Under the pieces are notes generated by a model, which saw nothing but the letters and a program-made list of their open reading frames with translations, made no database searches and was not told the DNA's origin. The position numbers were made by a program, and so were the translations under genes. Positions 1 to 64,000 of a DNA stretch of 64,000 bases are shown here, in pieces. This stretch comes from Scleroderma bovista (taxonomy: Eukaryota; Basidiomycota; Agaricomycetes; Boletales; Sclerodermataceae). The stretch covers positions 1 to 64,000 of the forward strand of contig JAYMGJ010000080.1 in NCBI GenBank assembly GCA_037178675.1, written 5' to 3'. Each line of letters begins with the position of its first letter. Positions within the stretch are counted from its first letter, which is position 1.

Positions 1-3000
1 TTGCACCCTTGACACTCTTGTCCATGGTATCTAGACCTTGTCCAGTCATCTCCTGTGCACCACACACTAACTCCGGTTGTGTCTTGTGGTTGCACACTGT
101 CAAAACCGGTTCTCCTCAGCGATCTTACTAGGAGGTCCAGAGGTGCAGGGAACTAATGAGGAGGTAAGTCCAGACACTAGTAGGTGCTAGTTAGTGTGGA
201 GAGTCAAGTCCGGGTCAAACGAATGAAGTCCGGGCACTAGAGAAGCACAGGGAGTAAGTCTGGGTTTTTGTGGAGTAAGTCCGGACCGCGGGAAAGTGGT
301 CCGGAGTTGAGCACAGCTTGTCCGGAGTGAAGGACATCCCAGAGGTGGGATAAGTCCTGAGAGGTCTAGCGTCGAGTCTGGGACAGAGGTGGCTTTTGCC
401 CTCGTGCAAGTAGGAGACTTGCTAGGATCGGACATAGGACCAAGGGGACGAGATAGGACGGAGGCCGGAGTTGGCCAGAGTTCAGGAGAACAAGATGGGA
501 TTAGGAGAGCATGGTGGGTAGTACAGAGTGGGGAGTATCTTAGTTGAGATTTGATCTAAGGACTACTAGGCCGGAGTACGGTAGTTTATATAGTAATGAA
601 ACTAAGGTGAGTATATACGGTGACAAGTAAACACCTTAATGTCAAGACAAGGGATGGAGCAGAAGCAGACAGGAAAATAAACCAGGTACAAGAAAATAAA
701 GCAGGGACAGGAAAATAAACTGGAGCGGAAGCAGACACGGGGAACTAGAGTTACAGGGACGACGGAGGAAAGGCAGGGACAAGGGAACTAGGTCGGAAGA
801 GGACAGGTAAGGGTCAGAGGTGGACTTAACTAATGTTAAGTCTGGAGCGATGTCCAGGACTGGAGGAAGTGGGACCAGAGGAAGTGGGACCAGAGGAAGT
901 GCATGACCGGAGGAAGTGCAAGAGCGGAGGGAGTGCACGAGTGGAGGGAGTGCACAGGTGGAGGAAGGGCGGAGTAGCCGGAGGAAGGTCCGGAGTTGGA
1001 CATGGAAATGTCCTAAGCCTTTGGTGGACCTGACAGAGGAAGTGGAGCAGGAGCAGGAGCAGAACTGAGCCAGAGTTGGATGTACCAGCCGGAGTTGGGC
1101 TATGTCACAGACAAGGCTAAGGGAGTGGCCGGACTGAAACCGGAGTAGCGACTAGTGGTAGGTACAGGTCCGACACGGAGGAGTTAGACCGCGGATCTGT
1201 CTGTAGGAAGACAGGGGTTAGTCCTGAGGCGGAGATGGATGTAGTGACCGGAGTTGAGCTGGAGTGCAGCTATAGGGCTGGAGATGGCCAGACTAGATCC
1301 GGAGTTGCATCTATGCCTAAGGAGAGGTCAGGTGGGCCATGGTTAGACCGGAGTTGCGACTGGAAAAGTATGGATATGACACACACCAACTCTGGTCAAC
1401 TCCTGTAGTTGTGCACTAACTCCGGTCACTCCCTGTGGCTGCGCACTAACTCCGGTCAACTCCTGTAGTTGTGCACTAACTCCAGTCACTCCTTGTGGCT
1501 GCGCACTAACTCTGGTCAACTCCTGTGATTGTGCACTAACTCCGGTCACCTCCTGTGACCTGCATACTACTTCTAGTTGCCTTCTGTGCCCAGTGCACCA
1601 ACTCTTGTCATCTCCTGTGGCTGCACACTAACTCTGGTCAACTCCTGTGGTTGCGCACTAACTCCGGTCACCTCCTGTGCCCTGTGTGCTAACTCCAGTT
1701 GCCTTCTGTGCCCAGTACACTAACTCCAGTCATCTCCTGTGGCTGCGCACCAACTCCAGTCACTCCCTGTGCCCTGTGTGCTAACTCCGGTCACATCTCC
1801 ACCTGATCGCTTGGTATCTCTGGACTTTCTCCACCTACCCGGACTAACAGGCTTTGCTGTTACCCATCGGAAACCCCTATTTCCGGAACTCCAGCACTGT
1901 CCTGCCATCCAGTCTGTCATTCTGACCCCTTTTGCCTGCCTCTGACTATCTTGTCAACCTCTGAGTCTGTCCTTTCTGAAATTGTCAACTCCAGTCGTCT
2001 CTGCTCCTCTGGCATCGTCGCACAAACTCTCTCCGTGCCCCTGTGCACACCTCTGTGTCTCTGCACACAAACCTTCGTGCGCTTTTGCACAATCCGCACC
2101 TCTGGTGCAATCTGGTGCTATATGCACAAATCTGTGCCTCCGTGCACAACCCTCGCTCGGGAACTACTAATAGGAGTAACTTCGAAACATAACGGTATAT
2201 ACCACCTACGAGGATCCGTTGATCAATTAGGTATTGGTTTGTATTATCACTGAATACCTTGCAGTGTTTGCCAAGCCCCTGACGTCACCCCCTGGGAACC
2301 TAGTTTCCAAAACTCCGGAATTTACTTCCGCCTCCTGCTCTCTCTGACCCCTTGTCGACTAGCCAGTTGAACTCCTGGTAACTCCGGGCAAACCCACCTG
2401 CTTCTATCCAGCTTGCGATGGCTAACCCCCATGACTGCAATCTAACTCTGAAAGCAACTCTGGTTCTTCCTTGATTGGAAGGAACCACCTCCGCCTGGAA
2501 ACCACCCGCTACCACCCAAGACCTTGTCTTCAGTTTCACCAACTCGGACTCACCCTTGCATTCACTACTCTCTTGTCTCCATATACCTAGGCTACCTCTC
2601 GTCACCATCCCTGACTACTCCAAGTAACTCTGGTTGTTGTCCACCTGGACAACTGCACTTTGTGCTATTCTGCTCCGGACCTCTTTGTCAAAACTCCGGA
2701 CTTTGTATTCACTACTCCGGACCTTTCTTGTCAATACTCCAGACCTTTCTTGTCAATACTCCGGACCTTGTTGTCAAAACTCCGGATTTTACTCACTCCA
2801 CAGCACCATCCTCTGCTGTTCCACCTAACCCGCTTTTGTGCTTGCCACCCCAAGTATCACTTTGGTGCATCCGCACTACCTGCTCTCTGACCTGGCCATC
2901 TGGTGCTTCGACCCCATTACCCTGAGGGTAGACTATGGGATGTCTACCCAAAGAAGGGGATAAGGGCTTCGCCCCAGCCAACCTCTGGTCATTTTTTATC

Positions 3001-4600
3001 TTTATCATAGTCTGTATCTGACCTTTCTGGTCACATCTCCGGCCAGTCCGGAACTCCATACCCATTTCCTGCTACTAGCTAGCTTGTTTGGCTTCGTGCC
3101 AACACTCCTGTCTGAGACAGCTTCATGCTGACTCACTCTTCCGACTGTGTCTCCAACCAGTCCGGAACTCCTGGTCCTGTACCAACCCTCTCAACTGAGA
3201 CAGTGTCATGCTGACTCACCTTTCCGACTGTGTTTCCGGCCAGTCCGGAACTCCTGACCCAATCTCCGGTTGCTATCTAGCTTGGAGGCTCTCTCCAGCT
3301 GTGTCAACCTTCTGCGACCCAACCGAGACAGCACTGTGCTGACTCACCAAAACTATGTCCTCTGTGCTAGCCTGCTTGTATCTGCTGACTACCTTTGTAC
3401 CAACTGTCCCATCCTTGTCCGGCCCTACTAGCGGACTTCCAGTCACTTGGCAGTACTTGCACCCCAACTCCGGCTCTCATCCGCACACCCAGAACCTCAA
3501 CCTTCGAACCTCTCTCTTGTTGCTGACACTTGCGGACTCCTGACCCATCTAGGCTCTCAGCCAACTGATCCTACCACTTCCGGATCAACTCCATGCTTCC
3601 TCCGGTCAACTGTACTACTTTGTACTCAAAACTCCGGACTGTTTCCACAGGAAAGCTGAGTACTCGCCCAGAAATCGTCGGACCACTTTCCCTCCTTGTC
3701 AGTAACCTCTAGGGTCACCCTAAGGCCACTCTCTGGCCACTGGTTCTTGTAGCTTGGACATTCCCTGTTCCCGACCTTCTGGTCACTCTGGCTTTACAGC
3801 CACCCGCATCTTGCTCTCTGAGCTTATTCTACTCAGCTGTGCTTTTAATCTGTGCTTCCCTCAGTTGCACTAATCTGTTTCCGGACCATTCCTGGTCTCT
3901 CCGGCCCTTGTGGTCAACTCCAGCCCAGCTCTGAACTTACTGGTCAACTCCTGGTCAGTTTTAGCATCTCTGGTTGCGACATCTGGCTCGCATCTGGACT
4001 TTGGGACATTGCATGTCTCTATGCACCATCTGACAGTCTGTTCTGACTCCTGGTCACCTCTAGTCCATCTCCAGACTCTCTGGTCAAATCCTGACCATCT
4101 CCTGCAGTTCCGCTTTTGTCTTGTCCAACTCCGGCGGACTTCCTGGTCACGTCCTGGTCAGCTCTAGCAGTCCTGCTCGCAAACTCCAGTTTGCACCTCC
4201 TCTCTGGACATTCCCTAAGTCATCTGACTTCCTGTCCAAACTCCTGGTGCTTCCTTCGAGACCCTCTGTCTCTCTGACATCTTTGCAAGTCCTGCTTTGC
4301 ATCTCCGGTTTTTATCCAAAACTCCGGACTTCTGGTATCACTTCCTGGGTCATCTGACCCACCTCCAGCAGCTCTGCTTTGTTGTCTGGTTTGCACCTCA
4401 AAAATCCGGACATCCTGTCCTCTGTCCTTGTCAACGCCTCTAGCAGTTCTGCTTGCAATCTCCGACTTGAAACTCTGGACTTTATTTGTCACCCTTGTAG
4501 TCATCTGACTCCCTCTCCTGACACCCTGCTTACCATCTCCGGCTTGAATCTCAAAATTCCGGACTTCCGTGTCATCTCCAGAGTCATCAGACTCTCTCTG
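1..4600. repeat. Degenerate array of TCCGGA/ACTCCGG-containing short repeats
   Basis: The first 4.6 kb has no credible gene. It is filled with variants of short words such as aactccggtca, gtccggagtt and tgtcaatactccgg. Up to about 1,380 the words run mainly as GGAGT/CCGGAGT; from there to about 4,600 they run mainly as the complement, ACTCCGG. The section 1,380-1,800 is the most regular, with units of about 28-30 bp built on ctaactccggtcactcctgtg. Open frames here are by-products of the repeat. It could be a decayed satellite or the subterminal region of a large transposon. I cannot name the family. Confidence 0.7.
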
Positions 4601-4789
4601 GGGACACCTAGCTAGATGGGAAGGCCAGCTGATATGCTTCCCCTTCAGTATGATCGGCCATAATGTTTGGCCTCCCAATATACACAGCAGGCCCTTAGAA
4701 CTATATCCCTTGTATAAATGTAGGGCCGGGCATCTGGTCTTCTCTAAAGTAGTGGTAAGCCAGGTGTGGCACGACACAATCAGCACTAC

Positions 4790-5055
4790 ATGGCATTGGC
4801 AGAACACACTGTTGGCAGAACAAGGCTGTCGGCAGAACACACTGTCGGCAGAACAAGGCTGTCGGCAGAACATGTTGTCGGCAGAACAAGGCTGTTGGCA
4901 GAACACGTTGTCGGCAGAACAACGCTGTTGGCAGAACAAGGCTGTTGGCAGAACACGTTGTTGGCAGAACAACGCTCTTGGCAGAACAACGCTGTTGGCA
5001 GAACACACTGTTGGCAGAACAAGGTTGTCGGCAGAACACGACTGTCAGCAGAATT
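4790..5055 (+). repeat. 17-bp tandem repeat, about 16 copies (YGGCAGAACA core)
   Basis: A clean tandem array with a 17-bp period. Each unit contains tgttggcagaaca or tgtcggcagaaca followed by a variable tetranucleotide (acac, aagg, acgt, aacg). Because 17 is not a multiple of 3, the array leaves all frames open and creates spurious long ORFs rich in Ala-Glu-Gln. The core resembles the CGGCACAACA words at 8.2-8.5 kb and 22.1-22.2 kb. I therefore read it as the left subterminal repeat of the large element to its right. That link is inference. Confidence 0.85.
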
Positions 5056-5065
5056 GTTTTTCGGG

Positions 5066-5145
5066 CAATGTCGGATTTGAACCGACGACAGCAGCGGCAC
5101 AACATGTCATCAGCAATCTACCATCGGCATAATAGAATTGCGGCA
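5066..5145 (-). other. tRNA-like sequence with B-box, probably a tRNA relic or SINE head
   Basis: On the minus strand a perfect T-arm-like hairpin (GTCGG, loop TTCAAAT, CCGAC) contains a consensus Pol III B-box (GGTTCAAATCC). It is followed by ATTGCCCG, which pairs 5 of 7 with a CCGCAAT located about 75 bases upstream. A TCTA/TAGA D-arm-like pair with GG in the loop is also visible. I cannot form a convincing anticodon stem, so this is not a confident functional tRNA. Confidence 0.3.
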
Positions 5146-5859
5146 TTACAAGAATGGCACAACATAAATACTGGTAATGGCTGTGCAGCCATCGCGCAGG
5201 TGCCGCAATACCTTGCCGAGAATCACAAACGTGCTGGAGTAATAGCCGTGTGGCCATCATGCTTGCATGTGCAGCAATATGGGAATGACCGTGCCGTGTG
5301 GCAGTGTCGGCACGGTTGTGGACACCGGCATTTGCCACTGACATACTGGCCAGTGGCAGCCAGGCTGGTGGCTGTGCGAATAAGTACCGCAATGATAACA
5401 TTAAATTAATGATGGCCGTACCACAATGACTGACATGCGGCATTGATCCCTTTCTCAAGCTGCGGCTGTGTTAATACATGCCACATTGATTGTTCCCTGA
5501 GAGACACACTCCAAAATAAGGCAAATCATAATGCCGATCCGAGATCCCTTATTATTGTGATGGGACAATGCACTGTGACAGCCAATCACAAGCAATAGAA
5601 ACGCGGCCATCATGCAATATGAAATGCAGCAGTGTGGTTCATTAGCTGAATTGTCAGGACAATGATTGGTCGGACTTGTGGCTGAATTATTAACCTATAT
5701 TTGATTTAGTCCACTTTGGTGTGCGACCACAATGCAAACATGTTGTGGTGTGAAATGCTTATATAATACGTTGAACATCCTCCAGGCCGCACGGCAATCG
5801 GACCCAGTTCTTCCTCTCCTCAACCACTGCTTTACCATTTCCACATCCTTACAGTCTAT

Positions 5860-6943
5860 ATGGCAACTTCAGAAGGTTCTCAGTTCGTCTCCGCCTCATC
5901 CGTTCAAGAGGACGTGTCAATGGCTACATCCCTCACTGCAGAAGAAGTTGTCGCCCAGGCCGCTGAAATAATTCAAGGCCGGATTGATGGCTTGAGAAGC
6001 ACACGGGAGAAGGGTGTATGGTCGGAAGCAGTGTCAACTATCTGGGCCCAGGTGGTGCGTGGCAAATTGATCTGCAATCAATCAACTCACTGATTAGGAT
6101 ATGATAGCGCCGGGTCGAGAATGTCCTGCAGGAGTTACCTGCAGGATTCATTATACCGACTATCATCGTTGCTGCCGACCAGTTTATGGAGGCGCCAGAG
6201 GTGATCCTGTCGACAGGGAAGTGGCCTCACTTCCCAGACATCGTTAACGCCACGGACCACGATATCCAGGACCATCCCTGGTTCCAACTAGGCAAGCCGC
6301 AGAAGAAGGTGGACAAGGGAAAGAGGAGAGCGGTAGAGCCGTCGGGGAACAATGCAGTGGCAGGACCATCGGGGGTAAAGGAGACAGAGGTGCAAGGCAG
6401 TCGTGGCCAAGTAGGTGAGCCCAGCGAAACTGAGGACTCATAAGCAGTGCCAGAAGGAAGCCGTGCCATCGAGGATGATGAGGTGCCTAGGGGCCGCAGT
6501 CGCAGTCGCAAGCTGAGGAAGCGTGCCCAATCCGTCGCAACGATCAGCAGTGACAGTGACAATGAAGAAGGCTCATCGCAACCACAGTTAAAGCGACCAA
6601 GGCCAAATGTTCGTGACATGCAGACACCAGACACAGGCTATGAGTGGGTGGATGACAAGGATCGCTGCATCAAGTGCGTACAGCGAGATCGACGGTGTGC
6701 AGCGAACCCAGGCCATGCTTGCTGGCAATGTTGCTGCAGCAAGATTGCATGCAGTATGATGACGGCAGTCAGAGCGAGGTCAAGGTTGCGTTCACAAGCA
6801 CCGAGGAAACCTGCACCGCGTCGGCGTTCACCATCTGCGCCCTCAATGCTCAACCAAGGAAGGTCACAGCGTGCAAAAAGCCAATGTCAGACCCCGGCAC
6901 CAGCAGCGGCCAATCCACCCAGGAAACCAAGTAAGTCGTTCAT
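5860..6943 (+). pseudogene. Companion protein A: Cys-rich zinc-cluster-like protein with in-frame stop
   Basis: The model is exon 1 at 5860-6054 and exon 2 from 6108. These join in phase 0 across a GTGCGT...TAG intron, with the ATG at 5860. Exon 2 reads through a helical segment, a basic/acidic low-complexity stretch and a cysteine cluster starting CIKCVQRDRRC and ending KIACS (6,675-6,760). That cluster resembles the CxxC-x6-C clusters of orphan proteins linked to agaric mobile elements. A TAA at 6441-6443 interrupts the frame, and the same frame resumes at once and stays open past the cluster. This looks like one nonsense mutation in a once-coding gene. The donor at 6931 does not join in frame to the next ORF. 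Function unknown; nucleic-acid binding is plausible from the cysteines and basic tail. Confidence 0.55.
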
Positions 6944-7017
6944 TATTTGAACAATTTAATATTATTTCTATCGATATTCCATCCAGTTTTTGATGGGGTA
7001 CTGATCAATACTCCAGC

Positions 7018-7825
7018 ATGGCTAGGGAGACATCGAGGATGGCAAGTCCATCGTCAACGGCCGCCGGCAGTGGCATGAACCCTCCCACAACACCGGGAGA
7101 CAGTACGAATATGTCAAATGTACAAGATCTCGAGGAGGAGGTTGTCCGTTTGAGGGAAAAGCAGGCCGAAACGGAACGAAAGGTGGACGAAGTGAATGCA
7201 AGATTGGCCGTCGCGCTCGGAGAAGTCGCCAGCTTACGGCAGGTGGTTGAAGCGATGCAGGAACAGCTGTTCCCAACACCATCCCATCTTCAACGTCCGG
7301 CATCGCGGCAGGCATTCGCACCGACACAGCCGGCATCTGACTCAACATGTCCCGAGGTCTCGCAGTGCGCTCACCCCAGTCCGCCAAGCCTGTTGGCACT
7401 AGCGCCTACCACAATGCTGGAAGAAATGGCATTGTCCAACAATCTGTCCCGACATGGCTCGAGCGAGCCGACCGGCACCCATGGTATGCAGGTTGCGCTG
7501 CGCAACAATGCCTCAAGTCTGGAGGTGGCAACTCCAGGCTTGGTCGATGAAAGGGGTGCCAGCAAGCCAACTGGTGATAGCTACGACTGGGCCCCACCAA
7601 AAGGTAAGTCTGTCAATTACCAAGCCATGTGCTACTGATCACAAGATTGTGTTGTTGACAGCGATTTGTGATGAAGTGGCCGCAACCATAGAGACCGGCA
7701 ATATTCTGGCAATCGAGGTCAGCCCACCGGAAGATGGAGATGTTGGGCTGGCATCCAATATGGAGATTGGGAGTTCCGATGCCGATGCCGGGCATGATGC
7801 CGGTGTGCAAATGGAAATGGACTAA
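7018..7825 (+). CDS. Companion coiled-coil protein, two exons, unknown function
   Basis: Exon 1 at 7018-7603 and exon 2 at 7662-7825 join through a GTAAGT...CAG intron and give 249 residues. Residues about 38-85 form a clear coiled coil (LEEEVVRLREKQAETERK then heptads to about MQEQL). The rest is Ser/Pro/Thr-rich, and the C-terminus is acidic and ends with QMEMD. It follows the cysteine-cluster ORF by 70 bp on the same strand and may once have been its 3' half, separated by a frameshift. I recognise no domain. It lies inside the repeat-bounded block with the KDZ transposase, so it is probably element cargo. Confidence 0.5.
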
Positions 7826-8009
7826 TTTTCTTTTATCATACCTACGTCTTTTGTACAATTTCTGCTTCCTATTCCATGTATACCATATACATCACATTGT
7901 AAAGTATATTTATGCATGTAGAGTTGTCCTTGTGAATCATTGACACAGCCTGAGAACTCTGTCAGAGACATGCCAGTAATGGTCTCAACCACAGCCATGA
8001 ATGCATTGC

Positions 8010-8161
8010 CAATATGTTGCCGGCACATCCCAAATTTACCTGTGGAGTAACTTTTCAACGTTACTGATATACATGAATACCAAGAGCAGGCTAGATATGT
8101 CCTACAGATGTAACTATAATTGCCATGTATGGCGGCATCAAGTATTGGAAGGAGCAACATA
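8010..8161 (+). repeat. Diverged direct duplicate, copy 1 (copy 2 at 8490-8612)
   Basis: This segment and 8490-8612 share an order of words: gccggca, a-rich, tttacct, a GTTAC-gatatacat block, caagag, tataattg, atggcggcat and aacata. They differ by point changes and gaps. Each copy is followed by an array of CGGCAC words, so the duplicated unit is probably this segment plus its array. Confidence 0.6.
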
Positions 8162-8214
8162 CTTTTAATCCACTGGCACAACACAATCAGCAGAACATAC
8201 AAGGGAGAACATAC

Positions 8215-8460
8215 ACTCGGCACTGCATCGGCACATACAATCGGCATACAATCGGCACAACCATCAGCAGCATTACATCCATGCCGCTGCAACAGTGATC
8301 AGCACTTGCATAACATTGGCACTTGCAAACCATTCGCACAAGACACTATCAGCACAGCAACATCGGCACAACATACCATCGGCACATCATACTATCGGCA
8401 CTACATACTATCGGCACATCATACTATCGGCACATCACACTTGTGACACAGCACACTATT
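8215..8460 (+). repeat. Array of CGGCACA words
   Basis: At least ten spaced copies of cggcaca or cggcact occur, alternating with cataCTATCGG-type spacers about 18-20 bp apart. A shorter array follows at 8,655-8,760. The same word marks 18,296-18,330 and 22,020-22,240. Regular clustered short words of this kind could be transposase-binding subterminal repeats; this is inference. Confidence 0.65.
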
Positions 8461-8489
8461 GGCACTATGTACATGATACTATCCCAATC

Positions 8490-8612
8490 TTTCGCCGGCA
8501 AATGCAAGATTTACCTTTGCAGTAATTCTTCGATGTTACCGATATACATAAATAGCAAGAGTATCTATAATTGCTGTAGATGGCGGCATTATGTGTTGAT
8601 TGAGGTAACATA
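8490..8612 (+). repeat. Diverged direct duplicate, copy 2
   Basis: Partner of 8010-8161, as described there; it starts at cgccggca and ends at gaggtaacata. No gene is visible between 7,826 and 8,877. Confidence 0.55.
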
Positions 8613-8877
8613 CTGTAATGAGCATAGCATTCCATTGGAACATGCATACGGTAGACAATCGGCACACACCCCAGCGGCAGGACATACATTTGTAATACCA
8701 TCAGCACTTGTATAACATCGGCACTTGCCGATACCTTTGGCACAACACACTATCAGCAAATCTTTCCAGTGGTGAGATAAATGAACTATATATGGAAACC
8801 ATTATTATATAATCATTCAATTGTGATTTCCATTCCACGTCAATTCCATCTTGTCAACTTGCATCTTTGCTACCGCT

Positions 8878-10418
8878 ATGCCACCTAAGTCTGTCAGATT
8901 TGATAGCGCAAGTCCGCAGAAATTGAGTGAGTAATTTCTCTCCTCTGAGCTGATCTGCATGACATCGTTATCAGCCATTCCTGCACTGCCAGTGTGGCAC
9001 CCGCCTCCATCCATTGTCGATGAACGCCTGCCATCAAGCATGGACTGGATGCCACCCTCTCCCCCACGCCACAGGATGCGCACACGTGAAACAAATGTGT
9101 CTGTGAGGAACAACGATGCAATGTCTGGGGACAGCAACAGACAAGCAACAGCGGCAAACAATCAGTTACCGGCCCCCTCGCAATCAGCTCCGATCAACCT
9201 CCTGTTGAAGGAATACCTATGTACACTGCAAACTGTTGGGTGGAGTGCACAACAGAGATGGTAGCGGTAGCTGGTTAAGAGCTGTTATATTATATAAGCG
9301 GACACTGTTTATATACAACAAATAGTGTGATGCGTGACTGTCGTGAGTGACATGTAACATCTACTCGGACTATTACTAAGTCTACACTAATATGGCTCGC
9401 AGTCTTGTGCGCACTTCGTTGACGGTTTACACCGGGTGCACGTGCGACTTCAACACCTCCCTGGCCCCTCAGCACATGAGATGTGCGCAGCAACCCCCAC
9501 GACTAGATCCCAGGCTTGGATGCCACCATCGCCTCCAATCGCTGCCAGTTCATCCAATGTGCCGTCTACCCTCACCATTCGGTCGCAGGCATCAATGCCA
9601 CCCCCGGCAGCAATGCCAGCTACCCCATCGGTTTGGCCATCATCCCAAGGCACCCAACCGCAAGCATGGATGCCACCGTCGCCATCCCCCACGATGGCCG
9701 CATGGATCCCGCCCTCTCCAGTGCACGTGCCACGTATTGGGACGTCATCCCCATCAATGCCGGCATCCTCAGTCCTGGCATCACCATCCAGCCCGGCATC
9801 ACCATCCAGCCCGGCATCGCCATCGCTCCCGGCATCGCTATCTAGCCCGGCATCAAGCCAGCGGATTCCCACCTCCCCAATGGAGGCAGAATCATCTCCT
9901 GAGGCTGTATCTGGATCGCATGCACGATTCCGGGAACACATGCATGCAGAGGATGGTAAGTCAGTATTACTGCAGGAATTATGTGTATTTAACAATCATC
10001 CAGTGGAATATTTTGAGATGGTGGACAGGATTAATGCATTGCATGAGCATTTGGATCCATTCCAGAGTGATGCGCTTTCATGTAAGTCTCTCTTGGGCTT
10101 GATCCATAGTATCAGTTGATCAGTTGTCATCTAGTGGCCTCTGCAAGGCAAGTTGCTACATCCGTCCCTCCTAGGAACTTGCCCGACCTACTCCCACTCG
10201 ATGCCGGCCTTGATCACCCTATGATCGCGGCCTACATTCATTACGCAAACACGTTGCTCGACACCGCCAGGTTGTGGAGATCGGAAATGTGCCGGAGAGC
10301 GATGTTGGCAAATGTGCGGGATATGTTGGCTAGGTCAGCCCGACTTGGCGAGAATGGTGACATAATTGAGTCCGATCACCCTGAGGATGTGGTAGTATTA
10401 GATCCCTCCAAGCTGTAG
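8878..10418 (+). pseudogene. Companion protein B: WMPPSP-repeat protein, split by a solo LTR
   Basis: Exon 1 (8878-8926, starting MPPKSVRFDS) splices to 8975 and reads on to 9233, where an LTR interrupts it. Reading resumes after 9455 and continues through exons ending at 9955, then 10004-10081 and 10135-10418 (GTAAGT...AG introns, phases consistent). Both sides of the LTR carry copies of W(M/I)PPSP, five in all, plus a Ser/Pro/Ala run. This supports one original gene. The C-terminal 130 residues are well-behaved, helical and charged (PDLLPLDAGLDHP... to DPSKL). No known domain. The LTR should terminate or reroute the transcript, so the copy is probably broken. Confidence 0.55.
9234..9455 (+). 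mobile_element. Solo LTR, copy 1 (222 bp, TGTTGG...TTCAACA)
   Basis: It begins TGTTGGGTGG and ends GACTTCAACA, the inverted terminal TG...CA form of retrotransposon LTRs. It contains a TATA-like tatattatata and a second ttatataca. A reverse-complement copy lies at 27,895-28,133 with only small differences. No gag or pol lies beside it, so it is a solo LTR. I see no target-site duplication (flanks caaac and cctcc). It interrupts companion gene B. Confidence 0.8.
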
Positions 10419-10498
10419 TTTTGTTACAGTAGTGCGGCAATAAAATCTTTCGGCACAAGACATGGCAGATTTGACAATAGAATTATTCTACAAGTATA

Positions 10499-12892
10499 TT
10501 ATTTGCGGTGTCTCTTTGGGCTGGGCGTAGGGACATCGGCATCGGGCCGCTTTGGCCGCCTTCTTTGCCGTTCCGGTTGACTAGGCCCGGCAACGGCATT
10601 GACATGTTGAGCCCTGGCAATCCGGCGTGTGCTGGCAGCCCGCTTCCCCTTGCCTCCAGAGTGTGTGGCATCATCATCCCCTGATCGACCACCCTCCATC
10701 CCATTTGTGTTGCCAATGGAATGCATAGTTAATTCACCAACTATCATTTGTCGGAATTGCTCAAATGGATATTGAAATAGGCAAACTTACATTCCACCGG
10801 CGCATCGGCTGTGTTCTTTTTAACCCGGGGCTTTGGCTTCATCGGTCCATTAGCATTGACGTTGCCGGGATCCATATGTGCTTTTTCTTATATGAGAATA
10901 CGTGCCATTTCCAAGTAATTGAGACCAATACCCACCTTGCTGTTTAGGTTCGGCCGGCTGCCGTGCCATCAGTGCCGCTGATGCTCTTCGTCAAGATGGT
11001 CCCACCGGCATAACAAAACCAAGCCCCACGCACCATTTTCCTTAGCATTATGTCCATCTGAGTCATCCTCTATATATAAACTTCATATTCTGACAACAAA
11101 AATATTCAAAGGAACTGACCAGGCTGTTCAATGGGCGTTGTATGGCTTGCTGACAGGGATGTTCCAAATGTAGGAGGATCAAATGCTTGGAATACGGATG
11201 GGGCGTACCATCATCCTGGTTTGACCGGCATTGGTTTTTGTTTGTTGCACTGGACTCCCTCTCCTCTGGGGCCTCTTCTTTTATGCATGTCAATGGTTGC
11301 ATAACATGGTTGAAAGATCCATACCAATTGTGCGCCGCCTCTTCCGACTGCTTGCGAGTTCCACATCTCGTGCCGCAGGTTCTTTGAACCAGTCAAAACA
11401 AGTTGATAAAAGTATTCAGAGCTAACCTTTCAGGGGCGGCTTTGCTGCACTTATCATTCCGGCCACTGAGTCCTCACAATCTGATACTGGATCTTGTAAT
11501 CCACCATCCATATCTCTCCATTTGTGAAATGTCAGTACATCTTCCGGATCTGTCACTTGCCTATCGCGCCAGAATTCCAGTACCTTTGTAACTTCCTGAT
11601 TTGTGAGCCGGGTCGGCTCTTTGAACTCCCAATGCCGCGGCAGGTACACAGATGAAATGTAGATACCGGTCTTTGCATGTATGGCAGCCCAAGGAACACT
11701 GGCACTTGGCTTGCCGCATGCCTTGCCTGCGGCAAGGGGTCAATTCTCCGTCTATTTACAAGGAAGAACTTACGATAATGCCATGTCACAAAGGTCCTCA
11801 TAACATCCTTTCTCTCCAATGCTTGCATATCGAGGATGATCGGAATCATTGGTGTGCCATCTTCCATTGTTGGTAAAACAGTTTGCGGCCTCTTCTGCCC
11901 TTTCTTCCGGCAGAGCGTCGGTCCGGCATCTTCATCGCTATCATCGTGTTCTTCCCCTCCTATGGCCTGCTGTGCATAGGCATCCCAGTGGTGCTTGATG
12001 TCATCCCAATCGGCAAAGGTCTTCCCTTGTCCCAATGCCGAATTAAAGTCATGCCTGTGAATGTGAGTATACAAATACCACAAGTGAGAAGTGACATACA
12101 TTCCCATCATGGGCTGACCATTCCGGCCCTTCCATGCCGCCATCACAACCACCCGCATCCCACACTGCCGCCACATTTCCTGCGCAAACTGTTTGACATA
12201 TTGTCGGCCTTTTGTCTCGGCCATTCTGTTTGCAGATGAATAATTGTCGAGATAACATGTCAAACTTACTCGGCCTGGACCTCTGCCGGCGGCTGCTCCT
12301 CGTTCCATTCATCAGCCTGCTTTGCCGCAGCATCCCTTTCCTCCTGGGTGAGCTTCCCCATGATGCATCCTACCGCCTTTTGGTAGCCTTTAATCATGCC
12401 TGTGCTTCCTTGGGCAATTCCGGCCCGTTCGAATTCGGCTTCGATTTCTTTTTTCTTCGACTTCATTACGACTGATCTGGCAGTCCACCTACGTCCATAC
12501 TTTACTAGGGCCTTTCGGGCACGGGCTCGGCTGTGGTTATACAACCAATTTTTAATTGCCTGATATCACTGATGCATCAGTAGTCCATGTGAAGTTATGG
12601 AAATGGGGCGCACTTTTTTTTTCTTCTCCCATTCGTGTCCTTTGAGTGTGCTATTGGCAGGGAGATTTTTGATTTTTGCCTTCATGGCATTCTTCATACC
12701 TTTCCTTTGGTTGCTGTCAGCTGCCTTCCAGTCTTCCAAGGCTTCCTCAAGGACCTCGACCTCATCATCCCGGAGTTTTGTTTTTACCACATTTTGTGGT
12801 GCCTCTGTGCCCGACGAGTCAGAAGAATGGTCTTGCTCATCTTCTGTATCAGGATTCTCCATAGATCTGCTGGATGAACGACTGCGGGCCAT
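10499..12892 (-). CDS. Companion protein C: multi-exon protein of a family seen in agaric genomes, function unknown
   Basis: Minus-strand gene starting with MARSRSSSRSMENPD. Exon 1 (12614-12892) joins an exon beginning AIKNWLYNHSR, then one beginning MAETKGRQYVKQFAQEMW. Next are HDFNSALGQGKTFADWDD, KACGKPSASVPWAAIHAK and a segment ending near 11,422 (FWRDRQVTDPEDVL). Further 3' exons, down to KRPDADVPTPSPKRHRK at 10,499, are likely but less certain. The joins keep frame with GT-AG introns. The layout is a charged N-terminus, a basic segment and then a globular core; I recall the core type from hypothetical proteins of mushrooms but can name no function. It is divergent from the KDZ transposase, with 424 bp between starts. 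Confidence 0.55.
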
Positions 12893-13316
12893 GCTGTATG
12901 TTGAGTAGACTTAGATACTTTTTTGAGTGGTGCTGTGCTAGAGAAGTCCCGGACACTTTGTTGAAGGATTCCCGAGCTATTGTTTCTCCCATGTCAATTA
13001 GTGTTCAATTCCTCCACGCCGACCTCTTTTGGAAAGTCCATTGGTGAGCTAGCTACTTCTGGGGCCGGCTATGTTGTTCGGCAGCTAACAAGCTATTTCC
13101 GGACTTTAACTTAGCATCTAATTCAGTAGCGGCCACCATATATGGGATTTTTGCATTGGTGCCTGATCTTCAAGTCCATATTACAAAAGCTAGATCCAAA
13201 TCGGCAGATCCAAAGATCCCTTTCCGATCACTGTCCATGCTGTTTCAATGAGGCTTCAGTGAGATACAATGTGGAAAGACTTTGTGCAGGGATTTCCTCA
13301 TCAGATACCACTCATG

Positions 13317-16300
13317 GCAAAGTCCAAGATACAACCTGCTGGTAGCTCTACTCCGGTGGTTCATGTAACATGGCAGGCATTCAAATCAAGGAGGGGATCT
13401 ATTGATAAGATGGTGAAGGCAACGCCCCGAAAGAAGGCCCGTCATGGAAAAGCTCCTTCAAATGACACTCCGACCCAGTCAGCATCTATAGGATTAGAAC
13501 AATCCCAACTGTTTCCAGATGATGGCCAGCCATACATTTCCATGGATGATCTTCCACCCCGAAAGAGAACAGGTGTGTCAAAGAATCAGGTGTGTGATTT
13601 ATTCCGATCCTGCACTTGCCATGTCCTCCTGAAGGCATAATAGGACAGTTACTTATTGGCATGGTTGCCATACAAGCAGAGGTACCTCCAGGTCCTTCTG
13701 GACATGGAGGCACCCCCTCACCCAAGGGTCTGCATGTTGTGTCAAGGAGATGGCACGTACAGATGCGCCGAATGCATCCACCGGCCCTTGCTCTGCAGTT
13801 CCTGTTGCAGAAAGGAACACAAGTTGCGGCCCTTCCACCGGGTGGACCAATGGAACGGTACATTCTTTGAGGAATCATCGTTACGACTGGTGAGTCATCA
13901 ATTCTACGTGGCATACAGCAACAACTCATTTAGAAGGCTGGGTTGGTGGTACACCTCGGCCATGGTGGGGATCCGTGTCCGAATGGCGGGATGGATGGTG
14001 AGGACATTGCTGGTGATGTTGAGGATGAATGGGAGGATATTCAGGACCAACCAAGACCACATCATCTTTCTGGAGGAACGGACAGGTCTTGCCTAACTGT
14101 AGTGCATACATCTGGGGTACATTTTTGCGATGTGAGGTATTGTAACTGTCCAGATGCAGGAGCTTCGCATTTGCAGTTGGTCAAAGCAGGACTCTTCCCG
14201 GCAACTACAAAGGAACCTAGGACTGTATTCACCTTCCAAGTATTGGATGACTTCATTATGGATAATGTGGAGTGCGGCACCTCTGCCATGAATTATTACA
14301 GCAAGCTTCGGCGAGTCACATCCAATGCATTTCCCGGCCTTGTACCGGTGAGTTCAAAGCATGATATTAAGGACCCGATGACACCACCAACACTGATCCA
14401 AGAACAGATACAGAGAGCTACTCAGGGTGTCGAGGATGTGGAGGCTGTTAAAGCTGTTGAAATGGCAAGGTTTTCATCCAGGATCTCCTGATCCCAAGAG
14501 GGGGGAATTGGTGCTGTTCTGTCCGGCATGCCCACAACCAGGAGTAAACATTCCATCCAGTGAAGATGTAGACCTCTCGGAGTAAGTAATGTTTTATTTT
14601 TACTTGTACTTATTGAGCAGCTGCATGATATAGGTGGAAATATTCTAGGACCATCGTGATGGATGGAAACTTCAAGGCCGAGCATATGCGGCCAAAGAAT
14701 TCAGCTAATGAAGTTTGGCTCATGGACGGAATGGGATTCATGGTTACAATGCCGGAATATAAGGATTATCTGGCCGGAACATTGAACCGGGTCGAGGTTT
14801 GTGATTGCACATGTTTACAATACGGTTCAGCATTGTAATGGAATTCACAGAAATCTGACTGTAGCAACCATCGAGCAGTAAACCAGGCAAATGCTAAAAG
14901 AAATCAGCTGGCATCTACTGGAATTGGCGGGTGTGCATGTGCGCGGCATGGATGCTTTGTACCCCATGCAATGGTTGACTTTCAGAAGGGAGAGCAGTAT
15001 GTGCCGACATGTTGCATGCATTCCACCCTAACAGGAAGATAGGCAGGTAAATATGGATTATGCTCTGGCACATGCCGTGCAACATGGGATGGATCCGCAA
15101 CAAAAAGTCATAACCTTTTATGACATCAATTGCCAATACAGCAAAAACCTAAAGCGCCGGCTAGAAGCAAACAATTTTATATCCTTACCACCTGGGCTAT
15201 GGATTCAACCTAGCATTGGGCTCTGGCATGTACATGGTCACAAGGCAGAATGTTTCACCCGATATGCTCCCAATTTCATTTCTGGTGTAGGCCGCGTCGA
15301 TGGTGAAATTATGGAGACTCTCTGGTCCTCTCTTAACATCATTTCGCCATCGGCCCGCGGAATGGCAACGCCGCATAGACAGGAGCTGCTTGATTTTCAA
15401 ATGAATGACAACAACTTCTTAAAGATGGTGCGGATGCGTGAGTGGTATCACAATATCTTGCAGATTTTGGGTGAAGTATGCCAACGACATATTGCACAGC
15501 CATCTCCCTGAAAAGAAAATTGAAGAATGCTCAAGAGGCACTGATGTCCGCGGAAGGAGCATTTGCGGAGCTTGATACAAGGGTTCCGGTCGAGTTGCAT
15601 GAGCTTTGGGCACAGCAAGAGAAATCGGCTTTGGAGAATAGGGCTACTGATCCAAAATCAATGGACATATTTGAGGTGCAGCTGGAAAAAGGTATTTACT
15701 TGCTTGGCTGATTTCAAACCAATTTGACGTATATGACAGCTCAAACAACGAAGTCGATCGAAATGGATATTATAAGTAATCAGGGACCGGATGGTCGTAT
15801 GCGTGGGGCAGCAACATGGATGGCAAGGGTATTGAAAGCCGAAGAATCACAAATTATTTTGGCCATAGATGTCCGCCACATTCATGCAAGGGCGACGGAA
15901 ACACAAAGGTTGTCTATTGCCCGCCGGCAGGACCGCCTGCAGATGCAAATTGATCGGCTCTGTGAATCAGCTTCCCAATTTCTAGGCGAAGATTGGAATG
16001 AGGACATCTCGGATAATCTCATTTCCACAACGGACATCGATGAAGGTGATGGTGAAGATGTATTTTCAGACACATTCCACCCACAAGATCCCAACTACTC
16101 GGATGCTGTGGTACTGCCCTTGCCGTCGTACCTGGGGATGCAGCAAGCCGATAGGTTGGGGCTTTTAACCATGGTGGATCAGGAGTTACGATTGAGGGAA
16201 GGTCAGGCCAACGATGCTCTACATGAACTAAGGGTTTCGCTGGCACACAAGGCAGTCATCTTCCGGACCGATGTCAGACATGCCGGGACATACAATATGA

Positions 16301-16832
16301 CTACGAGGGCCTGGGGGAAGGTGGGTAGTGCCGATGTGAAAGTGCAGCGGCATGCGGCAATATATCGTCGGTGCCGGAAACAAATGATAGCATTGAATGC
16401 AAGCGGCAACACATTGAACCGATACAAAATGTTGAGGAAAGAAGACCTAAAGATCAGTGCAACCATTGCCGACCCAAATGCAAGGGGTCATAGGGATGAC
16501 ACTTTGGCCTGGTTTTGGACAATGGATGTGCCGCGGGATACAGAGGTCAATGATTGGATGTCTGAATGTAAGATGATTGCTCCTCATGTTAACACCGGCT
16601 GACATGTATAGTTTACCGGGTGCATTGGTTGAGGGCGAAAGCATTGCGAGACAGGTGGGACGAAGAGGTAAAACTATTGACATGTGAAGCCACCTGGACA
16701 AGACAATTTCTTTCGTATAGGGAAACACTTTGGAGAGATCAAAAGGAGGAGGCTAATATGAGCGGAGAGATGGGGAGAGCATGCTATGCAGCAAAGCAAT
16801 GTCAAATGTATGGTAGACTTGGTTGTGTATGA
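13317..16832 (+). CDS. KDZ-family transposase with CxC2 zinc domain, ten exons, apparently intact
   Basis: Exons: 13317-13589, 13644-13889, 13934-14347, 14403-14581, 14634-14796, 14851-14996, 15043-15437, 15500-15691, 15740-16567, 16612-16832. All junctions are GT-AG and the frame sums to 1018 residues without a stop. The N-terminus is basic. Next comes the CxC2 cysteine cluster typical of KDZ proteins (VCMLCQGDGTYRCAEC, then LLCSSCCRKEH), then VVHLGHGGDPCP and FCPACPQPGVN. The catalytic core has VMDGNF (Asp at 14662), TFYDINCQY (Asp at 15122) and GRVDGEIMETLW (Glu at 15305 or 15314), the expected DDE-like set. The C-terminus has the family's RxGQANDAL and EFYRVHWLRAKA. KDZ proteins are usually near 1000 residues, so this is full length. 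It would move its own element by cutting DNA in the nucleus. Confidence 0.9.
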
Positions 16833-17254
16833 TTGGCATTGACCATCGGCATCAAATACCACTATATGGTATGCAAAGAGGACATATTTAAAATGGATCA
16901 TCGAGTGGCTGTTAGTGGAGAAAACAAGGTGCAACTGCAAGGTATTTATGGGGTGCATACCTTGGAATGAATGGATGATGGAATGGGAGGGTCATGAACA
17001 GTGGCACGTAGATTCGCTGGTAGCCGGAATGGAAAAGCCATGTACCAGCAGCAATTGAATGCCATGCATGCACACCCTTCGGCCAATATGTAAATATAAA
17101 TCTGCCAAGGGAAGAGGTGCAATCATGGGCCTACCGGCCGTGGTCCTCGTAGTTCCACGACTGCTGGCATTGATAACAATCAACTACCGCAGCTAGAAAC
17201 CATTGTGTGCCGGTGCAACAGCTAGCTATAACCTATGTGTCATAGTTCACTGCA

Positions 17255-18142
17255 TCAATCATGCTGTTGTGTAGCGGCGTGTCAGGATGCTTCCAGCAGC
17301 GTGTGCCGCAATGATGATGATGCCAAATTGTTGATTGTGCCGGAATGTTGACTGTGCCGGAATGATGAATGTGCCGAAAGGTTGATTGTGCCGGAGGGCT
17401 GACTCTGCCGCAATGTTGAGCCAGAATGGTGATTGTGCCGAAATGATGATTGTGCCGCAGTGTTGGCTCGGCCGCAATGTTGCCTGTGCCGGAGGGTTGA
17501 GTGTGCCGGAGTGTTGACTGGGCCAGACTAATGATGGTGCCGACGGAGTGTTGATTGTGCTGGCCTGTTGACTGCCGGGATGTGGATCCTGCCGGAGTGT
17601 TGACTGTGCCGCAAGGTTGATTGTGCCGGAGTATTGATTGTACTGGCCTGTCAACATTACGGCAGAGTCAACACTGCGGCACAAGCTGTCCAGGTCGAGC
17701 ACGCTCTGAGGTAGGACTGTGCTGGAATGATGACTGTGCCGGACTGGTAATGGTGCCGGAGTGTTGACTGGGCCAGACTAATGATGGCGCCGAAGGGTTG
17801 ATTGTGCCGACGGAGTGTTGATTGTGCCGGCCTGTTGACTGCCGGGATGTGGATCCTGCCGGAGTGTTGACTGTGCCGCAAGGTTGATTGTGCCGGAGTA
17901 TTGATTGTGCTGGCCTGTCAACATTACGGCAGAGTCAACACTGCGGCACAATCAACCCTCCGGCACAATCACCGTTCTGGCTCAACATTGTGGCAGAGTC
18001 AACCCTGTGGCACAATCAACCATTCAGCACATTCATCATTCCGGCACAGTCAACAGTTCGGCACAATCAACAATTCGGCACTATCATCATTGTGGCACAC
18101 ATTGCCGGAAGCATCCTGACACGCCACTACACAACAGCATGA
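17255..18142. repeat. Palindromic array of GTTGATTGTGCCG / CGGCACAATCAAC repeats with internal direct duplication
   Basis: The left arm (17255 to about 17460) consists of short units such as gttgattgtgccg and gatgattgtgccg. The right arm (17940-18142) has the same units in reverse complement. The arm tips match over dozens of bases, reading toward aggatgcttcc on one side and ggaagcatcc on the other. Inside, about 170-190 bp is directly repeated: 17513-17684 and 17753-17950 both run from gttgactgggccagac to ctgcggcacaa and are almost identical. It lies between the transposase and the dioxygenase gene. It could form a large cruciform; it may be a regulatory or excision site, or a nested MITE-like insertion. 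Confidence 0.8.
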
Positions 18143-18425
18143 TTGATGCTAGATTAGTTCACGCTGCCAGAATTATAATTGTGCCGAACTGTTGACTATG
18201 CCGGAATGATGAATGTGCCGCCCTGTTGAATGTTTACACTTGACCAAGCCGGATCATTGTGATCATGCCAGAATCGACTTTGGGCTCGCCGAGCGGCACT
18301 ACATCCCATCGGCACAACACACGTTCGGATAGTATCTACTACAAACTACTTCCAACAAATTTGGACTACATACCATCAGAATTACATTTTAGTACAACAA
18401 ACAATCATATCAGGAAGCTAATTAT

Positions 18426-19794
18426 TCAATGCTTCACCAGTGCATTGCGGACATTATCTGGCGTCACCCAATCAAGAGGCCGTGGCACCCTCAACCAATG
18501 GTGAATATTATCCCTCATATAATACGCCAAACAGCACCTCGCTCCGTCAACCTCGTTGACGCCGTGCCGAAAGAGCCGGCCGGAAAATGCAACGACAGTG
18601 CCGGGATTGTACAATACCTGAATCCCAAGACTGGGAATGTGCAGTGCACAATCATCATAATTACCGACACTGACTAGCATGTCATACCAATCTGCTCGAG
18701 AGTGTGGGTCCCTGTGGAGGGGGGTACTTCGATTGACAATTAGCGAGATATTGGTGAAGACAGTGGACCAATTTTCAAGTGCCGCCAGCATTCCGGGATC
18801 ATGGCCGGTCGCCCAGTCAGTCAAGTGTTGCATGGCAAGGTGGCCGGCATGGTATAGAGGCGGATGGATAATAGAAAGAACACCTGAAAGTATTGCCGAC
18901 GGAAGACATATATCCTTGCTCCATTGATAGCCCGTAGGACCGGCCAAAGCCTTGGACACCCCCGGAATGTCATTGGGGGTCTAGCAGAAGATCAAACAAG
19001 TGCATTGTCAAAAGAACAAGGTACTCACAGAATGGCCGAGCATGTGCCGTGCCGGAGAGAATTCCAAGCACCCGAAAATATCCACGTCATCCTTGAAATA
19101 CTGGTGTGTTGTACGCCATGATTGATTAGTAATACTCTCTTCCAGTGGATCTGCAAGTGAATCGATGGATGCCGCGATGTGCTCCTAGAAACAAAGGCCT
19201 CAACAGTGGACAATGAGAGTGGAATGATACCATACTTGGATGCAGGGAGCTAGAGCTCCGGGAAGATACCACAATGCAATTGTGTCACCTTCTCCCAGAA
19301 TAATGGTGGGCCGGGAAAGGGTCCCAGTCAAAGAGGAAGGATGTCTACGGAGGACCCTAATCTCCTGTTGCTCATTTGTGCCGGATTGCATTGGTCCGAG
19401 GCTTTCAGACAACCTAATCAAGTCAATGCCGCACGAAACTTCAGCGGATATCAAGCAAGGGATAATAGAACTATAAAAGAATTGGCTCACTCCGATTATG
19501 GTATGCCTGTGTGATGGTGGATACAATTTGGTTCATGGCTACAGTTGCGTCCACCGGCAGGGACAGAAGTGTTTCCGGGGTGGGGGAATTTAAGTCTGGG
19601 AATGCTTCATTCAGGAAGCGGCGCCGCATATATGATGCCATGATGTCAGACAAAGTATAGTTGGATGGCACGGCATTTGCACCGGCCATTGGATACAGGA
19701 CGACTTTTGACAATGTGGGGAGTAAAAATTTTAGTGGGGGATGTGCGGCATCCTGCGGACATCTGTTTGCAAACAGCAATGCAACACATTCCAT
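18426..19794 (-). CDS. TET/JBP-type 2-oxoglutarate/Fe(II) dioxygenase (KDZ-associated)
   Basis: Minus-strand exons 19491-19794, 19236-19438, 19029-19184 and 18426-18980 join with GT-AG introns and consistent phases. They give 405 residues from the ATG at 19794; a more upstream exon is possible. The core shows an HxD pair in TPLHRDPHSRADW (His codon 18714-18716, Asp 18708-18710). The distal His is in FRHGVNEVDG (18564-18566), and the 2-oxoglutarate Arg follows in GARCCLAYYMRD (18537-18539). The PSLG...YNPGTVVAFSGR segment between them matches the fungal TET/JBP pattern. Enzymes of this family oxidise 5-methylcytosine or thymine in DNA. Published work on basidiomycetes reports TET/JBP genes travelling with KDZ transposons, which fits the neighbour here. 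The DNA substrate is inferred, not shown. Confidence 0.82.
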
Positions 19795-19964
19795 TCTCGG
19801 CTAGATCCACTAAACAAGGCTGATCGGCGATTGGCCGGTGCGAAACAACACATGCCCGGTTGCACAATGTGGTAATTATGCATCAGGTGACATGTGGACC
19901 GTGAGAACATTGATTGCCTGAATGTTATAAGGCTTAGGGCGAATCGGCCATCACACCATCAATC

Positions 19965-20749
19965 ATGAATACCACATCCGAACTGCGCGAAACCTGCGAA
20001 CTGTCCATGGTATTGCAATACGTTGGAGTCCGCTTTCGACGGATGGTGCACGCGGTTCAACAACTGCCCGAGGGGATGCTGGCCACAGCTGAATGGTATG
20101 CAAACGTACAAACGGAAGTGGTAAGTGGAGAATGATTACATTTGATTAACACACTCATGAGCCCCCAGGCAAATTTAGAACGTGTGCTTGCCGCATGCCA
20201 GGCTATGGGTGCGAAGATGATATTGCCAATGATGGCGAGCAGGGTGCACAGAATGGTCGTACTAGAAGATCTGCCGCCGGCAAGACTGTATGCGGCAATG
20301 CGACAGTTGAACGTCTATCATGCGAAGGCCGCCGAAGTCCAGGTTCCAAGTACGCTTCAAGTGGCAAACTCGTGGTGGGTAAATGGCCACGGCCCATGTA
20401 CGGCAGGGTACAGCACGCGGCCGCTGCGGGACATGGTATCGGAGGCAGAGGCATTCTTTCCGCCGGACCTGGTATGCTCCCTTATTCGTGTTGTGTTAGA
20501 TACTAAAGCTTTTCCAAGGTTGCTGATAGAAAGGTCACCATTCTACTCACCGTTGGGTATACCTCCGACGAGGCCTTGTCAAATGCACGGTACTTCTGCG
20601 ACAATATGTTGCGGAGCTCGGACAATGCCCTCAAATATCATATAGAGGTGATGCAGCATTGTGCAAAAAGGATGGAGGACATTGAGATGCTAACCCGTGC
20701 ACCAAATGCATTGCGGCAGAAATGGGAGGAGTCTTTGGGTGGTAGGTAA
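19965..20749 (+). CDS. Companion protein F, three exons, unknown function
   Basis: Exons 19965-20120, 20169-20471 and 20534-20749 join in phase 0 and give 224 residues (MNTTSELRETCEL... to EESLGGR). The frame is uninterrupted. The composition is a mixed-helix globular protein with a central WWVNGHGPC and a C-terminal helix-rich section. No known domain is recognised. It is divergent from the dioxygenase, with 170 bp between starts, so the two may share a promoter. Position and intactness suggest element cargo that is still maintained. Confidence 0.6.
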
Positions 20750-21280
20750 ACATTGTATGAATACCTACATATATGTTCATCACAACAATAATTGGTTAAT
20801 CAAATATCGGCCAAAGCGACACATGTGATATAATGTTGCCGGCCAAAGTCTGAGCTGCGGCTGCAACACCCGGCCAGGTTAACAATGAGGCAGAAATCAC
20901 ACAGGGAACACATCGGCATGAATGGGAATAGCACATGTCTGGGTGGAGGTGTCGTCCGCATCTTCCAATACAATGGGTGCCGCAAGTTGATACCTTATGC
21001 CGGTCGTCAAGTTTGCGGCTGTGATGGCTGTAACCAATCATGGCCGGGCGGCAGTGGTGGCCTCCACTATGACAAGTACAGCCGCGGTATCACGGCAAAA
21101 GAAAGGTATGCCACAGCAATGCGGCCAGAGAACCAGGGATAGCCGCTGCTGCCGAAGGACTGTTAGCAGCATGGCGGCCAAAGCAGCAGGGTAGCCATGG
21201 AATTGCGGCCAAGGGGCTAGAAGTAGCAGAGTAGGCCCCGCCTCCTGCAGTTCCCAAGGCACGCCGCTAAAGTGGTGTCA
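20750..21280. other. Gene-free stretch inside the element
   Basis: Open frames are short and unsupported. The sequence is rich in GCGGC/GCCG words similar to the flanking arrays. I see no gene. Confidence 0.5.
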
Positions 21281-21284
21281 CACA

Positions 21285-21960
21285 ATGTGTCAAGCCCCAT
21301 ATGATGGTGTCCCATGATTACATAACAGCCCCAGGTGCCGTATCATCTATATGAGCAGGAGGCCCTGGATATAGTGTTCTCTATTCTATTATAGAGCCCA
21401 ACAAATAGGAGTGAGTAGGAGGGCTGCAGTGCCAGTGTCCCGTGCTTTGCATCAGGCCCTAAATATGGTTTGCCATTTCTGTTGGCAGGCCAGAGGAATA
21501 GTGTGTTTCGGGCTTTGATCAGGCTGTAACAACAGAGTCCCTTTCTTACCAAAGGGCCATGGAACTATTGTCCCTTGCATTCCAATGGGCTGTGCAGAGA
21601 CTGTACCTTTAAGGGGTGCTAGCCACAGGTGTGGTGTCCCATAACTCTGGGCAAGCCCTGGAGACAGCATCATTTATAGTCAGTGCGCCCAGCTCAGTCT
21701 GACAGGCAATGGCCATGGTATCCCATAGCATTGGGCAGGCCCTAGCAGAGGTGTTATCTAGCTATGCAGGCAAACCTTGCAAGTACATTTTAAAGTGACA
21801 AGCCATGAATGGGGTGTCCCAGAGGATTAAACAAGCCCTCAATGCGGGAACAACTATATAGTTGGGAAGGCATGTGGATAGGTGTCCCATTGAGTGCGTT
21901 GGGCCACAAAGTTGATCTCCCTGTATACCCATTAGGCCCTAGATACTATGTCCTCTATAT
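21285..21960 (+). repeat. Degenerate repeat of about 65-75 bp built on GTGTCCCAT...GGGC(A)AGGCCCT
   Basis: The phrase gtgtcccat (or tatcccat, tgtcccgt, tgtccctt) recurs, each time followed 15-25 bases later by ggcaggccct, gcaagccct, atcaggccct or a relative. Occurrences lie near 21309, 21437, 21570, 21630, 21718, 21810 and 21880. Units are strongly diverged. The origin and role are unknown; it could be the decayed right subterminal region of the large element. Confidence 0.55.
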
Positions 21961-22009
21961 AGATGTATCGCCGTGCATATAGTGTTAAGTAACTACCGTT
22001 AGGCCAAGA

Positions 22010-22245
22010 TCCGGCACGAGGAACCGTCGGCACTAAATTGATGCAGCAATAGATGCGGCCGACACATAACACCCAGCACCACATATCGTCGATCAGCAGC
22101 ACCACATATCAGTGGCACCACATATCAGCGGCACTGCATATCAGCGGCACAACATCTCATCGGCACATCATCTCGTTGAACATGCCGGAGTGTTGACTTT
22201 GCCGCACTGTTGACCATGCCGCAATGCTGATTGACCGGCTCACTA
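22010..22245 (+). repeat. Array of (C/T)GGCAC words, putative right subterminal repeat
   Basis: Words such as ccggcacg, gtcggcac, agtggcacc, agcggcactg, agcggcacaa and atcggcacat occur about every 18-20 bp. GTTGAC/GCCG units like those of the 17-kb palindrome follow (gttgactttgccgc). Together with the 4.8-kb array these frame the KDZ gene block. I could not find a clear long terminal inverted repeat by eye. Confidence 0.6.
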
Positions 22246-22904
22246 TGGTGTTATTGCTGCCATCAGATTTCACCACACTGCCTCCATTGCGTACTGGCTC
22301 ACTTATTCTATTGGTATGCTACTCCTCTGAGCCCGAGTATTTCCATGACGACACCCATTTGTCCAGCTTAAGACTTTCACCCTACCCCGCTGTCACGCAC
22401 CAAACGTGTTTGGTACTGTGGACATGGAGAAAGTTAGCCGATGAAACTAATGCGAAGAACGCACACCCAAGATCTGTTGAAAGATTGTCCCGACTTGAGG
22501 GATACAGACAGCCCTCGCTATCCATATCACGCAAAGTCATGACTATCCTTATGCGAAGGATGAATACAAGCTTGTCATAGCCATCTATCGCACAAGAATG
22601 ACTATCCTGGAGCAAGAGATGAATGCCATCGTCTGGCAGTCATCCCTCGCACAAGAACCGCCAAGAAGCAGAAGAATCCAAGGATTGGTGATCATTTCAG
22701 TATGAGAGAGGAATGCAACCTACTGCAGTCCAACTCCCATACCAGAACAACCAAAGAAGCAGAAGAAACGATAGAGAAACAAAGGAGAAAAGGAAGAATC
22801 ATTTTTAGCGCCCAAATGTCAAATTTAGGCGCCCAGTGCCGGCATTCCGATATTTTGAATAGCTCCGCCATTTTTGAAGCTATCAATCATGTGACTATAC
22901 CATA

Positions 22905-23366
22905 ATGGAGCCTAGACCGTGGTCTATCTGCCTGTCAAGTTCCGACGTAAATCCGTTCATTTCCCACGGAGATATTCCACCCGCAATCCAGACACCCACT
23001 TCATCACTCACTATGGAGTCCACATTTTCTCTGGAACGTTTCTCCGCTATTGCAGCAGACCTCAACTATGTCCTGCTCTTGGGACAGCCTCTCCCTGAGC
23101 TCCTGTGTACTGTCTGGTACATATCTTCCCAGCCTTCTCCCTCAGTCCCTCTCATTCTCGGTCAGCGCGTTCTCCTCGTCAGTCCTGCGTCGCGCACATA
23201 CTTTGGTCGTCTCAAGTCTATCGTTAGACTTGAAAATTCATACCTGGTCGTCTCTGTGTCTCCTGAGTCCTCTGCATATGGTCCTTTCATCCCAGAGTCC
23301 TGTCACATCCATCTCCCTCTATCATTCATCTCGCTTCCCTGGACACATCAAATCCGCTACTTGTGA
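22905..23366 (+). CDS. ORF of unknown function, 153 aa, possible retroelement remnant
   Basis: An uninterrupted ATG-started frame whose middle reads ERFSAIAADLNYVLLLGQPL and LILGQRVLLVSPASRTYFG. It is Ser- and Pro-rich and shows no recognised domain. It precedes an LTR-like region with a TATA box and polyadenylation signal. It may be part of a decayed retroelement, or chance coding. Confidence 0.25.
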   Translation: MEPRPWSICLSSSDVNPFISHGDIPPAIQTPTSSLTMESTFSLERFSAIAADLNYVLLLGQPLPELLCTVWYISSQPSPSVPLILGQRVLLVSPASRTYFGRLKSIVRLENSYLVVSVSPESSAYGPFIPESCHIHLPLSFISLPWTHQIRYL

Positions 23367-23536
23367 TTCTCTTCCCTGCTATCCCGCAACAAACACGAAT
23401 GAAACAGTGCTCTAGAACCCTTCTTAGAAGCCCTAATAGAGTACAGAACCTTCCCCTTACTGCTCAAGGGAAGACTGCACTTCGGGAGCACCAAATTTCG
23501 CATTTTTGCTCTACAGAAGCTCAATCCAAGGGATTT

Positions 23537-24461
23537 GTGACACTCTGTGACCAGCTGTGACTCTACTTGTCATTCCAGGCCCCCTGACACTGCTCTTCTG
23601 GTTGGATCAATTCTTTTATTATCCCCCAGCCACTCCCATCAGTGGCACTGCTTCAGAAGCTCATCTCCAGATCTAAAGTTCAATCAATCACAGGTTGTGC
23701 TTCCCTTCTGTCTGAGTCACACAGAGTCACTCTGGCTCACTCTGACTCACTCTGCTGCGCATTATTCATCCCCTCTTGGCATTACTAATCCCCATTACTC
23801 CCCTTACCAATCACTTACCAATCATCCTTCAAATCATGCTTATCATGCTGCTTATCAATTCATGACTCATGCCCCTATGATTCATATGCATTATGTCATC
23901 GCATATGCTCATTTAGCTTCAATCTACTCATCCCATGCTTTCCCCCCCTCTCTTTTGGGCCCCATGCAATGATTTTTCCATATTCTTGGTTATGCACCCC
24001 TTTTTACCTATGTTTTTGCTCTTTCCCTTGGCTCAGCAGCTTGTTCAGGCTCTCCCCATCGATGACTCAGCCTGATTACACTGCTTATCAATCGCTTACC
24101 AATTTCTTACCAATTTCTTACCAAGCACTTAGTCATTTGTGCTTACAGGGCCACAGCCCCTCCTGTATATAAACCAGCAGCCAAAGGCTGCAAGGAAGTG
24201 TCTGCTTCCCCCTCAATAAAGCGACCACATTCACTCTCCCTCTCTGTCTATAAGCTCCCTCTTTGTCTTTGGACTTGTAGGTCACTCAGTGCTGGCCTAA
24301 AGCTCCTATATTGCTGTTTATCAGATATATCTTGTATCTGATCATTTCTCTAGGCTGAAGCGCAGTCTAGCATCACTGTCCACTCTATCCCATCACTGTC
24401 CATCGCATTCTTGAAGCAGGAACTGTCCCCTTGCTTCCCCTCTGCTCCATCACTGCTGTTA
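23537..24461 (+). mobile_element. LTR-like region with TATA box and AATAAA
   Basis: A stretch between TGTGACACTC (23537) and CTGTTACA (24461) contains TATATAAA at 24166-24173. AATAAA follows 42 bases later at 24215-24220, the promoter plus polyadenylation layout of an LTR. No matching partner LTR or target-site duplication is visible, and the ends are my guess. It borders the truncated 3' end of the Tnp2 relic. Confidence 0.3.
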
Positions 24462-25006
24462 CACCCCTGTCATCAATCTATCATCGCTTTTCTATCCCAG
24501 GACTCTTCCTAACCACTGTGGCAGGCTGAAGAGGAGTCAATACCATCCCCAGTCGCATTCTATTCCCCATCAGAAGCCCTTCCCTTCCCTCCTGCATCCT
24601 GCCTGAAGGCGTGCAGCACATCCCCCTGAGGAGATTAAATACCAGAAATGCAAAGGAAGACCACCACTCGCATATTGCTGTCATTTGGTGTTGGTTGTTG
24701 GTTGTTCTGACCTCTTCCCTCACTTAGGCGCACAGCGATGAGACATTCTGTGCGATCTACGTCAGAGTCAGTAAGGTGACACCAAATTAGGATGCGAAGT
24801 GCAGCGCAAAGCTTGAGGAAGTTGTTAGGGTCATCCGGATGGAGTGAAAACTTGTCTTGGCTGCCATCAGGGTGGCGATGTCTGCATCTGTGCTTGCCAG
24901 AGAGTGGGGTTGGGGTGGTGGGAGTACATGCCGTTCCCCCTCAGGGAGTCCTTCAACGATCTGCACTGTCGCTTTTCATTTGGCAGCCTTGATAGTCGAG
25001 GGTCAT

Positions 25007-27787
25007 TCAGCCAAAGTCTGAAAGAAAGGGAGTGAATACCTTTCGCTCGGCCTGTTTAGCCTTCTTCTCAGCAGCAAGTCTTGCCTTCTCTGCCTGGCGT
25101 TCAGCTGCAATCCTCAACTTCTCAATCTTCTTTGCCTCCGCTGCTGCAGTCTGCTCTTGTGTAATTTGTGCCTTGGCCGCTGCATAAGCCTCTTTGCCTT
25201 GTTTCTTGGCTTCTGCAAGGGTTTTATGCTCATCCGCCTTCTGAGAAGCTTCACGTTCTTTATCAGCCTCAATCTGGGCAATTGTTGAAATGCACTGGGT
25301 CAGTACTTCATTACCACTACGTGTTTGCAAGCAGGAGGCCCAAAGTTGGGGAATCTGCGGGTGCGAGATGAGAAAGGAAGGTGGTAGGTATGGAAGTACA
25401 TACCACGACTGGGCCATACACAGTGGATAGAAGTAACCACTGATCAGCAGTGAGGGACCCTCCTGAAGGCATGCCAATGTCCATTGGTAGTTTGCTGCAG
25501 GATGTTGGCACGATGAACTAAATTTCAAAGCTCAGCGCACAAAGGAACAAAGAAAATAGTTACATCAGCGAGCATTGTATGGAGAGCGTCTAGTTCATGA
25601 TTTGCATGAAGGATCTTGTGCTGGACCCATATGCCATAGAAGTGAGTTTTGACAAGGCCTGCGAGGGGTGAGTGCATGTCAATATTAATGCCTCAAATGA
25701 AGACGGTATGTACCGAGGAAGAGGTTGTGCATTGGATCAATAACAATCTGTTCGACTAAATTGAAGTAAGGCAGACGAGAAAGCTGAGTATAACGGGTCG
25801 CATGATCCTTCACGAAGTTCTTGCGAGCAGTGGGCATGCGTAATTGTCGATACTCTTCGCCAAGCCGTCGATGTTCTTCATTTGTGCGAGGGCGAAAAGC
25901 TGCAGGGAGTGAGGCCATGATACACTTGGGAGAGATGAGCAATGCACCTCCTTCCTGAAAAGCGGTCGGTTTTCCCTTATCACGCACTGTTATCCAACAA
26001 AGGGTGCAGAAGTTAGTGTGGGAGTGGGACGCAAAGCCTCCGATTTTATGGGCAGCAGGCTTATCGCAAACGACAGCCACGAGGATAATGCGCACCAAAC
26101 GACCTGATTTAATCAATGAACATGTGATCTATTACAGGGTTAGGGCAGGCTCACCTTCTGGTCTGGATTCTGTAGGGATGGTGATGCCATCTTGCCATAG
26201 TCATAGTAGGTCCGAAATGATGGGACGTAAAAAGCGTTGAATCTCATCGGGATTTTGTTCCTTGGGACCGGGGAGTATGCTTGTACACATGAGGTTTGAT
26301 GTCCGATAGCTAGTAAATCAAATATGGGGTATCAGATACATGCAAATAAGACGCACTGATATTCGGGTGGTAAGTTGCAAATAGAGAATGACGTGGGACA
26401 CGATGAATGCAACGGAGCGATGTTGCTGCGTATGTACGAAAACCTATGACTAGGTTTAACCAGATGAAAAAAGTGCTATATGATACATACCAATCAATAC
26501 CGAGATTAACTCCAATGCGCAGCTTGCCGTTGGGGCCATTCTTCTCATTTGGTAAGTTTGAGAAAAAAAGAGTACCATCTGGAGCCTTGAGGTTAAGGTG
26601 ACACGTGTTACCATCAAAGATGTCGCCATATTCACCCGACTTGCATGGCTTGATGCGCCAATCATCTAGGAGGGCATCAATGCCAGGGAGCTTGAGAACA
26701 GATTCGATTTGATCTGATAGCGAGAGATAAGGGTACTTGATGACCAGTGTTTTCACGGAGCGTTGATTTCCTCTTTTCGTATGATCTGGTAAAAGATGTT
26801 GCAGGTAGGACACGCATCTTGCATGTGTTTGGAGCTAGAGGAAGGAAATACATCCCGGCAAGTGGGACAAACCGGGAGTACCTCTATATGGGGGTCAACA
26901 CCAAGGGTACGCGTCGCAGATTGAAGAGTGATGAAGGGTGGGGTTGCAGCTGGATTGAAAAATGTAAGTAAACATGCCAGAAATGTGAGGAGTGCATTGC
27001 AAGCAATACGTGGCAGGTGGAATTGATGATGGAGCCAGGAAACCATCGCATAGATGACCAAGAGGTAGTTGGGGAGTTGCTGAATGTCGGCACTTTGCCT
27101 GGCGTGATGTTCAGCCACAAAGGGGTCGGGATCGTCTTCGCTGGGTCCCGCAAGAAGAGGGCCCGTGGGTGTTGCATATTCGTCATCGTGGTCGGCATTG
27201 TCTGCTAGAGGGTCTTCTTCGTTGCGATCCTCCTGATCTTCATGTCCATCCAGGGCTAGTTGCTCTTGTTGAACTTCTTTGATGATGTGGGACATGACCC
27301 GCTCAAACCGCCTTTGCTCTGGATCAGGGGGGATCTGGTGAGTGAGATATGAGGTCAGGGGTTGGGCAATGGCCGCCGATCTTGTGTGGTACTCTTTGTA
27401 GTAGTTGACCGCCTCAAGCATTGACTCGGGGCTGCGGAAATTAGGACCCAGATTTGGTAGGGCCCTGCTATAGGTCGGGATGTCAAGATCTTCGCTCGAG
27501 GTACCATGGTCAAGCATCTCCTGCTCGACAGGTAAATCTGACATGGAAGGGGGATCAGTGAAGTCAAAATGAAGTGGTAGCGGTGCTGGTGGGTCATGTA
27601 AATGGATCGGAAAGGTCAGCGAGACCGGTCCTGTGATGGGTTTTGCAGATGGGACAAGACGTCTCTGCACATTTTGTTGCGAGACAGTCTGGTTCTTGAG
27701 GTCTGCCCTCTCGTGATTGCGCTTGGTGTTTGCTGGGACAAGCGCCCCTTTACACTTGTAGGTTGTACAGTTGCACCGGACGAGCAT
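25007..27787 (-). pseudogene. Tnp2 (CACTA/Plavaka-like) transposase relic
   Basis: Minus strand, from MLVRCNCTTYKC. The expected landmarks appear in order: VCPTCRDVFP and ACPTC cysteines, SLSDQIESVLKLPG, RIGVNLGIDW, then across an intron SYIRSNIAPLHSSCP, GGFASHSHTNFCTLCW and VIDPMHNLFLG, ending in a coiled coil (EADKEREASQKADEH). These are typical of Tnp2-domain transposases of Agaricomycetes. Two lesions are visible. One is a frame change just after ACPTC near 26,785. The other is an in-frame TGA at 26201-26203 in the segment encoding SDLL-LWQDGI. The 3' part beyond 25,007 is unrecognisable. The copy is therefore dead and truncated. Confidence 0.8.
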
Positions 27788-27894
27788 ATATGGAGGTTTA
27801 TGACGAGGGAAAGGTGAAGTCGAGGGAGTCGAGGCAAAGGTGTGTCACTTAGAGAACGGTCACATGACGATTTTGATTTCTCAAGACATGTGGG

Positions 27895-28133
27895 TGTTGA
27901 AGTCGCACGTGCACCCGGCGTAAACCGTCGACGAAGTGCGCACAAGACTGCGACCCATATTAGTGTAGACTTAGTAATAGTCCTCTTTAGAGTAGATGTT
28001 ACATGTCACATGTCACGTGTCACAGTCACGTGTCACACTATTTGTTGTATATAAACAGCGGACATCGCTTATATAATATAACAGCTCTTAACCAGCTACC
28101 GCTACCATCTCTGGTTGTGCACTCCACCCAACA
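27895..28133 (-). mobile_element. Solo LTR, copy 2, inverted relative to copy 1 (239 bp)
   Basis: Read on the minus strand it starts TGTTGGGTGG and ends TTCAACA, with the same order of words as 9234-9455. It has a few extra bases in a run of cacgtgac/catgtgac repeats. No internal retroelement sequence adjoins it. It lies about 110 bp upstream of the start of the Tnp2 relic. No clear target-site duplication (flanks gtggg and ggtga). Confidence 0.8.
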
Positions 28134-29407
28134 GGTGAGTTGGAGTAGCAGTTCCTCTACGTACATAGGTATTGCTTCAACAGTGGGCACAGGCTTAAGG
28201 GATTTAATATGTTGAGCTACCAACTTCAAAATTCAATCTTAACGCGCTTTGGTTCAACTTTCTCCTTCTCTTGCTTCCTCTGTGAATGTTAACTAAGTAA
28301 GTAGTTGAGGGATGTTAGTAGAAAATATACCTTTCGTATGTTTGCGACAGCAGCTTCAAATTCTTGTGTGCTCTCTGGTTCTGTGTCGGAGGCGTCTGGA
28401 TGTCCAGGGTGCATTTGCCTGATCAGGTCAGTACTGCGAGAATAAAACAAAGAGAAAAGATGAGCGAGATGGACAGAAGCGTGTATCCTGACATCCGGAT
28501 AATTCCCCCCATGAAGAATGATCCAACACCGGAAGGACGAGCCCGCTTGTCAATGGAAGTTGTACCACCCATAATGGCTTGTAAAAATCGGATGAATGGA
28601 TCGGAATAACTGCGAGGTCAGGAAAGAAAAGCTAGAAGAAGGTGGGGGAGTTAAGAGTGGGTTACATATGAAGCTTGGAGGTTAGATGTAGGGTTGTTGA
28701 CGAGCTGATGTCTCAGTTGATAATTCTTGACGTTATGGATAATGTCGAACCACCCTGATGTAAAGCATGGGAACCGTCAAAAGTACGGATTTCCGATAAG
28801 TATATATGGGTGATACCACTTCCCGGCTACATGCATCGTTTCTTGGCAAGCGCTTACTTACTATCATACTGCGAAACATCCGACGATTGAGGCTAATAAA
28901 CATTAACACAACGAAGAGCCGGAGCGAAGGGTGCACCGGTGAACGAGCAACCTCTGAAGCAAATTTGCTGGTGGCGTTACGACAGCCTTGTTATCTCCGA
29001 GGAATCCGACTCCAAGTACTTACCACATATATGCCCAAGCAAGGACTTGTGATTATAATTAACACGCCACGAGCGAAAAGGGGTTTGCTCCTGTCTACCT
29101 TTTTATAAATCAGCGTCCACAGTGAACGATTCCCTGGGTAGGGTCCATTGCATCACGGTGCAGTGCTTCGTCGATGGGTGCAACCCAGGGATAATCGAAT
29201 CACCAATCCGTAACAGCACTAAAGGTGATGTATTCGTACATGGAACGCACGCACCCGAATTATTCGTAGAGGTGAACAACGGACACGAAGATCATGCGTG
29301 GAGACAGTGCGGAGGTTACGAGTGGGAGTCGCTACGCTGGTTCTGGTCACTCAGTTTGCCATTCCGCAGGGACCCTAATCATCTATTTACGGATTAAACC
29401 GCACGTT
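28134..29407. other. Intergenic stretch, no recognisable gene
   Basis: Short unsupported open frames only, for example 28806-29108 and 29122-29397. No conserved motif is seen. This is the boundary between the element-rich left part and the host-gene part. Confidence 0.5.
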
Positions 29408-31043
29408 TCAGTCCATTGTCCTGCCAATTAACGAGCGAAGCGAGCCGAAACTTCTCGTAGCACATACCTGTTCAGATTAACGCCGCCTTTCCTATTCGCC
29501 TCTGATTTCAACAGCCCATCCAGGACCTGAATTTCCACCAAAGGTCCCCCTGCATCTCCCTCCGACCCTACCGTGTCTAACATACGTCGACTCAAGTCAA
29601 GACATGCACGAGCTTGTTTGAGCAGGCTCGTCCTTGAAATCTCATTGAGGGACCCTACGCTTTCTAAAGTAATGATGGCGTTCCACGCAGTCTTGGCCAT
29701 TTCCAGTGCGTGCATACCTAGACGTTGTCAATCCTCTCCGCATTGGTGAAGAGGAAACGACTGCGTACCAATCTGCGGATAATTCGGAGGATAAATCAAC
29801 ACATAAAACGCCAACACCGCCAGACCCGTCTCCTGTGCGACTTCCAATGGACCATCATGCGAAGCATTTCTAAACAGCTCGCAAAGCTTCGCGAGAAGTG
29901 ATTCTCGGAGAATATTTTGTAGTTCTCGTGGAAAAGTGCTAGGATCGGGAGGGGTGTCTGGTAAGCCAATTATTGGATTGTCTGATATGACTGTTGGGAA
30001 AACATGTCGGCGTAGAGCGGTACAGTGTGCTGAAATGTCTTCGAGATCTATTGGGGATTGCTGAGGCATTACGCCGTCAAAAGCTCGACAAGAAGCACAT
30101 GTGCATGTAAAGCCATAGGTAAATTTGAACATTTTCTGGCGCGTTTCCAAGAGGGCAGGATCAACATATGGAATGAGAATCTGTAGTTTGATGTAAGTCA
30201 ACAATATGATACGACAGGCTCCGTTCACCTCTTCGTCTGGTGAGACATCACGAATCGCAACGACAGCCATCTGTACCTCTGCTGCGGAAGTAAAGATATA
30301 TTTGGCAATAGCATTCGGAAGACAGGAGTGGTTGAAGAGCCGGCTTGCAAGAGGGAATATCCCGTGTGCGATAGTCGTGAAATGACTATGAATTGTGAAG
30401 TTGTTGTTTCCAAATCGCGAAAACAGCTCGCCAGGATCGGCGCGTGGATTATAATTCGTCGTAAGTGGACACGTTGGCACGTAAATTCTCTCTGACACCG
30501 GTCCCGGTAACAATGACCTAAAAGTATCCACCTCTGTCATATCAGTCTCCTCCGCGTCCCTCGCTGACAACTCTGCGAGTAAATGGGTAAGGAGCATCGC
30601 GTCGAGCTTTTCGTGAGACTCGAGTTGGGAAAATTGGCGAGATGCGCTGTACTTGTTAAAATTCTTGCAATACTTTTTATGCGTGCGCCAGTGCGCGGTC
30701 TGACCTTGTAATGTTCCATGATAGTAGGAGTGTGGTACATCATGTGTGGATCATGCGTACATTTAGTGTCACAGTACCAATAGGAAATGCATCCTGTACA
30801 TCTTCGGAGAGGATTCTGGTTCGGATCTGGGATGCACAAGCAGAAGTCACATCGGAGGCTCTTTTCAGCTGGGAGTAGAACCTTGCACAAGCAAGGGATC
30901 GTGAGGATCGTTGTACCGGCGGATAGCTTGGTGGTTGCGACGGTCTTGTTGCGTGCAGTGGGGTGAGGCTGCAGTGCGAGGTTCTGTGGAACAGTGATAT
31001 GGCACTCGGATGTCATGAAGTAAGTCCAAGTACTATCGTCCAC
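29408..31043 (-). CDS. SET and MYND domain protein (SMYD-like lysine methyltransferase)
   Basis: Exons 30761-31043, 30229-30704, 29769-30180, 29468-29717 and a 13-nt last exon at 29408-29420 give 477 residues. If the last intron is retained the frame ends at 29428 instead. The MYND zinc finger is complete only after splicing: CDFC...CTGC...WYCDTKC, then AHWRTHKKYC. The SET core has RLFNHSCLPNA and DEEILIPYVDP, and the Cys-rich post-SET is TCTCASC. A C-terminal helical region with IGMHALEMAKTAWN is TPR-like. SMYD proteins methylate lysines on histones or other proteins using S-adenosylmethionine. It is divergent from the F-box gene, with about 130 bp between starts. Confidence 0.88.
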
Positions 31044-31173
31044 GTGACTGCTTCAGAATCTGATCTGATTTTTTACTTTATCAGGGTCACTGTTGGAACT
31101 TGGAAACGCTGAACAAGCGCGTGAGTGATCCTTGGTTCGAGGTTCACGGACTACTCTGATATTCCAGCAGGTG

Positions 31174-32892
31174 ATGATGGGAATTATCCAATGTACAGAA
31201 GGCGGAAGACCAGACACTATTCTCGAGAACAACCCTTTTGTCCCTCCTCCAACCAGCTCATGTCCGATCAGTCGTCTTCCTCCGGAGCTCCTTTCTCTCG
31301 TTTTTGAACATGGGGTTTCGACCAACGATGACCCATATGACGATGATGAAGTAACTGCCCAGTTTTGGAACGATTTTGGAGATGTCCAGGACGAACATAG
31401 GACAGAGGATAGGGATAGAGACTTGGACTCGGACTTAGATTCGGACTCGGACTCGGATCCCGAATCAGAGGAGTCAGATTCATCTGAATCCCTCGATTTT
31501 GAGGACTGGCCTCCATTCGAAATTCTCGTATCTCACGTTTGCAAACATTGGCGCACTGTCGCTCTCGAAACCCCTTCACTCTGGACAACGGTCGACGTAT
31601 CTTGCGATGAACGTCCTCCATACGAGCGTGTTGCCACTTATCTAGAACGCAGCAAGAGTCTTTCTCTGAGCATTCGCATTGATTGCGAGCCACCCGACGA
31701 CGACTTCTACGTAAACGATGAAGAAGAACCTCGACCACTCTCTGTTGCTGAACTCTGGGAACTTCTCGAACTCCTGATTCCCCATGTTCCGAGATGGGGA
31801 TTTGTGAGGATGGATGCCGCCTCTTATGAGCACATGTATACTTTCCTCGAGGCCGTTTCCGCACAATCTATTCCTCCGGCTGCGCAACTCCAAAGGTTGC
31901 AGCTATATCATCACGAAGACATGGAAACGGATGAAGTAACTACATTTGCAAAGCCGGATTTATTGAGTCACTTCACGCTTTTCGGTGGTTCTGCTCCGTG
32001 TCTACGGAGCGTTGCTCTATGGGGCGTGCACGTTAACTGGAGTCAAGCTTGGCTGCAGTCCGCTTCGAATCTCACAGAACTTGAACTCGCATACCATTCA
32101 GAAGATGTTCGTCCCACTTGGGCGGCATTTTCTTCGATGCTTCGCAATGCACCTGCCCTTAAAACACTCAACCTATGTTCATCTGGTCCATCTGGTCCTC
32201 CTGTCGGGTGGATAATTGACCCCAGTTCGGTAGATTGGACAGAGGGTATCAATTCCTCTATATTGCTCAGCAACCTGTCAGAACTCGTCCTCGCATTTCT
32301 TCCTTCATATTATGCTGTCGGGCTTCTCCGCAGGCTCTGCACTCCTGCACTTAAAAAACTGGTTCTTGACTTCGACAGTGGGGAATATGATGATCTTGTT
32401 TCCCAGCTAGTGGGACCAGCTACTCTAATGGCACCCTCGTTCAATGGTCAACCTCGCAATTTACTCAGATCGCTTGAGAATCTGAAGCTCGCTGGCCTTC
32501 CTTGTAGCCCCAACAACGTGGACTTGCTTTATGATGAATTAGTTAATCTTAAGACACTCCATTTATCAATGACACACCTCTCACGGCGATTCCTCGAGGC
32601 CCTCCTCTCCCCATCGTGCACAGTCCTTCCTGCGTTGGAGACTCTCTATATATCTGACGTTGATGGCGAAGAACTTCGATTATTGGTCACCCAGAGAAAA
32701 GATTTGGGACTACCGCTGAAAACAGTTTACACGGAGGAATCTCCGGATATAGACCCAGACGATGTGGCGTGGCTGAGAGCTAATCTGGACAAGTTCGATT
32801 TTTTCGAGGGGAGCGATGATGAAGAAATAGACGTGATAGACATTGCCGCTGAGGGTGATGATGACAATGATTGGTCCGATGTGAGTGAGTAA
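31174..32892 (+). CDS. F-box protein with leucine-rich-like C-terminus
   Basis: Single-exon frame of 572 residues from ATG 31174 (in-frame TTG codons upstream are ignored). An F-box-like motif starts near residue 31 (CPISRLPPELLSLVFEHG). An acidic Asp/Ser/Glu insert splits it from its second half (LVSHVCKHWRTVALETPSLW), the usual layout of agaric F-box proteins. Leucine-rich, irregular repeats follow, and the tail is very acidic (EIDVIDIAAEGDDD). Such proteins bring substrates to SCF ubiquitin ligases through Skp1. The target is unknown. Confidence 0.85.
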   Translation: MMGIIQCTEGGRPDTILENNPFVPPPTSSCPISRLPPELLSLVFEHGVSTNDDPYDDDEVTAQFWNDFGDVQDEHRTEDRDRDLDSDLDSDSDSDPESEESDSSESLDFEDWPPFEILVSHVCKHWRTVALETPSLWTTVDVSCDERPPYERVATYLERSKSLSLSIRIDCEPPDDDFYVNDEEEPRPLSVAELWELLELLIPHVPRWGFVRMDAASYEHMYTFLEAVSAQSIPPAAQLQRLQLYHHEDMETDEVTTFAKPDLLSHFTLFGGSAPCLRSVALWGVHVNWSQAWLQSASNLTELELAYHSEDVRPTWAAFSSMLRNAPALKTLNLCSSGPSGPPVGWIIDPSSVDWTEGINSSILLSNLSELVLAFLPSYYAVGLLRRLCTPALKKLVLDFDSGEYDDLVSQLVGPATLMAPSFNGQPRNLLRSLENLKLAGLPCSPNNVDLLYDELVNLKTLHLSMTHLSRRFLEALLSPSCTVLPALETLYISDVDGEELRLLVTQRKDLGLPLKTVYTEESPDIDPDDVAWLRANLDKFDFFEGSDDEEIDVIDIAAEGDDDNDWSDVSE

Positions 32893-35672
32893 ATACATGT
32901 AGGTGAGTCGTTCAATTTTGTGGAAATCATCGGTGGCCTGACTTCGTCTCGCTTCAGTAACTTTGTATTTGCTGTGTGCTAGCACCGAATTTCAGATCAT
33001 AGATGACACCTTGATAGGTGAATGAGAGCTACTAAGTGAACAGGTATGTATTCAAGCAGTACCGAGTGCTGTTTCACTCCTGCAAACCGACAGCGTTAAT
33101 TTAGTTGATGGTTATCATTGTAAATGGAAATCATTCTGAATAAGACTGGTAAGCTACAGTCATGGCGGGACCATATCAATGACGAGGGACAGTGGCAGAG
33201 ACAAATCGATGATAGTCAGTACTTTTTCCATCACATGGCTCCTGCAACCACCCGACCTGTTCTCAGGCATCGCGTCATATCCATTAGTAGCACGTTCGGG
33301 TGAAAATGGAATCTCGAGATTCCTCAGGAGCAGAGGGTTATTTGTTCGCACTGTGGAGCTGTTCAGGTACAATTCTTTTCAGGCGTCTTTCCCGCATAAA
33401 GGGAAGTGCTGATTTCGCACACATGCGCCGCTATACAGACCCCCAGCCTTCCCTCTCCATTTGGCGGCTATAAACGAGTTGCTCGCGATTGAAAATACGG
33501 ATATGCGAAAACGGAAGGTTCGAGGTGGGTTTAGGCAGGCGTTGCTTGCGTCGATTGTAATGAAATTCAAGATGCAGATCGTTCTGAAAGGTGATGCATG
33601 AATGCCTGTATGTATTTCAACGTGACCTGCTGTTGAATTAAATGCAACAAATGCATCTATCAGATCTGAAAGAGCCCATCCATTTTATGTCAGGCCAAAC
33701 CGGCCAAAGTAAAGCGCACGTTATGTTTGTATTCCGATGGTCCTCATGGGTGCGCTTGATGTAGTTGCAGTTGTGACTGGCATCGCCGCGGACGGCATAT
33801 AGCGAGGTAATACTTCTCATTTGAATGCGAACGTGACACGACGGTTGATTCTTTCATAGTCATGTTGCCACTAAATGCTGCCCAAGGGTCGATTGTCACA
33901 TTCACCTTCCTTACCTCCATCTCTTACAACGTGGACTCGAGTTCTAGCATGGCCACGCTCATGCAGGTTGACAGCCCAGCTGATCATCATCACGCAGGTC
34001 CTTCCACACTCCCTAGTTCCCCTCCCGTACTAGATCAGGATATTTAGACACGTTCAATCACTTGCGCGCACCGTTTCTCGTTCAGAATGTCAACACTGTC
34101 TGTTGGCCGGCTTGTCACGACCTCTCTTTGGGCCCTCGGGTACCTCCGATGCTGACAGGACGTCTTGCCAACGATGCATTTTGCGCAAGTATCAAGGCGC
34201 ACCGATCGCGTGGACCATCCGGAGGACTTAAAAGCAGATTCCGGTGGTACATCTCCGAGGCCTTAAAAATGGTGCGCAATGAAATTACTGTAATGCTGTT
34301 CTACATTTCGTTGGCCGCCTCTGACATAGTTGGGACCGTACGCGCGTGGCATTCCAGTTTCAGAGGTCCGTCGCAAATGTCCTTGCGGCCATTTCCAATC
34401 ACATCCACAAGCAGAGAGACCCTTATACAAGACTTACCACCGTCGTGAATTCCTCTGGGGCTGGCAAGTTGCATAATGTCTGAACGAAAATCATTACAAT
34501 TCCCCTTTGTTTGGGTGGAGACGGGAACCAATGTCTCATGTTCCGCTCTCTCTTTCATTTGGCGTGCTTAGAATTAACTTCCTATCCGGCTGATACCTTG
34601 CTAATGTTTCATTACCCTCGAGGTTGACACGGGCGTTGGTTAGTTGTGACCCCATTGACACCGTGCCTGGGGCGGGTTAAAGATAAGTTGTGTGTCACTC
34701 CTTATTATTACTCGGACATCCTCTCCAGCCATAGCAATTTGTCATGGGCATGTGCACATGCCAGCCGTTCAATCCAGCCTTCGCCCTTGTAGTTTATTCT
34801 TCTCTTCTGTCCACTGGTGTATGCTGCTTATTGCACCCTTGTGCAGGCGCAGACAGCTTTCGAGTTCTTATCAAGGGATGTAGACCATTCTGCAAGCCAG
34901 GACAATACGATTTCGCCACGCTTGACTTTGGCGCGCTCCAATCAAAAGCGGATGAATTGGGGGAAGCAGAAACCCCAGATGGATATACAACAAAACGCAC
35001 TTGAAAACCCGCGGGAAAGGGTTGGACAAAAACCAGATGGCCAAGATCTGAATCTGTTGGATGGCTTGGAGGTAGATGTCCGACTTGAAAGCACATATGT
35101 GGAAGCAAAGATGCTGAACGTGGGACAATGTTGGGTATCTATAGATTCGGTCATGTGGAAGTACTGGTGCGTGGGTGCAGATTACATTGGAGTCGGGCCG
35201 TATGTTATGGATATCCATGACGAGATGTACAAGAACTGCTACTGGATGAGCATTGTGGCTGCCATTGCGACGCATGCCATGGCGACATAAGGAGAGAGAC
35301 GCTCGCCTGTGGAGGGGTGAGGATGGGAGAAGCGCGCCAGTGAGAGTCGTACCTATGCGGGCTGACATGAAGAAAAGGCCAAGGAACCTGCAAGGGTGTT
35401 AGAAGATGAACGGACAAGAGAGAGAGCACAGACCCTTGCTTGTTTCTGTCGATGAGACGAGGAGCGACGGCACGGACATACGTGCACGTACAGACCATGA
35501 GCAAAATCACTCGCAGCAGTGACTGGAAGTTGAACAGCGCCGACTGGGACATCCAGTGAGTGGGACTTGGCTTGCTGCATGGGCGACACTCACCATCGTC
35601 GTGACTGGTCCAGGTTGAATGCGATAACCTAAATAGGCAATTCCACACATATTTCTTTCCTCTCCTTCCAAC
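32893..35672. other. 2.8-kb intergenic region with only weak ORF fragments
   Basis: No supported gene. Around 33,950-34,240 a Ser/Pro/His stretch (MQVDSPADHHH) is followed in another frame by two CxxC pairs (ECQHC and SCQRC). This might be a decayed or poorly spliced small gene. The frame at 34817-35290 has no recognisable motif. Confidence 0.4.
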
Positions 35673-36570
35673 ATGCCAGTCGGCATCGAGGCTTGGTTGG
35701 TTCAAGTTCCACCAGTGACACGGGCATGGCTCTTGCTTTCGGTAGCAACAACGTTGGCAGTGGTAATGTGGGTCCGTACAGTTGGAGTTTCTGTGCTGAC
35801 CAGCGCCGCAGCAATGCCAGGTCGTGACACCACTGCAGCTCTACTTCTCATTCAAGTCTGCATTCACTAACAATCAGGTGTGTGTGTATCGTAAAGGAGA
35901 TATCGAGTTCTCAAAGTTGTCAGCTATGGCGTATACTCACGACCTTCTTTTACTTTGGACCGTTCTCGCTCGACTTCGTATTCCACTTGTTCTTCTTGTG
36001 AGTACGACGTATACTTGGATGTAATCCATCGCTCACAGACACACAAGCATGCGATACAGTCGAATGCTGGAAGAATCGTCTTTTGCGAACAAGAAAGCAG
36101 ACTACTTTTGGCTGCTCTTGCTTTCGTCCGTGATGCTACTCGTATGTCGTATTCCTTCCCTTGGACGCTCATCATCGATCTCCATCATAGGCCTTATCTC
36201 CGCTCTTTAACCTCCCCTTCCTTTCCTCCTCACTTGCATTCGTGCCCATCTACGTATGGTCTAGACGTCATCCATCCACGCCGATCTCGCTCTTCGGCGT
36301 CTTCACCATATCAGCACCGTATCTCCCTCTCGCTCTCGTTGCATTTTCATGGGTGATCAGCGGTACATGGAAAGCGGCTGCTGGAGACTTGATTGGGTGT
36401 GCTGTGGGCCATATAGGGTGGTTCTTGCGGGATGTGTGGACGAGGGAAATGGCGGGTGGATACACCTTCTTGAGCGAGGCACCAGACCCGTTGTGAGTGT
36501 GCTTTGTTGCGTGTTTTCTTGTGCTGACTTGGATCGTGGTGATAGAAAACGGCTATTTGGTGATATCTAG
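35673..36570 (+). CDS. DER1: Derlin (Der1-family ERAD membrane protein)
   Basis: Six exons (35673-35762, 35821-35877, 35924-35997, 36060-36141, 36191-36492, 36546-36570) give 209 residues, the normal Derlin length. Diagnostic segments are VPPVTRAW near the N-terminus, VTPLQLYFSF, LWRILTTFFYFGPFSLDF, FFFRMLEESSF, YVWSRRHP, and APYLPLALVAFSW followed by GHIGWFLRDVW. The protein is a rhomboid-like pseudoprotease of the ER membrane that helps move misfolded proteins to the cytosol for degradation. The last small exon gives the end KRLFGDI; reading through its intron would stop at 36496 instead. All introns are 46-62 bp. Confidence 0.93.
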
Positions 36571-36812
36571 TTGTGCAATTTGTATCCATAATCCGTATAC
36601 ATAGTATTACTTGCTTGTGCCAGGGTGTCGGAGGTCCCGTTGCAGTGCCAAACATACCCGTTTCATGTTTTATCCGACAACATTCAACAAACCTCGAAGT
36701 CACTCGCATCCACACCTTGAAGGTCGTCGACTCACTTTCCTTTCCTTTCCTGTTCTCCTATCGAGTATTGTCCCTTTTCTTCACTGTGAATAGTATCACT
36801 GTTACCTCCGAT

Positions 36813-38857
36813 ATGTCTGGCGCCTCTCTGTCCCCGCCTCCCCCAGAGGGCTCAGAGTTCTATGACGTCCATGAACAGGGCATCCCTCTTGTGATGTCCC
36901 CCGATACTCCTGTTTCGCGATCTCTGTCTACCTCGTCACCTTTGACGCGCACAGTCGCGATTCTCAAGACACATGCATTGCAGGACCGGCTGGATATCGA
37001 ACCGCGTCTTCTCGAGGCTAACTTTGAAGTGAGTGCCGTTCATCGGGGTACCAGTACAACTGTACCTCGTCCTGACTCTCGTAGCTAACGTTTTGGCACA
37101 GGTCGTCAAGGAACGTCGCATGGTGTTTGATACAGAAACGGACCCAGACACACTGTATGAATTATTCGGAGACGACGCACGGTTCCTGGGAGAGTGAGTC
37201 CGCATCCCTTTCCCAATCGCGCATACACTCAACACCCACACCCTGTACTTCTTTGCAGCGGCCCTGTATGGGTATACGTCCTCGAACGCAGACGCGCCGT
37301 TCCTGTCCTTTTGTCACTTCTTCCTTCCCTCTGTGACGCACTTATCGCCTCGAAAACGGATGCACATGCCGAAATGCAGATCGCAGCGCTATTTGTGTCG
37401 AGTCCGCCCTTTCCGACGACGGACCTTCCATCTCTGGACGAGCCGGACTTTGACTGCGGTTCCATCCGATCCGTCAATTCGGGGGTGCTCGAAGCTCTTC
37501 AGCTGGGTCTGGAGGCGCAGTTTATGGTTCCCCAGCATCACGCCCATCAACAGGACGCGGGTGTAGACTTGGCTGGGGCACGCATGCCAGGGTTCACCAC
37601 CCGTGCATCGCTCAGTGACCGTACATCCAACTCTTCATCGTCAAATAAACCTAACTTCCGCGCACGTCCCCTTCCCAAGACGCACGTCTCCCCTGACATA
37701 AAACCCCGTCTCACCAAAGCCGCACTGCTCCGCCAAGGTCTTGCCGCAGACGGTGTGACCAAAGCGACGGCCTCACGTATGAGCATGGGCACAGCCAGTA
37801 CAGGACGCATTCCCCCGCTCCGCAAAGACAAGGAGAACGGCAAGGCGGAGGAGGAAAAGCGGGTGAAGGAACGAGACCGCGCGAGGAAGACATTTACGGG
37901 TGTACCCGGACATAAGAGAGCTGAGACGATTGGTGTGGCATCGACTGCTCCCCCAGCGATTGCACCTCGGTTGACGAAAGCTGCTGCATTAAGGCTGGGA
38001 TTGGAGAGGCCTGCTACGCCGCCTGGGAAGAAGAGGGTGAAGGCAGGTGTATCCCCGAGAAATAGTGTGGGTTGTAAGAGTAAACCAAAGGAGCCTGCTC
38101 CTGCCCCGCGCGGGGGTGGGTCTGTACCGAGTTCGGAGGCTGGCGACGTCTCAGGCGACGGCGTCGGGGATGGAGACGGTGATGAGACAGAGACTGAGCG
38201 ACGCAAGGCCGTGTTCGCGGGTGTGCCTGGACATAAACGCCGCGAAACGATTTCAGTACCAAGTACGAGCCGTCCGCCGAGTATCACACCGCGCGTCAAC
38301 AGGAGTGCCGTGCTTAGAAAGGAGGGAGCGCCCCCGCCCAGCAGTTTTATGTGTAAGTGACCCTCGCTTCTTGCATGCCGGTATTAATATTTGTTGTACA
38401 CGCAGTCCGCACGCCCACTGTGCCCACTACGCCTGGTTCCGGACCAGGTCACATACGTAGTTCTTCTGCACTCAGTGCGTATCGTGATGTTGGGTCTGGG
38501 GCATCGACAAGATCAAGACCTAGCTCTGTTGCACCTGGTTCCCGGGCATCGTCACGCATGTCCTACGTTGCACCTCCCTTGTTCAACAAACCATTCTCGC
38601 GTGCGTCTAACACTAGCACAGGCATGGGAACGGGGACTGGAACGGCGTCTTCCAGCGAATACGATGTACAGACGAGCGACGGCAGCCAGAGCGCTGCGTC
38701 TCCCCCTCCGACTGCGACACGTGCGCGCCGCCCGAGCAGCCTCCAGGCTCCTACGATTGTTCCGCGGCCAAACAAGAGTGCGATGTTGCGTGTGCAGAAG
38801 CAAGCGAACGATACTGCCAGACCGAAGAGCCCGTATGCGAATGCGTCGAAACGGTAG
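36813..38857 (+). CDS. Ser/Pro-rich protein with a four-copy I-x-PR-xx-(K/R)-(A/S)-x-LR motif, function unknown
   Basis: Exons 36813-37028, 37102-37193, 37259-38352 and 38406-38857 give 617 residues. The N-terminal 160 residues look folded (RTVAILKTHALQDRLDIEPRLL, VVKERRMVFDTETDPDTLYELF, WVYVLERRRAVP). The rest is disordered and carries four copies of a short motif: IKPRLTKAALLRQG, IAPRLTKAAALRLG, ITPRVNRSAVLRKE and IVPRPNKSAMLRVQ. Two copies are preceded by GVPGHKR-x-ETI. I do not recognise the family. The repeated basic motif could be a docking or microtubule/DNA-binding element. The GC-rich coding sequence matches its neighbours. Confidence 0.8.
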
Positions 38858-38962
38858 CTGTGCACTGCGGACTAAGTTTATAGCGAAGTGTGAAAAAATA
38901 TGTTCGCTTTGTATATATTTTTTTGCTTCATGTGTGTTCTTTTGGTATATACGTATGTATCC

Positions 38963-38988
38963 CTCTCTCTCTCTCTCTCTCTCTCTGT
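38963..38988 (+). repeat. CT microsatellite
   Basis: About eleven CT units directly downstream of the Ser/Pro-rich gene and about 140 bp before the TAM41 start. It may act in the 3' end of one or the promoter of the other. CACGTG lies nearby at 39076-39081. Confidence 0.8.
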
Positions 38989-39130
38989 AGCTAGTCTCTT
39001 TTATGGTTGGCCTTGCTGGACAGGGCGGTTTCTTTTCCTTATACCCCATGGATGTATGTAGCGGAATGTCGTTGTCACGTGCTTTGACACAAACCCAAAA
39101 TTGCAGTTTCTATGTTCGTCGGCTTCAACG

Positions 39131-40541
39131 ATGCTCGCGACAACGTGCAGGTCTTGTCGTCGTCTCGCCTCACGCTGTTTGACCACAGAGTCGGCAGCAC
39201 ACACGCCCATCCCACCACCACCACCACCACTCCCACCACAGCAAAAACCAGACACCAGTTTAAAGCACCGTGCTTCTGCGTCGCATCTGTACCCTCGTCC
39301 ACGCACGCACACGCGTCACAACCCAGCCATCACATCCAACCCCCGTGGCGCACTACCCCAATTACCAGCTGCTTTTGGAAGAAACCAGCTCCTTCCAGTT
39401 TCTAATTCCACACGGGCACTACTCGAGCAGATCGTAGGGTCGTTCGAGGCACCCATCAGGTATGCATTTGCGTATGGATCTGGGGTATTTGAGCAGGCGG
39501 GGTATGGTTCTCCAGGGGAGGGCTCTGGGGCGCAGGGAGCACAGGACCGGCCGATGCTAGACTTTGTGTTCGCTGTGAACCATCCCGATCATTGGCACTC
39601 CATCAACATGCACCAGTTCCCCGGGCACTACCCGCTGCATGCGCGTATGCTGGGATCGTCGTTCGTTACGAGGATGCAGGGGCTCGGTCCAGGATTGTGG
39701 TTCAATACATTCGTGCCGATGTGCGGTGCAGTGAGTGGTTGCTCGCTCCACACACCTCATTACATGCTACTAACGCCTTCCACGTTAGACGATCAAGTAC
39801 GGCGTGACAGATGTAGACACCCTCTGTGCGGACCTTCTCAACTGGCGCACGCTCTATCTCGCAGGGCGCATGCACAAGCCTCTTCGGATCATCAAAGATG
39901 ACGCACGTGTCCGTCTAACGCAACAGGTCAACCTCGCATCAGCGCTGCGCACAGCACTATTAACGCTCCCGGAAACATTCACACCTCGCGAGCTATTCGC
40001 ACGCATAGCTAGCATAAGCTACGCAGGCGATCCGCGGATGCTGCTTCCTGCTGAGAACAGAGGAAAGATCGGCAATATTGTTACACGCCAGGAAGACCAG
40101 TTTCGGGAGCTCTATTGGCGCTTGGCACACGGTCTGCCGGGCGTGCGGTGGCCGGCTGATGCGGGCGTTGTGGAGCAAGATACTAGCCCCCATGCACGCG
40201 CTGCTCATTTGAAGAAACTCCCGCAGGGTTTGCTATGTCGCGTGCATGAGCGTATGGAGGGAAGGGGGCCCGCACGGGAGGCAGACGAGAGTGCATATTG
40301 GCTGCGTATTGCAGGGGACGAAACACTGCCGACAACCCTGCACGAAGGTACGCGGAACCACTGTTTTTCCCGGTAATGCATGCTGATGCCTGGTCGACTA
40401 GAAATGTGCAAGATCGTGCGATATCCCGCGACAGTGCAGTCTCTCAAGGGCATCGTAAGTGCAGGTGTGACCAAGAGCATGAGATACACTGCAGCCAAAG
40501 TGGGCAAGTGGTGGAAAGGCATGCGATATGGCGCGCACTAG
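39131..40541 (+). CDS. TAM41: Mitochondrial phosphatidate cytidylyltransferase
   Basis: Exons 39131-39730, 39789-40347 and 40402-40541 give 432 residues. The start is the first ATG; its product begins MLATTCRSCRRLASRC, a basic, Arg/Ser-rich presequence fitting mitochondrial import, followed by a polyproline stretch. The nucleotidyltransferase core shows AFAYGSGVFEQAGYG, DFVFAVNHPDHWHSINM, YGVTDVDTLCADLLNWRTLYLAGRMHKP and GDPRML-E-RGKIGNIV. The end KGIVSAGVTKSMRYTAAKVGKW is family-typical. The enzyme makes CDP-diacylglycerol from phosphatidic acid and CTP at the inner membrane for cardiolipin synthesis. Slightly longer than yeast Tam41 because of the low-complexity N-terminus. Confidence 0.93.
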
Positions 40542-41871
40542 CAGTAGCTTTGGACTGTCTTGCATACCATGGATTCATCCCGCTCTACAACCTACGACAG
40601 TGATATCAATGTGGAAGGCATGATAATATAAGTCTTGGTGTAGCTATAAGTTATAAGATATTGACATGTAATCTCTTCTGCTGTTCTGTGTCGTTAGCTT
40701 CCATTGCGCAGACCCTATAACCGACTCCTAGAGTCTGGCTTTGGGGGACTAAGAGCTTGGGATGTTGTATGTAAGTACCGGTCGCACTCACTAGTTGTTT
40801 TTCTCGCTCATTTGGAATTGAAATATCTCGCGAGCTAGCACTTCAGTTCTTCCACATCCAGTTCGGACATTCACAGTGCCGTTCCCGGCGTGCTGTATGG
40901 CGTCGTTCTGACCTTGGAAAATCATTTTGGAGGAACAACCTATCCTATCTTCCACCGAGTCCTGGCCCGGGTATAATATTACCGGCAAAATTGCAAACAC
41001 CATCGTGATCATGGCGGGTACCGAATCATTATCATGTCGATGATTTGATGAAGGTCACAAGGGCGCAAATTAGCGAGTTGCGCTGGCAAACTATATATAC
41101 ATACGCTCCAGAGATGATCCAGTGAGTTCGTGGTGTATCACCACAAACCGAGTACACAGCAGGGACTTGAAATGCGAGCCGTCGGCCATATGTCAATAAA
41201 TCTTTCAATTCGGTATATGTACTACTACTAGTGATTACACACACTCAGGGGAGCATTCGACAACGCCGATCGGCGATACCTAGAGTGTACACAGAGAGAA
41301 AAAGATCGAAGAACGATAATCATAGAAAAAGAGTGAGCGGGGTGGTGAGCGTGTTCGCAGGTTTACAAATGTATGTAGTAGCTGTCCGTGAGTGTCACAG
41401 CCGAGGACAAAAGCACCAATGAAGAAAACAAAACAACGAAAGGAAACGAGGGAATGTGCATGATTATATTTATATATATGCATGGTGCAAGAAAAGGAAA
41501 CTAGTGATACACAGAACCCAATCAAGAAAGCAAAGCAAGGAGGGTCGAAACGTGTTGACGTATGGAGTAGCAGCTCGAGCCGAACGAAAATAAATGTTCA
41601 CCTTGGTCGGTCCAGGATGCGATTATCGAGGGGCGGGCGTGCGCGCCTGATTCTGGGTCCAGTGATCCCCATAGGGCGCGTGGAGGGTGGGTCGCGCGCG
41701 TGACCCGTGAGCCACAGATGGACCACGAAAATGAAATCGAGTCAGGTCAAGAGACGCTGACCGTCGGGGGAAGTGGGGGGATTGTGAATGAGAGGAGGGG
41801 GGAAGGGAAAAAATACCAAACGGCAGCAGCAGCCTGGAACGACGACAAACATAGCTGGGCAGGAAACGTCC
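40542..41871. other. 1.3-kb convergent intergenic region
   Basis: Lies between the 3' ends of TAM41 and the kinase. No conserved open frame or RNA gene is seen; it probably holds both 3' untranslated regions. Confidence 0.5.
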
Positions 41872-44130
41872 TCATACGCCCCCACGCCATCTATACCCTG
41901 CGCTGCGGCTTCTCCTCGTGCCTGTTGCATCTCCAGCTGGCCTCTCCACGATCAAGATCGGTGCTGTACCAGACTTGGTATGGGCGTTCGAGCCGCTATC
42001 GACGTTGGCATTGCCGTCCTCGGCACGCATAGACGCAGCCTGCGCATTAAACGTCGAAAACGACACCTCAGGCACTGGCACCGCTCGAGGAGGCGCACTG
42101 TCCGACCGCCTTCCGGTGACCGTCACGCGCTGGGCGTCCACCAGCGCACGCAGTTTCTCCACCGCGGCTGACGCATGGGCTGGCGATCGACTCGCACCCG
42201 TATCGGTGTACATCACCCCGCACACCGGCGCGTTCGCATCGTCGAGGATATGATCCAGTCCTAAGAGGTCTGCGTCCACTCCTCTCGCTTGCTTAGAGCC
42301 AGGTTTGCGGCCCCTCTCTTCTTCACCGAAGCCAAATAGCGCCGAGCCTTTGCCGCCCGACATGGACGAGCCATTGCTAAGCACAGACTGACTCAGATCG
42401 CTGTGTGGCCGTAGCGTATGGGTATGGAGAAGATCTCGCAGAGCGGAGTCTGGAGAGAGAAGCTGGACACGAGGGCGGGATACACTTCTACTTGCGCTGC
42501 GGGTCGAGAGGGAAGAGCTGGTCGTCGTCGTGATAGACATGTGGGAATGTGATCTCCCCGGCCGTGATCTTGACCTTGATTGTCTGATTGGTCCGAGGTG
42601 TGCATCGTCGTTGTCGTCGTCGTCTCCGTAGTAAGAAGTTCGCGCACGCGAACACGACCTTGATACCCTCCGACTTGGATAATCCACCAATTCGAACTCA
42701 TCGCCATGGTGGTCAGAAGAAGCAAGATCATCATCATCGGCTTCTTCGCCTCCCCATCCGATTCCCCAGGCAACCTCATCCACCATGGCGATCGTCCATC
42801 TGGATCTCATCGACCGTTCCAAACAGCCTCTCAGGACACGATCTGCGGCTCGGCATATGCTCCTCGGCATCTCAAACGAGCCTTTTTCGCGGTCATACCA
42901 TGAGCATTCCGTTTGCACACTCGCACACCGCATCGAAAGCAAGCAACACTCACCGTGTAATATTTTCATCGTCAGTCTGGGCTCAAATGAATCCGAAAAC
43001 GGTAGTCTTCCCGTCAGAAGTGCATACAGTAGCACACCAAGCGCCCACATATCATGGGCGGGGTGTGCACGGATGTGCCTGACCGACGGGGACGGGGAAA
43101 GGAGTTCAGGTGCAGCATAGGGCAAGGATCCTGCTGGGAATCCGTGTGTGACGTGGTGAGAGTCGTCACCGACGGGTGTGGATATGCGGTGGCGTCTTGG
43201 TCCTTGGTGGTGATGGCGGGCGGCGCGCAAGGACGACATCTTGTGTCTCGTATGTGAGATCGTCGAGTGATGCCGATGAACGCCCGCAGTATCATCCACC
43301 TCCACCTCCGGCTTCGGCTCACCTTCGTCCAACTCTCCGATCTTGCGTGCAAGCCCGAAATCTGCGATACGGCACACGCCCATCTCATCGACGAGTACGT
43401 TTTCGAGCTTGATGTCCCTGTGGACATAGCCCGCGACTTCGTGGAGATACCGCACGCCCCTCACGATCTGTCGAAACATCATCCCAGCCTCATCCAGCGG
43501 CAGTGCCGGATTGCCATCTCTCCTCAAAATATCATAGAGAGATCCAGCGGGACAATAGAGCATGACGAAGAAATCGGCATAGGACGTATGTTCGACTGTA
43601 AAGAGAGGCAAGATATGCTCGTGGTTTAGGGATGCCCATATTTGGGTCTCGTGGTCGAGACGACGCTTTGTGAGGCAGGGGTTTTTCTGGCGGTCGATTT
43701 CAGAGTGCTTGACGATCTTGACGGCGACGATGCCGCCTCCTGCTGGGGACGAAGCACGTCTGATGGTGGAGAATCCGCCGTGGCCTATGATGGGGCCGAG
43801 GACGTAGCCTGCGACAGACTCGCCTTCGTCGTCGGGGAGACGGGCGTGTGTGCTGGGTGGACTGAAGGCGGAGAGAAAGAGGGCGGCGGGGGACAGACCT
43901 GGACCGGGGACGGCAGAGTCTGAGGTGGACCACGGATCACTCGGCAGATCATGGGCAAGATCCGGTGAGGATGGGCCGTCGCCAGGGATATCGAAAGGGT
44001 CGCCCTTGAGTGCGAATGGGTCTGGAGGGGCTCTCCATGAGGGTATGTCGAAAGAGTGACCCTCGGTAGGGGTGGCAGGGGAGTCTGCTATGATTGGGCG
44101 GTAGTCGGATGGGAATGGGCCAAGACTCAT
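41872..44130 (-). CDS. Ser/Thr protein kinase (CAMK-like) with long activation-loop insert
   Basis: Starting at ATG 44130, the kinase domain runs from about residue 110. Glycine loop IGHGGFS (about 116-122), VAVK Lys138, HRDIKLEN with Asp239, DFG at 257-259 and APE at about 340-342 are all present, so it should be active. Between DFG and APE there is an insert of about 70 residues rich in His, Arg and acidic stretches (EVEVDD, RHHHQGPRRH). An intron at 42882-42953 (72 nt, GTGAGT...AAG) is a multiple of three with no stop, so its retention would add 24 residues. The C-terminal 300 residues are disordered, Ser/Arg-rich. An upstream in-frame extension to 44319 exists but begins less plausibly. 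Substrate unknown. Confidence 0.88.
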   Translation of the reverse strand: MSLGPFPSDYRPIIADSPATPTEGHSFDIPSWRAPPDPFALKGDPFDIPGDGPSSPDLAHDLPSDPWSTSDSAVPGPGLSPAALFLSAFSPPSTHARLPDDEGESVAGYVLGPIIGHGGFSTIRRASSPAGGGIVAVKIVKHSEIDRQKNPCLTKRRLDHETQIWASLNHEHILPLFTVEHTSYADFFVMLYCPAGSLYDILRRDGNPALPLDEAGMMFRQIVRGVRYLHEVAGYVHRDIKLENVLVDEMGVCRIADFGLARKIGELDEGEPKPEVEVDDTAGVHRHHSTISHTRHKMSSLRAARHHHQGPRRHRISTPVGDDSHHVTHGFPAGSLPYAAPELLSPSPSVRHIRAHPAHDMWALGVLLYALLTGRLPFSDSFEPRLTMKILHGECCLLSMRCASVQTECSWYDREKGSFEMPRSICRAADRVLRGCLERSMRSRWTIAMVDEVAWGIGWGGEEADDDDLASSDHHGDEFELVDYPSRRVSRSCSRARTSYYGDDDDNDDAHLGPIRQSRSRSRPGRSHSHMSITTTTSSSLSTRSASRSVSRPRVQLLSPDSALRDLLHTHTLRPHSDLSQSVLSNGSSMSGGKGSALFGFGEEERGRKPGSKQARGVDADLLGLDHILDDANAPVCGVMYTDTGASRSPAHASAAVEKLRALVDAQRVTVTGRRSDSAPPRAVPVPEVSFSTFNAQAASMRAEDGNANVDSGSNAHTKSGTAPILIVERPAGDATGTRRSRSAGYRWRGGV

Positions 44131-44526
44131 GGAACAGCAGTTGGGTGGTATACTAAGGAAGGTCGAGGGAAGTGTATATGTACGTGTGGGGGGAGGAGGA
44201 GGAAGAAGAAAATCGACGGGGGTATATGGGCAGCCTTGGCGTGGGAAGAACTGGATGACGTGACAACTCTGAGCCATTTCCAAGCACCCTGTTTGATGGA
44301 ATGCGATTTTCAATAGCACACCCAGTGCACTTGTATTATAGCCTACGACTAGTGACTACGCGATGGCATCTCAACGAGCAGTTGGGTATATGTCCGCGGA
44401 TCCATTGCGTAAGAAAAAGACAAATGCGTGATGATGGTGATATGTAGAAAACGAGGGGAACGCGTCTCTGTCGACGCCGGTGAAAACCAGGCAAGGTGGG
44501 AGGGCTCTAACGCACCCAACTGCGCA

Positions 44527-45421
44527 TCACAGCAACAATGCCGCCACTCCCATACCCGTCACCGCCACAAGCACGCCCACCACACTCCCCGCACCGCCCG
44601 CACCACCCCATCTCCGCCTGCTCCCACTCGCACGCCGCTCGAGTTCTCTCTTCTGCGGCTTGGAAGAAGACGCTGACACGTTCCTCAGCAGCTGCGTCGG
44701 CAGCATATTGGGTGACGCCGACAGTTGCGCCATCGGGGGCAGCGGCGACCCGTCAAACTGGTAAAGCTGCAACATATACCCCAGCGTCGGATCTTGGTAT
44801 ATGTTCCACTGTACATAAAGTTCCGTATCGTTGTAGTTCTCCACAAAATTGGATATGGCGGCACACGGATCTTGGATCTGTTGGTACCCGTCTCCAAACG
44901 GGACCATCGATATCGAACCGTTCGGCTGGAGCTGGTACGTCCCGTGACACCAGTTCATCACGCCTGTTATACAGTTCGGTGACGAGCCTAGAGAAATACT
45001 CCAATAAATAACGCGACGGTGTTGAAAAAAAAAAAAACAGCGATTCGAACCGTTGCCTTTCATGCGATACCGTGCGATCTCGTAGAAGCCGTCACTTGTA
45101 CTGCAAACACCAACACGGTCAGCATGAAACGATACACGACACAAGGATAACTCACAATGAATACGACATGCCAGTCGTTTTTGGATATGTAAACGACATG
45201 TTGGCAGGCTGTGCAAAGCCCTGCAGGAAAGACGTCAGCGGCGCACACAGTACGCGGCCAAGCAACAGACGCACATAACCAGTGACGACGTTCTGACTGC
45301 CGGATGACCAAGTACCGTAGATATTGGTCACATTATGTATGGCGTCGTATACGACATCCTGGGCGAGGACTGGAAGCGTGACAAGGGGGAAAAGACAAAG
45401 AAACAATGCAGCCAGCGTCAT
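44527..45421 (-). CDS. ROT1: ER membrane chaperone-like protein Rot1
   Basis: Exons 45275-45421, 45156-45220, 45051-45100 and 44527-44987 give 240 residues. The start at 45421 is chosen because it puts a signal peptide first (MTLAALFLCLFPLVTLPVLA); an in-frame ATG at 45565 would bury it. Family motifs are IYGTWSSGSQNVVTG, YPKTTGMSYSFTSDGFYE, NCITGVMNWCHGTYQL and several N-x-S/T sites (NVT, NMS, NDT). The C-terminus has a hydrophobic tail (VVGVLVAVTGMGVAALLL). Rot1 acts in ER folding, N-glycosylation and cell-wall glucan assembly. Intron 3 contains a run of 13 T as its pyrimidine tract. It is followed by PRE7 on the same strand upstream. Confidence 0.9.
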
Positions 45422-45607
45422 CACGATCGACGTGGACTGGGGTTCGAGTAATGAATGAGTGGAAGACAGGAGAGATTCGTCGAGCTGACGGTGTTTGAGG
45501 AGGGAGCGAAGTGGATTCGTTTGTCGCTGTTTGGCTGTTTTTTGGGGTCTTGGAGCCGTTGCCATGCACCAAATCGAGAAACAGTCATCATTCAGCGACT
45601 ACAAGTA

Positions 45608-46657
45608 CTAATCCTTCTTCAGCTCTCTCCGTACAACAAAGATACGCTCGCCATCTTCTCCTATCGTGAGTTCCTGCGCACCACGCATGCCCTCCAGACC
45701 CTCCATGCTGCGTCCCTTGGCAAGAATAATATAAATCTCAAGTCCGTCTCCAACCTAGCACACGACTGAGTCAGCCCGCGCCAGAAACGAACAATAGATA
45801 ACACGTGCCTCGATATGCCTCTCCGTCGCACTCGTGAATGAGTCGATGACAATAGCGAGAACAACTTCAAGCGGCAAATGTGTCGGATGGACTGTGCCTG
45901 GGGCAGGTAGCTGGTTCTTGAAGTAGATCTAGACCCGAATTGAGTGCTCGCCTTGTACCACCAAACGGTACATACCTGATTATCGAGGAAGGGCTGCACG
46001 AGAGACTGTGCGGACCCCGCTGCACGACACGTTTCGCGCTCGTATGAGCCCACAGGGTCGAACGAGTACACCGCTCCAGTGCCTGCGTAGACACTCGTGT
46101 GCATGCTAATACGTTGCAAGAGATAAACACACGCACCGTCTTCCTCGATACCGCCGAGGATGTTGTACACGTAGTAAGGGAAAAACCTGCGACCGTATAG
46201 CATCGTCTGGATCATCCGTGCGATTGAGCGAAGAGGCATGTCTTTGGCGTGGGCATGTCTGTACCACTGAACGCCGCCACCACAACGTGAGTGAAAACTA
46301 TGGCATCTGAGACAGGAAGAAGGGTATGTACCTCGAGGCGCTGCTTCACCTTCTTAACAAACATGTTTCCGTCCGCTGCAAACCCATTCACAGCGAGCAC
46401 CGCACGATCCGTTCTGTTCCGTTCATTCAGTCCGTCACTCGCCTAGCTCTCGGTGCAACGAATCGAAACGAGACGCACAGTCTGAACACCTTGGGCGCAT
46501 ACCGCGTCTGGATGTTAAAACCCTCGCTCTGTCGCGTATCACCAGCTACGACACTGAAATCTGCACCTGCGATCGCAAGGATCGTTCCCCCGTTTTCAGT
46601 GTACGGGTTGAAAGATCGCTCGGAGGGGCGCGCTGTTGGTTCTACGAGCGGGGACAT
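45608..46657 (-). CDS. PRE7: 20S proteasome subunit beta-6
   Basis: Six exons (46479-46657, 46332-46413, 46137-46266, 45976-46082, 45809-45928, 45608-45754) give 254 residues. Landmarks match beta-6 (human PSMB1): [68 protein letters not shown] and [14 protein letters not shown]. Beta-6 is a structural, non-catalytic ring subunit without the N-terminal active threonine. The intron at 45755-45808 is best read with a GC donor (GAG then GCACGT), which preserves ERHIEVGD. A GT donor six bases further also keeps frame and would add two residues. Confidence 0.94.
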
Positions 46658-47187
46658 TGGACTGGTAATACGGCGTCGAGCGTTGGGGACGCGTCATGGC
46701 GATTGGCGGAGTTGGAATCGTCGTCGGATATGGCAATAGCACCCCTGTCCAATCGCAAGTGTAGGAACGAGTGCACTTCAGATGGATGAACTGAACTGTT
46801 AAACAAGTCCCAATCCTGCCGAGGGAATACCCAGGGCATATGACTTCGTATGTAACGCCATATGGAATGCAGTCTCTCGGGTGTAAAAGTACTTATCTCT
46901 TCACTGCGGGACTATTTATGAGCTCTGGCCCAGGATAATCAACATTTGGTTGCGAGCCTGAGCATAACTAGTAATCATAAGCGCACCTCCCTCACAGCGA
47001 AAAGGCGATGAACGCTCGCTGTAAGATAGGCTCTAGTAGGACAAGAAGAATACACAGACTGCTCTGGACCAACGTCCACAGAAGCACCGATGTTGAATTA
47101 CCATTTTCGGACATGGGTCCCTCGCAATTGAGTCCCATGAGTCCAGCTGGCCCGACGCTTTTTGACCCCGATCTCGGTGTAACCACT
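46658..47187. promoter_or_regulatory. Divergent upstream region of PRE7 and HIS1
   Basis: 530 bp between two divergent starts. Toward HIS1 there are two TGAGTC half-sites at 47129-47134 and 47138-47143, resembling the fungal general amino-acid control (Gcn4/Cpc1) core. No gene is supported here. Confidence 0.4.
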
Positions 47188-48442
47188 ATGAGTACGTGAC
47201 TCTCCGTGTCCCAGGTATCTCATCTCCATGAACCTGATCCTTCATCAGACCTACAGGCACTAGACGGTCACTTACTCTTTGCGGTCCCAAAGAAAGGCGA
47301 GTCCCGTCGTGTCAGCAGATAAGCACGGGTACTAGACCGATCTTGGTGATCTAAACAGGAAGACTTCACGATAAATGTCTACAGCTGCTCTCTGGTACGC
47401 ACAGATCTACACCATCGGTTTCAAATCAACCCACCACCCAGCGCCATCATACTAGGCGCCGACATCAAGTTCCGGCGGCCCCACCGGCTCGATGTATGTC
47501 TGGTCATGAACCATCCCATTGCTCTGCAAGTACCCGTCTCTATATACTGATCATCATCTCAATCGCTGATCTCCAACCTAGCATCTTCCTCCCCGCCGCA
47601 GACATACCCTCTTTCGTTGGAAACGGAAACGTTGATCTGGGCATCACAGGCCATGATGTCATTCTCGAGGCATGCATGCAGGATAAGGTGACCGAAGTCC
47701 AGCGACTCGGATTCGGAAAATGCTCTCTCCAAGTCCAGGCCCCTGAACATGGATCTATCACAACAGTCGAGGATCTTGCCGGAAAACGCATCGTGACCAG
47801 TTTCGAAGTCCTAGCCGGGGAGTACTTCAACAAGTTGGATGATCGGCTCAACCTCGTTGGCGATCAAAAAACAAAGATAGAGTATGTTGGGGGCAGCGTC
47901 GAAGCTGCTTGTGCACTTGGACTGGCAGATGGAATAGGTGCGTCCATTTCATTCTCTCTCCATCTAGACGCTTATACTGGTTGGGATGTTAGTCGACCTA
48001 GTAGGTGCGTTTCCACCAAAACCTATGAGCGCCTTTCTGCCCATTTACCTGCGCGCTAGAATCTGGCGAGACCATGCGTGCAGCTGGTCTGCATGCCATC
48101 GCCACAGTCCTTGAGACTGAAGCTGTTCTGATCAAATCAAACTCACCCTCTCGCCCCGATTTTACCCCGCTTATCAACATGGTCGCAAGCCGCATTGCCG
48201 GCGTCGTAGCCGCCGAGAAATACGTTGTGTGCTCGTACAACGTACACAGGGATGTTCTTCCAAAAGCAGTACAGATTACCCCTGGTCGAAGGGCGCCCAC
48301 CGTCAGTGCCCTTGATCAGGAAGGGTGGGTCGCAGTCAGCGCCATGGTCTTGAAGAAAGATTGTGCACGCGTCATGGATGATCTTGTCAAGATCGATGCT
48401 CAGGATATCCTCATTTTCAACTTGGATAATTGCCGGGTTTGA
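47188..48442 (+). CDS. HIS1: ATP phosphoribosyltransferase (histidine step 1)
   Basis: Seven exons: 47188-47191, 47249-47296, 47359-47394, 47456-47525, 47582-47937, 47993-48004 and 48060-48442. They give 302 residues. The protein starts MNLQALDGHLLFAVPKKG and continues RLHDKCLQLLSGADIKF, ALIFLPAADIPSFVG, GNVDLGITGHDV, YVGGSVEAACALGLADGI and VDLVESGETMRAAGL, all typical of long-form HIS1. It condenses ATP with PRPP and is usually feedback-inhibited by histidine through the C-terminal domain, which is present. Two introns need GC donors: after exon 2 (AAAG then GCGAGT) and after exon 4 (CTCT then GCAAGT). Exon 1 is 4 nt and exon 6 only 12 nt. It is followed by TRP4, 275 bp downstream. Confidence 0.93.
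47197..47202 (+). promoter_or_regulatory. TGACTC Gcn4-like core in HIS1 intron 1
   Basis: Six of seven bases of the Gcn4/Cpc1 site, lying six bases inside the first intron, beside two TGAGTC half-sites upstream. Function inferred only. Confidence 0.3.
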
Positions 48443-48717
48443 CACGTATCGGATGTATCGAGTTTAGAGTGTATAGGTTTTGCGAGAAATGAGGACAAGC
48501 TGGTCTGTCCTGGATTTGGACACAGCATCATGGATGAGTTGGCCAGGGCCGGCTATCATATATCAGTATTCAGTTCTTGTGTACTTTCGATTGCCAACAC
48601 CTATATAACACCTCTATCCATCAATGCCCCAACCCTCACAGCAACGAAGGTATGTATGAACTGCATCTCTGGCACGACGCATTTAGACGTAAAGACTCTA
48701 GTCCATAACAGCGTTCC

Positions 48718-49852
48718 ATGGCGGATACACTCACTCCCGATACCTTCAAAGTGCTACTAGGCAAGCTGATCAAAACACCCGACCAATTCACCCCAGACGA
48801 TCTCAAAGTTGCTCTCGAACACCTCCTTGCTCCCGATGCAGCTCTACCACCGCAAATCGGCGCTTTCTTGACTGGGATGCATGTAGGAAAACTGGAGAGA
48901 CGTCCTGAGAACCTCGCCATCGCTTCCGAAGTTCTGCGATCCCGTGCGGTCAAAGCCGTCGTCGAGGGCGCTGACGACGAGTTCGTCGTTGACATCGTGG
49001 GTACGGGTGGGGATGGCCACGACACGTTCAACGTGAGCACGACAGCTGCCATCGTTGCTGCAGGCGCTGGTGCTCGAGTCGTCAAAGTAAGTTTGACTGA
49101 GCTTCATCATGGTGTCGTAGATACTGAGTCACCATTACACCCAGCATGGTAGCCGGGCTTCCACTTCGTCATCAGGTTCAGCAGACTTACTGCAATCCTT
49201 GGGTTGTATGTTCGTACCCCCTTCACAAGACACAAGCATCATCCCCCGGATCCCGTTCATGTTCATCCTTGCTCCGCACTACCATCCCTCGCTCGCCATG
49301 ATCGCCCCGTATCGCAAAGCGCTTCCCTTCCGCACCCTCTTCAATGTCGTCGGTCCGCTCATCAATCCTGCACGGCCCCGCGGCATGGTGCTCGGGGTAG
49401 CCGAACGCGCGCTCGGCCCCCCATTTGCCATCTCCCTGCGCGCCAGCGGCGTCGAACGTGCACTGGTTGTCTGCGGGGCAGAAAACCTGGACGAGATCAG
49501 TTGCGCAGGCGATACGTGGGCATGGGAACTCAAAGATGGGGAAATTACCGAGACGAAACTGCACCCCGCACTGTTCGGACTGGACGTGCATCCGCTCAAA
49601 GCGGTGTCGGGCGGGACTCCACCGGAGAACGCGGAGACGTTCAAGGCACTGTTGACGTCTGGAAATGATATCCCGCACAGTTTGACCCCCATCTTGGACT
49701 TTGTTTTGTTGAACGCGGCCGCGCTTTTGGTTGTTGCCGGTCTGGCGGCAGATTATAAGGACGGGGTGCGTCTCGCGATGGAGAGTGTCACGTCAGGCGC
49801 TGCGTGGAAGGCACTGACAACGTTTCGTGACGCTGGCAAGCCCCGGGTTTAA
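48718..49852 (+). CDS. TRP4: Anthranilate phosphoribosyltransferase (tryptophan pathway)
   Basis: Exons 48718-49086 and 49145-49852 give 358 residues. The N-terminal helical domain is followed by VDIVGTGGDGHDTFNVSTT (PRPP-binding loop). The intron falls exactly before HGSRASTSSSGSADLL. Then come ILAPHYHPSLAMIAPYRK, RTLFNVVGPLINPA, RALVVCGAENLDEISCAG and LDFVLLNAAALLVVAGLA, all conserved. It transfers phosphoribose from PRPP to anthranilate in the cytosol. The intron contains a perfect TGAGTCA (49125-49131). The gene lies 275 bp downstream of HIS1 on the same strand; both consume PRPP. Confidence 0.95.
49125..49131 (+). promoter_or_regulatory. TGAGTCA Gcn4/AP-1-type site in TRP4 intron
   Basis: A perfect palindromic TGA-G-TCA inside the only intron of an amino-acid biosynthetic gene. 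A 7-bp match can arise by chance, so this is a candidate only. Confidence 0.35.
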
Positions 49853-52800
49853 CTCCAACAGATGATGCACTATCGTGATACAAGTAGAGCGGCAGAGCGT
49901 ACGTCGTTTGGGTGTGCAGCCAATGAATACCTCGTATGTATGTAGTTGTGTAGATGTCATACCCAAAGCGGGAAGCTCTCCCCACTTTCGGCCAAGCAGT
50001 CTATGAAAGGTTCCCGAATGTGGTTCAGCTTACCCTGCTACGTCCGCTACTGGCACTGGCAGCACCTCGCCCTTGCCGTCCACGGGGGTTTTTTTTTGAT
50101 AACAACAACGACCTTCCCCCAACAGTGACCAGTGAATATGTATGTTGATCCGCGGTTTAGGGCAGCTTATTTTTAACTCAGGTCGCAAAGGAGAAGTTGA
50201 GGATTGGAACTAGGACAAGCAATGATCGATGCCCCCCACTTTAGCAGCTTCGGCTTTTTGCCCTCTCCAATAATTTCACTATAGTGCTGCGTTTCCCCAA
50301 AGCCATTTCAATTCGGGCTCTTCCAAGCCAAATGTCGCTGCGAATTCCAACTTTCCGGTGCTTTCGGTGAGCTGTACAATTACATATAGCCCCACCTGAC
50401 GGTCTCTTCGTACGGCCTTTACTACTAGCTAAATTTGCCAATCGTTGATCTCTAAGCATGCAGCTGCTCTCTCGGATTCTTAGCATTGACTCGGCGAGGC
50501 TAACTCGTGTACATGTCCACTTTTCAAAATCACTCAACGTAACGTACGTACGAGCGAGTTTTATGGTAAGCACGAGGATCAACTTCTGTGCTACAGCTTT
50601 ACTAATAGCGGAGAATAACAGAATCCCCCCGCACTGGATCAATCTGGCAGCTCGATCATCATCGGAGTGTTTTCTCATATTACGTTTGATAAATCATCAT
50701 GGCCATTGGCCAGTGTCCTGGTGACCAGGTGTAAGCCTCCGAAGAAGAGAACTCGTGCTACCATCGATCTTTCTGATCGTGACACTAGCTAGACATTCTG
50801 GCTTTTGACTCGACCCGTAAATTCCCTTAAATTCCTCACGAATTCCCACAGCCCTTGACGAAGCCACGCCAGATCAGATAAGGTCACTTTTGCACATTGA
50901 GTTGGATGACCCTGTGCTGTGCTCAGCATTCTGGTCACTCAGGTGCCAGTGTCTCCTGCTATGATGAGCTTAGTCCCTCTTCCTGGAGACGCTCACATTA
51001 CGTTTCCAGACCTCCCACCACAAGCCATGATCCCAAGTTCTAGACTTCATGACAAAATACCCTATCACCGAGTCGCTCGTGGCACAGCAGCTTTTATCGA
51101 TATCGCATCAACTTATTTGTCTCACTTCCGAGACTGCTGATCAGCGAGCCCCCGAGTTGTTCTTCACGTGAGTGGGAAGACGAATCTCCATGAACAAGGA
51201 ACTACCTGCACTCACTGAGCATTAGCCCATACTTGTGCCTTTTGCGGGCGGTCTCATCAATATCTACATCGTATGGGTACCACCTTCTTAGACTGTTGTA
51301 CATTCCACACTTCAAAACGTAGTGGTTGCCGCTGGTGCGGTCAATGTCTTGGCTGATATTGCTTGCTCACCTAAATTCTATACTTCGTATTGTTAGTACG
51401 TTCACGTTGCTAGTTTGTCTCGCTCGCAAATTTCATCATTGAGTGGAATTACGACGTTTGAATGTTCATCTTGTGCACTATGGTTGGTAAGAGCACTGTG
51501 CGATCCTGGGCAGGGTTCAATTGACTGTACGATGGCACTCCCCCCATTGAATGTCCAAAGCGTAAGGAATGGAGAAAGGCGCACTGTGAAGCGAGCGGGA
51601 GAAGCATTTCTGCAGATGAATCTGACCACAACCATACCACGTACCACGGGGGCAATTAAAACTCAGAAAGTCGGAAAAAGGAACAGTCCAGGGAAAATTC
51701 CACCATGTCTGCGATTCAAAAAAAGGACCTAGCAGATGGACCTTTGGGTCAAAGTCGGATCTCAGTAAATCATTTCACGGGTACTCGTTCATTGATAACA
51801 CCGTAACCAATCACAGCACGCGCTGCGATTGACTTGTGGAGCAAGTGTCGATGATAGCGGAAGGAGCATCGAATCTTTGATGTGATAAAACGAATAAAAT
51901 TGTGGTCTAACTTTACTCCGAGTTGGCCATCGTGGCAGTGCCTGTCAAAGTGTCAGTGCTCATAGATGAGGTAATTGTGACCGCGTTTCTTTAAGGTCGT
52001 TTCGATCAAAAAGGTTTGTCTCGAAGAAGCTAGCCTTTGAGGTCATATGCGATATGGGCGGGTGTACTGAAAAATAATAATGAGAATTTGCGTACCTCTG
52101 GTTGGTAGCTAGATCGGGACGAAACTGGCTGGCTCTTGCTCAGAAACGTAGGTCAGGTTAAGCATGTCTGGCAGCGGGTTGTAAGGCAGATCGTAACAGA
52201 TCAGCCCAACGCGAAGTCACGCCACCGCAAACTGGAAAGACCGTCGAAGACATGAGCGTTGCACGAACAATGCAGCGCTAGCGCATGGTTAGCTCGTTTC
52301 TCGGATTAGTTCGGCAAACGACGTATCAAAGCTATCGCTACAATCAGTGAAAGTGCGAAATTGGTGCCTACATGTATGAGCGGAGGGCGATCGTCGAAGG
52401 ACAATTGGTCACTACCGCCATCACGGAGAGACTCGAAGTTGCCGTCGCAATGAGGCCATTGACAGGATTCGTAAGTGACCGGTAAGGAATGGAGAGAGTA
52501 ACAGAACTAACTACCTGACGCGATCAACAGGATAGCACCCCTTCAGCAAAACCAGCCAAGTTCGCGTCGTGGAACGAACTTGTAAGCTGCTGCTGAGGAG
52601 GGAATCGGATAATTGTCCCATCATATGACCAGAGATCGTGACGGTAAAGCCGACGCGATGCCACACAACACCGATCATAATAGAAGCCAGCACAGTGGAC
52701 ACGCAAGCATACAGCAACAAGTGAGATGGCATGCCAACTACTCGTGTATCCGTAATACCTCGATATGTGCCACAAACGTTGCTGGTGTATGAATGAAACG

Positions 52801-55538
52801 GTCCAAATCCTTGGGACCCACCGCGCATTAAGACTGGCACATAATACCACCGGCAGAAAAACATAAGGCGGAGACCGTGGGAAATGGGTACCTACCAACT
52901 GTAACTGGACAAAGAAGCTGAACGTTGTAACCTGTAATTGGTGGCACTGAAAACCAAGTACTTGCCAAATATGGCATCTGGTGCCCTCTATCAGCCAATT
53001 GCGGGGTTGTAAAAAAAAACACAAACTTTCGGTTTGTTGTGGTATTTTCTCGATTACACGCGCTAAAAAGTGGAACGGCGTCATTTGTACTCCCCTTTTA
53101 TCCGTATGGTTTCACGGAAATTTAACTTCGAGAATCTAGCTGCATCCTCTTTTCGTCCCCTTGTCTGAAGGATACCATTTCGGTGATTGTCGCCATTATC
53201 ACATGCTGTTCCCGGAGCCAGCATGGCGCCATATTCAAGTGAACTGCCTCTTGGCAAAAGCTTTGTGTCACTTTCGGGCATGCCAGTCGGAGTTCCAGAG
53301 TAGGGAATTCGAAACGAAATCACTGAGCTGTAGGCATTGATATGGGTGCAGCAGACGTGGTGTGGGGGGGAGTGGGCCATCATAACTATTACGGAGGGGG
53401 CCATTGGAGATCCCTTTTCCAAAGGATCTGTGGAGTAATGGCGTAAAACCGGATGTTTCCGGCCAGGAAGCGGCAGGGGCATATATTGTGACACGAATAA
53501 ATCCGGGGAAATTTGATGTTAAATATCGCTATCCAAGTGCGTTCCTTCTTCCTGTAATTAATTAGCCGCTAACCAGAAACTGCAATCTCACCGCATCGAT
53601 ATCACGAGGTTGGCAAGCCGAATCTTTGCGCTCTGGTATAATATCCTTGCTGTGGTATATATCACCCATTTCTTGTTGCCCACAGGATATTACCTGTCCC
53701 TGTGGTATGACAATGGTCAGTGGGTGACGTCCCTGGATTTTTGGCCGCTGAATTGGACCAACATGGTCCCACACATATAAGTTATGATGGCGAACGAACA
53801 CATGGCATGGAACGTCCTAGTTGATCCCCTTTCGACACTTTGGCAATTTGGGCGCCGACACCAAATATGTATGGGTACAAATTGTATTTCTTCTCGCCGC
53901 TTGTTGATAAACGCGTGTGCATTCTGGGTCGTTTCCCGTCCGCGTATGATCTTGTCTGTCTCTGCTCCACAACTGCCTTGAATCAAGGGAAACGCGTGTT
54001 TCATCTAGGTTGGACAATGTGTCCAAAGAAAGGAAGGGTTTACAATAGTAGGGGTTTCGATCATCGCACCATCTATTCACACTGTCTCATTTTGGAACTT
54101 CTATAGAAGACGTGGTTAAGATCCAACAGGAAGTGCACCACTCTGGGAAATGAGGCGATCGCCTTGAGCTTCCATGTGAATGGGTAGCTTTGCAGCCTTG
54201 TCTGAGAAGCAGGCGCGAAATCGGTACCCTGACCAACCAAACGATTGTTCTGTCTTCGTTAGAATGGATCAATGTGGAAAGTTCCAGTGCTTGACTTACT
54301 TTGTGCATTTAAGTTCTGGAGCCGATGCGGTGACGCGAAAAGATGTGGGTCTAATATGATCATCGGCCCGCTCAGATCTCGGACCGTTGCATCTTCGTCT
54401 TGGAAGCCAAATTTGTCCGCCCCTCCCCTTCCGGACGGTTTGCATTCTTCTGCAGTGTGGTTTGATCGATCAAATATAGCCGGTTTAGTTATACGGTACA
54501 AATGAGTTGCAAGGGGCTTTCGGGCCAATGCATCCGCATTTGCTGGATGATAAGCAGGAAGACATTGCTGCTCCGCATAATATAAAATGTTGATGGCAAG
54601 CTGCAGGAGGTCAACCACACTCACCCACTGTTGTCAACCATACACCTGGCTTGGCTGCCAACTTTCTATTCACTTGCATGTGCACCCCCTCAGTTGTTGT
54701 TGAGTGGCTGGTGGTGTCACTCCGCTTCTACTATTTGCTATGAATCCAAGTCCTCACGTGGCACTTTCCATTTGAATCTGACACTGTCATGACTTGGTTC
54801 ATAGCCAAAATAGTAGGGTGGAGTGTCCCACTTACTCTCAGAATAGCTGGTGCTCGTTCATGCATTTTGGCGTCTCTGCTCAGTTTACCCCTTCACTTCT
54901 CTTACAACCATGTCATATTGAGTTGCCTCGCCAGACTATTCAAGGCGGCGCCGGTACTCTCACGTCATGTTGATAATCATGACCTCAGCTCTAATGCCCG
55001 ACAGGGATGCTTTCACTGCCTTGTCGACTGTGACTGTTTCCTGGACATCGTCGCCCTCAACCAGGGGGAGTTGGGGTCAATCTGGCACCACTTCCATCAT
55101 CCCCGTTATTTTTGCTAATCCAGTTCCCATTTGCAGGTATCTTTGATTTGTGCCTTCGGGACTCGCCTGCTATTTCAGACCACCCCCGCTGCATCGTACG
55201 CGCCTTTGACGGTCAACATGTCCTTTAGATGGAGGACTCGTTATGCGAAGCAGCAACATCATTTGCGATAGCTGATCTCTTGTCAAAATCACAGAATGGG
55301 TGCACATTTTTACATTGCGATCCCATCGCCTTCGATATTTTGAATCTGGTACGAGGAGTCCATGAGGAGGTGTTTGTGACAATCACGTCACCCAGCTAGC
55401 TTAGAAGCCCAGTAATAGAGTAGAATCCCGTCCAATAGTTTCGAATCGATTAAGGGTAGTACAGTGCATTGTTCGCGAAAGGATATGGTGAAAGAATACC
55501 GGATCAGGGAAAATACGCGGGATATACTGTTGTTTTTG
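49853..55538. other. 5.7-kb gene-poor stretch
   Basis: Between TRP4 and UBC1 I see no frame with recognisable motifs on either strand. The longest frames (50241-50678, 52524-53084 and 53081-53494, all minus) lack coding character. At 52,500-53,040 a minus-strand segment has hydrophobic stretches and a phrase (STWFSVPPITGYNVQLLC) faintly like basidiomycete DUF6534 membrane proteins. I could not join exons across it. It may be a decayed gene, long non-coding RNA or an old element. Confidence 0.4.
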
Positions 55539-56370
55539 TCACTTCAACAGTTCATCAATGATTCTCTCGTCCGATATGTTCGCTACATTGGATCCCCGGT
55601 AGTTTAACCTTCGCAGAACGTCTATCTGTGAGTAGAGCACAATATGGAATAATCAATATCTGGGATGATCGGTTTGGGGACCGGTACGTACGACTTTCGA
55701 ACGCTCAAACCCAAGGCCTTCAAACTGGGATACATGGGCCTTCTCGAGACCTGCTATAGCTGCATCGTCTCGCTCAGGCTCTTTCACAGTAGTTTTCCCT
55801 CGAGATCCAGGACCTCCAGCATAAATCTGTGTCCAGTACCGTGCAGTCTCCTCAAAGCTGCGCTTGCTTGTCGTGTAATGTTTAGCTACTTCAGCGTCCT
55901 GAGGGTCGTTTGGTTCTGGGGAGCAGAGAAGGGACTGCAATGATATCAGGGTTGATTTGAGGGTCAGGACAGGGGACCATGCATCCTTCAAAATATCGAG
56001 ACAGATCGCGCCAGATGCCGATGATATATTGGGATGGTACACCTTAGTGATAAATTTCATCTTCACGGGCTGAAATGGATAAGCGTCTGGGATCACGATA
56101 TCCTGAGATGGGGGTCAATTATCCGCGTCTAACTAGAATGCGATCAAGGAACATACTATTTCGAAGAGGCCGCCCTCGTATGGAGTGTCGCTAGGGCCTG
56201 GAAACGAGCCTTTCAAATGGAAAGGAGATGAATCCACGAGATCAATCTTGATACTAGACGATTTGTCGTTTTTGCAGTCTATGAGTATGATCAGCCTAGT
56301 ACGGAGATGCGTCCTCGTTAGACTCCACACCTGCAATTTCCTTATTCACCCGACGCAATCGAGCATCCAT
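55539..56370 (-). CDS. UBC1: Ubiquitin-conjugating enzyme E2 with C-terminal UBA domain
   Basis: Exons 56331-56370, 56157-56278, 55692-56102 and 55539-55625 give 219 residues, close to yeast Ubc1. The UBC fold shows FHLKGSFPGPSDTPYEGG, VKMKFITKVYHPNISS and the active cysteine in GAICLDILKDAWSP, then LLCSPEPNDPQDAEVA. After a linker, the last exon completes a UBA domain (FERSKVIDVLRRLNYRGSN to ISDERIIDELLK); without splicing the frame stops early at 55653. This E2 extends Lys48-linked ubiquitin chains for proteasomal and ER-associated degradation. It is divergent from HEM13. Confidence 0.94.
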
Positions 56371-56724
56371 TGTACAAGTTGAAATGATAGTCTAGAGTAG
56401 CTGATCAGTCTCTGAAAGAGTTCACAGAAGAAATGCTTGCCCCGAAGCTGCCTCCTTGAAGTTTGTGGGTCACGTGACAATCGATTAACCCCTATTGATT
56501 ACAGCACATGCAACGGGTTTTTTGAACACAGATTTCACATCGATTTTTCTAGTACGGTATATCAATCGCTGGGTTGCATACAGCAGAACGCACTGTAATT
56601 GTTGTCGTCATATGTGATGACTCAGGCAGTTGTAATTACATAATCAGACTGCATGCTCAAAGCCTTTTAGATTATTGTGTGTACCACCACCAACCACCGC
56701 TGTGCGCTATACGCCACCACCATC
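56371..56724. promoter_or_regulatory. Divergent UBC1/HEM13 promoter region
   Basis: 354 bp between divergent starts. It contains the 10-bp palindrome GTCACGTGAC at 56469-56478 (E-box core CACGTG) and a perfect TGACTCA at 56618-56624. Both are typical bZIP/bHLH binding words. No regulator is proven. Confidence 0.45.
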
Positions 56725-57771
56725 ATGCCCTCTGAATTGCCAATGCGCAAAAGGATGGAGCAATTCATCAACGAGTTGCAAACACAGATCGTAACCGAGC
56801 TGGAGCGACTTGACGAGGCAGCTCCCAAGTTTCGAAGGGATGCATGGACCAGACCACAGGGAGGAATGGGTCTGTCTTGTATCTTTTCCTGTCCAATTGA
56901 GGAACACCAGGGCACTTCCAACTTTGAGAATGTCCTAGAGAAGGCAGGAGTGAATATTTCCGTCGTGCACGGCATGCTCCCTCCCTCTGCTATCAAAGAG
57001 ATGCGAGCCGATCACTCATCCATCCCTTACGATGGAAAGACCAGTCTTCCCTTCTTTGCTGCAGGCATCAGTCTTGTTATACACCCCAAAAATCCCTTCG
57101 TGCCTACTGTGCATGCCAATTACCGCTACTTCGAAATCACGGAACAGGTCGCAGAGGAGGAAGAGGGCCCAGGAAAGCTCGTCGCCTGGTGGTTTGGGGG
57201 AGGCTCTGACCTAACTCCAACATATCTCGACGAAACCGAGGCGAAACACTTTCACCAGACTCTAAAGAGCGCTTGCGATCAACACGGAAGCGAACTCTAC
57301 CCCGCGTTCAAGAAGTGGTGCGACGAATATTTCTTGATTGTTCATCGTCAGGAAACTCGAGGAGTAGGAGGATTGTTCTTCGATGACCTTTGCTCCGAAA
57401 AGCATGCACGTCTATCAGAGGACACCAAGAGACCTCGCACACCAGACGAAATATTCGCCTTCATCCAGAGCCTTGGCAACGCTTTTCTCCCGTCTTATAT
57501 TCCTATCCTTAAAGCGAATTCTACCAAACCTTACTCGGAGCACCACCGTAGATGGCAACTCTTACGAAGGGGCCGTTATGTCGAGTTCAATCTCGTATAC
57601 GACAGAGGTACAAGATTTGGGCTAAAGACACCATCGGCACGGATCGAGAGTATTCTTATGAGCTTGCCGGAGACGGCAAGATGGGAATACATGTCCGACA
57701 TTGGAACAAACGAGGACAGTGAGGAGGGACGTCTTATTAGTGTTTTGAAGCAGCCACGCGAGTGGGTATGA
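56725..57771 (+). CDS. HEM13: Coproporphyrinogen III oxidase (aerobic, haem pathway)
   Basis: Single frame of 348 residues from ATG 56725. Conserved segments are KAGVNISVVHGMLPP, AAGISLVIHPKNPFVPTVHANYRYFE (His-x-Asn-x-Arg), WWFGGGSDLTPTYLDE, CDEYFLIVHRQETRGVGGLFFDD, RRGRYVEFNLVYDRGTRFGL and SLPETARWEY. It oxidatively decarboxylates coproporphyrinogen III using O2. Near residue 50, where the family has a short GG-x-S segment, this copy reads GGMGLSCIFSCPIEEHQGTS, about 14 residues extra. The extra sequence begins GTCTGT and ends CACCAG like an intron, but that 41-nt intron would break the frame. Confidence 0.93.
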   Translation: MPSELPMRKRMEQFINELQTQIVTELERLDEAAPKFRRDAWTRPQGGMGLSCIFSCPIEEHQGTSNFENVLEKAGVNISVVHGMLPPSAIKEMRADHSSIPYDGKTSLPFFAAGISLVIHPKNPFVPTVHANYRYFEITEQVAEEEEGPGKLVAWWFGGGSDLTPTYLDETEAKHFHQTLKSACDQHGSELYPAFKKWCDEYFLIVHRQETRGVGGLFFDDLCSEKHARLSEDTKRPRTPDEIFAFIQSLGNAFLPSYIPILKANSTKPYSEHHRRWQLLRRGRYVEFNLVYDRGTRFGLKTPSARIESILMSLPETARWEYMSDIGTNEDSEEGRLISVLKQPREWV

Positions 57772-60611
57772 TACAAACTTGTCAGCAATTCCCCTAAGCA
57801 CCTTTACTACTCCTGGAACAAACGATTACATGTACGCTGTCTTTCTTGTCTCTTGCCAAAGTGCGATGCAGTACACGATAAGTCGCAATTAAGACCCAAT
57901 TGTGAAGCACTGTTCCCGCGGCCCATCAGTTACTTTCTACCAGTGCGGCACCCTGGCAACGTCAAATCATTTGTCTGAGATCTCATTACAATGTGTTGCT
58001 ATAATGAAATGCGCCGTGTCTGATCGAAAACGTTCCAGACTTCTCAGGTATCGCAAATTCAAGGCAAAGCCGGCCAACACGGTAGGTAGTAGTAGTAGTC
58101 CATGATAGAAAAGGAGGATTTGACTGATATGTATATCTCGTGCTGTAATTGTTCCATTTCATACGGAGCTCTGCTTAGTATTATTCAGTTCCAGGTCTGG
58201 GGAGGAAGGGAAACTGCCAACCTCGTCAAACAGTAAACCCACACCGGCTTCGGCATAAACGATGTTGCGTCAGTCACGCGTTCGCTAGCCCTAATTCTGG
58301 GCCATCGTTCAAGTCGGGGATGCAAGGATGTCCACGAAAGGAGGGCTCGAGTGAGAACTAGTTGTTAGAATTTTTCTTTGTGATCGCTCGTACATACCCA
58401 TTAGGCAAGTGTCGTAGTTGGCGATCACCAAGATTGGTAATTGCATGCTGACCTTCCCTGGTCGGGAATTATCACCATGGTGGCATTCCATGCACAAAAC
58501 TCCAAAACATGGGCTCAACTGTGCTCCAACCACGCTGTGACGAGTTGCGCTGATACCGTTATTCTGTCGTCGTACAGCTGTCTTGGCCATGATCCGCTAG
58601 TAAGGGATCTCAGCCGCATTAAAACCTAAGTAGTGACGCCGATAAGCACATGAAGTTCGGAAACCCGGCTGGCGCGAATACCCCTGTTTCGGTCCGTTCT
58701 ACCTCTGTGAGCATGAGCTTGCTCGTGTCGTGCAGCGAGTGATACGGATTAATGGCGAACTGAATTGAAGAACAATAGTGCGGGAATTACGCACCTCCCA
58801 GTGATATTCTGATCAAGTATCTCACTCCGACGCGCCGAGGACACCCTAGAACTTTAGTACTTGAGTCAATGCGGCTTCTGTGACCGATCATACCAAGTAG
58901 ATGATGACCGCTCAACACTCAGTTGGCGGGCTTCGACGCCTTTCTCACTTGAGGCCCAGTAGCAATCTGTGATGGGAAGTCAACCGCTTGGCCAAGAATG
59001 CATTTCTGTGAATCGCCTAAATGGTGTTGCCAGGCAAATGACTGCCATCCTCTCAAAGGAATGTGAGAGACCGTGCCAGCTGCCAGATCGGTTTTAATGC
59101 CCCGGTACATCCCGACCAACGATTGAACCCGTCGTCGAGAAACAAGAATAACCAAATTCGTCCAAGCGCGAAGACGAGCGGAGTCAGAAGGGTAGACGTC
59201 CTAGTAGAAGTCCCTGGTCCCTGGGTTTTCTTATAAGTCAGTGACGTTTAAACCATGCCTGCCGGCGGTGAAGCGCTTTTTTTAGGTAGGACTGACTGCC
59301 CAGTCTTGGATCTGATTGAAAGGCTTGGAGGCAGCACAGATTGTATACATAATAAACGGTGCGTCCTACGAAGCACGGTTCCAATAATCGCAGCTAAATC
59401 AGAAACACCACAGGGTCATCCGCAGCGCGTCGCCCAGGCTGGACGATGGATAGCGAATGCACAAATTGGGCTGCTCTGATAAAAAAAGGTCAACATTTTC
59501 AAGGATCATGGAAGGAAGTACATAAAGTTACATACAGGCACGTCAAACTTAGGTTTAATCGGGGGTAGAAAATATATCACTCTGATTTCCCTGTGTTTTT
59601 AGCCAAGGATGTAAGCCTGTGTTCGTGCGGTGGTAGGTCAGTCTCCATTTCAATCGCATGTGACTGGGTGCAGTACGTGTGGGATTTGGTCATTCCGATG
59701 AAGGCTCTGCTCGCTTGCTGATTAATTAATGACAAGGATGTTAAAGTTAAAGAAGCATGCTTTGTACAGCACTCTTCTGCCTACGTGTGGGAAAGGAAAG
59801 TGTTGTGACCCGTTGGATACGGTACAGCATGGCACCAATTGAAAGTGTTGGCAGCTTGGTGGAGCAGAAATACAATTGGAGCGAGAATCGAACAAAAGTG
59901 CGGCCCGAAATCCGTTTGTCAGAAGTAACTTCCGAAAGAGGGGATTTGGCAAGTCGCATTCCAAGGAATCCCCTCATAAACCTATGATCACAGGGCGTCT
60001 CCGCCGCACCGCATACCTACAAGTACCCACAGAAATCAAAAGACATTCAATCATATAACGAAGATGCAAAACACGCTGTCCGGATGCCAAACAGGAAATT
60101 CGGGACCTTACCGTGAAGGTTCCAAGGCCTCTCCTGCATCTCAGCTGCGCAACATGCTGTGCGGAGCTATGCTTGTTCCCCGGTGGCTGTCGCTCGTTGG
60201 AGCTGAGGTGTGGGCGCACGTAATTCCGACCCTAAGAGATAAATTGCAGTGCGCAGTAAGATATCTTAATCCAGCTATGCCAAGCGGCGTTGACCTATCA
60301 TAGGGAGAGGGAATTTTTCCCAATTACCTGCCTTAAATTTTGGCGCTCAGAATATGACGAGGACAGGTCAGTATGCATTCAGCGGCTTTTACCTACCTTG
60401 GACAGACAGCTCAATCCTCTTTCAAAGATCAACACTTAGCTCCTTGATCGAAAAGTTAGATATGTGTTCCACTTTGCAGGAGTACCTTTCAAGAAGTGAA
60501 TCCAATGTTCATTTGTATAGTGTGGGGTATTATAGTACGTGTTGCAAAAAGGCGTAGTGACAACGGGCGTCGAAAGCTCGCAAGAGAAGCCGCAGTGATA
60601 CTGGAACTACG
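57772..60611. other. 2.8-kb gene-poor stretch
   Basis: No supported gene. Short frames on both strands show no recognisable motif, and none carries matching splice sites that extend it convincingly. Confidence 0.4.
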
Positions 60612-61307
60612 TCACTCTAGCTTCTCCAGTTGTTCGAGTCTTGCTAAAACGACGTCCTTGCTCGTTTCTTCGATCTCGCCAGCCAAAAATACTTCATCCA
60701 AAATGGCGTACACCTAATGGGATGTAGGGCTTGACGCCAAGGCATTCGCGTTCCAGAGGGCATCTCACCTTATAAAAGTTAAACACAAGGTCCAGCTCAC
60801 AGACATTATCAAAGAAGGAGTCTTGATGACATGAAAGGGTATGAACTTGATTTTGAATGTAGCGGTGAGAAACCTACCTAAGATTTCCACAAACAAATGG
60901 ATAGCCTCCAGATACGCGAGCTCGTTATCATTGGCGTCCACGCACACACAGAAAAAGAGACCAGCATATCGTCGATACACTATCTTATAGTTCTTGAACT
61001 GGGTGCCAGTGAGAAGTCCCATCTTAAGTTCTGGCAAGCTTGACACAGACCTCGACAAAGTTGGACTGATATTTCTGGTCGCGCGGAGCGACCAGCCTGT
61101 GGACTTCGCCTCTAAGTCGAACCTAGTAACGTTAAATGGAGAGCTGCAGAAGCAACGCATGACCGTGGCTCACTTTCTCGTCGTCGTCATAAGGAACGTA
61201 CCATTTCGATAGGCGAGTTTTTCCTTGCCTGTTCTGTGTAGCGGGTTAGCCTCGACGCGCAGTTGAGCGCACACCCTTCCCACCTGCACAAGTATGAATC
61301 TAATCAT
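60612..61307 (-). CDS. APS2: AP-2 clathrin adaptor sigma subunit
   Basis: Six exons (61284-61307, 61174-61233, 61051-61122, 60878-60998, 60769-60821, 60612-60713) give 143 residues, the normal size. The reading [85 protein letters not shown] and [19 protein letters not shown] matches sigma-2 adaptins almost throughout. It is the small core subunit of AP-2, acting in endocytic clathrin-coat assembly at the plasma membrane. It lies 177 bp downstream of GLO3 on the same strand. Confidence 0.95.
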
Positions 61308-61484
61308 TGTGGCACGAGGATCAGTATACTATGACGCCAACAAAACCGACTTTGTATGTGTATGACAATGTATATATTCTACCAAACAACCGTTTTCGGA
61401 GTCACATAATCGCGTTTACAGGTAGCAGAATAAATGGCATGAAGATGTATATTGTACTACGTATCCTAAAGCAAGTCGGTCCAG

Positions 61485-63144
61485 TTAGTGTTGTTGAGAC
61501 ATCTGTGCCAAGTAGTCAGAGAGCTGCAGACGAAATTAGCATGCAACAAAACAATCATGTTAAGCATCCGGACCTTCAACGCCCCTGTTCTAATACTTTC
61601 TCCTACGTTCTGTAATTCAGGGTTTGCCATGACTTTAGCGATAGCGTCCCTCGCGATATTTTCCAGGTTTGCGAGGTTACCATCACCAAGTAGGCCCCCA
61701 TCGACACTAGCACGCTCGACCTCCTCTTCGTCCTCGCGACCAAAGTATTGGTTAGATGAAATCGATGTCGCCCCTTGGAAACTTTGCAGTCGCGATGTTG
61801 ACTCAGCGAGTACGGTGGGATCGTAATCATTCCTCCCGAAGTACATATCAGACGATATGGCCTTCTGACTTCCAAATTTATCCCGGGCAGTTGTCGGAGC
61901 GTCATCTGCAGGCGTGCTGTGAACCATCAGCGAAGGTGTGTATACTTAAACCAGGGAAAACACACGTGGCGCGCGCGCTTGAAATTGACACGGAGGGGGT
62001 GGGGACAGCTCCAAACCCTAGCTTTTTGAATCCCATTCCTAACCTCTCCATGTCCTGATTGTTTCCTTTCCGAACATCGACTTTTCCGGGGACAGTTACG
62101 GCTCTCGCGACCACTGCTGCATCAGAGACCTTTGCCCTCTGCGCCTTTTCGGCTTCTTGCTTGGAGCGCTCTTCTTCCTCTTCACGTTGCCTGTCATAAC
62201 CAAGTTTCTTGATCCGTTCAGCATCTTCTACCGCTTTCCGTTCGGCATCAGCAAAGTCGATTGGTGCTGCGGCCTTGGCTCCGAGTCCTCCGAGTTTTGA
62301 CTTTTTGGGTGCAGAGGATGCAGCAGAGGAAGTGGCAATAGAGGTCGACGAAGTGAGTCGAGAGATGCCAGATTTGGTCGGACCACTGCCAGAAGTATTA
62401 CCGGATACGAGGGAACTTGAAGTCACTGTACGCGGAATAGGAGCAGGCTTTCCGATGACTGGGGCACCCGCTGGGGCAGTGGGGGGTGTGGATGGCTTAG
62501 GTGTAGTAGGTTTGTTCCAAGAGGAGAAGAAATCTTCTTCAGTCTGAGGCTCAGGCTCGGCTGCCACGACATCTATTCCGTCTATGACCACGCGAGATGG
62601 AAATCTGAAAACATCGGTAAAGAACGGGTGGCTATATTATCGGCCGGACATACTTGACTGCATCTTCCTTCACCCGCCGGACAAGTTCCTCCTTGTATAA
62701 CTCCGCTGCTCGACTGGTATATTTCTTCTTTATATCTGTGTCACTGAGGAGGGAGGCACCGCCATGCCGAGTGAAGAAGTCTGTAGCAGAAGTATTTCCC
62801 CCCACTTTCATTGTACGTAACTGGTTCAACTGCCAGCTATCCAAGTTAGTAGATCTACTCAAAAGTCAGGGAGATAAGGATGCACTGAACGATATGTGCC
62901 AAGAACTTACCGCACGAAGGTGATATGCACACCCATACCCCGATGAATACTCGAGCAATCCAGGCATATATACACGCCATAGGTTACGCTTGACCAAGTA
63001 GGATTCCGAGCTTGGCAGTCAAAGCACACCTGGCAGTGTCAGATGGTTGTAGCGATGGAACACGATATAGCCCACTTTGTTCCCTTTTTGTGCTCGAAGC
63101 ACCTTGAAGATCTGCTCTGTTTCAGATTTGCTAGGGTCCGCCAT
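61485..63144 (-). CDS. GLO3: ADP-ribosylation-factor GTPase-activating protein Glo3 (ArfGAP2/3)
   Basis: Exons 63076-63144, 62911-63029, 62654-62854, 61966-62604, 61574-61916 and 61485-61523 give 469 residues. The ArfGAP zinc finger is CFDC...CLDC with [14 protein letters not shown] between, then [15 protein letters not shown] with the arginine finger. A Ser/Thr/Pro linker follows, then a charged coiled region ([28 protein letters not shown]). The Glo3 motif repeats are [13 protein letters not shown] and [13 protein letters not shown], and the end is [12 protein letters not shown]. It stimulates Arf1 GTP hydrolysis on COPI vesicles in Golgi-to-ER transport. Confidence 0.94.
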
Positions 63145-64000
63145 AGTGTAGGCTGCCAGTGGAAGAAATGCAAGTCCTTGTCGAGTGCAGTGTCGTGTAG
63201 AGTAGTCTGGGGTCCTTCGGAATAATCTAGTGTTCAGGGTCCTCGCAGTAACTTAAAGTCACCTGACTCAAACTTAGGGCCATTAGTAAATTGATAATCG
63301 ACAGCTTATAATCGATATATCGCTCAAGCTTGGCAGTCTGGTATCCAGACTAGTTGATCGTAACGCGCGCAAGTCCAATCGACCGCATCGCGTTGTAACA
63401 TCCAAGGTATGTAGGTGGTTTTGATCTACAGCGCTCGACTGACGTTTCTACTTAGCTGCAATCTGGTTCGTCCACGTTGACGCCTCGATCTACGGACTTC
63501 ACAGGCATGTTTCGAGTCGCTGCGTCGCACTGGCGCGTAACTGGTAAGTCGTTTCGCGTTCTGGAGCTATGCTGACATTTGCAGGTCCAATTTTGAGTCT
63601 TTCGCGTCGCCGTCTACGTCTACGGACCTCGGGCGGTTTGTGGGTTGGATGGGTGGCCTTGACGACATAACTAAGTCGTTTGCAATCTTTGGTGTGTGCA
63701 CACGCCCTGACTCTCTGTAGGCAGCCGCGCACCTTCGACTCGCCGTGAGTCGACGTTGCCGCCGCTTTCTGTGTCGTCACCGTGGTTCGTCACCGCCGCC
63801 TTCGTTTCGGCCGCCATCTCCAGCTGCCCCGCCTTAATCGCCTCATCTGTGTTCATCTCCGCTTTTGACCTGTGCGTTAAATGGTGCGTATATACCGACG
63901 TCACTAGTGACTAATTAGTAATGCCTACCCGTCTCCATCGATCAACGCTCGGGCGGCTCGATTTCATGTTTATCTGGTGAGTATTGCGTCCTCGACTCGT
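63145..64000. other. Right edge: uncertain partial gene
   Basis: After the GLO3 start the sequence holds short frames. On the minus strand 63671-63904 contains a plausible N-terminus (MNTDEAIKAGQLEMAAETKAA) rich in Ala/Glu, which could belong to a gene extending leftward through small exons. No domain is visible, and I do not call it. Confidence 0.25.

What the first reader, a model, noticed from the sequence alone, without database searches (positions are those of the whole stretch)
4790..22245. A repeat-bounded block pairs a KDZ transposase with a TET/JBP DNA oxygenase
Seen: a full-length KDZ transposase, a dioxygenase with HxD, distal His and Arg, four companion genes, and arrays of YGGCAC/YGGCAG words at both margins and inside. 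Known: fungal TET/JBP genes have been reported to spread with KDZ transposons. Inference: this may be one element of about 17 kb that carries its own DNA-methylation eraser, perhaps to escape silencing or to reset its binding sites.
Basis: partly seen in the sequence, partly recalled or inferred. Interest (0 to 1): 0.92.

Follow-up and report, generated by a model that had tools for sequence, protein, structure and literature searches.

The report
Fungal transposon with DNA-demethylating enzyme
A fungal genome carries many copies of a large jumping DNA element that brings its own enzyme of the type that removes DNA methylation marks, plus tandem arrays of short CpG-containing words that differ between element families and might mark each family's own copies.

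Summary
The block is real and is one transposon copy, with corrected limits. Homology to two other copies runs from 4597 to 22389, broken only by a 253-bp solo LTR. This copy lacks 774 bp on the left and 177 bp on the right; the repeat arrays are not its borders. Other copies start CACATAATGC and end GCATGGGCTC, with a 17-bp inverted repeat about 45 bp inside each end; 5 of 12 copies checked have perfect 7-bp target duplications, 7 have none. KDZ and TET travel together: 41 of 58 close and 48 of 67 distant TET loci have a listed KDZ exon within 10 kb, against about 5% by chance. TET-carrying Kyakuja (KDZ) transposons with 7-bp duplications were published in 2025, so the kind is known. Not found in print: two further genes shared across subfamilies; CpG transitions between copies 39-fold above other C/G sites; and CpG-centred array words that differ between subfamilies in five of six segments sampled. 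This resembles the Arabidopsis VANDAL/VANC anti-silencing layout. Array CpGs decay like the rest, so protection is not shown; self-targeted demethylation remains a hypothesis.

The parts
4597..22389 (+). Remnant of one TET-carrying KDZ transposon, both termini missing
   Evidence: Homology to copies C150 and C188 starts and stops here; 774 left and 177 right terminal bases absent from the window
13263..16832 (+). KDZ transposase gene with CxC2 cysteine cluster; spliced, exon limits approximate
   Evidence: PF18803 and PF18758; exons open in C150 and C188
18426..19800 (-). TET/JBP dioxygenase gene; catalytic exon 18426-18980
   Evidence: PF12851; CcTET match; upstream exons matched in C560 and C17
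11553..12910 (-). Companion gene 1, unknown family, exon limits approximate
   Evidence: Matches beside KDZ in other subfamilies, 36-50% over stretches of 90 aa or more; Scleroderma and Pisolithus relatives
19938..20749 (+). Small companion gene, fastest-evolving of the exons tested
   Evidence: 27-38% identical matches at distant-subfamily loci; dN 0.63-0.78
6444..7638 (+). Companion ORF pair, function unknown
   Evidence: Open in C150 and C188 (92-94%); no match in C560 and C17 pieces
9460..10119 (+). Companion ORF, function unknown
   Evidence: Open in C150 and C188 (95%); no match in C560 and C17 pieces
4796..5053 (.). Tandem array, 17-bp unit with YGGCAG
   Evidence: Tandem Repeats Finder
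8345..8465 (.). Tandem array, 16-bp unit with CGGCAC
   Evidence: Tandem Repeats Finder
17302..18233 (.). Central arrays, 17-bp unit TGTGCCGNAATGTTGAN in both orientations, between the KDZ and TET 3' ends
   Evidence: word enrichment
22092..22223 (.). Tandem arrays, 16- and 17-bp units
   Evidence: Tandem Repeats Finder
9203..9455 (+). Solo LTR inserted in the element, target duplication CCTCC; not part of it
   Evidence: Empty site in C150; LTR family genome-wide

Best explanation
The window holds an end-less copy of a multi-copy KDZ (Kyakuja-like) DNA transposon, about 18.6-20 kb in the complete copies that hold both genes, in an unnamed fungus whose nearest named protein relatives are Scleroderma and Pisolithus. 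SHOWN: one element carries a KDZ transposase, a TET/JBP dioxygenase and two further genes found across subfamilies; complete copies have defined ends, and 5 of 12 have 7-bp target duplications. SHOWN: CpG transitions are the commonest change between copies, the mark expected of cytosine methylation. INFERRED: the transposase moves the element; TET oxidises 5mC on element DNA and so loosens silencing of its promoters or ends; the CpG-centred arrays are binding sites for an element-encoded protein (transposase or a companion).
For: Pfam domains; homology limits; ends and 7-bp duplications in 5 of 12 copies; linkage 41/58 and 48/67; shared companion genes; between-subfamily dN 0.09-0.78 with dS saturated or above 1.7; CcTET similarity; CpG transitions 279/5002 against 29/20449 at other C/G sites and 73/1908 against 19/11055 in the KDZ region.
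Against: 7 of 12 two-ended copies lack a target duplication and C150 lacks the left outer end. Demethylation is untested. The CpG-decay mark on the copies gives no sign that TET protects them, and an LTR family without a known TET shows a lower, not higher, CpG excess (10-fold).
Confidence: 0.8

Rival explanations
1. The arrays are ordinary transposase-binding repeats used to bring the ends together for cutting, as with the CpG-bearing subterminal motifs of plant En/Spm (recalled). TET keeps those sites unmethylated, or is passive cargo.
For: Arrays also lie near both ends; DNA transposons often have such repeats (recalled).
Against: The densest arrays lie centrally, between the KDZ and TET genes, and the words differ between subfamilies while the KDZ core is the best conserved exon tested.
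Confidence: 0.45
2. Arrays are docking sites through which an element-encoded adaptor (small gene or companion 1) addresses TET to the element's own copies, as VANC proteins address anti-silencing in Arabidopsis.
For: Subfamily-specific CpG-centred words in 5 of 6 segments, mostly outside genes; TGTGCCG pairs: 99 of 100 listed hits nearest to a window-family marker; the small gene evolves fastest; VANC targets are tandem repeats of short motifs that differ between families (PMC5735166, PMC10398659, passages).
Against: Array CpGs decay as elsewhere (54/974); one segment (C707) has no CpG word on top and C17 is barely above the shuffle maximum; no binding data; Kojima speculates that action is not target-specific.
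Confidence: 0.2
3. The TET gene is a passenger that serves the host or nothing; it spreads because the transposon does.
For: Some copies carry inactivating stops.
Against: Between distant subfamilies TET dN is 0.26-0.29 with dS saturated, and the gene stays linked while gene order changes.
Confidence: 0.15
4. The block is a chance neighbourhood of nested unrelated elements.
For: The window is rich in nested repeats: solo LTR, a C17-like arm at 1590-4597, another repeat from 22390.
Against: The same genes recur together in tens of loci and in three copies with both ends and a target duplication.
Confidence: 0.03

Closest known systems
TET+ Kyakuja DNA transposons of Agaricomycetes (Kojima 2025, PMC12730594; parts 1-5 of 7 of the text read)
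   Same: KDZ transposase plus TET related to CcTET; 7-bp target duplications; 5' end CA
   Different: Right end here is ..TC, not ..TG; a 17-bp inner inverted repeat is present where Kojima reports no TIRs; companion genes and subfamily-specific arrays are not described in the parts read
CcTET of Coprinopsis cinerea (7vpn, 7w5p, 8jkk)
   Same: Only solved relatives found by sequence; HxD, distal His and Arg, and Asp at the place of Asp337 (by eye)
   Different: Ser at the place of Gly331; activity of this copy untested
Arabidopsis VANDAL/VANC anti-silencing (PMC5735166, PMC10398659; passages)
   Same: Tandem arrays of a short family-specific motif in noncoding parts of a DNA transposon that carries a silencing antagonist
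   Different: Unrelated transposon and proteins; eraser is a TET oxygenase; binding and targeting not shown here

Membership tests
TET+ KDZ DNA transposon | KDZ transposase and TET/JBP gene inside one bounded element | tested here: met
   C342, C727, C216: both genes between two ends with 7-bp duplications
Kyakuja (Kojima 2025) | 7-bp target duplication | tested here: met
   5 of 12 copies with both outer ends; the other 7 have none
Kyakuja (Kojima 2025) | 5'-CA..TG-3' termini | tested here: not met
   Left CA, right ..GGGCTC
Kyakuja (Kojima 2025) | No terminal inverted repeats | tested here: inconclusive
   Outermost 6 bases are not inverted copies, but ATGCACCTG is shared inverted and a perfect 17-bp inverted repeat lies about 45 bp inside
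Kyakuja (Kojima 2025) | Transposase placed with Kyakuja, apart from Zisupton and Dileera, in a tree | not tested
   The Pfam KDZ model covers all three; no tree was built, so I file it as TET+ KDZ, Kyakuja-like
AG-type TET dioxygenase | HxD, distal His, Arg, Asp337, Gly or Ser at 331 | tested here: met
   Alignment to CcTET, read by eye
AG-type TET dioxygenase | Oxidises 5mC | not testable with these tools
   Biochemistry needed
VANC-like targeted anti-silencing (works-like only) | Family-specific tandem motif arrays in noncoding parts | tested here: met
   5 of 6 segments with different CpG-centred top words; 38 of 43 window words outside gene spans; genome-wide hits
VANC-like targeted anti-silencing (works-like only) | Element-encoded protein binds the motif and lowers methylation there | tested here: inconclusive
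   Binding not testable; the indirect test, lower CpG decay in arrays, was negative (54/974 against 44/1120, 81/1144 and 95/1620)

The most novel reading that the evidence does not exclude
Each TET-bearing KDZ subfamily carries its own CpG-centred docking arrays, read by a fast-evolving element-encoded adaptor (best candidate the small gene, with the highest dN of the exons tested). The adaptor brings the element's own TET enzyme to its own copies: a self-addressed DNA demethylation system in fungi, convergent with plant VANC.
Probability: 0.2. Interest if true: 0.85.

Novelty: new variant of a known kind. Interest (0 to 1): 0.58.

Why it matters
Why transposons carry TET genes, and whether the enzyme is aimed at the carrier's own copies or acts on the whole genome, is open. 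A genome with many related TET-bearing subfamilies and different arrays makes this directly testable: express one cassette and ask whether only the matching arrays lose 5mC. The CpG-decay mark is also sequence evidence for CpG-directed C-to-T decay of transposons in a genome whose nearest named relatives are Scleroderma and Pisolithus; [quoted passage not shown]

Tried and rejected
Inverted repeats 9233-9457/27893-28134 as terminal repeats of an 18.9-kb element: rejected, they are copies of an LTR.

The 17-bp repeat CAATCGGCCGTGCTACA as the true end: rejected, flanks are shared about 45 bp further out. C150 stops exactly there on the left; unexplained.

Array CpGs protected from decay: not supported. 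TCG-biased hypermutation as in rusts: not supported, rates are 0.049-0.059 for all four 5' bases.

Selection within the close family from N/S counts: discarded, because the copies were chosen by protein similarity.

One search is void (loci not oriented alike; redone). One search used an array piece instead of the terminus by mistake, but located arrays.

Folds of companion 1 (pLDDT 52.6) and of a small-gene relative (49.9) were poor; Foldseek for companion 1 gave nothing at E<=0.001; Pfam gave nothing above cut-off for the companions.

Not done for lack of letters: complete elements of further subfamilies. C560 and C17 were read as 16 and 15 kb with unknown element ends, C145 and C707 as 2.6 kb each. 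TSDs were checked in 13 pairs picked from the first 100 of 191 inner-repeat places (C150 being the thirteenth, without a left outer end).

Tallies use coordinates transcribed by hand. TET rows aligned over less than 150 aa were left out. For the TGTGCCG pair only the first 100 of 571 hits were listed.
Full report
WHAT IS THERE. The window is the first 64 kb of contig C80 of a 51.8-Mb, 850-contig genome held as G000. The nearest named relatives of the TET exon are from Scleroderma citrinum (82%) and Pisolithus tinctorius (65%). Pfam confirms CxC2, KDZ and Tet_JBP. Among solved structures the TET exon matches only CcTET entries.

LIMITS. Copies C150 and C188 align with the window from 4597; C150 reaches 22389 (C188's contig ends before that). 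The one insertion in the window copy is a 253-bp solo LTR at 9203-9455 with target duplication CCTCC and the empty site in C150; the central array region also differs in length. At the left junction all 39 other scored matches start at 4592-4597 and none crosses it; 1590-4597 is 94% identical to C17 DNA on the KDZ side of a distant-subfamily locus. From about 22387 another repeat begins, with 40 other listed matches starting within 8 bases. The 774 left and 177 right terminal bases of other copies are nowhere in the window.

TRUE ENDS. The inner repeat CAATCGGCCGTGCTACA has 191 matches with up to two mismatches; the reversed control has 1. Sequence is shared 41-47 bp beyond it, to CACATAATGC on the left and GCATGGGCTC on the right. 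Of 12 copies with both outer ends, 5 have perfect 7-bp duplications (C342 GTTTCCG and C727 GGCAGGT, read by eye; C216 GAGGGAC, C19 AGCTTAA, C1 ACAAAGT). Seven have none (C120, C270; C24, C556, C572, C131, C76). Chance would give 0.0007 (12 x 4^-7). C342, C727 and C216 hold both full TET and KDZ hits; C19 has a KDZ fragment, C1 TET pieces and no listed KDZ. Missing duplications could reflect recombination between copies or misassembly; I could not tell.

LINKAGE. Of 58 close (89% or more, 150 aa or more) TET loci, 41 have a listed KDZ exon within 10 kb, all 41 convergent. Of 67 distant ones (53-66%), 48 do: 34 on the same strand with KDZ upstream, 13 convergent, 1 with KDZ downstream. The lists were capped at 150 scored candidates, so these are lower bounds. 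Two more genes recur: companion 1 (36-50% between subfamilies over stretches of 90 aa or more) and the small gene (27-38%, list cut). From coordinates, C145 and C17 read KDZ> small< TET>; the window family KDZ> TET< small>; C560 KDZ> small< TET<. The set stays together while its order changes. dN against C560 and C17 rises from the KDZ core (0.13, 0.09) through CxC2 (0.24, C560 only), TET (0.26, 0.29), the KDZ C-terminus (0.35, 0.32) and companion 1 (0.45, C560 only) to the small gene (0.78, 0.63); dS is 1.7-2.8 or not computable.

CpG DECAY. In 20 copies of the TET region, leaving out stretches under 85% local identity, CpG sites show transitions in 279 of 5002 cells and other C/G sites in 29 of 20449, a 39-fold excess. 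Over the same alignment there are 287 CpG transitions and 215 other changes. In the KDZ region 9 rows give 73/1908 against 19/11055. The 5' base has no effect. Stops in the TET matches listed, counted by eye, are 34 TGA, 5 TAG and 2 TAA, as CGA-to-TGA decay predicts. A control LTR (29 copies, the window's own copy left out) shows 83/928 against 18/2085, 10-fold. The copies bear the mark expected of CpG methylation, the TET substrate, but nothing here shows that TET protects them. In the arrays 54/974 CpG cells are changed, no fewer than in the catalytic exon (44/1120).

ARRAYS. Top 7-mer by z in each segment, observed/expected and, in brackets, the highest count of any 7-mer in shuffles: window family TGTGCCG 43/2.9 (27); C560 ACCGGTA 48/0.9 (16); C17 ATGCCGG 18/1.5 (17); window 1382-4596 ACTCCGG 15/0.3 (13); C145 ACCGCGG 16/0.3 (8); C707 CAGCCCA 21/0.8 (14), without CpG. 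Five of six are CpG-centred and different; C17 is marginal. Privacy is not complete: ATGCCGG also occurs 22 times in the window family, and CTCCGGA 25 times in C17 and 6 in C560. Genome-wide, TGTGCCG-N9-11-TGTGCCG has 571 hits (control 0); of the 100 listed, 99 have a window-family marker as the nearest one within 20 kb. TACCGGTATGACAGT has 94 hits (control 0): 66 nearest to a distant-type TET locus, 26 near none, 2 nearest to a window-family element (C24) but about 7 kb outside its end. A CCGCGG pair pattern hits three places (C167, C202, C526), each between TET and the small gene of a distant-type locus, and not in C145 itself. In the window, 38 of 43 TGTGCCG words lie outside gene spans. 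The central array region is about 1.0 kb here and about 2.2 kb in C150.

HOW IT PROBABLY WORKS. The transposase moves the element; TET oxidises 5mC on element DNA; the arrays bind an element protein. The last step has two readings: end handling by the transposase, or addressing of TET to own copies. The second follows VANDAL/VANC, where rapidly diverging tandem arrays of a short motif decide which copies are freed from silencing (PMC5735166, PMC10398659; passages). Kojima (PMC12730594) speculates on non-targeted action. The data do not decide, but they make targeting testable.

NOVELTY. TET+ KDZ elements are known (PMC12730594; the 2014 PNAS paper by Iyer and colleagues is not held). Literature searches and the word search showed no report of subfamily-specific CpG arrays in such elements; only listings and the passages named were seen and most subscription papers are missing, so this is a weak negative.

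Noticed in passing
27893-28183: Second copy of the LTR, on the minus strand, 84% identical to the solo LTR at 9203-9455.
   Followed up: partly
96-1381: A 1.28-kb repeat also present twice in C17 and once in C560 (89-93%).
   Followed up: no
1382-4597: Repeat 94% identical to C17 DNA beside a distant KDZ, with its own CpG arrays (ACTCCGG); may be the arm of another subfamily fused here.
   Followed up: partly
G000 C131:68936-82317 and C1:98981-107510: Two-ended elements of 13 and 8.5 kb with TET and small-gene matches but no listed KDZ exon; C1 has a target duplication: possible non-autonomous derivatives.
   Followed up: no
G000 C150 left end: The copy stops exactly at the inner inverted repeat on one side but has the outer end on the other.
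   Followed up: no
22387-23432: Start of another high-copy repeat adjoining the element, 94% identical to C560 DNA.
   Followed up: partly
29728-30750, minus strand: A 340-aa ORF that looks like a SET/MYND-type protein by eye; probably host.
   Followed up: no
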